Below, in pieces: positions 1 through 40,605 of a stretch of 40,605 nucleotides of DNA (position 1 is the first letter of the stretch; the number at the start of each line of letters is the position of its first letter). Made by a program: the position numbers and the translations under genes. The notes under the pieces were generated by a model that made no database searches, was not told the DNA's origin, and saw only the letters and a list, made by a program, of their open reading frames with translations. The DNA comes from a virus. The stretch spans positions 1 through 40,605 of IMG/VR virus record IMGVR_UViG_3300021961_000222; one strand, 5' to 3'.

Positions 1-130
1 TTGGTTTACGTCCTCGTTTTGATTTAGGTTTTACAGGTTCAGTACCTAACGCATCAAACCAAGGAAAAATTTGCATTAGTTCATCTAACGAAACGCAAAA
101 TGTCTGTACATAATAATCATTTGGATTCAT
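1..130 (-). CDS. Unknown phage protein, N-terminal part (cut by window edge)
   Basis: Only the first 43 codons are visible, starting at an ATG whose first base is 130 and running off the left edge. The peptide begins MNPNDYYVQTF and has a basic stretch KPKSKRGRKP near the cut, resembling an AT-hook or nuclear-type basic patch. No Shine-Dalgarno precedes it; the leader reads AAATAAAAGTT before the ATG, a context shared by many genes here. A promoter-like element lies 21 nt upstream. Function unknown. Confidence 0.6.
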   Translation of the reverse strand, partial: MNPNDYYVQTFCVSLDELMQIFPWFDALGTEPVKPKSKRGRKP

Positions 131-151
131 AACTTTTATTTCTTAATGCGG

Positions 152-182
152 GAATATACGAACAATCTTTCAGGATTCCAAA
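152..182 (-). promoter_or_regulatory. Weak copy of the TTTGG-N16-WATTATATTA promoter
   Basis: On the minus strand TTTGG (182-178) is followed after exactly 16 nt by TCGTATATTC (161-152). This keeps the central TATATT core of the repeated element but is otherwise degenerate. It sits 21 nt before the ATG at 130, the same distance as stronger copies. Called only because spacing and position match the others. Confidence 0.4.
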
Positions 183-740
183 TCAATCCCACCAACCTTC
201 AATTTTTCTTTCAAGAATTTTAAATAACAATTTACGAGCTTTCAAATGACGTTCAATACCTATAGCTAAACAAGTACCGTTGTTATTTTGAATGTAGCTT
301 TTGTATTTAGGGTTAGCTATTACTTTCTTATGGGTGTTTGGATGTTGTTTAATATAGTTGAGTGATTCATCTTTAATAGGTTCAAATTCAAGTACCCCAT
401 TTACAATATGCATTTTTTCTACAATATAATCCTGATACTCCATTTGATAATAATCATCTTGGATTCGTTGAATTAGTTTTTCACAAATTCTAATATATCT
501 AACATCATCTTCAACACCTTTATATCTATCATGTTTAACTAAATAATTAGCTGTGTTTTTTAATTTGAATTTTAATGCTTCAAAAATAAAATAATTATCC
601 CAATCCCTATCTTTCCAAACAACAGGAAACCATTCCCAAAGATTTTTAATACCTTTAGCTATATCTCTATGAAGATATTTAAATTCCCACTTAAACCAAC
701 GGTACAATTTCCAGTACCACTCATTATATTCTTTACTCAT
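183..740 (-). CDS. Conserved-looking phage protein of unknown function, 185 aa
   Basis: A soluble 185-residue protein, very rich in Trp, Tyr and charged residues in its first 60 residues (for example KLYRWFKWEFKYLHRDIAKG). The central part looks helical. I recall proteins of this style in large tailed phages but cannot name a family. The start overlaps the stop of the upstream Smr-like gene by 4 nt (ATGA type), so the two are probably translationally coupled. Confidence 0.7.
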   Translation of the reverse strand: MSKEYNEWYWKLYRWFKWEFKYLHRDIAKGIKNLWEWFPVVWKDRDWDNYFIFEALKFKLKNTANYLVKHDRYKGVEDDVRYIRICEKLIQRIQDDYYQMEYQDYIVEKMHIVNGVLEFEPIKDESLNYIKQHPNTHKKVIANPKYKSYIQNNNGTCLAIGIERHLKARKLLFKILERKIEGWWD

Positions 741-970
741 ATTGTTCCTGAAACTAAAATTGAACCATCACCTAAAATTTTATAATCAAATAAATGTTTT
801 TTTAAAGCACTAGTAGCTAATGTTTTCATTTTAGTACTATTGCCAGTAATAATTTTACCTTGAAAACCTAGTACTCGATAGTCCCACATGATAGCCCATT
901 CTTCAACTATCCATATAACATCCTCATGTTTTACTCCATGTAGATCTAATGTGATAATATCTTTTTCCAT
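737..970 (-). CDS. Smr-domain-like small protein
   Basis: The 77-residue protein carries LDLHG near the N-terminus (residues 8-12) and an ITGNSTKMK segment around residues 41-49. These correspond to the LDLHG and HGxG-type motifs of the Smr (small MutS-related) fold, found in nucleases and nucleic-acid-binding proteins. The second motif has TGN in place of the usual HGKG, so catalytic activity is uncertain. It is essentially a stand-alone Smr domain. It overlaps the next gene downstream by 4 nt. Confidence 0.6.
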   Translation of the reverse strand: MEKDIITLDLHGVKHEDVIWIVEEWAIMWDYRVLGFQGKIITGNSTKMKTLATSALKKHLFDYKILGDGSILVSGTI

Positions 971-1006
971 AACTTGATTGCTTTAATTAATCGTTTTCTA
1001 GTTGTT

Positions 1007-1318
1007 TTATTTTTTATTGATTTTCTGTGTCGTGGAGTTTTCATAGCGGTAATAAATACATACAATTGTATCACCAATATGAAATGCTTTACCTATTGAA
1101 ACAACTACTTGACCATTTAGTGTTTTACCATAATAACGATAATCAGTCTGTAATGTATTTTCTTGACCTGGGGATGTGGACCATACTGAGTCAATAGTTG
1201 ATATTATTTTTTCTTTATCAATTATTCTAGTTTCATCAGGTACTAAATCAGTAACAAAAAATCCTAATATTAACAAAGCTAAAAATGTTCCAACTCCAAT
1301 AATTCCTTCTTTATTCAT
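1007..1318 (-). CDS. Small membrane-anchored protein, unknown function
   Basis: The 103-residue protein has a single hydrophobic segment (about residues 6-24), then an approximately 75-residue hydrophilic domain with beta-rich character that would face the periplasm if the N-terminus stays inside. It starts at the last base of the upstream gene's stop (1 nt overlap), so the pair is likely cotranscribed. No family recognised. Confidence 0.65.
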   Translation of the reverse strand: MNKEGIIGVGTFLALLILGFFVTDLVPDETRIIDKEKIISTIDSVWSTSPGQENTLQTDYRYYGKTLNGQVVVSIGKAFHIGDTIVCIYYRYENSTTQKINKK

Positions 1319-1536
1319 TATTTTTCAAATTTATGATGTTTATGTAAATATCTTAAGTCACCTAATGTTTCTACACCTTGAGCTGTATTATCAATAGGAA
1401 TAACTGCCATTGAATCAGGTAATAATTCAACCAAATCATTCAACCAAATAATAGCTACCTCACCTTTTCCAATACCTCTACGACGAGCTACTTCTACTTG
1501 TTTATCTTTAACTTCAATAACAAATGTTGTACTCAT
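1318..1536 (-). CDS. Hypothetical protein, 72 aa
   Basis: A small soluble acidic/basic mixed protein beginning MSTTFVIEVKDKQVEVARRRG. No recognised domain. It lies 2 nt downstream of thymidylate synthase and abuts the next membrane protein, so it belongs to the thyA transcription unit. The start context is AGTAATTAATT-ATG without a Shine-Dalgarno. Confidence 0.6.
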   Translation of the reverse strand: MSTTFVIEVKDKQVEVARRRGIGKGEVAIIWLNDLVELLPDSMAVIPIDNTAQGVETLGDLRYLHKHHKFEK

Positions 1537-1538
1537 AA

Positions 1539-2567
1539 TTAATTACTTAAGGGTGCTTTAATTGCTGGATGTGGGTCATATCCTAACAAAATAAAATCAT
1601 TCAAATTAATTTCATCTGCTTTACCTTTCAATGCGGCTCTAAAGTTATGACCTGAACTCATTTTCAATACAGGTAATTCTTTAGGTTCCCTATCCATTTG
1701 TTCCTTAGCTTGTTCCAAATGATTCAAGTACAAATGTGTATCGCCTAAATGACCAATTAAATTTTCAGGCACCATATTCACTTCACGAGCAATCATCTCA
1801 AGTAATAGACCGTATGAAGCAATATTAAACGGCAAACCTAGGAACACATCAACTGAACGTTGATTCCAAAGTAATGAAATTGCTCGTTTAGGAGTTCTAT
1901 CACTAAATGCTTCTTCAGTAATAATAAAATTATCTAATTCTAGATCCCTATTTTTCATTACCCATTGTATTTTTTCTTCCAAACTCAACTCTCTTGTATA
2001 AACTTGAAATCCATAATGACAAGGTGGAAGAACCATATACTCAAGAGCATCTACATTCCAAGCTGAAACCATCAATCGTCTTGAATCAGGATTATTTTTT
2101 AATTGATGAATTAAATGTTTAATTTGATCAATTGTTCCACCTGCTAAATCATTTGATTCCCAAGCTCTCCATTGTGCTCCGTAAATAGGACCTAAATCAC
2201 CCCATACATGAGCAAAATCACCATTGGTTTTAATTTGTTCAATAAACTTATCCATTGGTAATGGTTCACCCACACCTACTCTAGAATCCTTATATCTCTT
2301 ATAAGCATCACCATTCCAAATATTACAACCATTATCAACTAAATACTTAATATTAGTATCACCCATCAAAAACCACATCAACTCAGTTGCCATTGTTTTA
2401 AATGCTACTTTTTTAGTAGTCAACAATGGAAAACCATTCCTCATATTATGATGAATTGTATAACCAAAAATTGATTTAGTACCAGTACTTGTTCTGTCTT
2501 TCTTTTCAACACCAAATTCAAGAATATCTTGTAGTAATGTTTGATATTGTATATCTAGATTATTCAT
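1539..2567 (-). CDS. thyA: Thymidylate synthase (ThyA type)
   Basis: Converts dUMP to dTMP using methylene-tetrahydrofolate, supplying thymidine for phage DNA synthesis. Visible ThyA signatures: RTSTGT near residue 25, SRRLMVSAWN at 162-171, and the catalytic loop LPPCHYGFQVY with nucleophile Cys183. NQRSVDVFLGLPFNIASY (235-252) and GDTHLYLNH near 275 also match. At 342 residues it is longer than the approximately 264-residue E. coli enzyme. The extra length includes an insertion at about residues 192-232, right after the catalytic loop. T4-like phages commonly carry this gene (T4 td). No intron interrupts it. Confidence 0.97.
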   Translation of the reverse strand: MNNLDIQYQTLLQDILEFGVEKKDRTSTGTKSIFGYTIHHNMRNGFPLLTTKKVAFKTMATELMWFLMGDTNIKYLVDNGCNIWNGDAYKRYKDSRVGVGEPLPMDKFIEQIKTNGDFAHVWGDLGPIYGAQWRAWESNDLAGGTIDQIKHLIHQLKNNPDSRRLMVSAWNVDALEYMVLPPCHYGFQVYTRELSLEEKIQWVMKNRDLELDNFIITEEAFSDRTPKRAISLLWNQRSVDVFLGLPFNIASYGLLLEMIAREVNMVPENLIGHLGDTHLYLNHLEQAKEQMDREPKELPVLKMSSGHNFRAALKGKADEINLNDFILLGYDPHPAIKAPLSN

Positions 2568-2569
2568 AA

Positions 2570-2710
2570 TTAATCTTCAACTTCTTCAATTTCATTAAGC
2601 CATTTTGAAGTTTTCTTTCGCTGTTGTTTTCTGAATTTATGATTCTTTTTCAAATCTTCAATCCATATTTTTAAAACAGCTAGTTTTTGTAAATTACTTG
2701 TTTTACTCAT
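2570..2710 (-). CDS. Very small basic protein, 46 aa
   Basis: An ATG at 2710 opens a 46-codon frame ending TAA at 2570, 2 nt before the thyA start. The product is MSKTSNLQKL...EVED, helical, with a basic middle (KNHKFRKQQRKK) and an acidic C-terminus. It fills the gap between two accepted genes almost exactly, which is the main support. Function unknown. Confidence 0.55.
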   Translation of the reverse strand: MSKTSNLQKLAVLKIWIEDLKKNHKFRKQQRKKTSKWLNEIEEVED

Positions 2711-2717
2711 GTTTTTA

Positions 2718-2930
2718 TTAAATATTAAAATTAGTGAAAATATAATTTGATAAATTATCTACAATTTGTTCATCCATAACTTTATTTCTAAAATCATCAT
2801 AAACAATAACATCAACATAACCTAAATCTTCATCTTGTGTTACTTCTACTTGATAATGTTCATTGTGTGTTGTTAAGTCAAACCTTAACACAACTTCAGT
2901 TAATCTAGAGTGTTTAATATTTGTATCCAT
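2718..2930 (-). CDS. Hypothetical acidic protein, 70 aa
   Basis: A small soluble protein with a central acidic beta-type stretch (VEVTQDEDLGYVDVIVYDD). It overlaps the 3' end of the upstream gene by 17 nt in another frame. No family recognised. Confidence 0.55.
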   Translation of the reverse strand: MDTNIKHSRLTEVVLRFDLTTHNEHYQVEVTQDEDLGYVDVIVYDDFRNKVMDEQIVDNLSNYIFTNFNI

Positions 2931-3270
2931 AAAATGTGTTATATATCCATCCCCAACAATTTTTTTTCATTCTTTGTATTTTAATATCAAATCTACGTTT
3001 AGCACATTGGATTACATATGTTTTAGGTTTTTCATCCAAAGATCTCATATAAGCCTTCAATGCTTTACCAAACTGTACCTTAAACATACTAAATAGAAAC
3101 CAAAACAGTTTCTTTTGATCAAATGAGTCAAACACCCATTTTCCACCTTTGTAGTTGGCAATTTTTTTCAATTCACCACTACCTTCATAACCTGAAAACA
3201 ACTCAATACAGCTTAACTGTGTTTTAAACACTAAATACTCTGTTTCACTTAAATTGTACATAAAATTCAT
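2914..3270 (-). CDS. Hypothetical protein, 118 aa
   Basis: A soluble protein with an aromatic-rich middle (KKLFWFLFSMFKVQFGKALK) and a basic, Trp/Tyr-rich C-terminus (MKKNCWGWIYNTFYGYKY). No known domain. It is the first gene after the terminator of the tRNA-Leu unit and has its own promoter-like element 28 nt upstream of the ATG. Confidence 0.6.
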   Translation of the reverse strand: MNFMYNLSETEYLVFKTQLSCIELFSGYEGSGELKKIANYKGGKWVFDSFDQKKLFWFLFSMFKVQFGKALKAYMRSLDEKPKTYVIQCAKRRFDIKIQRMKKNCWGWIYNTFYGYKY

Positions 3271-3298
3271 AACTCTTTTTTTATCTTTTTATCTTAAA

Positions 3299-3329
3299 TA
3301 ATATAATTAATTCTTTTTAAAAAGCCAAG
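3299..3329 (-). promoter_or_regulatory. CTTGG-N16-AATTATATTA promoter for the 3270-to-thyA unit
   Basis: The minus strand has CTTGG (3329-3325), 16 nt, then AATTATATTA (3308-3299). The ATG at 3270 is 28 nt downstream. The -35-like box lies inside the 3' arm of the tRNA-Leu terminator (3319-3354), so one unit's termination signal overlaps the next unit's promoter. Confidence 0.7.
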
Positions 3330-3354
3330 TGGGACTTAAAAGTCCCACCTAGCT
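3319..3354 (-). terminator. Strong intrinsic terminator after tRNA-Leu
   Basis: On the minus strand AGCTAGGTGGGACT pairs with AGTCCCACTTGGCT over 14 positions (a few G-U) around a TTTA loop and is followed by TTTTT. It lies 24 nt beyond the 3' end of tRNA-Leu and ends that transcription unit. Confidence 0.9.
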
Positions 3355-3377
3355 GAAAGAAAGAAATAAAAAGTTTG

Positions 3378-3463
3378 TACTGCTGGCCGGGATCGAACCG
3401 GCACGAACCTTACGGCTCACAGGATTTTAAGTCCTGCGCGTCTACCTGTTCCGCCACAACAGC
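3378..3463 (-). tRNA. tRNA-Leu (anticodon UAA)
   Basis: An 86-nt class II tRNA. The acceptor arm GCTGTTG pairs with CAGCAGT (G-U at 1-72 and one internal), with discriminator A. The D-arm is GCGGAACAGGTAGACGC. The anticodon arm CAGGA-CTTAAAA-TCCTG gives UAA. A long variable arm follows, then the T-arm GCCGG-TTCGATC-CCGGC. CCA is not encoded. It lies 13 nt downstream of a small membrane-protein gene and shares its promoter. Confidence 0.95.
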
Positions 3464-3476
3464 ATATTTTTAAATA

Positions 3477-3647
3477 TCATATATTGTAATACTCTTTTTT
3501 ATACTTTCTTTTCTCAGTAAATTTAAAGTAACCAAATGATATGATAAAAACTAAAGCAAATAAAGTGTATTTAAGAACTTTAAAACACCATAAAATAAAT
3601 AAAGCTAAACCACCTGCTAATAACCAACTATTTAACTCTTTACTCAT
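3477..3647 (-). CDS. Small membrane protein, 56 aa
   Basis: ATG at 3647, stop TGA ending at 3477. The product MSKELNSWLLAGG... has two closely spaced hydrophobic stretches (about residues 8-22 and 28-41) and a basic tail KFTEKRKYKKEYYNI, so it should sit in the inner membrane with a positive cytoplasmic tail. It is the first gene after a promoter-like element and is followed by tRNA-Leu. Function unknown. Confidence 0.55.
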   Translation of the reverse strand: MSKELNSWLLAGGLALFILWCFKVLKYTLFALVFIISFGYFKFTEKRKYKKEYYNI

Positions 3648-3679
3648 TATAAATCTTTATTTTCCTTCTTATCTTATAT

Positions 3680-3710
3680 TAATATAATAAATCTTTTTCC
3701 AAAATCCAAA
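3680..3710 (-). promoter_or_regulatory. TTTGG-N16-TATTATATTA promoter for small membrane protein and tRNA-Leu
   Basis: TTTGG (3710-3706), 16 nt, TATTATATTA (3689-3680) on the minus strand, 32 nt before the ATG at 3647. A second TTTTGG lies closer, but only the distal one has the common 16-nt spacing. It immediately follows the end of the RadA-like gene. Confidence 0.75.
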
Positions 3711-3715
3711 TCTTT

Positions 3716-4504
3716 TTAATCTTCTTTTATAGTTTCATATGAATAATGAACTGAATCTTTTTGTATTGTGAAATACAGATCAAAGTCTTTATCACAATCA
3801 CGATTCTTACTAAAGTACATTAAACGTTGATTACTTTCTTTGGATCGCTCAATATGGCACATTGCATCAGTCATGTGTTTTAACCGGTTTGATCCAGCGA
3901 AATCACCCGCCTTAGTCATTTGTTGTATATTAATAAATGTGGTGTAACGTTTATTTTTATTTTCACCTTTTTTATTTCTATCTTGTAAAGACAAAAACCA
4001 TGACTCAGCAGCGTTTTCAGTTATTTTATAATGATCTCTAACCATATCAATAACCTCAGCTATTGAATCTACAGCTACAATATCATAACCTTCATTAAAC
4101 ACATATTCAAGAGTTTCTTTAACTGTTTCAGCATAGTTTTTCAAAAATAATGTTTTAACACAAGAAAATTTAGGCAAACGCCTACAGTACTTATAATAAC
4201 CAATTTCATCCATCTCACCTGAGATAAATAAACATTTATAACCTTGACGAGTAAAATTAGAAAGCATATCAAGTACAACTGTTGATTTACCACTACCAGG
4301 ACCACCCACCATAACCATATTAGTACCAGGCATAATCCCACCTTCAGTACTTAATATAACATCAAGTTCTGATTTTGTTTGTATTGGTTTAAATAAAGAA
4401 TCATTAAAATTAAGTTCATTACCACTAATTAGTTTAATACTAGTTGGATCAAATAATTTTGATTCTGTTTTTTTAGATGGTCTTCCTCTTTTAGTTTTAT
4501 TCAT
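3716..4504 (-). CDS. RadA/Sms-like RecA-superfamily ATPase
   Basis: An ATPase domain of about 210 residues with Walker A GGPGSGKST (67-75), a RadA-like SGEMD segment near 95-99 and Walker B DIVAVDS (141-147). The later stretch MTKAGDFAGSNRLKHMTD resembles the RadA segment 'tKeG.iAGpr.LEHmvD'. It lacks the RadA zinc finger and C-terminal Lon-like domain, so it is a minimal RecA fold (262 aa against roughly 450 for bacterial RadA). The N-terminus NKTKRGRPSKK is AT-hook-like. A role in recombination or branch migration, or as a helicase in phage replication, is inferred. DnaB or KaiC-like ATPases are alternatives. Confidence 0.75.
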   Translation of the reverse strand: MNKTKRGRPSKKTESKLFDPTSIKLISGNELNFNDSLFKPIQTKSELDVILSTEGGIMPGTNMVMVGGPGSGKSTVVLDMLSNFTRQGYKCLFISGEMDEIGYYKYCRRLPKFSCVKTLFLKNYAETVKETLEYVFNEGYDIVAVDSIAEVIDMVRDHYKITENAAESWFLSLQDRNKKGENKNKRYTTFINIQQMTKAGDFAGSNRLKHMTDAMCHIERSKESNQRLMYFSKNRDCDKDFDLYFTIQKDSVHYSYETIKED

Positions 4505-4509
4505 AACTT

Positions 4510-4848
4510 TTATTTCTGTTGTTGTTTTAAAATATCAAAATACCAATCACGCTCATGAGGTCTGGGTTGAAATACAGGTTTATCAATTTCATGAAGATAT
4601 ACAGTTTTGAATTTATTTTGTTTTTTAGCTCTTTTATTTGATTCATAATAATATAATGGTCCTGTGTATTTTTGTGGTTTTGGTTCTCCATTTTCATAAT
4701 ATACAATTCTTCTAGGTCCATCCCAAGATCTAAATGCTCTACAAGTAACTCTATACCATTTGCCTTCTTTTTTAAGTTGAATTTGAGTTTCTTTTACAGT
4801 ATTAAAATCGTACTTTAATTGGACAGTGTTACCTTTTTTCTCACTCAT
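4510..4848 (-). CDS. Hypothetical basic protein, 112 aa
   Basis: Soluble, rich in Lys/Arg/Tyr/Trp, with no recognised motif. The middle (CRAFRSWDGPRRIVYYENG) looks beta-stranded. It ends 5 nt before the RadA-like gene and starts 3 nt after the preceding stop, so it is part of a four-gene unit started at the promoter near 5600. Confidence 0.6.
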   Translation of the reverse strand: MSEKKGNTVQLKYDFNTVKETQIQLKKEGKWYRVTCRAFRSWDGPRRIVYYENGEPKPQKYTGPLYYYESNKRAKKQNKFKTVYLHEIDKPVFQPRPHERDWYFDILKQQQK

Positions 4849-4851
4849 TTA

Positions 4852-5151
4852 TTAAAATGGAAGTATTTCATCAATTGAAAATTCAACACGTTCCTCATCT
4901 TTATTTTTTCTAGGAACTGGTGGGTGTTCAAAATATTTTTCTAGCCAAGTTACAGGATATATTAAAACACGACCTGTATATCTAGAATTATTAATATGTT
5001 TTTCTCCAAATGGTATTTTTTGTAAGGATGCTTCTTTATATATTTCTTTTCCTAATGCGGGTCCAGCCGCTTTACCTAAAAAATTATACAATGACATAAA
5101 ACTATCATTATAATAGGGACTTTCACTCCAATATGGTCTTTCTTTTATCAT
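4852..5151 (-). CDS. Hypothetical protein, 99 aa
   Basis: A soluble protein beginning MIKERPYWSESPYYNDSFMS, with no known domain. The middle KHINNSRYTGRVLIYPVTWLEKYF might be a small winged or beta fold. It ends in an acidic FSIDEILPF, a tail style sometimes used for clamp or partner binding. It abuts its neighbours with 1-3 nt spacing. Confidence 0.6.
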   Translation of the reverse strand: MIKERPYWSESPYYNDSFMSLYNFLGKAAGPALGKEIYKEASLQKIPFGEKHINNSRYTGRVLIYPVTWLEKYFEHPPVPRKNKDEERVEFSIDEILPF

Positions 5152-5152
5152 T

Positions 5153-5575
5153 TTATTTATTTTTAACTGCTTTAATATGTTTACAACCTTCCATTCTATT
5201 CTTTAATCTATAAAAACCTTGGCAATTACATGTCCAATAATTTTTAGATGGATCAAATTTAACTTTATACTCACCTAAACCTGAACCACTTTCTGCTGTG
5301 AATATTTCTTTTTTTACTTTTATTTCAGGTTTAATCCAGTTAATATCTTCTAATGTTGTAGCTGGGTGTACTTTTAACCAAATAGGAACAATATGTTTTT
5401 CACCCCTTATTGTTATAATAGAGGGGTTTAATGTATGTTCCACGTCATATTTAAAAGCACTTACACCACAACCTAAAACATCTTCTTCAGGTGTATATGA
5501 ATAAGGAAGACTACCTTCAATTATTTCATCAACTACATTACCATCTTTATATGTTTTATAAATCCTTAATAACAT
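5153..5575 (-). CDS. SWIM-type zinc-finger protein
   Basis: A 140-residue protein whose C-terminus carries a SWIM zinc finger: Cys116-x-Cys118, 12 residues, Cys131-x-His133 (CNC ... GCKHIKAV). SWIM fingers mediate DNA or protein contacts in recombination-associated proteins. The N-terminal approximately 90 residues show no other motif. The gene begins a unit that ends with the RadA-like ATPase, which suggests a shared DNA-metabolism role (inference from order only). Upstream lies a promoter-like element. Confidence 0.7.
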   Translation of the reverse strand: MLLRIYKTYKDGNVVDEIIEGSLPYSYTPEEDVLGCGVSAFKYDVEHTLNPSIITIRGEKHIVPIWLKVHPATTLEDINWIKPEIKVKKEIFTAESGSGLGEYKVKFDPSKNYWTCNCQGFYRLKNRMEGCKHIKAVKNK

Positions 5576-5599
5576 CTTTTTTTCTTTCTTTTACTATAA

Positions 5600-5630
5600 T
5601 AATATAATTAAGAATTTTTAGTTTTCAAAG
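5600..5630 (-). promoter_or_regulatory. CTTTG-N16-AATTATATTA promoter for the SWIM/RadA-like unit
   Basis: AATTATATTA (5609-5600) is preceded at 16 nt by CTTTG (5630-5626), one step different from the usual TTTGG/CTTGG. It lies 24 nt before the ATG at 5575. The upstream box lies in the 3' end of the preceding coding region. Confidence 0.55.
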
Positions 5631-5970
5631 TCTTTTGTTTTTTCTTACCTTCATGAGTCAATAAGTAAACATTCTCTCCTGTTTCAACATCAATATTTGC
5701 ATAAATCAAACCTAATTCAATCATATTATCTAAATGGTATTTAACAACACATTCCCTGATAATATCTTCTATTTGTTCTTCATCAAGCATAGGTTCATCA
5801 TGATCAATTACATTTTCAATAGCTTTGAACATAACACCTTCTTCAATCATTTCAAGAAATTTTTGTTCATTTTCAATTTCCTCATCTAAACAAAGTTGAG
5901 GTGCTACTGTTTCAAAAAAACTCATCATCTTTGAAACATAAATCTGTGCGTCTATTGGATAATTATTCAT
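5608..5970 (-). CDS. Hypothetical acidic protein, 120 aa
   Basis: An acidic helical protein (MMSFFETVAPQLCLDEEIENEQ...) ending in a basic KKKQKTLKTKNS tail. The C-terminal half (HLDNMIELGLIYANIDVETGENVYLLTHEGK) reads like a small winged-helix with a beta wing, a fold typical of DNA-binding proteins. That is a weak inference. It is 1 nt from the small gene upstream. Confidence 0.6.
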   Translation of the reverse strand: MNNYPIDAQIYVSKMMSFFETVAPQLCLDEEIENEQKFLEMIEEGVMFKAIENVIDHDEPMLDEEQIEDIIRECVVKYHLDNMIELGLIYANIDVETGENVYLLTHEGKKKQKTLKTKNS

Positions 5971-5971
5971 A

Positions 5972-6148
5972 TTATTTCTTTATTTGGTTATACAATTCAA
6001 TAACTTTATCTGATTCTTCATGAGTCAAACTATCAACTAGTTCTAACAAAATGTCTGTTGTTTCATGATCTGATTCTCCATACATGTCAATTTGTGCATT
6101 TGCTCTGAGTTGCAACTCAATAACTCTGTTTACTTTTTCAATGTTCAT
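5972..6148 (-). CDS. Small helical protein, 58 aa
   Basis: ATG at 6148 and TAA at 5972 give MNIEKVNRVIEL...NQIKK, an acidic, almost wholly helical peptide. It fits exactly between a promoter-like element (28 nt upstream) and the next gene (1 nt). Function unknown. Confidence 0.6.
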   Translation of the reverse strand: MNIEKVNRVIELQLRANAQIDMYGESDHETTDILLELVDSLTHEESDKVIELYNQIKK

Positions 6149-6176
6149 ATCTTTTTATTTTTCTCTTTTACCTTAA

Positions 6177-6207
6177 TAATATAATAAAAGATTTGTGGTA
6201 CTCCAAG
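6177..6207 (-). promoter_or_regulatory. CTTGG-N16-TATTATATTA promoter
   Basis: CTTGG (6207-6203), 16 nt, TATTATATTA (6186-6177) on the minus strand, 28 nt before the ATG at 6148. The 16-nt spacer differs completely from other copies (AGTACCACAAATCTTT), so conservation of the two boxes is not just a repeated block. Confidence 0.75.
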
Positions 6208-6213
6208 GAAAAA

Positions 6214-6369
6214 TTAAAATAAATCTTTTAAATTATTATCCTGGTCCTTGAACGTATCATTAAATTTTCTAAGGTACTCATCCCTATCCAGAATCTTATT
6301 GGCCGCTTTTTCCAATGATTTATTTTTGTTAGGTTTTGGTTGTTTTTTATTTTTTTGTTTCATGTCCAT
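6214..6369 (-). CDS. Small charged protein, 51 aa
   Basis: ATG at 6369 and TAA at 6214 give MDMKQKNKKQPKPNKNKSLE..., with a Lys/Asn/Pro-rich N-terminus and an acidic C-terminus. An alternative start is the second Met at 6363. It begins only about 7 nt beyond a terminator-like hairpin. Function unknown. Confidence 0.5.
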   Translation of the reverse strand: MDMKQKNKKQPKPNKNKSLEKAANKILDRDEYLRKFNDTFKDQDNNLKDLF

Positions 6370-6370
6370 A

Positions 6371-6401
6371 AATAAAGGGGCCTAGTTAAAAACTAGACCC
6401 C
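6371..6401 (-). terminator. Intrinsic terminator-like hairpin
   Basis: On the minus strand GGGGTCTAGTT pairs with AACTAGGCCCC (one T-G pair) around a TT-rich loop, followed by TTTATTT. It lies downstream of the 6431-6658 gene. Because the next ATG (6369) follows within 8 nt, it could also act on the translation start of that gene. Confidence 0.65.
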
Positions 6402-6430
6402 AATGTAAAAGATAAGAAATAAAAGATACT

Positions 6431-6658
6431 TTATTTTTTAGTTTTGGCAGCTGGTTTTTTTCCAGCTGGTTTTTTATTATAGCGTTTCCTTGGTGCAGGT
6501 TTTGGTTTAATAGTTTCTGGAATGAATGGTTGTTCTTCAACAACTGGTTCATCTGTGAGTGTTTCATTAGATGAAACTTGATCATTTTTTGAGAAGTAAA
6601 AATTGTAAATAAAATAAATTACAATTAAAGCTAGGCAGGTGATAACTAAGATATTCAT
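6431..6658 (-). CDS. Single-pass membrane protein with Lys/Pro-rich tail, 75 aa
   Basis: The N-terminal hydrophobic helix spans about residues 3-22. An acidic linker follows, then a basic tail with repeats of the KKPA type (NKKPAGKKPAAKTKK). Such tails can bind nucleic acid or peptidoglycan. No family recognised. I prefer this frame over an overlapping 67-codon frame (6382-6585) because it has a clear membrane segment and starts 2 nt after the upstream gene's end. Confidence 0.6.
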   Translation of the reverse strand: MNILVITCLALIVIYFIYNFYFSKNDQVSSNETLTDEPVVEEQPFIPETIKPKPAPRKRYNKKPAGKKPAAKTKK

Positions 6659-6660
6659 GA

Positions 6661-6969
6661 TTATTTTTTATTTAATATTTCTAATATAGATTTAATTTGA
6701 CTACATTCTTCATACATCTCATTTTTAACAAATACATTCATACATCCATTTAATACAGTTGGATATTCTTCTTTGTCTATTGATAATTTATATGTTTCTT
6801 CTGTTTCACGACAATAAACAGAAAATATGTTTGCCTTTTTTCTATTTTTAGCTATTGCTATTTTAACACTACTAAATAATTCACTAACTACATCTAAGTC
6901 TTGATTAGAGAATTTTTTTACAAATTCTTCAAAAGAATCAACAATTATTTTTTTCATAGTTTGGTCCAT
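6661..6969 (-). CDS. Hypothetical protein, paralogue of the 9166-9477 product
   Basis: A 102-residue soluble protein. Its C-terminal half shares a pattern with the gene at 9166-9477: an Asn/Arg + KAxIFxV core, then y.l.I.K, a Cys in (N/Q)xC(M/I), and YE(E/Q)CS(Q/E)I near the end, at equal spacing. This indicates two copies of one small unknown family in the window. It overlaps the start of the transglycosylase downstream-neighbour frame by 16 nt. Confidence 0.6.
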   Translation of the reverse strand: MDQTMKKIIVDSFEEFVKKFSNQDLDVVSELFSSVKIAIAKNRKKANIFSVYCRETEETYKLSIDKEEYPTVLNGCMNVFVKNEMYEECSQIKSILEILNKK

Positions 6970-7481
6970 TTATTTTTGTAGTTTATATTACTAGCAGCAT
7001 ACATAGCATAATCATTCCTAATAGGTTGACCACTATTGTAAGCACCACAAGCTAATTCCCAATCATTGTAAATTGAATGCCATTTATTAAGCATTTGCAT
7101 ACTAATCTTAACATTCAAATCTATATTAGTTTTTAATTCTTTTTCACTTAAACGATGTTTAACATATGGATGTGCCCAACGAGTAATAATCTGCATTGGT
7201 CCTACAGCACCAGCGTATGATTTTTGATATGGGTTATAATCAAAATCAAATGGTCCTTGGTAACGAGTTTCTAGATAAGCTACATTATAAGCTATATGTT
7301 TTGGAATATTGAAACTATCACTCCAGTGTTCAATTGATTCATACATCTGGAGTGAAATAGTTCCATTAGCTAAATCTAAGCGTTCTTCAAAATAATCTAG
7401 ACGTTGATTAACATTATAATACATTAATCCAACAATACCTAGAATAATAATCAAATACCAGTGTTTCAATTTAGCAAACAT
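6954..7481 (-). CDS. Membrane-anchored lytic transglycosylase (SLT-like)
   Basis: Cleaves peptidoglycan glycan strands. The N-terminus has one membrane helix (about residues 7-22). The following domain has the SLT signature: IPKHIAYNVAYLETRY with likely catalytic Glu71, then GAVGPMQI (about 90-97), and later ACGAYNSGQ. At 175 residues it is a minimal SLT domain. The anchor would hold it in the periplasm, so it could act in DNA entry, lysis or virion assembly. It is separated from the GH19 endolysin by over 20 kb, suggesting a different job. Confidence 0.8.
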   Translation of the reverse strand: MFAKLKHWYLIIILGIVGLMYYNVNQRLDYFEERLDLANGTISLQMYESIEHWSDSFNIPKHIAYNVAYLETRYQGPFDFDYNPYQKSYAGAVGPMQIITRWAHPYVKHRLSEKELKTNIDLNVKISMQMLNKWHSIYNDWELACGAYNSGQPIRNDYAMYAASNINYKNKWTKL

Positions 7482-7489
7482 AGTTGTTT

Positions 7490-7807
7490 TTATTTAGTTA
7501 CTACAGGACTAGCAATTTTACTAGCATACATTTTAAAGATAATTCGTCCAATAGAATCACTATAGATAGTATAACTTCCTGTTTTACGATCCATCATAAT
7601 TAATTTATCTTCTGAATCAATAGCAATTCTTACTTCCTTATTAAGGATAGTTTCATTAACAGCTTGTGGTTTCATTTTTAGTTCTTGGAAATAGTAACCT
7701 AAACCAAAACCAGCAATTAAAGTTGATGCTACAATAGTAACATTCATAAAGCGAGAAAATGCTGCTTTAAATTTTTCTTTGAACTCTTCTGTGATTAATT
7801 TTTTCAT
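7490..7807 (-). CDS. Membrane protein of unknown function, 105 aa
   Basis: A basic N-terminus, a hydrophobic helix at about residues 23-40 (VTIVASTLIAGFGLGYYF) and a soluble C-terminal domain with beta character (LIMMDRKTGSYTIYSDS). Probably an inner-membrane protein with a periplasmic domain. It lies between the transglycosylase and a coiled-coil protein with 3-8 nt gaps, so a shared envelope role is possible. Confidence 0.6.
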   Translation of the reverse strand: MKKLITEEFKEKFKAAFSRFMNVTIVASTLIAGFGLGYYFQELKMKPQAVNETILNKEVRIAIDSEDKLIMMDRKTGSYTIYSDSIGRIIFKMYASKIASPVVTK

Positions 7808-7810
7808 AAC

Positions 7811-8071
7811 TTATTTCTTTTTATTTTGTTTCATTTGACTTTGCTCAGACTTAAGCTTAGCTTCATACATTGGATGGAATTTAGGTTTTTCATTTTGTAA
7901 CCTTTCTTCTATTCGTTTTTGTCTTTGTTCTTCTTCAAGTTTATCCAATCTAGCTATTTGTTCAGCTAATGTTGGTTCTCTATATTTGTTAGATTCATCT
8001 GAACGATTAATACGTTCATTACGTTTCATTGCTCTTTCAAAAGCATCTTGACTACATATTTTTAATCCCAT
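7811..8071 (-). CDS. Charged coiled-coil protein, 86 aa
   Basis: Highly charged (Glu, Lys, Arg, Gln) and predicted helical through most of its length (ARLDKLEEEQRQKRIEERLQ). It ends in MKQNKKK. No family recognised. It is the first gene of a unit running to the terminator at 6371 and has a promoter-like element 21 nt upstream. Confidence 0.6.
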   Translation of the reverse strand: MGLKICSQDAFERAMKRNERINRSDESNKYREPTLAEQIARLDKLEEEQRQKRIEERLQNEKPKFHPMYEAKLKSEQSQMKQNKKK

Positions 8072-8092
8072 ACTCTTTTTCTTTTACCTTAT

Positions 8093-8123
8093 TAATATAA
8101 TTATCCTTTTTTAAAAAACCAAA
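8093..8123 (-). promoter_or_regulatory. TTTGG-N16-AATTATATTA promoter
   Basis: TTTGG (8123-8119), 16 nt, AATTATATTA (8102-8093) on the minus strand, 21 nt before the ATG at 8071, in the 55-nt gap after the HNH-like gene. Confidence 0.75.
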
Positions 8124-8126
8124 CTT

Positions 8127-8762
8127 TTATCTATAAGAAATAAACTCAGAACCATCATTTGGAGTTTCATCATCCATTAACCCTAATTCTTTAAAATGTT
8201 CTATTTGCCATTCATCCAATTCCCAATTAACTTCATTCTTTTTAGCTGGGGTTATATAATCTTCAATTGCTTTTACTTGTTTATTGTTGAATACATCTCC
8301 AGCATATAAAAAATAACAATTATAACATAACATTTCTAAATTGTTTAAATTCCAATTTTTCTTATTTTTATCTTTAAAACTTAGTAATAAAGGTGTTTTT
8401 AAATCTGTTAAACGTTGCTCATGAAAATCACATTTATAACAATGTTCAACTAAATGTCCTTCTAATAATAATCTATTTTTAAGTTTATCAGGATTATATG
8501 AATCAATAGAAACTCTACCTTCAATCAAATCATTTAATAATGGTTCTTTACCTTTAGCAATTGTATGTTTGGCTATCCCTTTACCTGCCTGATTTTTATG
8601 AAGATCAAAAAGACTCAGTCCAGAATCCTCATCACGGAAAAGTTTCATCCATTTTTTTAAATGTTGATAAGAACAATGTAAATACCTAGCAGCAGCTTTA
8701 ACTGATCTAGTTTTGATCATTGCTGTTTGGATTTCTTCTTTTGATAATGGTCTTGCTTTCAT
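8127..8762 (-). CDS. HTH protein with degenerate HNH/zinc-ribbon domain
   Basis: Residues about 16-42 (SVKAAARYLHCSYQHLKKWM) form a helix-turn-helix. A second part has paired cysteines Cys108/Cys111 and Cys146/Cys149 around NWNLNNLEMLCYNC, the layout of an HNH nuclease with zinc knuckle. The expected catalytic His before the central strand is replaced (LLLSF), and the final CH is CY, so cutting activity is probably lost. I infer a DNA-binding regulator derived from an HNH endonuclease. It overlaps the upstream gene by 4 nt. Confidence 0.65.
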   Translation of the reverse strand: MKARPLSKEEIQTAMIKTRSVKAAARYLHCSYQHLKKWMKLFRDEDSGLSLFDLHKNQAGKGIAKHTIAKGKEPLLNDLIEGRVSIDSYNPDKLKNRLLLEGHLVEHCYKCDFHEQRLTDLKTPLLLSFKDKNKKNWNLNNLEMLCYNCYFLYAGDVFNNKQVKAIEDYITPAKKNEVNWELDEWQIEHFKELGLMDDETPNDGSEFISYR

Positions 8763-9169
8763 TTAGAATCAAATGTTTCAAGTTTAAATAATACATTCCA
8801 AAGATCCTCAGGTGTGTCTAATTCTACTTCATTTCCATTATCATCTATTAATGTATTTATTGATCCGTCTGGATTGATTTTTTCATATAAATAAAAATTA
8901 ATTAATTCATATCCGTCTTTACCAAATGTGAATAATAAAAGTGCATCTATTACTTGATAAAACGCTTCATCATAACTTGAAGTGTCAAGTCGTAAGTCTG
9001 CGTTAACTAAACTACTTCTTGTATCTAACACTTGTATTCCATTTATAATAGCGTAGAACAATTCTTTTTTCTTTTCTAAAGTATTTTTTTTCTTTCGTTT
9101 AAAAGAAGTGTTTACTTTAAGTAATTCATCAATTGCTTTTTTTACTAAATTGTATTCTTGATCTTTCAT
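8759..9169 (-). CDS. Hypothetical protein, 136 aa
   Basis: The N-terminus is basic (FKRKKKNTLEKKKELFYAII) and the C-terminus acidic (NGNEVELDTPEDLWNVLF). I have the impression of a conserved large-phage protein but cannot name it. It overlaps its neighbours by 4 nt on each side, consistent with tight coupling. Confidence 0.6.
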   Translation of the reverse strand: MKDQEYNLVKKAIDELLKVNTSFKRKKKNTLEKKKELFYAIINGIQVLDTRSSLVNADLRLDTSSYDEAFYQVIDALLLFTFGKDGYELINFYLYEKINPDGSINTLIDDNGNEVELDTPEDLWNVLFKLETFDSK

Positions 9170-9477
9170 AACTCTAATTCTTTAATTAATTTAACTATTT
9201 CAGAACATTGTTCATAACGTTCATCTTTTTTATAATACTCAATACATTGGTTTAATGCTTTTTTCCAATCTGATTTATTAATTTCTACTTGATATTCTGA
9301 ATATGCTACTTTAAATAAAATAGCTGTTTTTGATCTATTTATAGCAGCGTCTCTAATAGCTTCAACAGTTTCAGAATATACTAAACTAATAAAATTATTA
9401 CTTTTTAATAATAAGTCATGGTCAAGACCTTTACCAACAAAAGCTATATTGAGTGTGAAAGGTTGTCTTACAATCAT
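9166..9477 (-). CDS. Hypothetical protein, paralogue of the 6661-6969 product
   Basis: 103 residues. The second half aligns by eye to the 6661-6969 product: NRSKTAILFKV versus NRKKANIFSV, then yxVxInK, LNQC versus LNGC, and RYEQCSEI versus MYEECSQI. The N-terminal part differs. Unknown function. It overlaps the first glycosyltransferase by 4 nt and may mark the end of the glycan operon. Confidence 0.6.
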   Translation of the reverse strand: MIVRQPFTLNIAFVGKGLDHDLLLKSNNFISLVYSETVEAIRDAAINRSKTAILFKVAYSEYQVEINKSDWKKALNQCIEYYKKDERYEQCSEIVKLIKELEL

Positions 9478-10547
9478 GATATCTCATTTTTTATAAATAT
9501 TAAATCTTTAGATATGTCATTAATATTTTTTATTTCAACTTTAATATTACCTAATTCAAATTCACCAGTATCATTTGTTTCTTGAATGATTTTATTTAAT
9601 TGAGTTATAACTTTAAAATCATTTTGATTTATCTGTTTTAAATCTAAATTAATAATAATATCATAATCATCTATATTTTTTGGATTAATATCCCCTAAAA
9701 ATTCTTCACCATTAAAAGGAATATAATTACTAACTATTGAACATTTTTTATAAACAGGAGTTAAAATAGGATGACCATACAAATCGTTTTCTATCCAACT
9801 ACCCCATTTCTTAATATAGTATTTTCTTGCTTTTTCTTCAGCTATTTTAAAATAATCATCATTAACTCCTATTTTTTCATTCCATCTATGACCACGACAT
9901 GTTAAGTGATAAACAAAAGCATCTCTAGATTGAATCAATTCATATCCTGCTAATATCCACCTTTGAAAAATATCTGAGTCTTCATATGGAAATGGGGCAA
10001 AATTCCAGTCATGACCTCCAATTGCTAAAAAATCTTTTTTATAAAGTAACCATGGTGCAAACATTCCTTTAGTAGTTTTATCAGGAAATTGACTTTGTAA
10101 TTTTTGACAATGCAATTCAAAATCAGCTATATTTAATGAATCAAAGTCCATTCCAAAGTCCATAACTATTTTTTCATTACCTGGAGGATGCAATGGTGGT
10201 TCTATTCTAGTACCACATACTACAGTTCCGGGTTTTAAATGTTTTAACATATTTTCTATGTAGTTAGGACCAAGTATCATATCAGCATGAATAATACCTA
10301 CAATATCATACATGGTGAAATCTATACCTTTATCATATAATATAGTATGACCTACTCTTTCATTAGATTTAAATATTCTTAATTTATTATCTGAGTTATA
10401 TATTGTTTGCATCCAATCCCAAGTACCATCATTACTAGCATCATCATACATAATAATTTCTACATTTGGAGCATGTTTTTTAATACTATAATAAGCATTT
10501 TTTAAATGTCTAAGGTTATTATGAGATGGTATAATTAAGGAAATCAT
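9474..10547 (-). CDS. GT2-family glycosyltransferase with C-terminal extension
   Basis: A GT-A fold begins at residue 1 (MISLIIPSHNN) with the nucleotide-binding acid pair DDAS (about residue 35) and a DXD-equivalent HADM (about 88-91). TRIEPPLHPPG follows, with FAPFPYEDSD as acceptor-side acid. After the GT domain, about 80 residues form an extra module ending FELGNIKVEIKNI. The next gene upstream has the same architecture and identical blocks, so the two arose by tandem duplication. It likely transfers a sugar to a phage or host glycan; donor unknown. Confidence 0.85.
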   Translation of the reverse strand: MISLIIPSHNNLRHLKNAYYSIKKHAPNVEIIMYDDASNDGTWDWMQTIYNSDNKLRIFKSNERVGHTILYDKGIDFTMYDIVGIIHADMILGPNYIENMLKHLKPGTVVCGTRIEPPLHPPGNEKIVMDFGMDFDSLNIADFELHCQKLQSQFPDKTTKGMFAPWLLYKKDFLAIGGHDWNFAPFPYEDSDIFQRWILAGYELIQSRDAFVYHLTCRGHRWNEKIGVNDDYFKIAEEKARKYYIKKWGSWIENDLYGHPILTPVYKKCSIVSNYIPFNGEEFLGDINPKNIDDYDIIINLDLKQINQNDFKVITQLNKIIQETNDTGEFELGNIKVEIKNINDISKDLIFIKNEIS

Positions 10548-11680
10548 ATTAACTTTAATTTTGGATTTTTTACTTCTATTTTGTTTACTTTTATTTTTAT
10601 AGTACCAAATTCATACTCACTATCTTCTTCCACTTGGTCTATAATATCTTCTATATTTTTAATAATATAGTTAAGATTTTGTATATCTCCTAGCTTATTA
10701 TCAAATTCTATAACAACATCATTATTTAATTCATTTACAAATTTAGAATGTAAATCAAATTTAGATATAGGTTGAAATGTTTCTATATAAGGAATAACAT
10801 TGCAATCAACTATTAAATTATTAAAATATGGTTCTAAAGATACTAAACTAGTATCACAATTAATTATTTTAATACCAACGTCATATTTTTTATTAGGTTT
10901 AGGTTCACAAGGTCCATATTCTTGAAATACACCACCCCATTTTCTAATATATTCTAATAATGAAATTTGATTTTTTAATTGCCAATCTTGTGATTTATTA
11001 TTTAAGTCTTTAGTTTCTTTAGCATGTTCAAATTGCCCTCCTCTACAAGTTAAATGATAAACTAAACTAGACCATACTTGTATAGTATCATAACCAGCTA
11101 ATTTAAATCTTCTAAATAAATCAGCATCTTCAAATACTGATAAGAAAATAGGATCATGACCTAAATGATCATTCCTATTTATTAACCAAGGAGCAAAAGA
11201 TGATTTAGTTAATTTATTTTCATTTTCTTTAGATGTTTTAACTACAAATTGATTAAACTCATCCCATTTAATTTCTTCAGGCCATAAACCAAAGTCCTGT
11301 ACTATTTTTTCAGGTCCAGGAGGGTGTAATGGTGGTTCTATTCTAGTACTACATACAACTGATTGAGGTTTATAATGTTCAATTAAATACTTATCAGCAT
11401 CAACACCTAATATCATATCAGCATGAAATGCTACTACTAAATCAAATTTAGCTTCTTTAAACATTAAATCATAAGCGTAACCAATTCCTTTACATTCTGA
11501 TTCTGAGTTTAGAATATAACGGATTTTGTTTTCTTCTAACCATTCAACTGTACCATCATTATCTTGGTCTACAAATACTAATATCTCATTTGTTGTATAA
11601 TGAGAGTTTATCTCAATAGAAGGTATACATGTTTTTAAATACCTTAAATTGTTTTTACTGGGTATACAAAATGTTATCAT
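10544..11680 (-). CDS. GT2-family glycosyltransferase, tandem paralogue
   Basis: 378 residues with the same layout as its downstream neighbour: MITFCIPSKNN, DQDNDGT, HADMILG, TRIEPPLHPPG, an FEDAD motif near 190, then a C-terminal module ending YEFGTIKIKVNKI. It differs in having DQDND where the neighbour has DDASND. It overlaps both neighbours by 4 nt. The shared C-terminal module is not one I recognise and may be an acceptor-binding or dimer domain. Confidence 0.85.
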   Translation of the reverse strand: MITFCIPSKNNLRYLKTCIPSIEINSHYTTNEILVFVDQDNDGTVEWLEENKIRYILNSESECKGIGYAYDLMFKEAKFDLVVAFHADMILGVDADKYLIEHYKPQSVVCSTRIEPPLHPPGPEKIVQDFGLWPEEIKWDEFNQFVVKTSKENENKLTKSSFAPWLINRNDHLGHDPIFLSVFEDADLFRRFKLAGYDTIQVWSSLVYHLTCRGGQFEHAKETKDLNNKSQDWQLKNQISLLEYIRKWGGVFQEYGPCEPKPNKKYDVGIKIINCDTSLVSLEPYFNNLIVDCNVIPYIETFQPISKFDLHSKFVNELNNDVVIEFDNKLGDIQNLNYIIKNIEDIIDQVEEDSEYEFGTIKIKVNKIEVKNPKLKLI

Positions 11681-12537
11681 TTGAATAAATGTTTATATTT
11701 TTCCTTATTATTTTTTATATATTGAGGTAAGTTATCTTCATTAAGAGTTAACTTATAATTTCGTCCATGAAAATAAGAACTTATAACTTCAATATTATTT
11801 TTTAATTTATTTTCTATATCATTTTTAACAACATCATTATTAAATTCTTGATGTCCATAAGATTCTATTTTTAATTTAATCATGTCAGGACCACCCATGA
11901 AAGTAAAATGCCAACCACCATTATCAATATATTTGTATGGAGTTCTAGCTGGGTTACGTAAATGATTAGTACTAGAGTTTTTAATATTTTTATATTTTGT
12001 TAATGTTACTCCAGCCCATGGTTCATTTGATTCAAGGTTCATATATCCACTATATACTATTTGTCTAAGTTTATACACAGTAGAGTCTTCTAAACTATAA
12101 TTTAATTCTGGGTTCCATATTTCATCTAAATCACTAATAAAGCAAATGTCATCATCATTTAATCCTTGTAATGGTATTCTAATACATTCTTTTTGATAAA
12201 ATTCTTTTAACCAATGTAATTCTCCTGGAGGTACATTAGTAGTAGTTAAAGCATGATGAATAATATTTTCTTCTAGTTTAGTAATATTTGGTTTATTTAG
12301 TCTAGATCTTAGTTCAGGCCAGCTAATTACAGGGTCTTGAATAACATAATGAATAATTTTATGTTCCCATTCTTTAAATCTATCTTTATTTTCTTGGTAA
12401 AATAAAGGTTTTGGATTTCCTGAGAATGTTTCTATACATTCAATTATTACAAATTTATCTACTTTGTCATTTAACATTTGGAGTCTGATTTCTAATAAAT
12501 CTAACTCATTAAAAAAGGTGAAAATATCGTATACCAT
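11677..12537 (-). CDS. GT17-family (N-acetylglucosaminyltransferase-like) glycosyltransferase
   Basis: The N-terminus YDIFTFFNELDLLEIRLQML, followed by VDKFVIIECIETFSGNPKPL, is the GT17 signature. FISDLDEIWNP supplies the metal/nucleotide acids. The C-terminal part GWHFTFMGGPDMIKLKIESYGHQEF also matches GT17 layout. The family is typified by beta-1,4-mannosyl-glycoprotein GlcNAc transferase; bacterial and viral members have unknown acceptors. 286 residues is near the usual length. Confidence 0.85.
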   Translation of the reverse strand: MVYDIFTFFNELDLLEIRLQMLNDKVDKFVIIECIETFSGNPKPLFYQENKDRFKEWEHKIIHYVIQDPVISWPELRSRLNKPNITKLEENIIHHALTTTNVPPGELHWLKEFYQKECIRIPLQGLNDDDICFISDLDEIWNPELNYSLEDSTVYKLRQIVYSGYMNLESNEPWAGVTLTKYKNIKNSSTNHLRNPARTPYKYIDNGGWHFTFMGGPDMIKLKIESYGHQEFNNDVVKNDIENKLKNNIEVISSYFHGRNYKLTLNEDNLPQYIKNNKEKYKHLFK

Positions 12538-13439
12538 TATTTATTATAAATTTGAGGATTGTTTGACATATATAACTGTAAATCTCTTTTACATTCATCA
12601 TAAGAAAATAAAATACCATCACGATCTTGATAGAACCAGTCTTCATATAAGTTATAATTACAAGTCCAATAACCATTAGAAACATTATGTCTACCCCAAT
12701 ATTTAGGCGCTATAACCATTCTAGCATTTCCTGTAACTGTTGGCCATATAGCGAAACTTGAATTTGATAATATTAAATACTTAGCATTTTTTATTACTGA
12801 ATAGTCTCTACCAACATCAAAATGAAAAATATTATCAGACAATTCAGGTAATACTCTTTTAGCTTCATCTGGGTTCTCTGTAATTACAACAAAAGTAAAA
12901 TCTGGGTTGATTTTTAACATATTGTATATAGCTTGAACCCAATAATTTCTTGTTAAGTACATAGCTTGACAATCTGGTCCAGAATAGTCTCTATAGTTTA
13001 ACACACAAATATCATCACTTGAAAAATCATAAACTTCAAATTCTGGTTTTACCTTAAGCCAGTTTTTTAAGTCATTTTTTCTATGACGAAAATAACCTTC
13101 ACCCTGCATAACACCATCAATTTTTGTATTATCAGTAATGTTTATAAGATTATAATCTATATCTCTAACATCACACCCTAAAACTCTATCATGTTGACTA
13201 GCATTTGTTTTTAATCTTAATTCTTTTTCAACATAATGATTTGTAATTCCTTGAACTGGTTTTCCAAGATCAAGGTCCATAAAATATAACCCATGATCAT
13301 TAAATCTTCTATCTCCTAAATTTTCTAATCCAGTAAAACCAAAATCATATCCTTTATCAGCAGCTATAACTCTTGTAGTTACATAACATGCTAATTGGTT
13401 TCCTAAACCCTGGCCATAATAAAACTCTGTAGCTATCAT
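12537..13439 (-). CDS. GT11-like fucosyltransferase, divergent
   Basis: 300 residues. The N-terminal GQGLGNQLACYVTTRVIA is the G-x-GNQ motif of GT11 alpha-1,2-fucosyltransferases. The C-terminal NAKYLILSNSSFAIWP and MVIAPKYWG match the SNSSFSWW/PKxW region. The HxRxGD motif is not clear in this copy (LNYRDYSGPD may be its remnant), so activity is less certain than for the second GT11 gene at 16005. Confidence 0.75.
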   Translation of the reverse strand: MIATEFYYGQGLGNQLACYVTTRVIAADKGYDFGFTGLENLGDRRFNDHGLYFMDLDLGKPVQGITNHYVEKELRLKTNASQHDRVLGCDVRDIDYNLINITDNTKIDGVMQGEGYFRHRKNDLKNWLKVKPEFEVYDFSSDDICVLNYRDYSGPDCQAMYLTRNYWVQAIYNMLKINPDFTFVVITENPDEAKRVLPELSDNIFHFDVGRDYSVIKNAKYLILSNSSFAIWPTVTGNARMVIAPKYWGRHNVSNGYWTCNYNLYEDWFYQDRDGILFSYDECKRDLQLYMSNNPQIYNK

Positions 13440-13445
13440 ATATTT

Positions 13446-14057
13446 TTATTTTATTTTTTCTAGTAAACATCTGCCTTCTAAATCTTCTATACATCTTATA
13501 GTATGTTTAGGAAGGTATTTTTTAATATATTCTTTAGTTGGGATATTATAATAATCATGAAATTCTACTTCAATCCATTTTACTGTTTTCAAAAATGTAG
13601 AATTTTCAATTACATTATATTCTCCCCCTTCTATATCTAATTTAATAAGATCAACTTTAGGAAATTTTAATTCTTCTAAAGTAGCCACTTCAACTTCTAT
13701 ACCAGGTATACTTGAGTCAGGTACTAATCTAAATCCACCAATATTATCATCAACAGAATATATTTTTGGACTAACTAAATTATAACCAATTGCTTTTTGA
13801 AAAAATAATACTTTTTGTTTTTTAACATTATTTTGCAAAAATATAAAATTATCTTCTTGTGGTTCAATAAGATAAGCTTTTTTAAGTGTATCTATTTTTT
13901 CAAAAAGTACATTACAAAACTCTCCAACATTAGCACCTATATCTATATAAGATTTAATTTTATCTTGTTTTAAAATTTCTATTACATCCTTATAATACTG
14001 ATAGGTTTCTAATTCTGATCTAGTATATAACATGTGTGATTCTCTACTTGATGGCAT
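13446..14057 (-). CDS. FkbM-family SAM-dependent methyltransferase
   Basis: 203 residues with SAM-binding motif I YIDIGANVGEF (about residues 37-47), an acidic loop LIEPQEDN, and VDLIKLDIEGGEYNVI (about 136-151), the diagnostic FkbM segment. Members O-methylate sugars or small molecules. Within this cluster it probably methylates a transferred sugar. Confidence 0.88.
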   Translation of the reverse strand: MPSSRESHMLYTRSELETYQYYKDVIEILKQDKIKSYIDIGANVGEFCNVLFEKIDTLKKAYLIEPQEDNFIFLQNNVKKQKVLFFQKAIGYNLVSPKIYSVDDNIGGFRLVPDSSIPGIEVEVATLEELKFPKVDLIKLDIEGGEYNVIENSTFLKTVKWIEVEFHDYYNIPTKEYIKKYLPKHTIRCIEDLEGRCLLEKIK

Positions 14058-14058
14058 T

Positions 14059-14748
14059 TTAATTGTATTTTTTATTTATATATTCAAATTCATTATTTTT
14101 AACTTGTTGAGTAGCAATTGTGTTACTCACTTGATTGTTATGTTCTCTATTCACAACTGTAATAAAATTACAAATTGATGGTAAACCAAATTTATCATAT
14201 AAACGTTTATAGTATTCTACATCCATGAGCCAAAATAAATTTTCATCAAACAAAATTAAATCATCTTTATACATCATTAAAACACTTGGTGAGCTAATAG
14301 TATTTTCACCATAATGAATGTTATCATGATATTTTGGATAAAATGGATTATATAATTTTAAATCATCTTTAGAGTGACAACAAGCTGTAACTAACCAATG
14401 ATTATGATTACCCGCTAAATGTACTAACATAGTTTCAAGACTTTTATTATCATAAAGAAAATCATCTTGAAATAATATTTTTATAACATCACCTGATGAT
14501 TGTTTCATAGCAGTATTGATGTTACATGAAGAAACACCTCTACCATAATCATTATAAAAATGTTTTATATCAAATTTAGATTGATATTTTTTACAAACAT
14601 TTTCAATTAATGGAGTAGTACTATGATCAGATATTATAACTTCAAAATTTTGGTAAGTTTGTTTTTCCAATACTGATAATGAATGGTCTAGATAATTAGC
14701 TCCAAAACCTTTCATCTCATATGTTGGTATACAAATACTAACTTTCAT
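14059..14748 (-). CDS. GT2-family glycosyltransferase
   Basis: 229 residues: MKVSICIPTYEM start, EVIISDHSTT as nucleotide-binding acid loop, GRGVSSCNINTAMKQSSGDVIKILFQDDF with QDD as the DXD-equivalent, and LMDVEYYKRL near 190. It looks like a GT-A domain with nothing added. It is 1 nt from its upstream coding neighbour on one side and 2 nt on the other, in the middle of the glycan operon. Confidence 0.88.
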   Translation of the reverse strand: MKVSICIPTYEMKGFGANYLDHSLSVLEKQTYQNFEVIISDHSTTPLIENVCKKYQSKFDIKHFYNDYGRGVSSCNINTAMKQSSGDVIKILFQDDFLYDNKSLETMLVHLAGNHNHWLVTACCHSKDDLKLYNPFYPKYHDNIHYGENTISSPSVLMMYKDDLILFDENLFWLMDVEYYKRLYDKFGLPSICNFITVVNREHNNQVSNTIATQQVKNNEFEYINKKYN

Positions 14749-14750
14749 TT

Positions 14751-15263
14751 TTATTTTCTAGCAAACCATACTCCCATTTGAGGAGCATGTACAAAACCAA
14801 ATTTCCCTTCAGCTACAATATTAAATCCCCACTCTTTTATTTTATTCATAATATTTTCTCTAATATCTTCAGTGTGATATTCAATAGCTAATTCAGTAAT
14901 GGATTCCATATCCTCATTATTTAAATTATATAAAACTGTTTCATAAGCTTCAATATCACATTTTAAAGCTGTAGCTTGGATTTCATTTAAAAGACTTTTA
15001 ACTGTATCAGTATTATCAATAAACATAGCTCTAGCTTCTAAATTTTCTATGTTTAAATCATTAAAATAATCTACTTCTGATTGTCTAGTATCAATAGCTA
15101 ATACTTTTAAAGCTCCTTGTTGTAAAAAATAAGTTGGACTATGATGTTCAACTTGGTGTGTATCATGTCTACCACATCCTAAATCTAATACTACTTTTCC
15201 TTTAGGATGAAAATGTAACCAATGATGTTCTGAATTTTCTGAGGCAATACTGTGTTGTTCCAT
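14751..15263 (-). CDS. SAM-dependent methyltransferase-like protein
   Basis: 170 residues. VVLDLGCGRHDTH (about residues 29-41) is a SAM-binding motif I, VLAIDTRQSEVDYF an acidic motif II, and LKCDIEAYETVLYNL an FkbM-like motif III. ITELAIEYH and the end WGFNIVAEGKFGFVHAP fit the FkbM fold. It is shorter than the 13446 copy and the N-terminal His-rich stretch is unusual. It probably methylates a glycan intermediate. Confidence 0.72.
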   Translation of the reverse strand: MEQHSIASENSEHHWLHFHPKGKVVLDLGCGRHDTHQVEHHSPTYFLQQGALKVLAIDTRQSEVDYFNDLNIENLEARAMFIDNTDTVKSLLNEIQATALKCDIEAYETVLYNLNNEDMESITELAIEYHTEDIRENIMNKIKEWGFNIVAEGKFGFVHAPQMGVWFARK

Positions 15264-15270
15264 TTTATTT

Positions 15271-16020
15271 TTAAATTAGTTTTGATAAATCTGTTTTCAT
15301 GTTTTCTGTAACTTCATAATTACACATCCAAATAGTATATAAAGCTCTTTCAATTAAATGACTTTCTCCAGATAATTGAGTATGTTCAACAAATAATCTT
15401 AAATTTTTATAAAAAACTTTATCATATTTGTATATATGTTCTTTTGGTACTACAAAATTTCCACCTGGAGGAAATCTAACATATTTTGGTAATACTGGAT
15501 CTGTAAAACAGTATAACATAAAGTCATTATATGTTTGAAAGTATTTAATTGGATGTTTTGGATTGTTTAAATACCAACTATTATTTATTTCTAACCACCC
15601 ACCATCACTAGAGAACATAGCTATTCCTGCTTGTAAACTTGGTTGATTTGGATCATGAGCTTTCCAATCTTCAATAGGGGTAAAACATTTTAATTTAACT
15701 AATTGTCTAAACTTTTCTTCAGATACATGTCTAGGAAAAGTATTACCTTTACAAAATACAATTATGTTAGGTAAATCATCATAATGATCAATAATGTAAG
15801 TTAGATAATCATATATGTTATAACCATTTATTGAAGATTTAACAATGTTATAATTAGGATATTTTTTATAAAGATCTACAACTTCAAAAGGATAAGAAGC
15901 ATTTTCTAATAAACTAGCGTCCCAAGTTTTATCATATATAATATGATTAGGATAATCTTTAACCCAATCTAAATTATTATTATAATTTGATATACAAAAA
16001 AAGTTTAAATCACTATCCAT
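15271..16020 (-). CDS. DUF3431-like putative glycosyltransferase
   Basis: 249 residues. NLDWVKDYPNHIIYDK near the start, NIYDYLTYIIDHYDDLPNIIVFCKG in the middle, and ESHLIERALYTIWM near the end match the DUF3431 layout (W..., YLT.I..hYd.LPd...F.qG, ER.w..if). DUF3431 proteins often sit in glycan clusters and are thought to be glycosyltransferases. It overlaps the upstream fucosyltransferase by 16 nt. Confidence 0.65.
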   Translation of the reverse strand: MDSDLNFFCISNYNNNLDWVKDYPNHIIYDKTWDASLLENASYPFEVVDLYKKYPNYNIVKSSINGYNIYDYLTYIIDHYDDLPNIIVFCKGNTFPRHVSEEKFRQLVKLKCFTPIEDWKAHDPNQPSLQAGIAMFSSDGGWLEINNSWYLNNPKHPIKYFQTYNDFMLYCFTDPVLPKYVRFPPGGNFVVPKEHIYKYDKVFYKNLRLFVEHTQLSGESHLIERALYTIWMCNYEVTENMKTDLSKLI

Positions 16021-16838
16021 TCTTTACAATATAAATCATTAGTATCATGAAAATAATAGGCTGGTCCAAACCATTGTTTAGGTGCTACAACTAACTTATT
16101 TTTATTTTTATTTAGATAAGCAGCCCACCAACTAAATGAACTATTTGCTATTATATTATGATTGCACATTGACATTAAACACATATCAATATACGGATCA
16201 ACATTATTAATATAATGAATATTTTCTTGTTCTCCAAATAATTCTTTACAATAATTTACATCATCAGAAAAAATGATAAAATGATATTCTTTATCACTAA
16301 ATAATTTAATAGCATTTGAATAATATTCTGGGGAGCATATTGGATGGAAATTTTCTAATCCTTTATAATCACCTATTCTTAAATGTATAGATACAGTTTC
16401 TGTAGTTAATTTAGGAAATAATTTATTAGCCTCACTTTGTATATCTAGTTTGAAAGTAAATAATTCTAGTATTTCTTCTTTAACATGTTCAAAATATTTT
16501 TCTGTTTGATAATATCCTTTTAAATCAGCATTATCAGGTATAGAAAAAAATTGTTCATTAAAATGAAAATGAGGTTCTTGAACTTCATATTCAAGACTTG
16601 GGAATATATTTTCTTTAGATCTTAATATATCTTTTTTTAAAGTAAAAACTTTAGGTAAATCAAAAGTACAATATCTTGTTACTCCATCTTTAAATTCTTC
16701 ATATTGTCCCTCAATCATATTCTCCATAGGAAAAGTAACATCATAATTTAGTTTTCTAGCTATACCATATGTCCCAGCAAATTGAAACATTTGGTTTCCT
16801 AATCTACCAAAAAGTCCTATTTTACTGTATGTTATCAT
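16005..16838 (-). CDS. GT11 alpha-1,2-fucosyltransferase-like protein
   Basis: 277 residues with all GT11 hallmarks: GRLGNQMFQFAGTYGIA at the N-terminus, HLRIGDY (HxRxGD, donor GDP-fucose binding) near 173-179, FIIFSDDVNYCKELF, IDMCLMSMCNHNIIANSSFSWW, and VVAPKQWFGP. Length matches the family (about 280-300). It is predicted to transfer L-fucose to galactose on a glycan. The GDP-fucose would have to come from the host, since no biosynthetic genes are visible. Confidence 0.9.
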   Translation of the reverse strand: MITYSKIGLFGRLGNQMFQFAGTYGIARKLNYDVTFPMENMIEGQYEEFKDGVTRYCTFDLPKVFTLKKDILRSKENIFPSLEYEVQEPHFHFNEQFFSIPDNADLKGYYQTEKYFEHVKEEILELFTFKLDIQSEANKLFPKLTTETVSIHLRIGDYKGLENFHPICSPEYYSNAIKLFSDKEYHFIIFSDDVNYCKELFGEQENIHYINNVDPYIDMCLMSMCNHNIIANSSFSWWAAYLNKNKNKLVVAPKQWFGPAYYFHDTNDLYCKEWIVI

Positions 16839-17490
16839 ACAAATTATTTTGTTTCTCTTGTTTCTCTATAGTTTTTATATGCTTTAAAGCTACTATTTCA
16901 TTATCAGGAAGTGGAGCTAAAGACTTATAACCAATTAATACTTCATGTACTTTATTTTTCCATTGTATTTCAGGAATATTTTTACAAATTCTAAACTGAT
17001 AATCAGGGAAATTTATCCAACCTTTTTCATTTACTCTCCATCCCCATTTATCAATATGTTGTTGAGTTAAACCCTCAACTATATTAACTCTAGGTACTAA
17101 CATAACTTCTACTTTATCTTGATTTAATTCAATAATTTCTCTAATTAAATGAATTTGATCTTGACTAATTTCCTCATCAGCATCTAAAAAGAAAATCCAA
17201 TCTTTTGAACAACGTTTTTTAATACTATTTTTAAAAGTAGCAAAGTCTCCATTTAAATCACTAAATACTTTTATTGCTGGGATTATTATTTTTCTTCGTC
17301 TAGATATTACTGGGTTATAGAATCCTTCAAAATCAGATATTATTTTTAAAACTTTATCTGTTGTATTACTACTATCAACTTGAATTATTATTTCATCATT
17401 TTCAATAGTACAAGTTTCTAATTGTTTTAATAATCTACTTAATTCATATGCTTCATCACATACAGTAATAGCAAAACTAATATTAATCAT
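16822..17490 (-). CDS. GT2-family glycosyltransferase (WaaE-like)
   Basis: 222 residues. MINISFAITVCDEAYELSRLL, then IIIQVDSS, WIFFLDADEEIS (DXD-type DADEE) and FPDYQFRICKNIPEIQWKNKVHE. The latter resembles the LPS core glucosyltransferase WaaE/KdtX family (rlFrn..i.w.g.vHE). It overlaps the fucosyltransferase by 17 nt. Probably sugar transfer to a surface glycan; donor unknown. Confidence 0.85.
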   Translation of the reverse strand: MINISFAITVCDEAYELSRLLKQLETCTIENDEIIIQVDSSNTTDKVLKIISDFEGFYNPVISRRRKIIIPAIKVFSDLNGDFATFKNSIKKRCSKDWIFFLDADEEISQDQIHLIREIIELNQDKVEVMLVPRVNIVEGLTQQHIDKWGWRVNEKGWINFPDYQFRICKNIPEIQWKNKVHEVLIGYKSLAPLPDNEIVALKHIKTIEKQEKQNNLYDNIQ

Positions 17491-17493
17491 AAT

Positions 17494-17937
17494 TTAATTA
17501 TCAAATAACCCTAAATAATCACAAGCACTAATAAAGTCATTTTCAAAATGTTTCATAGTAGATGGATCTGATTTATATTTAGCTCCTTTATTAATAGCTT
17601 CTTTTTGTTCTTCTTTACTAAGTTTTCTAACTTTAATAACTGACCATTTCCAATCATCTTTACTAGTACCATTAATAAATACTGTTCCTTTATCATGCAT
17701 ATTAAATGTCATAGGATACCAAATTCTTTTTTCTTTATCAATATGTTTAATATCTTTATACAATTCAGGCATTGTTAACTCATACTCAAAAGGATCAAAT
17801 TCACCCTCAATCATAAGGTCATTAGTATGAAAACCACAACCCATACAATTATATGAATTTTTAGTCTCATTAATAGGTAATGAGTAACAAGCATCTGATC
17901 CACATTTGGGACATACTATTAAATCATCTTTTATCAT
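17494..17937 (-). CDS. Zinc-ribbon protein within the glycan cluster
   Basis: 147 residues. The N-terminus has a zinc ribbon: CPKCGSDACY (Cys9/Cys12) and YNCMGCGFH (about Cys31/Cys34). The rest is hydrophilic with several Trp and Lys clusters (SKDDWKWSVIKVRKLSKEEQ). No enzyme domain is visible. Similar phage zinc-ribbon proteins are usually uncharacterised. It overlaps the GT4 gene upstream by 4 nt. Confidence 0.65.
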   Translation of the reverse strand: MIKDDLIVCPKCGSDACYSLPINETKNSYNCMGCGFHTNDLMIEGEFDPFEYELTMPELYKDIKHIDKEKRIWYPMTFNMHDKGTVFINGTSKDDWKWSVIKVRKLSKEEQKEAINKGAKYKSDPSTMKHFENDFISACDYLGLFDN

Positions 17938-19253
17938 ATTTTCTTTAATTTAGGTAATTCAACTTTTTTCAATTGAGGTAATTTTAGTTCAATTTGTTTA
18001 GGTAACTCAGAAACATTTTTATCAAGTATATGTTTTAATTTTTCTACCATCTTTTCAAATGAAAATTCATTTTTAGACTTAAAAGCCTGACGTTTAGCTA
18101 ATTCAGAATATTTTTTATAATTTAAAAAAACATCATTTAAAGCTCTATTTACTTGAACAATATCTGGGGCAAACCATAATCCTTCTTTTAATATAATTCC
18201 TTGAACATATGCACTTGGGTGAGTTGGTCTTAATTCACCTCCAACAGATAATACAAATTCTGGATTTAAAAAGTCCATATGACCTGACCATCCTGATATG
18301 ATTATAGGTTTTTTAAGAGTACTAAATTCAAGTAATGGACGACCAAAACCTTCACCTTTAGTTAATGATATCATAGCTTTAATTGAAGGGTGATTATACA
18401 AATAATTCATTTCTTCTTCAGATATATCACCATGGATTAGATAGATATTAGGTAAGTCTCCTTTAATTGTTTTTCTTACATTATCTATTCGTTTTAAAAT
18501 TTCATTTCTATCTAACACTGAACTTCCTGCTCCACTTACTTTTAATACTAAAGCTGGTTTGTTCTTTTTATTTTTAAATGTTTCTAAAAATGTTTTTATT
18601 AATAAACCTACATTCTTTCTGTCTTCACCTATTTCACCTTGTAACCAATGTCCAACAAATAAATAACAAAATGTCTCTTCAATACTATCTAAAACTTCAA
18701 CTATAGGACATTCAGGTAATTCATCATCAGGAATTTCAAAATATTTATTTAAATCAACTCCTTCAAATAATACATCAATGGGTTTTTCAAGTTTGATTAG
18801 TCTAACAATTTGACCAGCTTCATTATTTTGTTCAAAATTAATTTCTTCAAATACTTTTTTAGCATGTTCAGAAGAGACTAAAGTTAAATCCATTCTATTA
18901 ACTCCATCAATCCAATTAGGATCACAAACTGTTGTTTCAATACCTGCTGTAACTCCTATACTATATTTACCAATATGTTGAAATTCATTAGGTACTGTTA
19001 TTTGAAACCAAACATCAGGATGTCTAGATAATTGAGTTGTTAAGGCAGGTAAAAGATATGGTTGTAAAAATCCCCACTCCTCAATATGGTCCTCAATATA
19101 ATTCCAAGGTGTATTACCCCAACGTTGAGGGATAATTTGAATATCCCAATCATTTTCTTTTGATTCAATAAGAGCTTTAACAAAATCTCTAGCTCTAGCT
19201 CCGTAACCTGAATATGTGTCTATAGGACAACTAACTACACAATATTGTTTCAT
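17934..19253 (-). CDS. GT4-family (group 1) glycosyltransferase
   Basis: 439 residues of GT-B type. The N-terminal Rossmann half starts SCPIDTYSGYGARARDF. The C-terminal half contains the family motif ISLTKGEGFGRPLLEFSTLKKPII, an E-x7-E arrangement binding the nucleotide sugar. The last approximately 30 residues repeat a Leu-Pro-Lys pattern (LKLPQLKKVELPKLKKI) not typical of the family. Retaining transferase, donor unknown. Confidence 0.9.
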   Translation of the reverse strand: MKQYCVVSCPIDTYSGYGARARDFVKALIESKENDWDIQIIPQRWGNTPWNYIEDHIEEWGFLQPYLLPALTTQLSRHPDVWFQITVPNEFQHIGKYSIGVTAGIETTVCDPNWIDGVNRMDLTLVSSEHAKKVFEEINFEQNNEAGQIVRLIKLEKPIDVLFEGVDLNKYFEIPDDELPECPIVEVLDSIEETFCYLFVGHWLQGEIGEDRKNVGLLIKTFLETFKNKKNKPALVLKVSGAGSSVLDRNEILKRIDNVRKTIKGDLPNIYLIHGDISEEEMNYLYNHPSIKAMISLTKGEGFGRPLLEFSTLKKPIIISGWSGHMDFLNPEFVLSVGGELRPTHPSAYVQGIILKEGLWFAPDIVQVNRALNDVFLNYKKYSELAKRQAFKSKNEFSFEKMVEKLKHILDKNVSELPKQIELKLPQLKKVELPKLKKI

Positions 19254-19254
19254 A

Positions 19255-20691
19255 TTAATATATTAATTTATGTTTAATTTTTTCTTTTTTTAAATCTTCA
19301 ATTTTGATAAATTCTAAAGTAGGACGAGGTTCAAATTTTTCAAAACATTCATCCATGTGTTTAATTACATTATCTGACATAGCTTTAGCTGTCATCATAG
19401 ATTCTTCACTTCTAACCCATTCCATACCTTTTAAACCTTTTTCTTCTCTTTCTTCAGGATTTAAATTATAAACATTTTCAATAGCTTTAGCTATATCTCT
19501 AAAATCACATCTATCATCCCAAATATAAGGTGTTGGTATTGAACCAACTAAAGACATATTATTAGGAAATACTGGTTCTACCCATTCACCATGTTCTTTG
19601 TAAGTACCAAAATGATTTGAGCAAAACTCATCATCAAATTCCATCCATTTCCCATCACGAACAAATCTCATTTGATCCTGCATACCACCAGTAACATTAC
19701 CTATAATCATTGTTCCAGCCATCATACTTTCAGTTAATGATAATCCCCAACCTTCATTTGAAGAAATTAAACAAGTAACATCAGCTATGTTATATAAATA
19801 ATTTAATTGTTCAGTTGATAACATTTTATCATATATCATAACATTAACATAATCATCACAAATGTAATCATAAACTGCTTCTAAGTCTGTACCATTTTCA
19901 TCTCTAACTTGAGTATGTAAAACCAAAATACATTCTTTAGATTTTTCAGGTCCAATATTATCACAAAATACTTTATAACCAGCTATTAAATCAGGAACTG
20001 ATTTTCTTCTAATATTACGAGCATTATAAAAAACTACATACTTATATGTTTTATTACCAAATAATTCTTTTTTATATAATAATAAGTCTTTAAATTTTTC
20101 ATGATTAGCATCAATTTTAAAGAATCGTTCATGATTAATACCATGAGGTACATAACCAATAACTTTATTTTTAGCTTTATCACCTAAAACAAGTTTGTTA
20201 ATATTAACAGTTTGTTTTGAAATACCCATTAAACAATCACATGATTCATAATATGATTCATTATATTTAGGTGCTGGGTAATTATCCCAAATGTTTAAAT
20301 ACATGATTGGAATTTTTTTCCTTATTTCATTTTCTATTTGAAATAACCAAACCCAATATCTAGGGTCAGTAAATAACAAAATAGCATCAATTTTTTCATG
20401 TTTAATAATTTGCCTAATTAAATCAGGATTACCATAACCACTAATAGGCATTACTTGAACATCAGCATCTTCAATCCCATTTAACTCATTTGTAGCTGGA
20501 GATAAATCAAATCGTTGACCTTGTTCTGGGTGATTAATAGCACCTCCTAAATTAACCCAATTGTAATGATGAGCTGTTCCTATAACAAACTCTTTACCCA
20601 TTGTAGCGATTCCTGAATGTAATCTAATATCATCACATAATAGGAGAATACGTTTTCTCTGTTCTTTTGGAATATAACCTTGTTTACTCAT
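19255..20691 (-). CDS. GT4-family (group 1) glycosyltransferase
   Basis: 478 residues. The GT-B N-terminal half has CDDIRLHSGIATMGKEF and the mid-section YVPHGINHERF. The C-terminal nucleotide-sugar motif is LISSNEGWGLSLTESMMAGTMIIGNVTGG. It is a complete GT4 enzyme and the first gene of the long glycan unit, starting 10 nt after the RHH gene. Probably builds the same glycan as its neighbours. Confidence 0.9.
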   Translation of the reverse strand: MSKQGYIPKEQRKRILLLCDDIRLHSGIATMGKEFVIGTAHHYNWVNLGGAINHPEQGQRFDLSPATNELNGIEDADVQVMPISGYGNPDLIRQIIKHEKIDAILLFTDPRYWVWLFQIENEIRKKIPIMYLNIWDNYPAPKYNESYYESCDCLMGISKQTVNINKLVLGDKAKNKVIGYVPHGINHERFFKIDANHEKFKDLLLYKKELFGNKTYKYVVFYNARNIRRKSVPDLIAGYKVFCDNIGPEKSKECILVLHTQVRDENGTDLEAVYDYICDDYVNVMIYDKMLSTEQLNYLYNIADVTCLISSNEGWGLSLTESMMAGTMIIGNVTGGMQDQMRFVRDGKWMEFDDEFCSNHFGTYKEHGEWVEPVFPNNMSLVGSIPTPYIWDDRCDFRDIAKAIENVYNLNPEEREEKGLKGMEWVRSEESMMTAKAMSDNVIKHMDECFEKFEPRPTLEFIKIEDLKKEKIKHKLIY

Positions 20692-20701
20692 AAATTTTTA
20701 A

Positions 20702-20890
20702 TTAAATACTTCCTGTGGGTTTTGTAAAAATTGTTAAATCTTTTCTAAACTTAACATCATTGACATATAAATGCATACAACGATCTACTAATTTTTGAAG
20801 AGAAAATTTTGTTTTAACACATTCTACTTTAAAGTCGTTAAATAATTTTTCATCGACCTTGACAGATGTTAACTGTTGATTGTTTTTCAT
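20702..20890 (-). CDS. Ribbon-helix-helix DNA-binding protein
   Basis: 62 residues. LTSVKVDEKLFNDFKVECV followed by KFSLQKLVDRCMHLYV is an RHH (Arc/MetJ/ParD-type) pattern: a short strand, then two helices. It directly precedes the glycan block and so could regulate it or itself; that is inference. The upstream gap (20891-20930) is extremely AT-rich (GTATATAAATATATAAC) and may hold its operator. Confidence 0.7.
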   Translation of the reverse strand: MKNNQQLTSVKVDEKLFNDFKVECVKTKFSLQKLVDRCMHLYVNDVKFRKDLTIFTKPTGSI

Positions 20891-20930
20891 AACTTATATC
20901 TACTTATGTACGTATATAAATATATAACTT

Positions 20931-21881
20931 TTAGCTAAAAAACTGCTTTTGTTCAATATTTTTGTTACAAAGGTTTGATAGATTGTTATAAGGACACCAA
21001 CGACAAGTATCTTTAGATACTATTTTTGGATAATCTTTTTGTACAAAAGTTCCATCACTATTAAAACATTCATCTAAAAATGATTGAAATGAAGTATTAG
21101 CTTTTTTCATTTTAATTTTACCAGCGGCGGGTTTAAATTCTTGAACTCTACCAATAACAAAATCTTCACTATCCCATATTTTTCTTCTAACTACTAAAAA
21201 TTCAACTTCAACTTTATCAATATCAATTTTATATAAGTCAGAAAAATATTGTTTATAAAGTAAAATTTGATTGATTTTAATATCATCTTTTTTTTCTTTA
21301 GCTGACCAACCTCTAGTAGATGTTTTAATATCAAATATATAATATCTATCATATTTTTCATCATACAAGATAAAATCAATAAAACCTTTCATATACATGT
21401 TTTGTTTATTAGGAATAGGTTCAATAATAGGTACTTCAATACCAATTAGTTTCCATTGTCTAATTCCTAAATACTTGGCTCTATTTTTCTTAAAATATGA
21501 TAGAATAGCTATTCCATCCTCATAAAATTCTTTCATCTCACCTGGAGATGAGAAATGTGTTTTTTTATTTCTGTCTAGTTCAGATTTATAATTTTCAGTA
21601 AATCTTTCTTTAAAGAATAATTCAATATCAAATTCATCAGCTTTTTTACCAGAAACATTATATATCATATCAATATATTTCTGCATTGCTTCATGCATTG
21701 ATGTTCCAAATACTGTATGAATTGTAGGTGTATAAACTGCTTCACCTTTAACATAGTTTAAATACCATTGATAAGGACATTTTCTCCAAATTGAATACTG
21801 AGAATATGACACAGTTTTATCAATTGCATAATTTATCTCATGTAATTTTATTTTATTTACTGGATTTTTAAATTTAGCCAT
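20931..21881 (-). CDS. PD-(D/E)XK nuclease with likely Fe-S cysteines (Cas4/AddB-like)
   Basis: 316 residues. SYSQYSIWRKCPYQWYLNYV (Cys35) and GTSMHEAMQ are RecB-type nuclease motifs. GFIDFILYD and YYIFDIKTS supply the catalytic Asp and the D-x-K pair. DTCRWCPYNNLSNLCN at the C-terminus gives three more Cys, which together with Cys35 match the 4Fe-4S arrangement of Cas4 and AddB. Predicted DNA exonuclease in phage recombination or DNA processing. No CRISPR array is nearby. Confidence 0.85.
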   Translation of the reverse strand: MAKFKNPVNKIKLHEINYAIDKTVSYSQYSIWRKCPYQWYLNYVKGEAVYTPTIHTVFGTSMHEAMQKYIDMIYNVSGKKADEFDIELFFKERFTENYKSELDRNKKTHFSSPGEMKEFYEDGIAILSYFKKNRAKYLGIRQWKLIGIEVPIIEPIPNKQNMYMKGFIDFILYDEKYDRYYIFDIKTSTRGWSAKEKKDDIKINQILLYKQYFSDLYKIDIDKVEVEFLVVRRKIWDSEDFVIGRVQEFKPAAGKIKMKKANTSFQSFLDECFNSDGTFVQKDYPKIVSKDTCRWCPYNNLSNLCNKNIEQKQFFS

Positions 21882-22135
21882 TATTTTTTTCCTTTTAACA
21901 TTTGGATTGTTTTTTCCAAATATAAAGCTAAATCCATTGCTTCTTCTTTAGCATGTTGTAAATATTCTAATACTGATAAATCTGTCCTGTCTAATGTTTG
22001 ACCATATTTTTCTTTACCCATTTGTGCTCTTTTAATATGTTCATCAATAACTGAGTCAACAATAGAGTCTGTTTTTATAATAGTACGAGATTCAATATCT
22101 CTTCTAACACCATAAATTTCACTATTTTTTGTCAT
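21881..22135 (-). CDS. Small phage protein with MazG-like helical EE motif
   Basis: I place the start at the internal Met (22135), giving 84 residues, because the longer frame would overlap the clamp-loader gene by 47 nt. The core KEKYGQTLDR...LEYLQHAKEEAMDLALYLEKT resembles short phage proteins with a helical EExxDLxxYL pattern, reminiscent of all-alpha NTP pyrophosphohydrolases (MazG-like). Only part of that catalytic layout is visible, so the function is uncertain. Confidence 0.6.
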   Translation of the reverse strand: MTKNSEIYGVRRDIESRTIIKTDSIVDSVIDEHIKRAQMGKEKYGQTLDRTDLSVLEYLQHAKEEAMDLALYLEKTIQMLKGKK

Positions 22136-22526
22136 TTTTCTTTTTTTTATTATAACCGTAAATTTCATTTAATATAACATCAATTTCTTGTTTTTCCAAG
22201 ATATTTAAATAATCTTTAATTTCACGGGTTGAACATTGAAAATATTTAGCTAATGTTTCAATTTGTTCTGTATCATATTTAAGATTTGATTTTATATATT
22301 TACTCCAAGTTTTCTTTTTAGGTATAACATCTTTATAGAAATCATAAAGTTTATCATTAGGCATAGGATAAGTTTGAGCCATTCCAACAATTGGAATATA
22401 TTCTTTAGTCATACTTAAAACCCTATTAACTATAAAAGGATTAAAAGCAGACTGATCAGTTTCAGTAAAACTATCCCATTCACGCTTTTCAAACGTGATC
22501 ATATTAACCCAGTCAAATACTGTCAT
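22122..22526 (-). CDS. gp62: Clamp-loader small subunit, T4 gp62-like
   Basis: 134 residues. The segment FIVNRVLSM...YIPIVGMAQ, the later IPKKKTWSKYIK, and LAKYFQCSTREIKDYLNIL follow the layout of T4 gp62 and related phage clamp-loader A subunits (FxvNRaLS, KxxWxK, y.vs..eA..Yl.iL). With gp44 it would load the gp45-like clamp at 39206. It is shorter than T4 gp62 (about 187). It lies just below the gp44-like gene with two small genes between, which supports the call. Confidence 0.72.
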   Translation of the reverse strand: MTVFDWVNMITFEKREWDSFTETDQSAFNPFIVNRVLSMTKEYIPIVGMAQTYPMPNDKLYDFYKDVIPKKKTWSKYIKSNLKYDTEQIETLAKYFQCSTREIKDYLNILEKQEIDVILNEIYGYNKKKKNDKK

Positions 22527-22756
22527 TAATCCTGTTTCTTTAACTCAGATGGAATAAATTCCTCATTTACATGTTGACATTTGCTACAAGAAAATACTGG
22601 AATTGGAATAATTCCATCTTGAGTTTGTCCAGTTAAAAACTTAGACACTTTACGTAACAACAATCCTTCTACAAAAACTGTGTTGCCACATTCGTCACAT
22701 GCTACAGGAATTGTTTTATCCAATGTAACATTTACATTTACTTGATTATTTTTCAT
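22526..22756 (-). CDS. Zinc-ribbon protein, 76 aa
   Basis: Two Cys pairs, CDECG (about 20-24) and CSKCQ (about 57-61), frame a hydrophobic core, as in small zinc ribbons. The gene lies between the two clamp-loader genes and overlaps the gp62-like start by 1 nt, so a replication-linked role is possible but not shown. Confidence 0.65.
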   Translation of the reverse strand: MKNNQVNVNVTLDKTIPVACDECGNTVFVEGLLLRKVSKFLTGQTQDGIIPIPVFSCSKCQHVNEEFIPSELKKQD

Positions 22757-22946
22757 TTTTTGTTTGTTTATGTTCTTTCCAATCTAAATAAAAACCAATT
22801 GCAACTAATAAATTCATTCCAACTGATGCCCATAATTCCATTATATCTTCATAAATATTCATTGTTAGATGAACATGACCTACCATCCAAAATGGAACTG
22901 ATAAATTACTTGATACCCATCTAATAAAATACATTATAAAGGTCAT
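22746..22946 (-). CDS. Small membrane protein, 66 aa
   Basis: Two hydrophobic stretches (about residues 2-22 and 36-50, the latter WASVGMNLLVAIGFYL) with a charged tail WKEHKQTKNEK. It overlaps the gp44-like gene by 4 nt (ATGA) and the zinc-ribbon gene by 11 nt, consistent with a coupled gene. Function unknown. Confidence 0.5.
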   Translation of the reverse strand: MTFIMYFIRWVSSNLSVPFWMVGHVHLTMNIYEDIMELWASVGMNLLVAIGFYLDWKEHKQTKNEK

Positions 22947-23824
22947 GATAATAATTTAGCAACAGTTGACATAAAATTAATTTCTTTATCTACAGCTGAT
23001 ATAGCCTGATATTGACCTTCAGCAATTATAATTATATCAGAAGCTGCTTTTGTATTATCATAAAGTGCTCTATATAACTCAGTAAAATCTCTTAAATTAG
23101 AATCAGCTATAATTTGTCTAATTTTAGTAAATGAGTCTTTAGAGCGTTTATTTAATTCATCAATAATTTCTTTTGATGGGTTTGCTTTTTGTAAATTACC
23201 ATCTGTAATAGAGTTATTCTTAACTGATGACTGAAGTGAATTAATAATTCTCCTAATATCAGGGTAAAAATTACTTATATATTTAGCAACATCTTCTTTA
23301 ATATAAGATATATTTTCTTGATCAAGAATGTTAATTACATGTTTATATATTTGTGGTTTAGATGGTGTTTCTAAACGGTATAAAGCGAGTCTAGATTGAA
23401 GTGGCTCAATTATACGTTCAATATAATTACATGTGAATATAAACCTTGTATTGAGTGAAAATGTCTCAATTACATTACGTAATGCGGCTTGAGCATTAAT
23501 AGTTAAGAAATCAGCTTCATCTAATACTACAATCTTAATAGGTTGAAATGAAGCAGCTGAGGCATATGTTTTTATTTTTTCTCTAATTGTATCAATACCA
23601 TTTTCATCTGAACAATTAATATAAATAAAATCACATTTTAAATTAACAGTTAATAACTTAGCAGCTGTTGTTTTACCAACCCCAGCTGTTCCATATAGTA
23701 ATAAGTTAGGAAAGTCATTTTTTTCTATCCATTCTTTAACTCCAGCTATAAAATCATCATTGCCTAAATAAGTATCTAAAACAGTTGGTCTATATTTTTC
23801 AACCCAAAGTGAATGTTTTTTCAT
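22943..23824 (-). CDS. gp44: Clamp-loader large subunit, T4 gp44-like AAA+ ATPase
   Basis: 293 residues. WVEKYRPTVLDTYLGN at the start is the RFC-box/gp44 opening. Walker A is GTAGVGKTT (45-53), Walker B VVLDEAD (to residue 105). NAQAALRNVIE, then TRFIFTCNY and QSRLALY give sensor 1 and the SRC-like arginine finger region. It drives ATP-dependent loading of the sliding clamp onto primed DNA. The gp62-like partner is 0.4 kb downstream. Confidence 0.95.
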   Translation of the reverse strand: MKKHSLWVEKYRPTVLDTYLGNDDFIAGVKEWIEKNDFPNLLLYGTAGVGKTTAAKLLTVNLKCDFIYINCSDENGIDTIREKIKTYASAASFQPIKIVVLDEADFLTINAQAALRNVIETFSLNTRFIFTCNYIERIIEPLQSRLALYRLETPSKPQIYKHVINILDQENISYIKEDVAKYISNFYPDIRRIINSLQSSVKNNSITDGNLQKANPSKEIIDELNKRSKDSFTKIRQIIADSNLRDFTELYRALYDNTKAASDIIIIAEGQYQAISAVDKEINFMSTVAKLLS

Positions 23825-23826
23825 AA

Positions 23827-24285
23827 TTAAAATATAATAAATAAAATAGCAATAGCAAAACCTATTATTGATGAAATTAAAACAATATTTTTAATATTAT
23901 TTGAGGTATTTAAACTATCATATGATGGATATTTACTAGGTGAATAACCTAGTTCTATTAATTGTTTATCAAGCTTATCAATTTCAGTAGCCCAATATTC
24001 ATAATTTCTTTTACTTTGTTTTTTGTTTAATTCTCTATCAAAAGTATTAACAATAACTTGTTCTTTCATTAATTTAATACAAATATCTCTTTCACGATTT
24101 AAATCTTCAATTTGTTCTTTTCTTTTATAAATAAGATCAAATTTCTTATAAATTTCATTTTTAGATACATTTTTCCACTCTGGATAAGTGGTACGAACTA
24201 ATGTTTCAAATTTCTCAAAGTAATAAGAACGATTTTGGTGATGAGTAGCTAACTCAATCATTTCCTTTGTTAATTTTAACTTCAT
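23827..24285 (-). CDS. Tail-anchored coiled-coil protein, unknown function
   Basis: 152 residues, mostly charged helices (NEIYKKFDLIYKRKEQIEDLNRERD) and a hydrophobic C-terminal segment (about 132-152, NIVLISSIIGFAIAILFIIF). It would be anchored in the membrane by its tail with the coiled coil in the cytoplasm. It ends 2 nt from the gp44-like gene. No family recognised. Confidence 0.6.
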   Translation of the reverse strand: MKLKLTKEMIELATHHQNRSYYFEKFETLVRTTYPEWKNVSKNEIYKKFDLIYKRKEQIEDLNRERDICIKLMKEQVIVNTFDRELNKKQSKRNYEYWATEIDKLDKQLIELGYSPSKYPSYDSLNTSNNIKNIVLISSIIGFAIAILFIIF

Positions 24286-24302
24286 ATAAACCTTTATTTT
24301 AG

Positions 24303-24376
24303 TGGACCCTGTAGGGTTTGAACCTACGACCCCCAGATTATGAGTCTGACGCTCTGACCAACTGAGCTAAGGGTCC
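24303..24376 (-). tRNA. tRNA with CAU anticodon (elongator Met or Ile2)
   Basis: 74 nt: acceptor GGACCCT/AGGGTCC with discriminator A, D-arm GCTCAGTTGGTCAGAGC, anticodon arm TCAGA-CTCATAA-TCTGG, T-arm GTAGG-TTCAAAC-CCTAC. The acceptor and anticodon stems lack initiator features, so it is either elongator Met or the lysidine-modified Ile2 tRNA, which sequence alone does not settle. CCA is not encoded. Confidence 0.92.
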
Positions 24377-24379
24377 ATA

Positions 24380-24588
24380 AATCAAATAAGGAAAAATTAA
24401 ATTTTCACTGAAAAGGTTTAAGATTTAAGTTTTCCAATTTTAAGCTTTCACGTTTAAATTTTAAGGCGAGCTATCAAAATCAAAATCTTAGTATCATGTT
24501 CATGAAGTAAAGCGATATGTGGTCGCCATTGTCCTAAATTAAAAATTTAATCTAGGTGCTACTAGCTTAATCTTCCCTTTATTTGATT
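24380..24588 (-). other. Gene-free 200-nt segment bounded by an imperfect inverted repeat
   Basis: The minus strand starts near 24588 with AATCAAATAAAGGGAA and ends near 24380 with TTCCTTATTTGATT; the arms pair over 10 perfect bp plus a GGAA/TTCC block after a small bulge. Inside are short local pairings (TAAATTTTTAATTTA, AGCTTAA/TTAAGCT) and a GC-richer patch GGACAATGGCGACC. No reading frame of note. It lies between a coiled-coil gene and the CAU tRNA. It may be a structured RNA or leader; I recognise no family. Confidence 0.35.
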
Positions 24589-25015
24589 ATATCTTTGTTA
24601 AAGCATTAAATGCTTCAATTTCTTCTTGAAGGGCGTCAATTTTTTCTTCCCAATTACTTATTACTTGATCTTTTTGAATTTGATCCATCCAACATGAATA
24701 TTCACTTTTTTCTTCACTATAGCCTCTTCTAAATAATCCTTTTTTAGTATCAACTTTTTTCATACGTGAAACTAAATTTTTAAGTTCTCCTAGTTCAAAA
24801 ATTTTATGAGCAATTGGTTGGTTAGCAATTTGAATTTTAGTTTTCAAATTAACTAATTCTTGAGTAGTTGATAACCAACTATTATACATTATTTGTGGAT
24901 CATATGTTTGTTCTTGATCTGTTTCAAATGAGTTACTATTAGAAAAACGAGAGTAAAACTCATCAGCTTTTTTAATTAACTTTTTCTTTTGTTTGAGTGC
25001 TTTTGTCAAATTCAT
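24587..25015 (-). CDS. Coiled-coil protein, 142 aa, unknown function
   Basis: Charged helical protein (basic N-terminus LTKALKQKKKLIKKADEFY, C-terminal EEKIDALQEEIEAFN). No membrane segment or known domain. It is the first gene of a unit that appears to continue through the gene-free segment into the CAU tRNA. A promoter-like element lies 22 nt upstream. Confidence 0.6.
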   Translation of the reverse strand: MNLTKALKQKKKLIKKADEFYSRFSNSNSFETDQEQTYDPQIMYNSWLSTTQELVNLKTKIQIANQPIAHKIFELGELKNLVSRMKKVDTKKGLFRRGYSEEKSEYSCWMDQIQKDQVISNWEEKIDALQEEIEAFNALTKI

Positions 25016-25037
25016 ATTTTTTCTTTTATAACAATAT

Positions 25038-25068
25038 TAATATAATAAATCTTTTTTAGAGAGCCAAA
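25038..25068 (-). promoter_or_regulatory. TTTGG-N16-TATTATATTA promoter
   Basis: TTTGG (25068-25064), 16 nt, TATTATATTA (25047-25038) on the minus strand, 22 nt before the ATG at 25015. Confidence 0.78.
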
Positions 25069-25105
25069 TTTTTTAAAAAAATAGTAGATATTCTTTAACA
25101 GTTAA

Positions 25106-25423
25106 TTATCCTTTTATAACCTCCTTAGTTTTGTTAGATTGAAGTTTATCAATACGAGAGTCTATATATGATGTAATATCTCGTTTTTCTTCTTCAATTG
25201 ATCTAAATATTTGTTCTTCAACACTACTCACTCGTTGATGAATTTCATTTGAGTTTTCTGATATAGATCGATGAATATGATCAAATTCTCTATACATAGA
25301 GTTTTCTAAATTCTCGACTTTTTTAGTCTGTTTGTAAATCTTAACTAAACCTAAAACTACTACTACAGCTACAGCCATACCAATAATTGTAAGCATACCT
25401 AAAATAAATGATGTAATTTCCAT
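25106..25423 (-). CDS. Membrane-anchored coiled-coil protein, 105 aa
   Basis: The N-terminal membrane helix (about residues 5-27, ILGMLTIIGMAVAVVVVLGLV) is followed by a long charged coiled coil (FDHIHRSISENSNEIHQRVS...) to the end. This layout resembles small spanin-like or DUF-type phage membrane proteins, but I cannot assign one. It has a rare good Shine-Dalgarno, AAAAGGAG, 7 nt before the ATG, unlike most genes here. Confidence 0.65.
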   Translation of the reverse strand: MEITSFILGMLTIIGMAVAVVVVLGLVKIYKQTKKVENLENSMYREFDHIHRSISENSNEIHQRVSSVEEQIFRSIEEEKRDITSYIDSRIDKLQSNKTKEVIKG

Positions 25424-25486
25424 AATTTTTTCTCCTTTTTAATTTTTAAATTGTTTTAAATAAGTCAAAGAACATCTACTATTTTG

Positions 25487-25560
25487 TGATTCCGACAGGA
25501 TTCGAACCTGTGACCTACAGCTTAGAAGGCTGTTGCTCTATCCAGCTGAGCTACAAAATC
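25487..25560 (-). tRNA. tRNA-Arg (anticodon UCU)
   Basis: 74 nt: acceptor GATTTTG/CGGAATC (two T-G pairs), D-arm GCTCAGCTGGATAGAGC, anticodon arm ACAGC-CTTCTAA-GCTGT (UCU, reads AGA/AGG), T-arm ACAGG-TTCGAAT-CCTGT, discriminator A, no encoded CCA. AGA is a common Arg codon in such AT-rich phage genomes. Confidence 0.95.
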
Positions 25561-25566
25561 AATTTG

Positions 25567-25638
25567 TACTCGGTAGGGGAGTTGAACCCCTCTTACCAGG
25601 ATGAAAACCTGGTGTCCTAACCGATAGACGAACCGAGC
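25567..25638 (-). tRNA. tRNA-Glu (anticodon UUC)
   Basis: 72 nt: acceptor GCTCGGT/ACCGAGT (G-U at 1-72), D-arm GTCTATCGGTTAGGAC, anticodon arm CCAGG-TTTTCAT-CCTGG, T-arm AGGGG-TTCAACT-CCCCT, discriminator A, no encoded CCA. Only 6 nt separate it from tRNA-Arg. Confidence 0.95.
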
Positions 25639-25711
25639 AAGTTGTAGGATATCGCTTAACCTACGATGATTGTACCTTTCATCTTTTACCCCATAAGGGA
25701 TGATTTTTTTG
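25639..25711 (-). other. Spacer between tRNA-Glu and tRNA-Gln with hairpins
   Basis: No gene. On the minus strand TCCC-TTAT-GGGG and GTAGG-TTAAGCGATAT-CCTAC can form small hairpins. These may guide tRNA processing. They are one of several structured spacers in this cluster. Confidence 0.3.
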
Positions 25712-25782
25712 TTACCCCTGATAGATTCGAACTACCATTAACTGGACCAAAACCAGTTGTCCTGCCGTTAGACGAAAGGGTA
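25712..25782 (-). tRNA. tRNA-Gln (anticodon UUG)
   Basis: 71 nt: acceptor TACCCTT/AGGGGTA (one T-G), D-arm GTCTAACGGCAGGAC, anticodon arm ACTGG-TTTTGGT-CCAGT, T-arm GGTAG-TTCGAAT-CTATC (one G-U), discriminator A. CCA is not encoded. Confidence 0.93.
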
Positions 25783-25787
25783 ATGTG

Positions 25788-25872
25788 CGGAAGATGTAGG
25801 ATTCGAACCTACGGAACCTCTCGGTTCAACAGTTTTCAAGACTGCCGCGATCGACCACTCTGCCAATCTTCC
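25788..25872 (-). tRNA. tRNA-Ser (anticodon UGA)
   Basis: 85-nt class II tRNA: acceptor GGAAGAT/ATCTTCC with discriminator G, anticodon arm GCAGT-CTTGAAA-ACTGT, long variable arm AACCGAGAGGTT, T-arm GTAGG-TTCGAAT-CCTAC. Discriminator G is the usual serine identity base. CCA is not encoded. Confidence 0.94.
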
Positions 25873-25876
25873 GTAT

Positions 25877-25948
25877 AGTGGAGCGTCACTTATTTCTAAG
25901 TTATCCACTTCGGTTACGTTATCTTTCGATAAGAGGCTTTACCGAGCC
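25877..25948 (-). ncRNA. Candidate structured RNA with two GAAA-tetraloop hairpins
   Basis: Between tRNA-Ser and a tRNA-like RNA, the minus strand contains TTATC-GAAA-GATAA (25932-25919) and ACTTA-GAAA-TAAGT (25901-25888). Each perfect 5-bp stem is enclosed by a second stem (CGGT/ACCG and AGTGG/CCACT). Two consecutive nested hairpins with the same GNRA loop are unlikely by chance in such AT-rich DNA. Function unknown. It may be a processing spacer or a small stable RNA. No family recognised. Confidence 0.4.
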
Positions 25949-25953
25949 CAAGG

Positions 25954-26079
25954 TAGTCAGGACAGGATTCAAACCTGTATACATGGATATGGTATCTACG
26001 GTGGATTACCCGCCTCACCTCACCACTTATCCTTGCGTCTACCACGTCAGGGAAACCCCTAACCTTCCGCCACCTGACT
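25954..26079 (-). ncRNA. Aberrant tRNA-like RNA (tRNA-Leu-like ends, enlarged loops)
   Basis: The 126-nt element has a perfect 7-bp acceptor stem (AGTCAGG/CCTGACT, discriminator A) and a perfect T-arm (ACAGG-TTTGAAT-CCTGT). The D-stem GCG/CGC follows TG, like tRNA-Leu. An extra 7-bp hairpin (GTTAGGG-GTTT-CCCTGAC, 26063-26046) is inserted in the D-loop. The anticodon region is also about 15-20 nt too long (GGAT/ATCC with a 22-nt loop, or GGATA/TATCC with a larger one). No anticodon can be assigned. It could be a non-translating tRNA derivative, comparable in position to the T4 stable RNAs in its tRNA cluster. Confidence 0.55.
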
Positions 26080-26081
26080 AT

Positions 26082-26125
26082 AAAAAACCCTAGCAGTTTC
26101 TGTTGATCAGACAGTCTTACTAGGG
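26082..26125 (-). terminator. Terminator-like hairpin inside the tRNA cluster
   Basis: On the minus strand CCCTAG pairs with CTAGGG, with an inner TCTG-ATCAA-CAGA stem, followed by TTTTTT. The T-run ends 2 nt before the 5' end of the tRNA-like RNA, so it would separate tRNA-Thr/tRNA-Met from the downstream tRNAs, or serve as a processing hairpin if read through. Confidence 0.55.
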
Positions 26126-26126
26126 A

Positions 26127-26219
26127 TGTCAATTTAGCTTATGCCTTGGGCTATTCACTTATTTGACAACAAGACCACAGCTAGTGAGCAGTTCTGATGG
26201 TATGCTTCGTGGTACTTTG
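26127..26219 (-). other. Gene-free spacer with a TGTCAA/TTGACA stem
   Basis: No gene. TGTCAA (26168-26163) pairs with TTGACA (26132-26127) around an inner TAGC/GCTA stem. The remaining part to tRNA-Met shows only weak pairings. One of the unexplained spacers of the tRNA region. Confidence 0.3.
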
Positions 26220-26290
26220 TTGCGGACGACAGACTCGAACTATCAACCCTGGGTTATGAGCCCAATGTGTTACCATTACACCAATCCGCT
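26220..26290 (-). tRNA. Initiator-like tRNA-Met (anticodon CAU)
   Basis: 71 nt: acceptor AGCGGAT/GTCCGCA with an unpaired A1-A72 and one T-G, D-arm GTGTAATGGTAACAC, anticodon arm TTGGG-CTCATAA-CCCAG, T-arm GATAG-TTCGAGT-CTGTC, discriminator A. Three consecutive G-C pairs at the base of the anticodon loop plus a mismatch at position 1-72 are the two hallmarks of bacterial initiator tRNA (usually C1-A72). The D-arm is not initiator-typical. Elongator Met or Ile2 remains possible. Confidence 0.7.
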
Positions 26291-26294
26291 ATAT

Positions 26295-26391
26295 AGGTGG
26301 TGAATAATTTGCGATTATTCATTTCTACTTCTGAATATGCTGATTAAGTTAACATCACAGCAGGAATTTCATTTTCGTCTAACTACCACCT
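26295..26391 (-). ncRNA. Candidate tRNA-shaped structured RNA between tRNA-Met and tRNA-Thr
   Basis: A closing 7-bp stem AGGTGGT/ACCACCT (26391-26385 with 26301-26295) is stacked directly on a 7-bp hairpin GAATAAT-CGCAA-ATTATTC (26320-26302), the same order as acceptor and T-arm in tRNA. A further TGCTG/CAGCA stem lies in the middle. The loop lacks the T-loop consensus and no anticodon is assignable. It begins immediately after the encoded CCA of tRNA-Thr. Confidence 0.35.
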
Positions 26392-26467
26392 TGGAGCCAC
26401 CTGCCGGACTCGAACCAGCGACCATCTGATTACAAATCAGAAGCTCTACCAACTGAGCTAAGGGGGC
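26392..26467 (-). tRNA. tRNA-Thr (anticodon UGU), CCA encoded
   Basis: 73 nt plus encoded CCA: acceptor GCCCCCT/AGGTGGC with a C-U mismatch at 4-69, D-arm GCTCAGTTGGTAGAGC, anticodon arm TCTGA-TTTGTAA-TCAGA, T-arm GCTGG-TTCGAGT-CCGGC, discriminator T. It is the only tRNA here followed by CCA. It lies 11 nt downstream of the small lipoprotein gene, so they probably share a transcript. Confidence 0.93.
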
Positions 26468-26478
26468 TTGTAAAAGAA

Positions 26479-26670
26479 TTATTTATTTAATTCTTTAATA
26501 CCTGTAAGAACTGAATCAGAACGAAGTTCTACTTGATGAGCCAATGAATCAACACTCATTGAATCAGTACAAGTTGAATCAGTACAAACTGAATCTTTAG
26601 ATGAAGTTGAGGTTTCGTTTGAGCAAGAAGCCAAAGTAACCAATGTAGCGATAAATAATACTTTTTTCAT
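26479..26670 (-). CDS. Small lipoprotein with pentapeptide repeats
   Basis: 63 residues: a signal peptide MKKVLFIATLVTLASC ends in a lipobox (LASC, Cys16), giving a lipid-anchored peptide of 48 residues. The mature part has about four tandem units of five residues ending in DS (KDS, VCTDS, TCTDS, MSVDS), encoded by 15-bp DNA repeats. Two units carry Cys. No +2 Asp, so outer-membrane sorting in a Bacteroidota host is plausible. It heads the tRNA cluster transcript. Function unknown. Confidence 0.65.
   Translation of the reverse strand: MKKVLFIATLVTLASCSNETSTSSKDSVCTDSTCTDSMSVDSLAHQVELRSDSVLTGIKELNK
26545..26604 (-). repeat. Tandem 15-bp repeat within the lipoprotein gene
   Basis: Four consecutive 15-nt units start with TGAATC on the plus strand (26545, 26560, 26575, 26590). 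The two central ones are identical over 13 nt (TGAATCAGTACAA). The repeat keeps the reading frame and encodes xxxDS, so its unit number could change without frameshift. Confidence 0.7.
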
Positions 26671-26693
26671 TTTTAATTTTCTCTTATTTATAA

Positions 26694-26724
26694 TAATATA
26701 ATAAAAGAAATTTAAAAAACCAAA
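26694..26724 (-). promoter_or_regulatory. TTTGG-N16-TATTATATTA promoter for lipoprotein and tRNA cluster
   Basis: TTTGG (26724-26720), 16 nt, TATTATATTA (26703-26694) on the minus strand, 23 nt before the ATG at 26670. No other promoter was seen before tRNA-Thr 12 nt beyond the gene, so it may drive the upstream half of the tRNA cluster. Confidence 0.78.
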
Positions 26725-26728
26725 TTTT

Positions 26729-27919
26729 TTAAAGATTTTTTAACATTTTCTTTTTTCTATATGATGATAGATAATTATTTTCAATTATAGTTTGTCTTTG
26801 AGAATTTATTCTATCTATTTCTTCTTGAGATAAACCTGTATCTTTAGCTTCTTCAGTGTCTATAAAACCATCATTGTTATCATCATATTTATCTAATATT
26901 TCTTCATCAGTTAAATTAGCTCTAATCATATCATTTATAACTTGGTTAGATATTTCTAATCTAGCATCATGATCATCTTTAATTATTTCTTCAATAGCTT
27001 CTTTTTGTTCTTCTTCTGTTAAATCACTATTAATTATTTCTTGATACTTTTCAGATGTTTGTTTTATCTCATTTTCTAAATCATCATAAGCATCAACTAC
27101 TTTTCTCATACCTTCTACTTTTTCTTCAATAGGTGTTTCATCACGTTTAGTAAGTTGAGTAAAGGCAAAGTTAGCAGCTATTACAAGAGCAATAGCTAAT
27201 GGATCAAATACAAATATAATAACTAATATGTACCAGTTAATGATTCTGTCCATGGCAACTCCAGTAAGTTGACTTAAATATTTTAAAGGACCTAATTCAC
27301 TTTCAACTATAGATTTAGTTTTAACTTCTAATATTTTAGATTCTAAACTGAAAATAGAATCATTAACTACATCTATTTTGGCTGATAATTTTTCATTTGA
27401 TTTTGATGCTGATTCAATATTACGAATAGCAGCATTATTTGATCTAACTACTAAATTACCTTTTTTATCTGTGTATTGAGTTGTTGAAGCTTGAGATAAA
27501 GTACCTTGTAATGTTGCTATTGATTGTTTTTCTTTTAAAATATTGTCTCTAGTTTCTTCAAATAATTTCTTTTTAGATTCTAAAGCTGTTATTTTAGATT
27601 CAACAATACTAGTTTGGTCTGCTGTTTTCTGATAGGCAGCTGATAAATAACCATATATACCTGCTGATGTTATTAGAATTAAAACACCTGCTGCTATTGT
27701 TAAATAAATTTTAAGTAATTTAGGTAATGTTTTTCTATATTGGTAAAGTAAAGAAGCTATCACTAATTTAGCTACTTCTAAAGAAGCAGCCATAATCATT
27801 ACAGCTAAACCAGCTCCAGCAAATAACATACTTAAACCAGTAACACTATAAAATGCAGCTGATGCACTAACAGATAATGCTGATAATGCTATAATATATG
27901 GAAACAATTTTTTATTCAT
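26729..27919 (-). CDS. Multi-pass membrane protein with coiled coil and C-terminal EF-hand-like loop
   Basis: 396 residues: three hydrophobic segments in the first 95 residues (about 5-25, 30-55, 70-92), then a charged coiled coil (about 100-205), a fourth membrane span near 225-250 (NWYILVIIFVFDPLAIALVIAANFAF), and an acidic cytoplasmic tail. The tail holds DKYDDNNDGFIDTEEA, a canonical EF-hand calcium loop. The four-helix plus coiled-coil layout resembles DUF4407-type proteins, but I am not sure. It lies next to lysis genes; a membrane role in lysis or assembly is inferred. Confidence 0.65.
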   Translation of the reverse strand: MNKKLFPYIIALSALSVSASAAFYSVTGLSMLFAGAGLAVMIMAASLEVAKLVIASLLYQYRKTLPKLLKIYLTIAAGVLILITSAGIYGYLSAAYQKTADQTSIVESKITALESKKKLFEETRDNILKEKQSIATLQGTLSQASTTQYTDKKGNLVVRSNNAAIRNIESASKSNEKLSAKIDVVNDSIFSLESKILEVKTKSIVESELGPLKYLSQLTGVAMDRIINWYILVIIFVFDPLAIALVIAANFAFTQLTKRDETPIEEKVEGMRKVVDAYDDLENEIKQTSEKYQEIINSDLTEEEQKEAIEEIIKDDHDARLEISNQVINDMIRANLTDEEILDKYDDNNDGFIDTEEAKDTGLSQEEIDRINSQRQTIIENNYLSSYRKKKMLKNL

Positions 27920-27943
27920 ACTTTAATGTATGTAATAAATAAG

Positions 27944-28345
27944 TTATTTTTCTTTATGTTTATCAATCTTATCTAAGATTGTTGTTAAGGCTTCATTTTT
28001 AATAAATCCAGCCTGTTCCGCATTTTTTAAAGCGCTAATAACTTGGAATACAATTAATGGAATTAATATTGTTTCTGATAACCATGATGTTCCTTTAAAA
28101 CCTGCTTCAACTATTATTAATGCAGTTAATGTAACAATCCAAGCAACTAATGTTTTAAGAATTCTAACAGCTTTATATGTTTTAAATCCTTCTCTTTTAG
28201 TTCCAGCTATTACACCAAAAAAACCATCCATGAATATTACAGCTACAACAGCAAGATACTGATCTGAATTTTCCATTGCTAAGTTAAAGAAATAACTACA
28301 TACAAAGGCAAATGCTGTTGATGTTACTAGTAATGTTGTCTTCAT
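27944..28345 (-). CDS. Holin-like membrane protein (phage holin 4 type)
   Basis: 133 residues with three to four hydrophobic segments. The block FMDGFFGVIAGTKREGFKTYKAVRILKTLVAW resembles the core of the Phage_holin_4 family (lDxlTGi..a...g...S.k...g...K). It sits 0.4 kb from the endolysin. Holins form pores in the inner membrane that let the endolysin reach peptidoglycan. The product at 29557 is a second candidate holin. Confidence 0.6.
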   Translation of the reverse strand: MKTTLLVTSTAFAFVCSYFFNLAMENSDQYLAVVAVIFMDGFFGVIAGTKREGFKTYKAVRILKTLVAWIVTLTALIIVEAGFKGTSWLSETILIPLIVFQVISALKNAEQAGFIKNEALTTILDKIDKHKEK

Positions 28346-28346
28346 G

Positions 28347-28724
28347 TTATCCTATTTCATCATCTAAATGATCTGGAATACCGTCACCATCTACATCAGT
28401 AATCTCACTATATCCTAAAGCTTTCATAAACTGGGCAACTCTTTCTTTTAAATCATTATCACTGTCAGCAAACCAATCTTCTTTAATATTATCATGGCTT
28501 AATACAGTAGTTAAAGCTGTATAAAGACTATCAATATGTTCTACTAAATAGATATCAGCTGCTGTAAAATCTAAACTGAAAGCATAATCATCGATTTGAG
28601 GGATTTTTAATAAACTATCTGTTTTACCTATTTTCTTTTCAGTTGGAATACTTCCTCCAAACTTATGAAAATATTCTCCAATGTAGATATATCCTTGTCC
28701 TTCTTTTAATTGAAACTCACTCAT
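28347..28724 (-). CDS. GIY-YIG/T5orf172-like protein with calcium-binding-type tail
   Basis: 125 residues. GYIYIGEYF then KIGKTDSLLK resembles the start of T5orf172/MUG113 domains (gyvYv...vKIGkT...R), a GIY-YIG relative. The catalytic Arg is not evident, and VEHIDSLYTALTTVL...DWFAD fits the later E...h..WF region. It ends with DVDGDGIPDHLDDE, a thrombospondin-type-3-like calcium loop. Placed in the lysis gene group, with 1 nt overlaps, so nuclease activity is doubtful. Confidence 0.5.
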   Translation of the reverse strand: MSEFQLKEGQGYIYIGEYFHKFGGSIPTEKKIGKTDSLLKIPQIDDYAFSLDFTAADIYLVEHIDSLYTALTTVLSHDNIKEDWFADSDNDLKERVAQFMKALGYSEITDVDGDGIPDHLDDEIG

Positions 28725-29554
28725 TATTTTAATAAATTATAATACTCGTTAAAATGTTTAATACGATCAGGTAAACCAATTGTTCCACCATTTACTCTTT
28801 TAGTAACAGCAGTTACAGTTCCTTGATCAGCTCCCTTATCACAAATAGCCCACAAACCATTCTTATTAAAGAACCAAGCAGCAGACATTAAAGGATATTT
28901 AGTAGCAACCAAATCAGGATTAGATAAAATTTCCTCAGGAACAAATTTATCAAAAGCAGAATAATTATCTTTACCTGTTAATTGAATATAACCACGGCCT
29001 CTAAATTTATATCCTTCTTTTGTAGCCTCAACTCCATTACCCATTCTACCTCCATAAACACGAGAAGCAATAGCTTCAGGTTTACGAGCGTATTGTTCTG
29101 CTAAAGCGGGTGTAAAATATCTTGGGAAGATACCTAATAAACCTTTAGAAGAATAATTTAAGTTTTCTGAAGTTGCTTTCCAACCTCCTGATTCATGACC
29201 ACATTGTGCTAAAAAATGAGCTAATCTTAAAGGATTAGTAATATTAAATTTAACAGCTGTATCAGGAATTTGAGCTAATACTGTATCAGGAATATGTCCT
29301 TTTAATTTATCTAATTTAAATGGACCCGATAAGATTGGAGTTGCAGTTAATGTGGGAGCAGTATCTGGAGTTGTCCCGAACATTTTATTCCATGTTCCGT
29401 CTCCTACTATACCGTCAGCTGTTAGCCCATTAGCTCTTTGCCATGCCTTAACTGCTTCTTCAGTCTTAGGTCCAAAAGTTCCTATTGCTTCAACGCCTAA
29501 TTTGGCTTGAAGTTTTTTAACATTGTCGTTGTTATCACCTCTTTTTAATAACAT
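28724..29554 (-). CDS. Endolysin: peptidoglycan-binding domain plus GH19 (chitinase-like) domain
   Basis: 276 residues. Residues about 5-60 (GDNNDNVKKLQAKLGVEAIGTFG, TADGIVGDGTW) form a PG_binding_1 domain. About 80-276 form a GH19 lysozyme/chitinase domain: FLAQCGHESGGW with likely catalytic Glu, then LLGIFPRYFTPALAEQYARKPE, GYKFRGRGYIQLTGKDNYSAF and GGTIGLPDRIKHF. It degrades cell-wall glycan at the end of infection. No signal peptide, so it needs a holin, consistent with the neighbouring membrane proteins. Confidence 0.93.
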   Translation of the reverse strand: MLLKRGDNNDNVKKLQAKLGVEAIGTFGPKTEEAVKAWQRANGLTADGIVGDGTWNKMFGTTPDTAPTLTATPILSGPFKLDKLKGHIPDTVLAQIPDTAVKFNITNPLRLAHFLAQCGHESGGWKATSENLNYSSKGLLGIFPRYFTPALAEQYARKPEAIASRVYGGRMGNGVEATKEGYKFRGRGYIQLTGKDNYSAFDKFVPEEILSNPDLVATKYPLMSAAWFFNKNGLWAICDKGADQGTVTAVTKRVNGGTIGLPDRIKHFNEYYNLLK

Positions 29555-29556
29555 AA

Positions 29557-29817
29557 TTAACCTTCTTCTTCTGGGCTTTGATTATCTTTTTTCTTATTAA
29601 TCCATTTGTCTACAGATGCAATACCAAATGAACCTAATACCATCACCATAAATCCGTCAAAGATAATCTTGTTAACAACAAATTCTTTACCAGCATAACC
29701 AGTAATAATATCTACTAAAAAGGCTATACATAACATTAAAAATGCTATAAAGCCTACAACACTCTTTTCATTTATTGAGTTGTTGTCATCAAATAATTGT
29801 GAGAAAAATTTTTTCAT
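29557..29817 (-). CDS. Two-span membrane protein, second holin candidate
   Basis: 86 residues with two membrane spans (about 19-38 and 50-68) and a charged C-terminal tail KKKDNQSPEEEG, the size and layout of a class II holin. It ends 2 nt before the endolysin gene. A TATTTATAATA sequence lies about 15 nt upstream. No family identified; holin by position and topology only. Confidence 0.55.
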   Translation of the reverse strand: MKKFFSQLFDDNNSINEKSVVGFIAFLMLCIAFLVDIITGYAGKEFVVNKIIFDGFMVMVLGSFGIASVDKWINKKKDNQSPEEEG

Positions 29818-29845
29818 TGTTTTTAGGTTTATTATAAATATGAGT

Positions 29846-30283
29846 TTAAAGTGAATTTATTGAATTTTTTAATGAGGATTCTAATGCTTTAGAAAATGAT
29901 TTTCGATTTAATGGAACCTCATTATTTTCAACATCTAAAAACATAGCAAAAATAAAAGTACGTCTTTCACTTTTACCTTTAAAACAACCTGAACCTATAC
30001 AAGTAGTTGTTTCTACAATATAGTCTTTACGTAACCATTTTATTCCCATTATATTAACAATCTGTTGTGGAGAATAAATACTATCTATACTAACCCACAC
30101 ATCCATTCCTTCAGTTGTATCATTTACTGGGTTGTATCCTTTGTTAGATAATAATTCTTCAACTGTTTCTTTAACTCCAAAAGTAACATCTCTAGATTCA
30201 ACTTTTTGAATTGTTTGATTATTAGTTACATGAATTTTAATTGGGTTGAGAGATAATAAAGCAGGGATTAGTATATTTAACAT
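29846..30283 (-). CDS. Putative periplasmic protein, unknown function
   Basis: 145 residues with a hydrophobic N-terminus (MLNILIPALLSLNPIKI) that may be an export signal. The rest is beta/alpha with a CIGSGCFKG pair of Cys (possible disulphide) and FAMFLDVENNEVPLNRKSF. The order of elements is loosely reminiscent of CsgG/FlgT-type domains (repeat of strand then conserved Leu helix at the end), but this is not convincing. It is the last gene of the secreted-protein operon. Confidence 0.55.
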   Translation of the reverse strand: MLNILIPALLSLNPIKIHVTNNQTIQKVESRDVTFGVKETVEELLSNKGYNPVNDTTEGMDVWVSIDSIYSPQQIVNIMGIKWLRKDYIVETTTCIGSGCFKGKSERRTFIFAMFLDVENNEVPLNRKSFSKALESSLKNSINSL

Positions 30284-30294
30284 AATTATAAATA

Positions 30295-31368
30295 TTAATT
30301 TCTATAACCTGTTCGAATTAAATAATAATTTGAATTTCCTTTATTTGTAATTCCACTTAAAGTAATAGTTTGTACCCCTGAATAGGTAGCTTTTAAATTT
30401 GAGTTTGAGTTATTTATTGAATTCCATTCTGTTGAAGAAAAAATTCTATAATTCGGAAGTGGATATCTCCATGTTCTTCCTATTATTCTAGCATAAACTA
30501 AATAAACATCTGTCACACTTAGATAATCATCATTATTAACATCCATTCTATAGTAATCTTTAGAATTAAAAGTTTGAGATAATATTTTTTGATTAAATGA
30601 TTGAGCATCACTTATCATAGGAGATGAAATAGTTAAACTACTGATTTCAATTTGGAAATCATAAACTGTAGCATCTTTAGTAGATGAGATAGCATATTTA
30701 CCATTTATATCTGTATTAATAGTACTTTCAAAAGTATAAGTAGAAGATGATTTTAATTTAGAATAAAATTTAACAGGTATATTTTGTATTCCTACTCCTT
30801 CAGAATTGTAAATATAACCTGAATATGAGAAAGGATCTGTAGCACCAACAATTCTGGTTTTAAAATCAAATGTATTTCCATAAGGGTATGTTCCACAAAT
30901 TACAGGTGAACCTGAATATTGCATAATAAATCTCATATAAACTTCACCATTATAAACTGAGGTAGGAACTGTAAAGGAAGCAGTAACTGTTTTAGTTCCT
31001 GTCCATTGGTAATTAGCACTATGGACTAACTCACCAGCATCTGTTAATACTCCATTACCATTAAAGTCAATCCAAAGTTTAAAATATTCCATGTAATTAC
31101 CATTTGTAACTCCTGTATATGAAATAGATATACTTTGTCCTGCTTTAATTCTAGGAACAGTATCTTTAGTATAAGCATAATCATAATAACCAGCAGGACT
31201 ACCACCTGAAGAAGAAGTAAAACCTGTACTTCCAGCAAATGTTCTACCATTAATAGTTATACTAGAAACATACTCACAACAAAAAGTTGTAGGTCTACTA
31301 GCACATAAAGGTGACTGACTATAAAGATTTGTACTGAATAAAAATACTAATATAATTAACCATCTCAT
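30295..31368 (-). CDS. Secreted GEVED-domain protein with dockerin-like module
   Basis: 357 residues: signal peptide (1-17, ending LYS-Q), a Cys-rich N-terminal segment, and a GEVED domain (about 90-170: KLWIDFNGNGVLTDAGELV). Next comes a carboxypeptidase-regulatory-like beta domain (about 180-250) and a dockerin-like module (about 252-298: ISDAQSFNQKIL, MDVNNDDYLSVTDVYLVYAR). The C-terminal stretch FSSTEWNSIN has a close counterpart in the larger secreted protein at 33781. No T9SS sorting domain. Probably exported to the periplasm or outside. Confidence 0.8.
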   Translation of the reverse strand: MRWLIILVFLFSTNLYSQSPLCASRPTTFCCEYVSSITINGRTFAGSTGFTSSSGGSPAGYYDYAYTKDTVPRIKAGQSISISYTGVTNGNYMEYFKLWIDFNGNGVLTDAGELVHSANYQWTGTKTVTASFTVPTSVYNGEVYMRFIMQYSGSPVICGTYPYGNTFDFKTRIVGATDPFSYSGYIYNSEGVGIQNIPVKFYSKLKSSSTYTFESTINTDINGKYAISSTKDATVYDFQIEISSLTISSPMISDAQSFNQKILSQTFNSKDYYRMDVNNDDYLSVTDVYLVYARIIGRTWRYPLPNYRIFSSTEWNSINNSNSNLKATYSGVQTITLSGITNKGNSNYYLIRTGYRN

Positions 31369-32789
31369 ATTTTTAATTTTGCTCCCATTAATATTTGAAA
31401 ATTAAGAATGTCTTGACCAGCTATGTAAGTACCACCTCCTGTTAATCCAATTCCAAATGTTTTAGTTAATTTATAATTTAAATTTAAAAAAGGTATAATA
31501 ATTGGTTTAGCATCAAAAATAGATTCTGTATAAAATTTAGAATAAGGAGAATAAATTCCAGCCATAATAATTGTAGCATCTACTGCTTTACCAATTTTTC
31601 CTTTATACATAAAACCACCTATAGCTATAGTTGATATTAACTCTTCACCAAATAACTGTCCATAGGTTGCTGATACACCATATAAAGCTGTAAATGATTT
31701 GATTGAATTAACTCGTATTAATAAAGCATTTGCTGTAGTAGATTTAGGTAATATTCCTAATCCTACTGAAGCAACATTAATATGTTTATGACCATTTTTA
31801 TTAGTCCCAATCCAAGAACGTATTGCTGATAAATTACCAATTTTAGCATTAACCATATAATCAGCCGAAAAACCTATTGAGGCTGTACCATCACCTTTTA
31901 CACGAGTAAAAGACATAGTACCTCTAGCATCTTGAGAACCATCAGCTCTAGTTTGGACTCCAACAATATCTCCAGTAACTAAGATTGCTGGTTTTTGGGT
32001 TTCAGCTTTAGCTTTACTAGCGGCTTTAGTAGTACTAGCAGACTGTGTTTTTTGTTGTTCAGTCTTAGTATCTTCTATTTGTTGGTCATTTGGTTTTTCT
32101 TCTTTGGGAGTCTCTCCACTATTGTTATTCCCACTCCCGTTACCAGAACTACTACCAGAAGAATTACTGTTATTATTTGAACTATTGCTTCCATTACCTA
32201 CTGTTCCTCCTCCAGATCCATTAGACCCGCCTTGATTTTCTGGTGGATTTCCTCCCTCTTGGCCTGTTCCTGTACTTGGATTCGATCCATCATTAGAATT
32301 GGAACTATTATTATTAGAATTATTGTTAGGATTATTGTTATCATTTTTCTTTTTATTTGTTGTTATACTTCCTGAACCTGAGTTGGTGGTTCCTCCTATA
32401 TTATTTCCTATACCTCCTGATACTCCACTTGTTATAGAAGAGAGATCTAAACTTAATAAGTTAGTAACATTACCTATAATATTAGAAACTTGGTTTGTTG
32501 AAGTTATAGTTGTAGTAGTAGTAAGAACACCTTGACAAGGTGATGTTGATTGGTATTTAATATAAATATTATTAATCCAAGTATCAAATGTACCGTCATT
32601 TAATTCTCCATATGTAAATGTTTTTATTTGTCCATAGTATGAAATAACTATAGGAGAACTCATGTCAGCATTAATAAATTTATTTTGTTTAGTGCATGGA
32701 TCTATATAACTATAGATAAAGGATTGCCCACAAAGGGGCAATCCAATTGTTATTAATATTAATAATATTTTAGTTTTTAAAGATACCAT
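31365..32789 (-). CDS. Outer-membrane barrel-like protein with Asn/Ser/Gly-rich linker
   Basis: 474 residues: signal peptide (1-21, ending PLCGQ) and an N-terminal domain to about 100. A long low-complexity linker (about 125-230) dominated by Asn, Ser and Gly follows, then a charged stretch, then about 220 residues of alternating hydrophobic strands with Gly (GFSADYMVNAKIG, TALYGVSATYGQLFG, YKLTKTFGIGLTGGGTYIAG). Its end (FQILMGAKLKI) looks like a porin strand. This suggests an outer-membrane beta barrel. It overlaps neighbouring genes by 4 and 20 nt. No family recognised. Confidence 0.6.
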   Translation of the reverse strand: MVSLKTKILLILITIGLPLCGQSFIYSYIDPCTKQNKFINADMSSPIVISYYGQIKTFTYGELNDGTFDTWINNIYIKYQSTSPCQGVLTTTTTITSTNQVSNIIGNVTNLLSLDLSSITSGVSGGIGNNIGGTTNSGSGSITTNKKKNDNNNPNNNSNNNSSNSNDGSNPSTGTGQEGGNPPENQGGSNGSGGGTVGNGSNSSNNNSNSSGSSSGNGSGNNNSGETPKEEKPNDQQIEDTKTEQQKTQSASTTKAASKAKAETQKPAILVTGDIVGVQTRADGSQDARGTMSFTRVKGDGTASIGFSADYMVNAKIGNLSAIRSWIGTNKNGHKHINVASVGLGILPKSTTANALLIRVNSIKSFTALYGVSATYGQLFGEELISTIAIGGFMYKGKIGKAVDATIIMAGIYSPYSKFYTESIFDAKPIIIPFLNLNYKLTKTFGIGLTGGGTYIAGQDILNFQILMGAKLKI

Positions 32790-33465
32790 TCTTGATTAGG
32801 TTTTCAATTACTTTAGTTGTAGCAGTCTCTAAAGACTTTCTAGTTGCTTTACCTACAGTACTCTGAGAAAACTTCATATCAAGATTTTTAAGAAATGATT
32901 CACCTACTTTTTGTGACTCACCTTCACCTGAACCGATATATATTTGGCCTGTCATGGCATCAACGAAACGAACTTGGAGACGTATGAAAGTAGTGACAAC
33001 AACTTTACTTTTACCTTTTTCCACAGTCTCATCTTCATCAACAGCAAAATCGGCCACAGTAACATAAACAAAGTAACGAGCAGCTTTAATCTTACCCTTT
33101 CCATCAATGGGCTCTTCAAAGACTCCTTTTTTAGAGGCTTTAAATTGAGTAACCATTCTTTCTTTAATTTCAGATTTTTCTTCTGTAAATATAAATCTTC
33201 CTGTTTCATCTAAATAATCTAATACTGATTCAGCAAAACCTAAACCAATATTCTTTTCTTGAAGGTCTGGATATAAAGCAAGTACCTTAGTCATATCAAC
33301 ATTGATTACCTGGACAGTATATTTTAAACTGTCTGTGTAGTTTGATACTGTTGAGATATCTTTAGTTTCAACAACATCTTGCTCAGTAGTAGTCTTCATA
33401 GAACCACAACCAGCTAATGTCATAACCACCAAGGTCATAAACTTATTGAACCATTTTTTTACCAT
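32770..33465 (-). CDS. CsgG-like lipoprotein
   Basis: 231 residues. A signal peptide ends in lipobox LAGC (Cys20). The mature part resembles CsgG (curli secretion channel) family proteins: FAESVLDYLDETGRFIFTEE (CsgG 'aL...gRF.vver'), AARYFVYVTVADFAVDE (A.YvI.g.It.f), and VVTTFIRLQVRFVDAMTGQIYIGSGEGES (Lrlvda.tGev..s..geg). The final helix LETATTKVIENLI matches the C-terminal helix. It could form an outer-membrane pore or act as a periplasmic accessory. No CsgA/B curlin-repeat gene is visible here. Confidence 0.68.
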   Translation of the reverse strand: MVKKWFNKFMTLVVMTLAGCGSMKTTTEQDVVETKDISTVSNYTDSLKYTVQVINVDMTKVLALYPDLQEKNIGLGFAESVLDYLDETGRFIFTEEKSEIKERMVTQFKASKKGVFEEPIDGKGKIKAARYFVYVTVADFAVDEDETVEKGKSKVVVTTFIRLQVRFVDAMTGQIYIGSGEGESQKVGESFLKNLDMKFSQSTVGKATRKSLETATTKVIENLIKNGIFKN

Positions 33466-33779
33466 GGCTCTTCTTCTTTAGCAGGTTCAGCCTTAGCAGG
33501 AGCAGGAGCAATAGCTGGTTTTTCAATTACACGTTCTTTAATAACAGTGTTAGTACCACCATTTGATTGCTTCTGTTGGTTAGTGTTGTTGTTTTGTAAA
33601 TTAATAACAACAGGAGCACCAGGTGCTGTCTGTTCAGTCTTAACTTCATTTTTAGGCTCTTCACCACCGCCTAAGTGGGTTGCAAACCAGGCACCGCCGG
33701 CTGTAACCGCTGTAGTGATAGCTCCAATAATTGCTTTTTTGGTAGCTGACATTACGCTTTCTTCTTTTTCTTCTGACAT
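33459..33779 (-). CDS. Membrane-anchored Gln/Asn/Ala/Pro-rich protein, 106 aa
   Basis: A short hydrophilic N-terminus, one membrane helix (about 14-35, IIGAITTAVTAGGAWFAT), then a low-complexity tail: VINLQNNNTNQQKQSNGG, a charged VIKERVIEK, and an Ala/Pro/Glu-rich end (APAPAKAEPAKEEEPW). The tail looks unstructured and long enough to cross part of the periplasm. It overlaps the CsgG-like gene by 7 nt. Function unknown. Confidence 0.6.
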   Translation of the reverse strand: MSEEKEESVMSATKKAIIGAITTAVTAGGAWFATHLGGGEEPKNEVKTEQTAPGAPVVINLQNNNTNQQKQSNGGTNTVIKERVIEKPAIAPAPAKAEPAKEEEPW

Positions 33780-33780
33780 A

Positions 33781-35670
33781 TTATTTATTTATAATTATTT
33801 TTGAAGTTGAAAGTTGTGTATCAGTTTTAATAGACATTAAGTAAAATCCGTTATCTAAGTGAGTTAAATTAACATTGTATTTATATTCACCTACTGGAAT
33901 TTTAGTATTTAAAATTTCAATCATTTTTCTTCCTACCATATCTGTAACTGAAATTTCAGTTTGGGATTCTTGTTCAATTTTAAATTGAACTACTACTTCA
34001 CCTTGGGTTGGATTAGGAAATACAATAATTTTTTCTAAATCATTTAATTTAACTGCTTTGTTAATTCTACGAACTTCAACTACACCCATAGCAGGAGTAA
34101 TATTCATATCACGAGCATCATTATCTCCTACATACTTAGGACCAGTCCATAAAGCCGCTGTACCCCATTCAGATTGAGGTTTTTTAGCTATAAATTGTAA
34201 AATAAATACTTGTTCACCATCATTAACTAAATTTTTATTAGTCAAATCAGCAGCTCCAAAAGCAACTACTCCATTAGAAGGATTAGTATAAGAAGTCCAA
34301 TTCATCATCTTTTCAGATAAATCAATTTTCTTAAATTCTAATAAAGCAGTATCATACTTTAATTCTAACTGTAAAGCACCTAATTGTTTTCCGTTAGTAA
34401 GCATTTTAACAGGAACATTAACTAAATTACCTTCATCAACTTTAATTTTAGGCATATTAATTTCAATAGTTTCAATCACATTATCATATTGAACTGTATT
34501 ATCAATAATATAATTTTTAGCATTTACTGGATTAGTAATTTTAATAGGTGTTAAACGAGCCATTTTAAAACCAGTTCCATTAGCATCACCCTTAACATTT
34601 ATATAATAAGTAATACTATCTTTACCATCAATTGTATAATAAAAATTAGTTACACCTGAAATTGTAGGAGCATAGTTAGTAGAAGAAGCATTAATAGTAT
34701 TATATTCTGCTACTGTAAAGAATAATATATCTTTTTGTGAATTAGGCCAAGCTGAAAATCTACCAGCTAAACGAGCATAAACAGAATAAACATCAGCAAT
34801 TGTAATTGAACCATCAGCTCCATTTACATCCATAGAATAAAAATCAAATCCTGTTGGAGTATAAGATGAAAGCATTACTTGATTAATTTTTTGAGCATCA
34901 GCTGTTGAAAAAATAGAACCAGCAGTCATTGTATCACCTTTAACAGCCATTCTAACATCCCAATAAGTTGTATCAATGTTTTTAAAGAACACTACATGAC
35001 CATTAGTATTAGTAGCTTTAGCTTCAACCTGTGTCCAAGATCCACCTGGTGCTTTCTTTTCTAAAGCAACCCATAAGTTTTTAGCATTTGTACCAGTAGT
35101 ATTAATAAACTTACCAGCGAAACGTAACATTCTTTGGTTAAAACGACCACCATAAGAGTAAACTACCAATGTAGTATCATTACCATAGTTTGTAGCAGCT
35201 TTATTACTAAATGATTGAACACCTGTAATTTTTAATGTTTTAATTGAATCTAAGGTATTCCAATTAGCTGCTGAAGTATGAGTAAATGTTAAATCAAAAG
35301 TAGCACCATTTGAATAATTAAATGTAGAGTTAGTTCCTGTGTAAACTACAGTTACAGTTAAATGTCCTTGAGTGTTGTTGTCTGTGTAAGAAAGTACCTG
35401 ATCTGTAGTAGAAATTTTTAATGAAGGAACAGCTGCTGTAAATGCAGTGTTATCATAAAATACTCTATACTGCATACCTGTAATCTTTTCAGATGTAGAA
35501 GTATTGTAGAAGTATAGAGGAGCTATAGTTTGTCCACTAGTGTGAACACCTACTTGATAACCAGAGTCAATTACCACCCAGTGACCTGTTCCTGGTGAAG
35601 TTGATGCATTTTGAGCATAAGCTCCTAAAGCTAATAGGAGCGAGGAGAGAAATAATGTTATTTTTTTCAT
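33781..35670 (-). CDS. T9SS-sorted secreted protein with cohesin-like and dockerin-like domains
   Basis: 629 residues. Signal peptide 1-19 (LALGAYA-Q); a cohesin-like beta domain (about 30-170); a beta sandwich (about 175-250); a dockerin-like module (about 255-304: STADAQKINQVML, MDVNGADGSITIADVYSVYAR); a second cohesin-like domain (about 400-535). A type IX secretion sorting domain ends the protein (about 547-629: VFPNPTQGEVVV, ISVTDMVGRKM, HLDNGFYLMSI, TSKIIINK). The last matches the Por secretion C-terminal domain. The product should leave a Bacteroidota host by T9SS and be surface-attached or released. A phage origin makes this unusual. Confidence 0.85.
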   Translation of the reverse strand: MKKITLFLSSLLLALGAYAQNASTSPGTGHWVVIDSGYQVGVHTSGQTIAPLYFYNTSTSEKITGMQYRVFYDNTAFTAAVPSLKISTTDQVLSYTDNNTQGHLTVTVVYTGTNSTFNYSNGATFDLTFTHTSAANWNTLDSIKTLKITGVQSFSNKAATNYGNDTTLVVYSYGGRFNQRMLRFAGKFINTTGTNAKNLWVALEKKAPGGSWTQVEAKATNTNGHVVFFKNIDTTYWDVRMAVKGDTMTAGSIFSTADAQKINQVMLSSYTPTGFDFYSMDVNGADGSITIADVYSVYARLAGRFSAWPNSQKDILFFTVAEYNTINASSTNYAPTISGVTNFYYTIDGKDSITYYINVKGDANGTGFKMARLTPIKITNPVNAKNYIIDNTVQYDNVIETIEINMPKIKVDEGNLVNVPVKMLTNGKQLGALQLELKYDTALLEFKKIDLSEKMMNWTSYTNPSNGVVAFGAADLTNKNLVNDGEQVFILQFIAKKPQSEWGTAALWTGPKYVGDNDARDMNITPAMGVVEVRRINKAVKLNDLEKIIVFPNPTQGEVVVQFKIEQESQTEISVTDMVGRKMIEILNTKIPVGEYKYNVNLTHLDNGFYLMSIKTDTQLSTSKIIINK

Positions 35671-35671
35671 T

Positions 35672-36109
35672 TTATTCAGTTATTATAATTTGTTTTAAAG
35701 TATGATTCCATAACCATTCTTCAATATTAGGTAACTTTTTTATAAAACTTAATTCATATCTATAACACATATTTTCTTCTTTTTTTGTATCTAAAGATTT
35801 TTCAGATAAATAAAGATGAAAACTTTCATGTATAACTACAGATGCTAAATTATTTAGTGAATTTAATTTAACATCATTAACAGAAACAACAATGGTTTTT
35901 TTACCATCATTAGTTGAATAATTTCCATTCCAAAACTCAATTTTATTACAAACGTTTAGAAGTAAATTATATTTTGTTGAATCGTATTGTTTAATAAGAT
36001 TTATAGCTGAATCTATTTTAAGGTCCCACCCATCTCCTGCTTTATCAACAATAATTTGTCCTTTGCAGAAAATAGGCACTAATAAAAATAATAGAGCTGC
36101 TAGTCTCAT
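35672..36109 (-). CDS. Secreted HEXXH putative metallopeptidase
   Basis: 145 residues. Signal peptide 1-17 (FLLVPIFCKG-Q). HESFH at residues 94-98 within SVVIHESFHLYL is a zincin-type HEXXH. A Glu at 119 (CYRYEL) could be the third zinc ligand, as in gluzincins. The protein is short and I recognise no specific peptidase family. It is the first clear gene of the secreted-protein operon, 1 nt from the T9SS-sorted protein. Confidence 0.6.
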   Translation of the reverse strand: MRLAALLFLLVPIFCKGQIIVDKAGDGWDLKIDSAINLIKQYDSTKYNLLLNVCNKIEFWNGNYSTNDGKKTIVVSVNDVKLNSLNNLASVVIHESFHLYLSEKSLDTKKEENMCYRYELSFIKKLPNIEEWLWNHTLKQIIITE

Positions 36110-36124
36110 TAACAGTAATAAATA

Positions 36125-36226
36125 TTACTTTTTTCTTTTTGATTTAGGAGAGACCAAAATAACTGTTGTTACTATTGGCAGAGTCACCAAGACTAATATC
36201 AATATTGAATCTATTATGATCGCCAC
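36125..36226 (-). CDS. Possible 33-aa membrane peptide (GTG start)
   Basis: A GTG at 36226 opens 33 codons: a hydrophobic segment (AIIIDSILILVLVTLPIVTTVILV) and a basic tail KSKRKK, the layout of a small single-span membrane peptide. An in-frame TAG lies immediately upstream, and an overlapping ATG frame gives an unconvincing 29-residue peptide. It fills the gap between the GroEL terminator and the HEXXH gene. Low support. Confidence 0.3.
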   Translation of the reverse strand: MAIIIDSILILVLVTLPIVTTVILVSPKSKRKK

Positions 36227-36236
36227 TAGACATAAA

Positions 36237-36271
36237 ATAAAAAAAAATGGTCCCCTATAAATATAGAGGAC
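36237..36271 (-). terminator. Intrinsic terminator after groEL
   Basis: On the minus strand GGTCCTCTATA and TATAGGGGACC pair (one T-G) around a TTTA-like loop and are followed by A then nine T. It sits 25 nt beyond the groEL stop and separates the chaperone unit from the secreted-protein operon. Confidence 0.9.
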
Positions 36272-36295
36272 CAATCTAACAATGAATAAAAAAAC

Positions 36296-37891
36296 TTAGA
36301 AACCTATTTCAGGATCATTTTTCTTGTCTTCTTTTTTTTCAAACACAACACTTTCAGTAGTTAAAATAGTTCCAGCTACTGATACAGCATTTTCAATAGC
36401 TGTTCTAGTTACTTTAACTGGATCAATAATACCGGTTTCAAAAGCATCAACAACATCCATTGTTTTAGCATTAAATGTTTTCTTTTCTGAAGTTAGTTTA
36501 GACAAGGGACGATAATAATCTTCAATACCAGCATTAGACAAAATAGTTTTAAATGGAGCTAAACATGCTTTTGCTACAATTTTATGTCCAATATTAACAA
36601 TAGACAATTCTTTTTGAGCGTTATAAAGAGCAACACCACCACCAGCTACAATACCTTCAGCTAAAGCAGCTTTAGTAGCATATAAAGCATCTTCTACTCG
36701 ATCTTTTTTTTCTTTCATTTCAATTTCAGAGTTACCTCCAACTGAAATAACAGCTACACCACCTACTAATTTGCCTAAACGTTCTTGAAGTTTTTCACGT
36801 TCAAACATTGATTGAGCATTGTCAATCTGATATTTAACTTCATCAGCGCGTTGTTCAATAGCTTCAATTTCACCTTTTCCATCAATAATTGTTGTTTTTT
36901 CTTTACCAACATTAACTGTACGGCAACGACCTAACATAGGAGCAATTTGTTGAGATGTCATTTTATCTAATTTAAAACCCTTGTCTTTAGAGATAACAGT
37001 ACCACCAGTTAACACAGCCATATCCTCAAGCGCCAAAGTACGTCGTTCACTAAAGTCAGGCGCTTTAACTGCGCATACTTTAACGATACCACGCATCTTA
37101 TTAACAATAAGTGTAGCTAAAGCTTCATCTCCAAAATCATGAGCTACAATCAATAAAGATGAATTTTCAGCGTTAGCTTTAGTTAATACAGGTACTAATT
37201 CAGCAGCTGTAGATACAACACCATCAAATAACATAACCATAGGTTCAGTTAAAATTGATTGCATAGAGTTATTATCAGTAACAAAATAAGGTGATTTGTA
37301 ACCTCTGTCAAATTGCATACCTTCAACTACTTCTAGTTGTGTTTCACCTGTTTTACTTTCTTCAATTGTAACAATACCATCACGACCTACTTTTTCAAGT
37401 GCTGTTGAAATTAAATTACCAATTTCTTCATCATTGTTACCTGAAATAGTAGCTACATGTTTTAATTGTTCATCATCAGTAACAGGTACAGATTGACGTT
37501 TTAGTTCTGCTACAACAATAGCTACAGCTTCTTCCATAGCCCTTTTAACTTCAACTGGATTAACACCAGAATCAATTAGTTTGATTCCTTCTTCAACCAT
37601 AATTGTAGTTAATAGAGTTGATGTAGTTGTACCGTCTCCAGCTTCATTAGCTGATTTAATAGACACTTGTTTAACAAGTTGCGCTCCTAAATCTTCTACT
37701 TGATCAGATAATTCACTGAATGATTTAGCTACTGTAACACCATCTTTAGTTACTTTAATACTACCATCTTGATCCTTAATTAAAACATTTCTACCACCAG
37801 GACCAAGTGTTGATGATACACTCTTATTGAGTTTTTGAATTCCACTCAATAATTTGTTTTTTAATTCATTTCCAAATACTGTTTCTACCAT
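36296..37891 (-). CDS. groEL: GroEL chaperonin (60 kDa)
   Basis: 531 residues, full length. ATP-binding motifs TLGPGGRNVLI (about 28-38), TKDGVTVAKS and AGDGTTTSTLL (about 82-92), and AEGIVAGGGVALY near 400 are intact, so ATPase function is expected. The C-terminus ends NDPEIGF instead of the Gly-Gly-Met tail of host GroEL. It pairs with groES 5 nt upstream. It forms the double-ring folding chamber, here perhaps for phage capsid or other large proteins. Phage GroEL genes are known in a few large phages but are uncommon. Confidence 0.97.
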   Translation of the reverse strand: MVETVFGNELKNKLLSGIQKLNKSVSSTLGPGGRNVLIKDQDGSIKVTKDGVTVAKSFSELSDQVEDLGAQLVKQVSIKSANEAGDGTTTSTLLTTIMVEEGIKLIDSGVNPVEVKRAMEEAVAIVVAELKRQSVPVTDDEQLKHVATISGNNDEEIGNLISTALEKVGRDGIVTIEESKTGETQLEVVEGMQFDRGYKSPYFVTDNNSMQSILTEPMVMLFDGVVSTAAELVPVLTKANAENSSLLIVAHDFGDEALATLIVNKMRGIVKVCAVKAPDFSERRTLALEDMAVLTGGTVISKDKGFKLDKMTSQQIAPMLGRCRTVNVGKEKTTIIDGKGEIEAIEQRADEVKYQIDNAQSMFEREKLQERLGKLVGGVAVISVGGNSEIEMKEKKDRVEDALYATKAALAEGIVAGGGVALYNAQKELSIVNIGHKIVAKACLAPFKTILSNAGIEDYYRPLSKLTSEKKTFNAKTMDVVDAFETGIIDPVKVTRTAIENAVSVAGTILTTESVVFEKKEDKKNDPEIGF

Positions 37892-37896
37892 AATTT

Positions 37897-38184
37897 TTAT
37901 TTTTCAATAACTGCGATAATATCTTGCCATTTACAAGCAATATATTCTTCATAATCTAAACTAATTTTTTGTCCTCCCATAGCTGGAATGAAAACAACAT
38001 CTCCTACTTCAACATCTGGTGCCACCCATTTATCACTATGGAAGTTGTAAGTTCCACTAATTGCTATTACTTCACCTACCTGAGCTTTTTCTTTACCTAA
38101 ATCAGGTAAAATAATGTTACCTACTGTTTTTTCTGTTTCATCAATAGGTTTAATAATAATTGTTCCGTTAACTGGTTTAATCAT
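37897..38184 (-). CDS. groES: GroES co-chaperonin (10 kDa)
   Basis: 95 residues, the usual length. N-terminal strand GTIIIKPIDE, mobile loop ETEKTVGNIILPD (GroEL-binding, with IIL where E. coli has GIV), GKEKAQVGEVIAISG, and VGDVVFIPAMGGQKISLDYEEYIACKWQDIIAVIE at the end. It caps GroEL. Upstream of groEL by 5 nt, so the pair is coexpressed. T4 uses gp31 for the same role; this one is closer to the bacterial sequence. Confidence 0.95.
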   Translation of the reverse strand: MIKPVNGTIIIKPIDETEKTVGNIILPDLGKEKAQVGEVIAISGTYNFHSDKWVAPDVEVGDVVFIPAMGGQKISLDYEEYIACKWQDIIAVIEK

Positions 38185-38189
38185 AATTT

Positions 38190-38474
38190 TTATTTAATAA
38201 ATTTGTCAAAAATGTCTGTAAAATCATCTAATTTTTCTTGATAGGAATCAACGAATTCATCCAATGTGTATTCTCTAGTACCTAACATTTTTTGTTTAAC
38301 AACACTATGAATAGCACCACTCATCCTTGAGTAATAACCTACTACTTTGTCATTATTATTAGTTTCTTCCATAACACTAAAACACATTCCATCATAATAA
38401 ATTACAAATGGTTCTAGTTTAGAATCTCTAATAACTAAAGAACTGTCTTCTTTTCTTGGTTTACCTTTTTTCAT
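38190..38474 (-). CDS. Hypothetical protein, 94 aa, ahead of groES-groEL
   Basis: A soluble protein with basic start MKKGKPRKED, middle FVIYYDGMCFSVMEETNNND and an acidic helical end (LDEFVDSYQEKLDDFTDIFDKF). No domain recognised. It is the first gene of the chaperonin unit, and its promoter-like element lies only 6 nt before its ATG, so its mRNA may be leaderless or nearly so. Confidence 0.6.
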   Translation of the reverse strand: MKKGKPRKEDSSLVIRDSKLEPFVIYYDGMCFSVMEETNNNDKVVGYYSRMSGAIHSVVKQKMLGTREYTLDEFVDSYQEKLDDFTDIFDKFIK

Positions 38475-38480
38475 ATAATA

Positions 38481-38511
38481 TAATATAACTAACTTTATTT
38501 AATTTTCCAAA
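38481..38511 (-). promoter_or_regulatory. TTTGG-N16-AGTTATATTA promoter for the chaperonin unit
   Basis: TTTGG (38511-38507), 16 nt, AGTTATATTA (38490-38481) on the minus strand; ATG at 38474. The TTTGG box overlaps the end of the gene upstream. Close to the start codon, unlike most copies (21-32 nt). Confidence 0.68.
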
Positions 38512-38696
38512 CTTTCTTCAATAATTGTAGCTTCTTCTACTAATCTAACAAACCATAGTTTTCCATCCTTTCTAAAAACATCAGTACATTGATATTTAAA
38601 TTTCATTCTATCAATATCCATAGTTTTAGTTTCAGGCTCAGTATGAATTACTTCATACAACATATCATTGTTAGTCTTAATTAGATGAAATTTCAT
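38499..38696 (-). CDS. Hypothetical protein, 65 aa
   Basis: A soluble small protein: MKFHLIKTNNDMLYEVIHTEPE, a beta-rich middle (KYQCTDVFRKDGKLWFVRLV) and acidic end. Looks like a small beta-barrel or SH3-like fold (speculative). It starts 12 nt after an inverted-repeat arm that follows the hsp20 gene. Unknown function. Confidence 0.55.
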   Translation of the reverse strand: MKFHLIKTNNDMLYEVIHTEPETKTMDIDRMKFKYQCTDVFRKDGKLWFVRLVEEATIIEESLEN

Positions 38697-38707
38697 AACT
38701 TAAAAAA

Positions 38708-38720
38708 ACCTCAGGGCAAA
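38708..38720. repeat. Left arm of 13-bp inverted repeat flanking hsp20
   Basis: Plus-strand ACCTCAGGGCAAA is the exact reverse complement of TTTGCCCTGAGGT at 39177-39189. It is followed on the minus strand by a run of T. It lies 6 nt past the end of the hsp20 coding region and is unusually GC-rich for this window. Confidence 0.7.
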
Positions 38721-38725
38721 GATTT

Positions 38726-39151
38726 TTATTTAATTTTTAATGTTTTTAATTGTGATTCTTTAGCGAATGGAACATAAACTTTTAGCAATCCATTTTCCAT
38801 CTCAGCTTCTGCTTGAGATAGATCATACCTAGAAGCTACTTTGTAGCCTAAACTAAATGATCGACGAGCAATACCTTTATGTATATACTCACAATCATTT
38901 ACTTCACAGCACTTATTGTCCTGTTCTTTAGCATAACTAACTTTTAAAATGTCTCCTTCAATAGAAAGATTAACTTGTTCTTTAGTTAGACCAGTACAAG
39001 CAATCTCAAAATAGAGACCTTCTTTATTTTCGTAAATGTCTACAGGGTGAGAAATTTTGGCTTCAATAGCCGGAGTGAATGGTGAACTTGATTCAAAAAA
39101 GTTCTTGACTAGAATGTCAAACGGTGTGTTTAATAATAATTTGTGTGTCAT
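38726..39151 (-). CDS. Small heat-shock protein (Hsp20/alpha-crystallin family)
   Basis: 141 residues. The alpha-crystallin domain is visible from PVDIYENKEGLYFEIACTGLTKEQVNLSIEGDILKV to RRSFSLGYKVASRYDLSQAEAEMENGLLKVYVP. It binds unfolding proteins without ATP. A Cys pair (NKCCEVNDC) interrupts the loop between strands. It has a recognisable Shine-Dalgarno (TTAGGAG). T4-like cyanophages and other large phages commonly encode Hsp20. It stands between perfect inverted repeats and near groES/groEL, suggesting a phage proteostasis set. Confidence 0.92.
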   Translation of the reverse strand: MTHKLLLNTPFDILVKNFFESSSPFTPAIEAKISHPVDIYENKEGLYFEIACTGLTKEQVNLSIEGDILKVSYAKEQDNKCCEVNDCEYIHKGIARRSFSLGYKVASRYDLSQAEAEMENGLLKVYVPFAKESQLKTLKIK

Positions 39152-39176
39152 AATTTTAATCTCCTAAGATAATTAA

Positions 39177-39189
39177 TTTGCCCTGAGGT
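39177..39189. repeat. Right arm of 13-bp inverted repeat flanking hsp20
   Basis: Plus-strand TTTGCCCTGAGGT, reverse complement of 38708-38720. It lies 25 nt upstream of the hsp20 ATG. It may be an operator or pair with the distal copy in the RNA. Immediately upstream is an AT-rich TATATTTATAATAG sequence on the minus strand. Confidence 0.7.
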
Positions 39190-39205
39190 CTATTATAAAT
39201 ATATA

Positions 39206-39934
39206 TTAATCTGAAAGTCTTAACAAATAGTAAAGTGAAGTTGTATTAGAATCTTTAAATTCTATTTTCATTAATCCTTGTTCACTAATACTAATTTTTC
39301 CTTCTGTAGCATCTTTATTAGCAGTTAATATTTCTTTAAATACAGGTGCTGAGAATGGTAAGCTTTTAGAACCTAAGAAAAATGATGATTCATGTTGAAA
39401 TTTAATTTTATTAGCATAACTAATACTTTCACCAACAACAAATTCAGCTAATTGTATTTCATCAAATTTAGATTCAACTGTAAATCTAGTTGGTTTATCT
39501 AAAGCTGAATATGCTTTGTTAAATTTTTGAATAAATTCCTCATCAACAATAATATCCATATCATATTCTTCAGGTTCATTAATGTTTGGAGTAACAGGTA
39601 TTAATTCTTTAGTTGCTAAATGATAAGTTAAATCAAAATCTTTATCTGAAATATTTATTTTAATGGGTATATCTTGTTCTTCTATAACTTCCATTTCAAC
39701 ATGATTATGCATTACTTTAAGTAAATTATCTAATTGTGATGTACTGTAAAATGCTAATTCATATTCACCTAAATTAACAGTAGCGTTCTCTAATTTAACC
39801 TCACCAGCACAATCTTTTGTCTGATTAATAAATTTAATAGTTATTTCACCAGGTTTAGTATCCCAAATAACTGATTCTACCATACCTTTTAAGTGGTAGC
39901 TTTGAATTAATTTATCTAAAATTCTTTTATCCAT
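39206..39934 (-). CDS. gp45: DNA polymerase sliding clamp (T4 gp45-like)
   Basis: 242 residues, close to T4 gp45 (228). The two-domain beta-rich pattern is visible: VNLGEYELAFYSTSQLDNLLKVM (domain 1 crossover) and GKISISEQGLMKIEFKDSNTTSLYYLLRLSD at the end (domain 2). FFLGSKSLPFSAPVFKEILTANKDATEG matches the gp45 segment before the last strands. As a ring it tethers polymerase to DNA and, in T4, also activates late transcription. Adjacent to the polymerase gene, as expected. Confidence 0.85.
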   Translation of the reverse strand: MDKRILDKLIQSYHLKGMVESVIWDTKPGEITIKFINQTKDCAGEVKLENATVNLGEYELAFYSTSQLDNLLKVMHNHVEMEVIEEQDIPIKINISDKDFDLTYHLATKELIPVTPNINEPEEYDMDIIVDEEFIQKFNKAYSALDKPTRFTVESKFDEIQLAEFVVGESISYANKIKFQHESSFFLGSKSLPFSAPVFKEILTANKDATEGKISISEQGLMKIEFKDSNTTSLYYLLRLSD

Positions 39935-39940
39935 TTAATT

Positions 39941-39971
39941 TAATATAATTAAAATTTTTAGTTTAGCCAAA
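39941..39971 (-). promoter_or_regulatory. TTTGG-N16-AATTATATTA promoter for the sliding clamp
   Basis: TTTGG (39971-39967), 16 nt, AATTATATTA (39950-39941) on the minus strand; ATG at 39934, 6 nt away. The TTTGG lies within the last codons of the polymerase gene. The short distance implies a leaderless or near-leaderless clamp mRNA if the TSS is at the usual place. Confidence 0.7.
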
Positions 39972-40605
39972 TGAAAAGAATTTATCTACATATTCATTTA
40001 AAGCTGGAAAATCCCATTTTAAATCATCATATATTCCTTGTAATTTATTTAATAATACATTTTCAAATCCTTGATCTGTATCAGCAAATTTAGTTAATAT
40101 ATTAACAATAAATTCAGGATCATTACCTGTAAATCCTAATACTGGGATCATATATGGATTATTTTTTAAAGGAATAAAATACATTTTGTCACCAGCAACC
40201 AAACATGGATATTTTGTATCTAGTTTATTAAAACGAAGTAAATCATTATGATATATAGCTGCTTTAGTATTAATAGGACATTTTTTAACTAATTTAGAAA
40301 ATATAGTACCAGCTGTTGGAGGCGATTCAATATAATTTTTAATTTGTTTTACTCCAGTAGGTTTAGATACTTCTTTATAAGATAATGTTTTTAAATGTTT
40401 TCTAAAATTAATAATTTTTTTATCAATTTCTTTTTTAGGTTTACCATACATTATATCCATTAATAATTCTTCACCAAACTTAGCATAAATTGGAGTCATG
40501 TTTGATTTCATAACATCCATACCTTTAATATCTAATTCTTCTGTTGGAACACCTTCTTTATTTACAATAAATTGAGCATATCTTCTTTTACCAGCAAAAT
40601 AACCT
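39963..40605 (-). CDS. gp43: Family B DNA polymerase, C-terminal part (T4 gp43-like; cut by window edge)
   Basis: The frame runs off the right edge; about 213 codons are visible and the apparent Met at 40520 is internal. The first visible part GYFAGKRRYAQF is the K-K/R-RY motif of family B polymerases. ELDIKGMDVMKSNMTP matches T4 gp43 'kIMGxExxxSSTP'. MYFIPLKNNPYMIPVLGF and GFENVLLNKLQGIYDDLKWDF match the thumb region. The last residues DKFFSFG parallel the T4 clamp-binding C-terminal peptide (SLFDFF). It replicates phage DNA with the clamp and loader found in this window. Confidence 0.9.
   Translation of the reverse strand, partial: GYFAGKRRYAQFIVNKEGVPTEELDIKGMDVMKSNMTPIYAKFGEELLMDIMYGKPKKEIDKKIINFRKHLKTLSYKEVSKPTGVKQIKNYIESPPTAGTIFSKLVKKCPINTKAAIYHNDLLRFNKLDTKYPCLVAGDKMYFIPLKNNPYMIPVLGFTGNDPEFIVNILTKFADTDQGFENVLLNKLQGIYDDLKWDFPALNEYVDKFFSFG

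Follow-up and report, generated by a model that had tools for sequence, protein, structure and literature searches.

In cellulosomes, the proteins that partner the scaffoldins are typically enzymes. Among phages, cargo of the type IX secretion system (T9SS) is already known as such, a phage-encoded cargo with a proposed hijack of the host system having been reported for the cryoconite 'Cryophage' (Bellas et al. 2020, PMC7468147). In that report, the T9SS type A sorting domain is borne by three enzyme-like or PA14 genes themselves, and these vary between the phage variants. In addition, CsgF/CsgG modules are known in pelagimyophages and Melnitz (PMC7029224, PMC9004378). The accessible parts of the two papers propose a role at the outer membrane and, in one of them, host clumping ('sibling capture'), and report no cohesin or sorting domain for these modules.

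Here, we describe a locus in the window, which is the whole stretch of DNA analysed and comprises the complete, linear IMG/VR virus record IMGVR_UViG_3300021961_000222 (40,605 bp). The record is probably a fragment, contigs of relatives reaching 176 kb and 308 kb. From the predicted domains we propose, with moderate confidence, that the gene under study supplies the anchor for a surface-display cassette of the phage, in which a T9SS-delivered cohesin anchor would show interchangeable glycan-binding partners on infected cells (Table 1). As in Cryophage, T9SS type A sorting domains occur in phage genes and go together with variation between relatives, but in the present cassette the sorting domain is borne by a conserved cohesin anchor whereas the variable heads lie on a separate partner without one. 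The likeness to cellulosome scaffoldins consists of a cohesin recognised by sequence and fold and of dockerin-like tails on separate, putatively secreted partners; the cassette differs in being phage-encoded, in its T9SS sorting domain, in its predicted glycan-binding heads and in a dockerin-like module that is not proven to be a dockerin. With the CsgF/CsgG modules it shares the form of a phage cassette of predicted exported envelope proteins in large myophages, but its protein Csg231 fails the tests for CsgG described below. What appears to be new is the context, namely a modular cassette of anchor and binder that can be tested in an isolated phage and its host. No phage cohesin/dockerin or T9SS-anchored lectin cassette was recognised in the titles and abstract starts of the open-access papers searched, and the description of phage immuto itself may discuss the genes.

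Table 1. Positions of the cassette genes, anchor domains and neighbouring features in the window
Feature	Positions	Strand	Remarks
tRNA genes	3377-26467	-	Eight genes
Glycosyltransferase-rich stretch	9474-20691		PHROGs 841 and 2170 in three ORFs
Holin-like gene	27944-28345		
Endolysin	28724-29554		
p145	29846-30283	-	Small predicted envelope protein; immuto homologue gp019, 26-27% identity
Partner	30295-31368	-	357 aa; predicted signal peptide, GEVED head, transthyretin/SdrD-like domain, dockerin-like tail
OMP474	31365-32789	-	Signal peptide, Ser/Asn/Gly-rich linker, outer-membrane-barrel-like C-terminal part (by eye)
Nine-pair hairpin	32721-32744		Within the start of OMP474, just past the Csg231 overlap
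Csg231	32770-33465	-	Predicted lipoprotein, with a lipobox by eye; conserved better than any other cassette gene
TM106	33459-33779	-	Small; one membrane-like stretch, Gln/Asn/Pro-rich tail; immuto homologue gp016
Anchor (cargo)	33781-35670	-	629 aa, ATG start; sorting domain at C-terminal end
T9SS type A sorting domain	33787-34023	-	Anchor residues about 550-628; TIGR04183, PF18962, PDB 8glk
Cohesin domain	34099-34464	-	Anchor residues 403-524; PF00963 43.1 bits, cut-off 24.1
Dockerin-like module	34741-34932	-	Anchor residues about 247-310; one conserved calcium-loop pattern
HExxH protein	35672-36109	-	Signal peptide; putative zinc peptidase
Terminator-like hairpin with T-run	36248-36273	-	Between groEL and the cassette
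Stretch with groEL, groES and the Hsp20-like ORF	36296-39151		Upstream of the cassette
Hsp20-like ORF	38726-39151		Assigned by eye

Domains of the anchor protein

The first-pass annotation had described a reading frame of this length with a T9SS C-terminal domain and had quoted the motifs supporting it; both the frame, at the stated coordinates, and the motifs are present, and the domain was borne out by the profile search that had been suggested. TIGR04183 scored 48.4 bits in a six-frame search and 42.9 bits with hmmscan (cut-off 23), and PF18962 aligned over its whole length (profile 1-75 of 75) to residues 550-627 with 48.6 bits (cut-off 27). With both families over their curated cut-offs at the C-terminal end, the anchor is a predicted T9SS type A cargo protein. 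Among known structures, 8glk (E 4.1e-5) and 8glj (E 0.025), both of them sorting domains, were matched by the anchor family profile. The sorting-domain family PF13585 was found in none of 20 related records, a search in which the positive control was also without a match, and the sorting domain alone gave one weak match (E 0.3) among annotated phages. As the sorting domain in this phage gene is genuine, the host export machinery would naturally be expected to place the protein at or outside the surface. This part of the earlier reading stood; the cohesin, the dockerin-like parts, the partner and the cassette had been overlooked.

From the N-terminus, the anchor consists of a signal peptide, which resembles a typical one by eye, a weakly cohesin-like domain, a weakly matched transthyretin/SdrD-like domain, the dockerin-like module, the cohesin and the sorting domain. 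The cohesin scores over the PF00963 cut-off, and the anchor profile matched the solved cohesins 6kg8 and 6kgc. When the AlphaFold2 model of the anchor was run through Foldseek, the best matches were again cohesins, including some whose crystals also contained a dockerin (6kgf chain A, target-length TM-score 0.79). Overall, the quality of this model is poor (mean pLDDT 50, pTM 0.30), and the cohesin fold is read locally, at block means of pLDDT 53-78 over that part. We also considered the N-terminal domain as a second cohesin and did not adopt this assignment (PF00963 E 0.015; hhalign between the two domains 0.2%).

The same dockerin-like module is common to anchor and partner, as observed with local HMMs and by alignment. 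Dockerins have two calcium loops. An alignment of 43 representatives of the module showed one conserved calcium-loop pattern after a helix-like stretch and no second loop recognisable by eye, and the two F-hand calcium loops of dockerin type I were not found in them. Dockerin_1 (PF00404) recurs at the module below its cut-off, in five of ten partners (best E 0.0067) and in three of five further full-length anchors (best 19.1 bits, cut-off 22.9), and no match over the cut-off of this family was obtained. There was no Dockerin_1 match in the anchor and partner of the window (Pfam, E 1), nor in immuto gp013-gp015. A profile of the module built from 28 segments matched the dockerins 4fl4_A (E 0.0023) and 2y3n_B (E 0.012) in the PDB; its two best matches were to a nuclease/phosphatase-domain protein (9sf8 and 9sf9, E 0.0018), and EF-hand proteins were close behind, for example 5t7c (E 0.016). 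The module is best described as dockerin-like.

An IMG/VR scan for anchor relatives found 87, of which 80 were kept and one is identical to the protein of the window. Two further scans with immuto proteins gave 113 relatives (80 kept) and 27, and the loci were pooled for the domain searches, in which the family alignment of the anchor was cut into five slices, converted to HMMs and run against all ORFs of all loci. Gene context was counted in the 85 loci whose sequence extends 4.5 kb or more before and 5.5 kb or more after Csg231; 66 of them are distinct in sequence around this gene. The anchor was observed in 65 of the 66, fused in 52 and split in 13. The fused form carries the N-terminal, transthyretin/SdrD-like, dockerin-like, cohesin and sorting domains in one protein, whereas in the immuto clade two adjacent genes encode the first three domains and the cohesin with the sorting domain, the second gene having its own signal-peptide-like start. 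In the remaining locus the cohesin ORF stops ahead of the sorting domain (L116:4946-5356), and elsewhere an anchor is spread over two ORFs (L065:1057-2724); these interruptions may be real or assembly errors. The anchor is under purifying selection (median dN/dS 0.15, 60 pairs).

Partner proteins and the replacement of their heads

The GEVED head of the window's partner occupies residues 95-170 (PF20009 51.3 bits, cut-off 24.4), while its transthyretin/SdrD-like domain and tail were found with the local HMMs SdrTTR and Doc. No sorting domain was detected in this protein, nor among the partners run through Pfam. A partner was recognised by HMM in 63 of the 66 distinct full-context loci, the ORF at the corresponding place in the remaining three shows the module by eye, and locus L122 carries two partners. 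Among 95 distinct complete partners, the heads were assigned to C-type lectin (42), LamG plus C-type lectin (14), GEVED (11) and PA14 (10), with 18 unassigned; these classes come from BLAST against five domain queries, Pfam having been run on 10 of 14 representatives. Glycan-binding head classes thus make up 77 of the 95 when GEVED is counted and 66 when it is excluded. The adhesion suggested by the first-pass annotation is favoured by the presence, in most relatives, of a partner gene with a predicted lectin or other glycan-binding head.

The identity of the head changes readily with respect to the anchor. On the anchor tree, a quick tree with a long-branch warning in its report, head class requires at least 28 changes as compared with a mean of 46.0 after shuffling (42-50, 200 shuffles); head class therefore partly follows kinship, yet it changes often. 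The tree holds 87 distinct rows from 135 loci and is confined to loci in which the anchor is complete and a single complete partner is present. The state of the anchor, fused or split, requires one change on the same tree. As an example of head replacement, in six pairs of loci chosen for differing heads the anchors are 91-98% and the p145 proteins 83-99% identical but the heads 29-58%, whereas two control pairs of the same class have heads of 89-91% identity. Both ends of the partner are conserved in three of the six pairs (first 45 residues 73-76%, last 110 residues 78-87%), while in the other three, which compare GEVED with lectin, the entire partner gene differs. Heads of one class have a median dN/dS of 0.17 and the other cassette proteins 0.10-0.29 (60 pairs each). 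A stable anchor next to putative glycan-binding heads that are rapidly exchanged is reminiscent of a response to surface glycans that vary, and such exchange would fit receptor masking and adhesion equally.

The cassette in the window and in phage immuto

The genes on the minus strand are ordered HExxH protein, anchor, TM106, Csg231, OMP474, partner and p145; neighbouring genes are never more than 11 bases apart and overlap by no more than 20. As judged by eye, this order is kept across loci of the IMG/VR relatives within the limits of the stretches retrieved. In the window, groEL and the endolysin flank the cassette. Terminator-like sites, one of which precedes the cassette (Table 1), number 10 in 12.5 kb against 3.7 expected, and a scan for sigma-70-type promoters found 70 against 65.9 expected. 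The HExxH motif is present in all 70 distinct homologues of the first protein; its matches to PF18958 and PF10263 are weak and below cut-off, and it has no match in immuto or any annotated phage record. None of ten proteins was matched by PADLOC at E 0.01.

Insertions were observed within the cassette of some relatives. Homing-endonuclease-like genes (PHROGs 314 and 1035) are found at L018:2824-3420 and L064:10526-11122, the first type in ten loci, and they might promote exchange of cassette genes. Between the anchor and TM106, six loci have two added genes, for proteins of 196 and 156 aa without a PHROG match (e.g. L030:10481-11568), and 22 loci encode a protein of some 120 residues that has two membrane-like stretches (e.g. 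L007:7864-8226).

Of the predicted envelope proteins, TM106 has no family match over cut-off and OMP474 none in the family searches. Csg231 was compared with seven CsgGs, the PDB and Pfam, using a profile of 50 sequences and then one of 28 more diverse sequences, and its identity as a CsgG was not established. The hhalign values were 3.7% and 0.6%, PF03783 matched two of the 28 members (E 0.01 at best), the LpoB model of the CsgG family scored 20.6 bits (cut-off 110.55), and the profile had no PDB match. A structure prediction for Csg231 (pLDDT 39) was discarded, and p145 showed no similarity to Csg231 or to CsgG. Two Enterococcus phage records match part of Csg231 (E 0.003-0.004).

The annotated phages with anchor relatives are four records, all of Flavobacterium phage immuto (three isolates and the RefSeq copy, NC_055915). 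A Baltic mesocosm was the source of this phage and Flavobacterium sp. LMO8 the host used to isolate it; its genome of 160 kb includes genes for a tail sheath and a T4-like head. The same operon, which the first-pass annotation had advised seeking in other phage genomes, is present there as gp013-gp019, with six gene kinds of the window's cassette, as well as in the related IMG/VR loci; the immuto genes are annotated as hypothetical, cohesin-domain and lectin-domain proteins only. In gp015 both the cohesin and the sorting domain are over their Pfam cut-offs, and in gp014 Pfam detected no sorting domain. Immuto differs from the window in that the anchor is split into gp014 and gp015, the partner, with a C-type lectin head, lies upstream of the anchor instead of downstream of OMP474, and the HExxH gene was not found. 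The genome position also differs, the immuto cassette occupying 10.5-16.4 kb and the group of groES, groEL, endolysin and holin 40-45 kb. The cassette has nevertheless stayed together, which shows that it moved as a unit.

The presence of the gene in an isolated phage also bears on its authenticity, for which a chromosomal or chimeric assembly had been named as the danger. Comparison with 125 kb fetched from immuto gave matches for 28 ORFs of the window, one of which overlies tRNA genes, and each of 20 long related virus records contains exactly one PF18962 match over cut-off. The point in favour of bacterial contamination or a chimeric contig is the single relative found in a scan of bacterial and archaeal species genomes, a scan made with two peptide patterns only, so that host relatives with other sequences would escape it. 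This relative sits on a contig of 16.5 kb, from a MAG labelled as Sphingomonadaceae, which carries the anchor together with Csg231 and is probably a mis-binned phage. We regard contamination as refuted for practical purposes. The phages with this cassette are a widespread group of large aquatic phages infecting Flavobacterium-type bacteria.

Proposed role on the infected cell

In an infected Flavobacterium-type host, the anchor would enter the periplasm by means of its signal peptide, and the host T9SS would read the C-terminal sorting domain and carry the protein across the outer membrane. At the surface, the cohesin would hold the partner by its dockerin-like tail, and the exchangeable head of the partner (GEVED in the window and C-type lectin, LamG or PA14 in relatives) would bind glycans; we infer both docking and binding from the domains, from co-conservation and from the split anchor of immuto. 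A binding protein chosen by the phage would thus coat the infected cell. The likely purpose is altered stickiness of the cell, either as receptor masking against competing phages or as adhesion to sibling cells or particles. TM106, Csg231, OMP474 and p145 probably assist the partner or the anchor across the outer membrane. Since the partner and immuto gp014 have no detected sorting domain, they would need another exit, bound to the anchor or through the conserved envelope proteins, or would have none. We suggest only tentatively that the phage runs a modular display of the scaffoldin type, in which the cohesin anchor exports dockerin-like partners (gp013 and gp014 in the immuto clade) piggyback, bound in the periplasm, and binding specificity shifts as the heads are swapped at one locus in an arms race over surface glycans.

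Other readings of the locus were weighed against surface display. The anchor could be a stand-alone adhesin exported by the T9SS, with the cohesin and dockerin-like parts as structural spacers and the partner acting separately. Surface proteins do use cohesin and EF-hand-like modules as spacers, and Dockerin_1 stays below its cut-off, docking being predicted from sequence; but a module-bearing partner accompanies the anchor in every distinct full-context locus and the immuto clade keeps the two anchor halves as separate proteins, and we consider a stand-alone adhesin unlikely. The position of the endolysin and the holin-like gene after the cassette, and of the HExxH protein ahead of it, would suit an aid to lysis or release at the outer membrane late in infection, for example through a weakened membrane or the release of progeny held by surface glycans. 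Lysis does not, however, call for rapidly exchanged glycan-binding heads, and in immuto the cassette is at least 24 kb from the groEL-endolysin-holin block, so that its proximity to lysis genes is not conserved; a role in lysis is improbable.

It is more improbable still that anchor and partner are parts of the virion such as fibres or capsid decorations. Phage particles often bear glycan-binding domains exchanged among relatives, as would be expected under that reading. Tailed phages assemble in the cytoplasm, however, and the signal peptides (by eye) and the sorting domain point away from it; in immuto, moreover, head and tail genes are annotated at about 119-159 kb, far from the cassette.

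If surface display is true, phages of Flavobacterium-type bacteria rebuild the exterior of the infected cell with a plug-in binding system for which the host T9SS is the delivery route. Immuto and Flavobacterium sp. LMO8 make it testable what a phage gains from remodelling the host surface, be it exclusion of competitors or host aggregation, and whether the T9SS can export cargo-bound proteins without a signal of their own.

A second surface theme in the window is the alteration of surface glycans by the phage, for which a glycosyltransferase-rich stretch is partly syntenic with immuto; glycosyltransferase genes are also found in immuto. The window further contains a set of tRNA genes (Table 1). 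In immuto, the region at about 18.6-37 kb (NC_055915; L002, L204) has annotations for genes of the queuosine type and for the DNA guanine transglycosylase DpdA, which suggests modified DNA.
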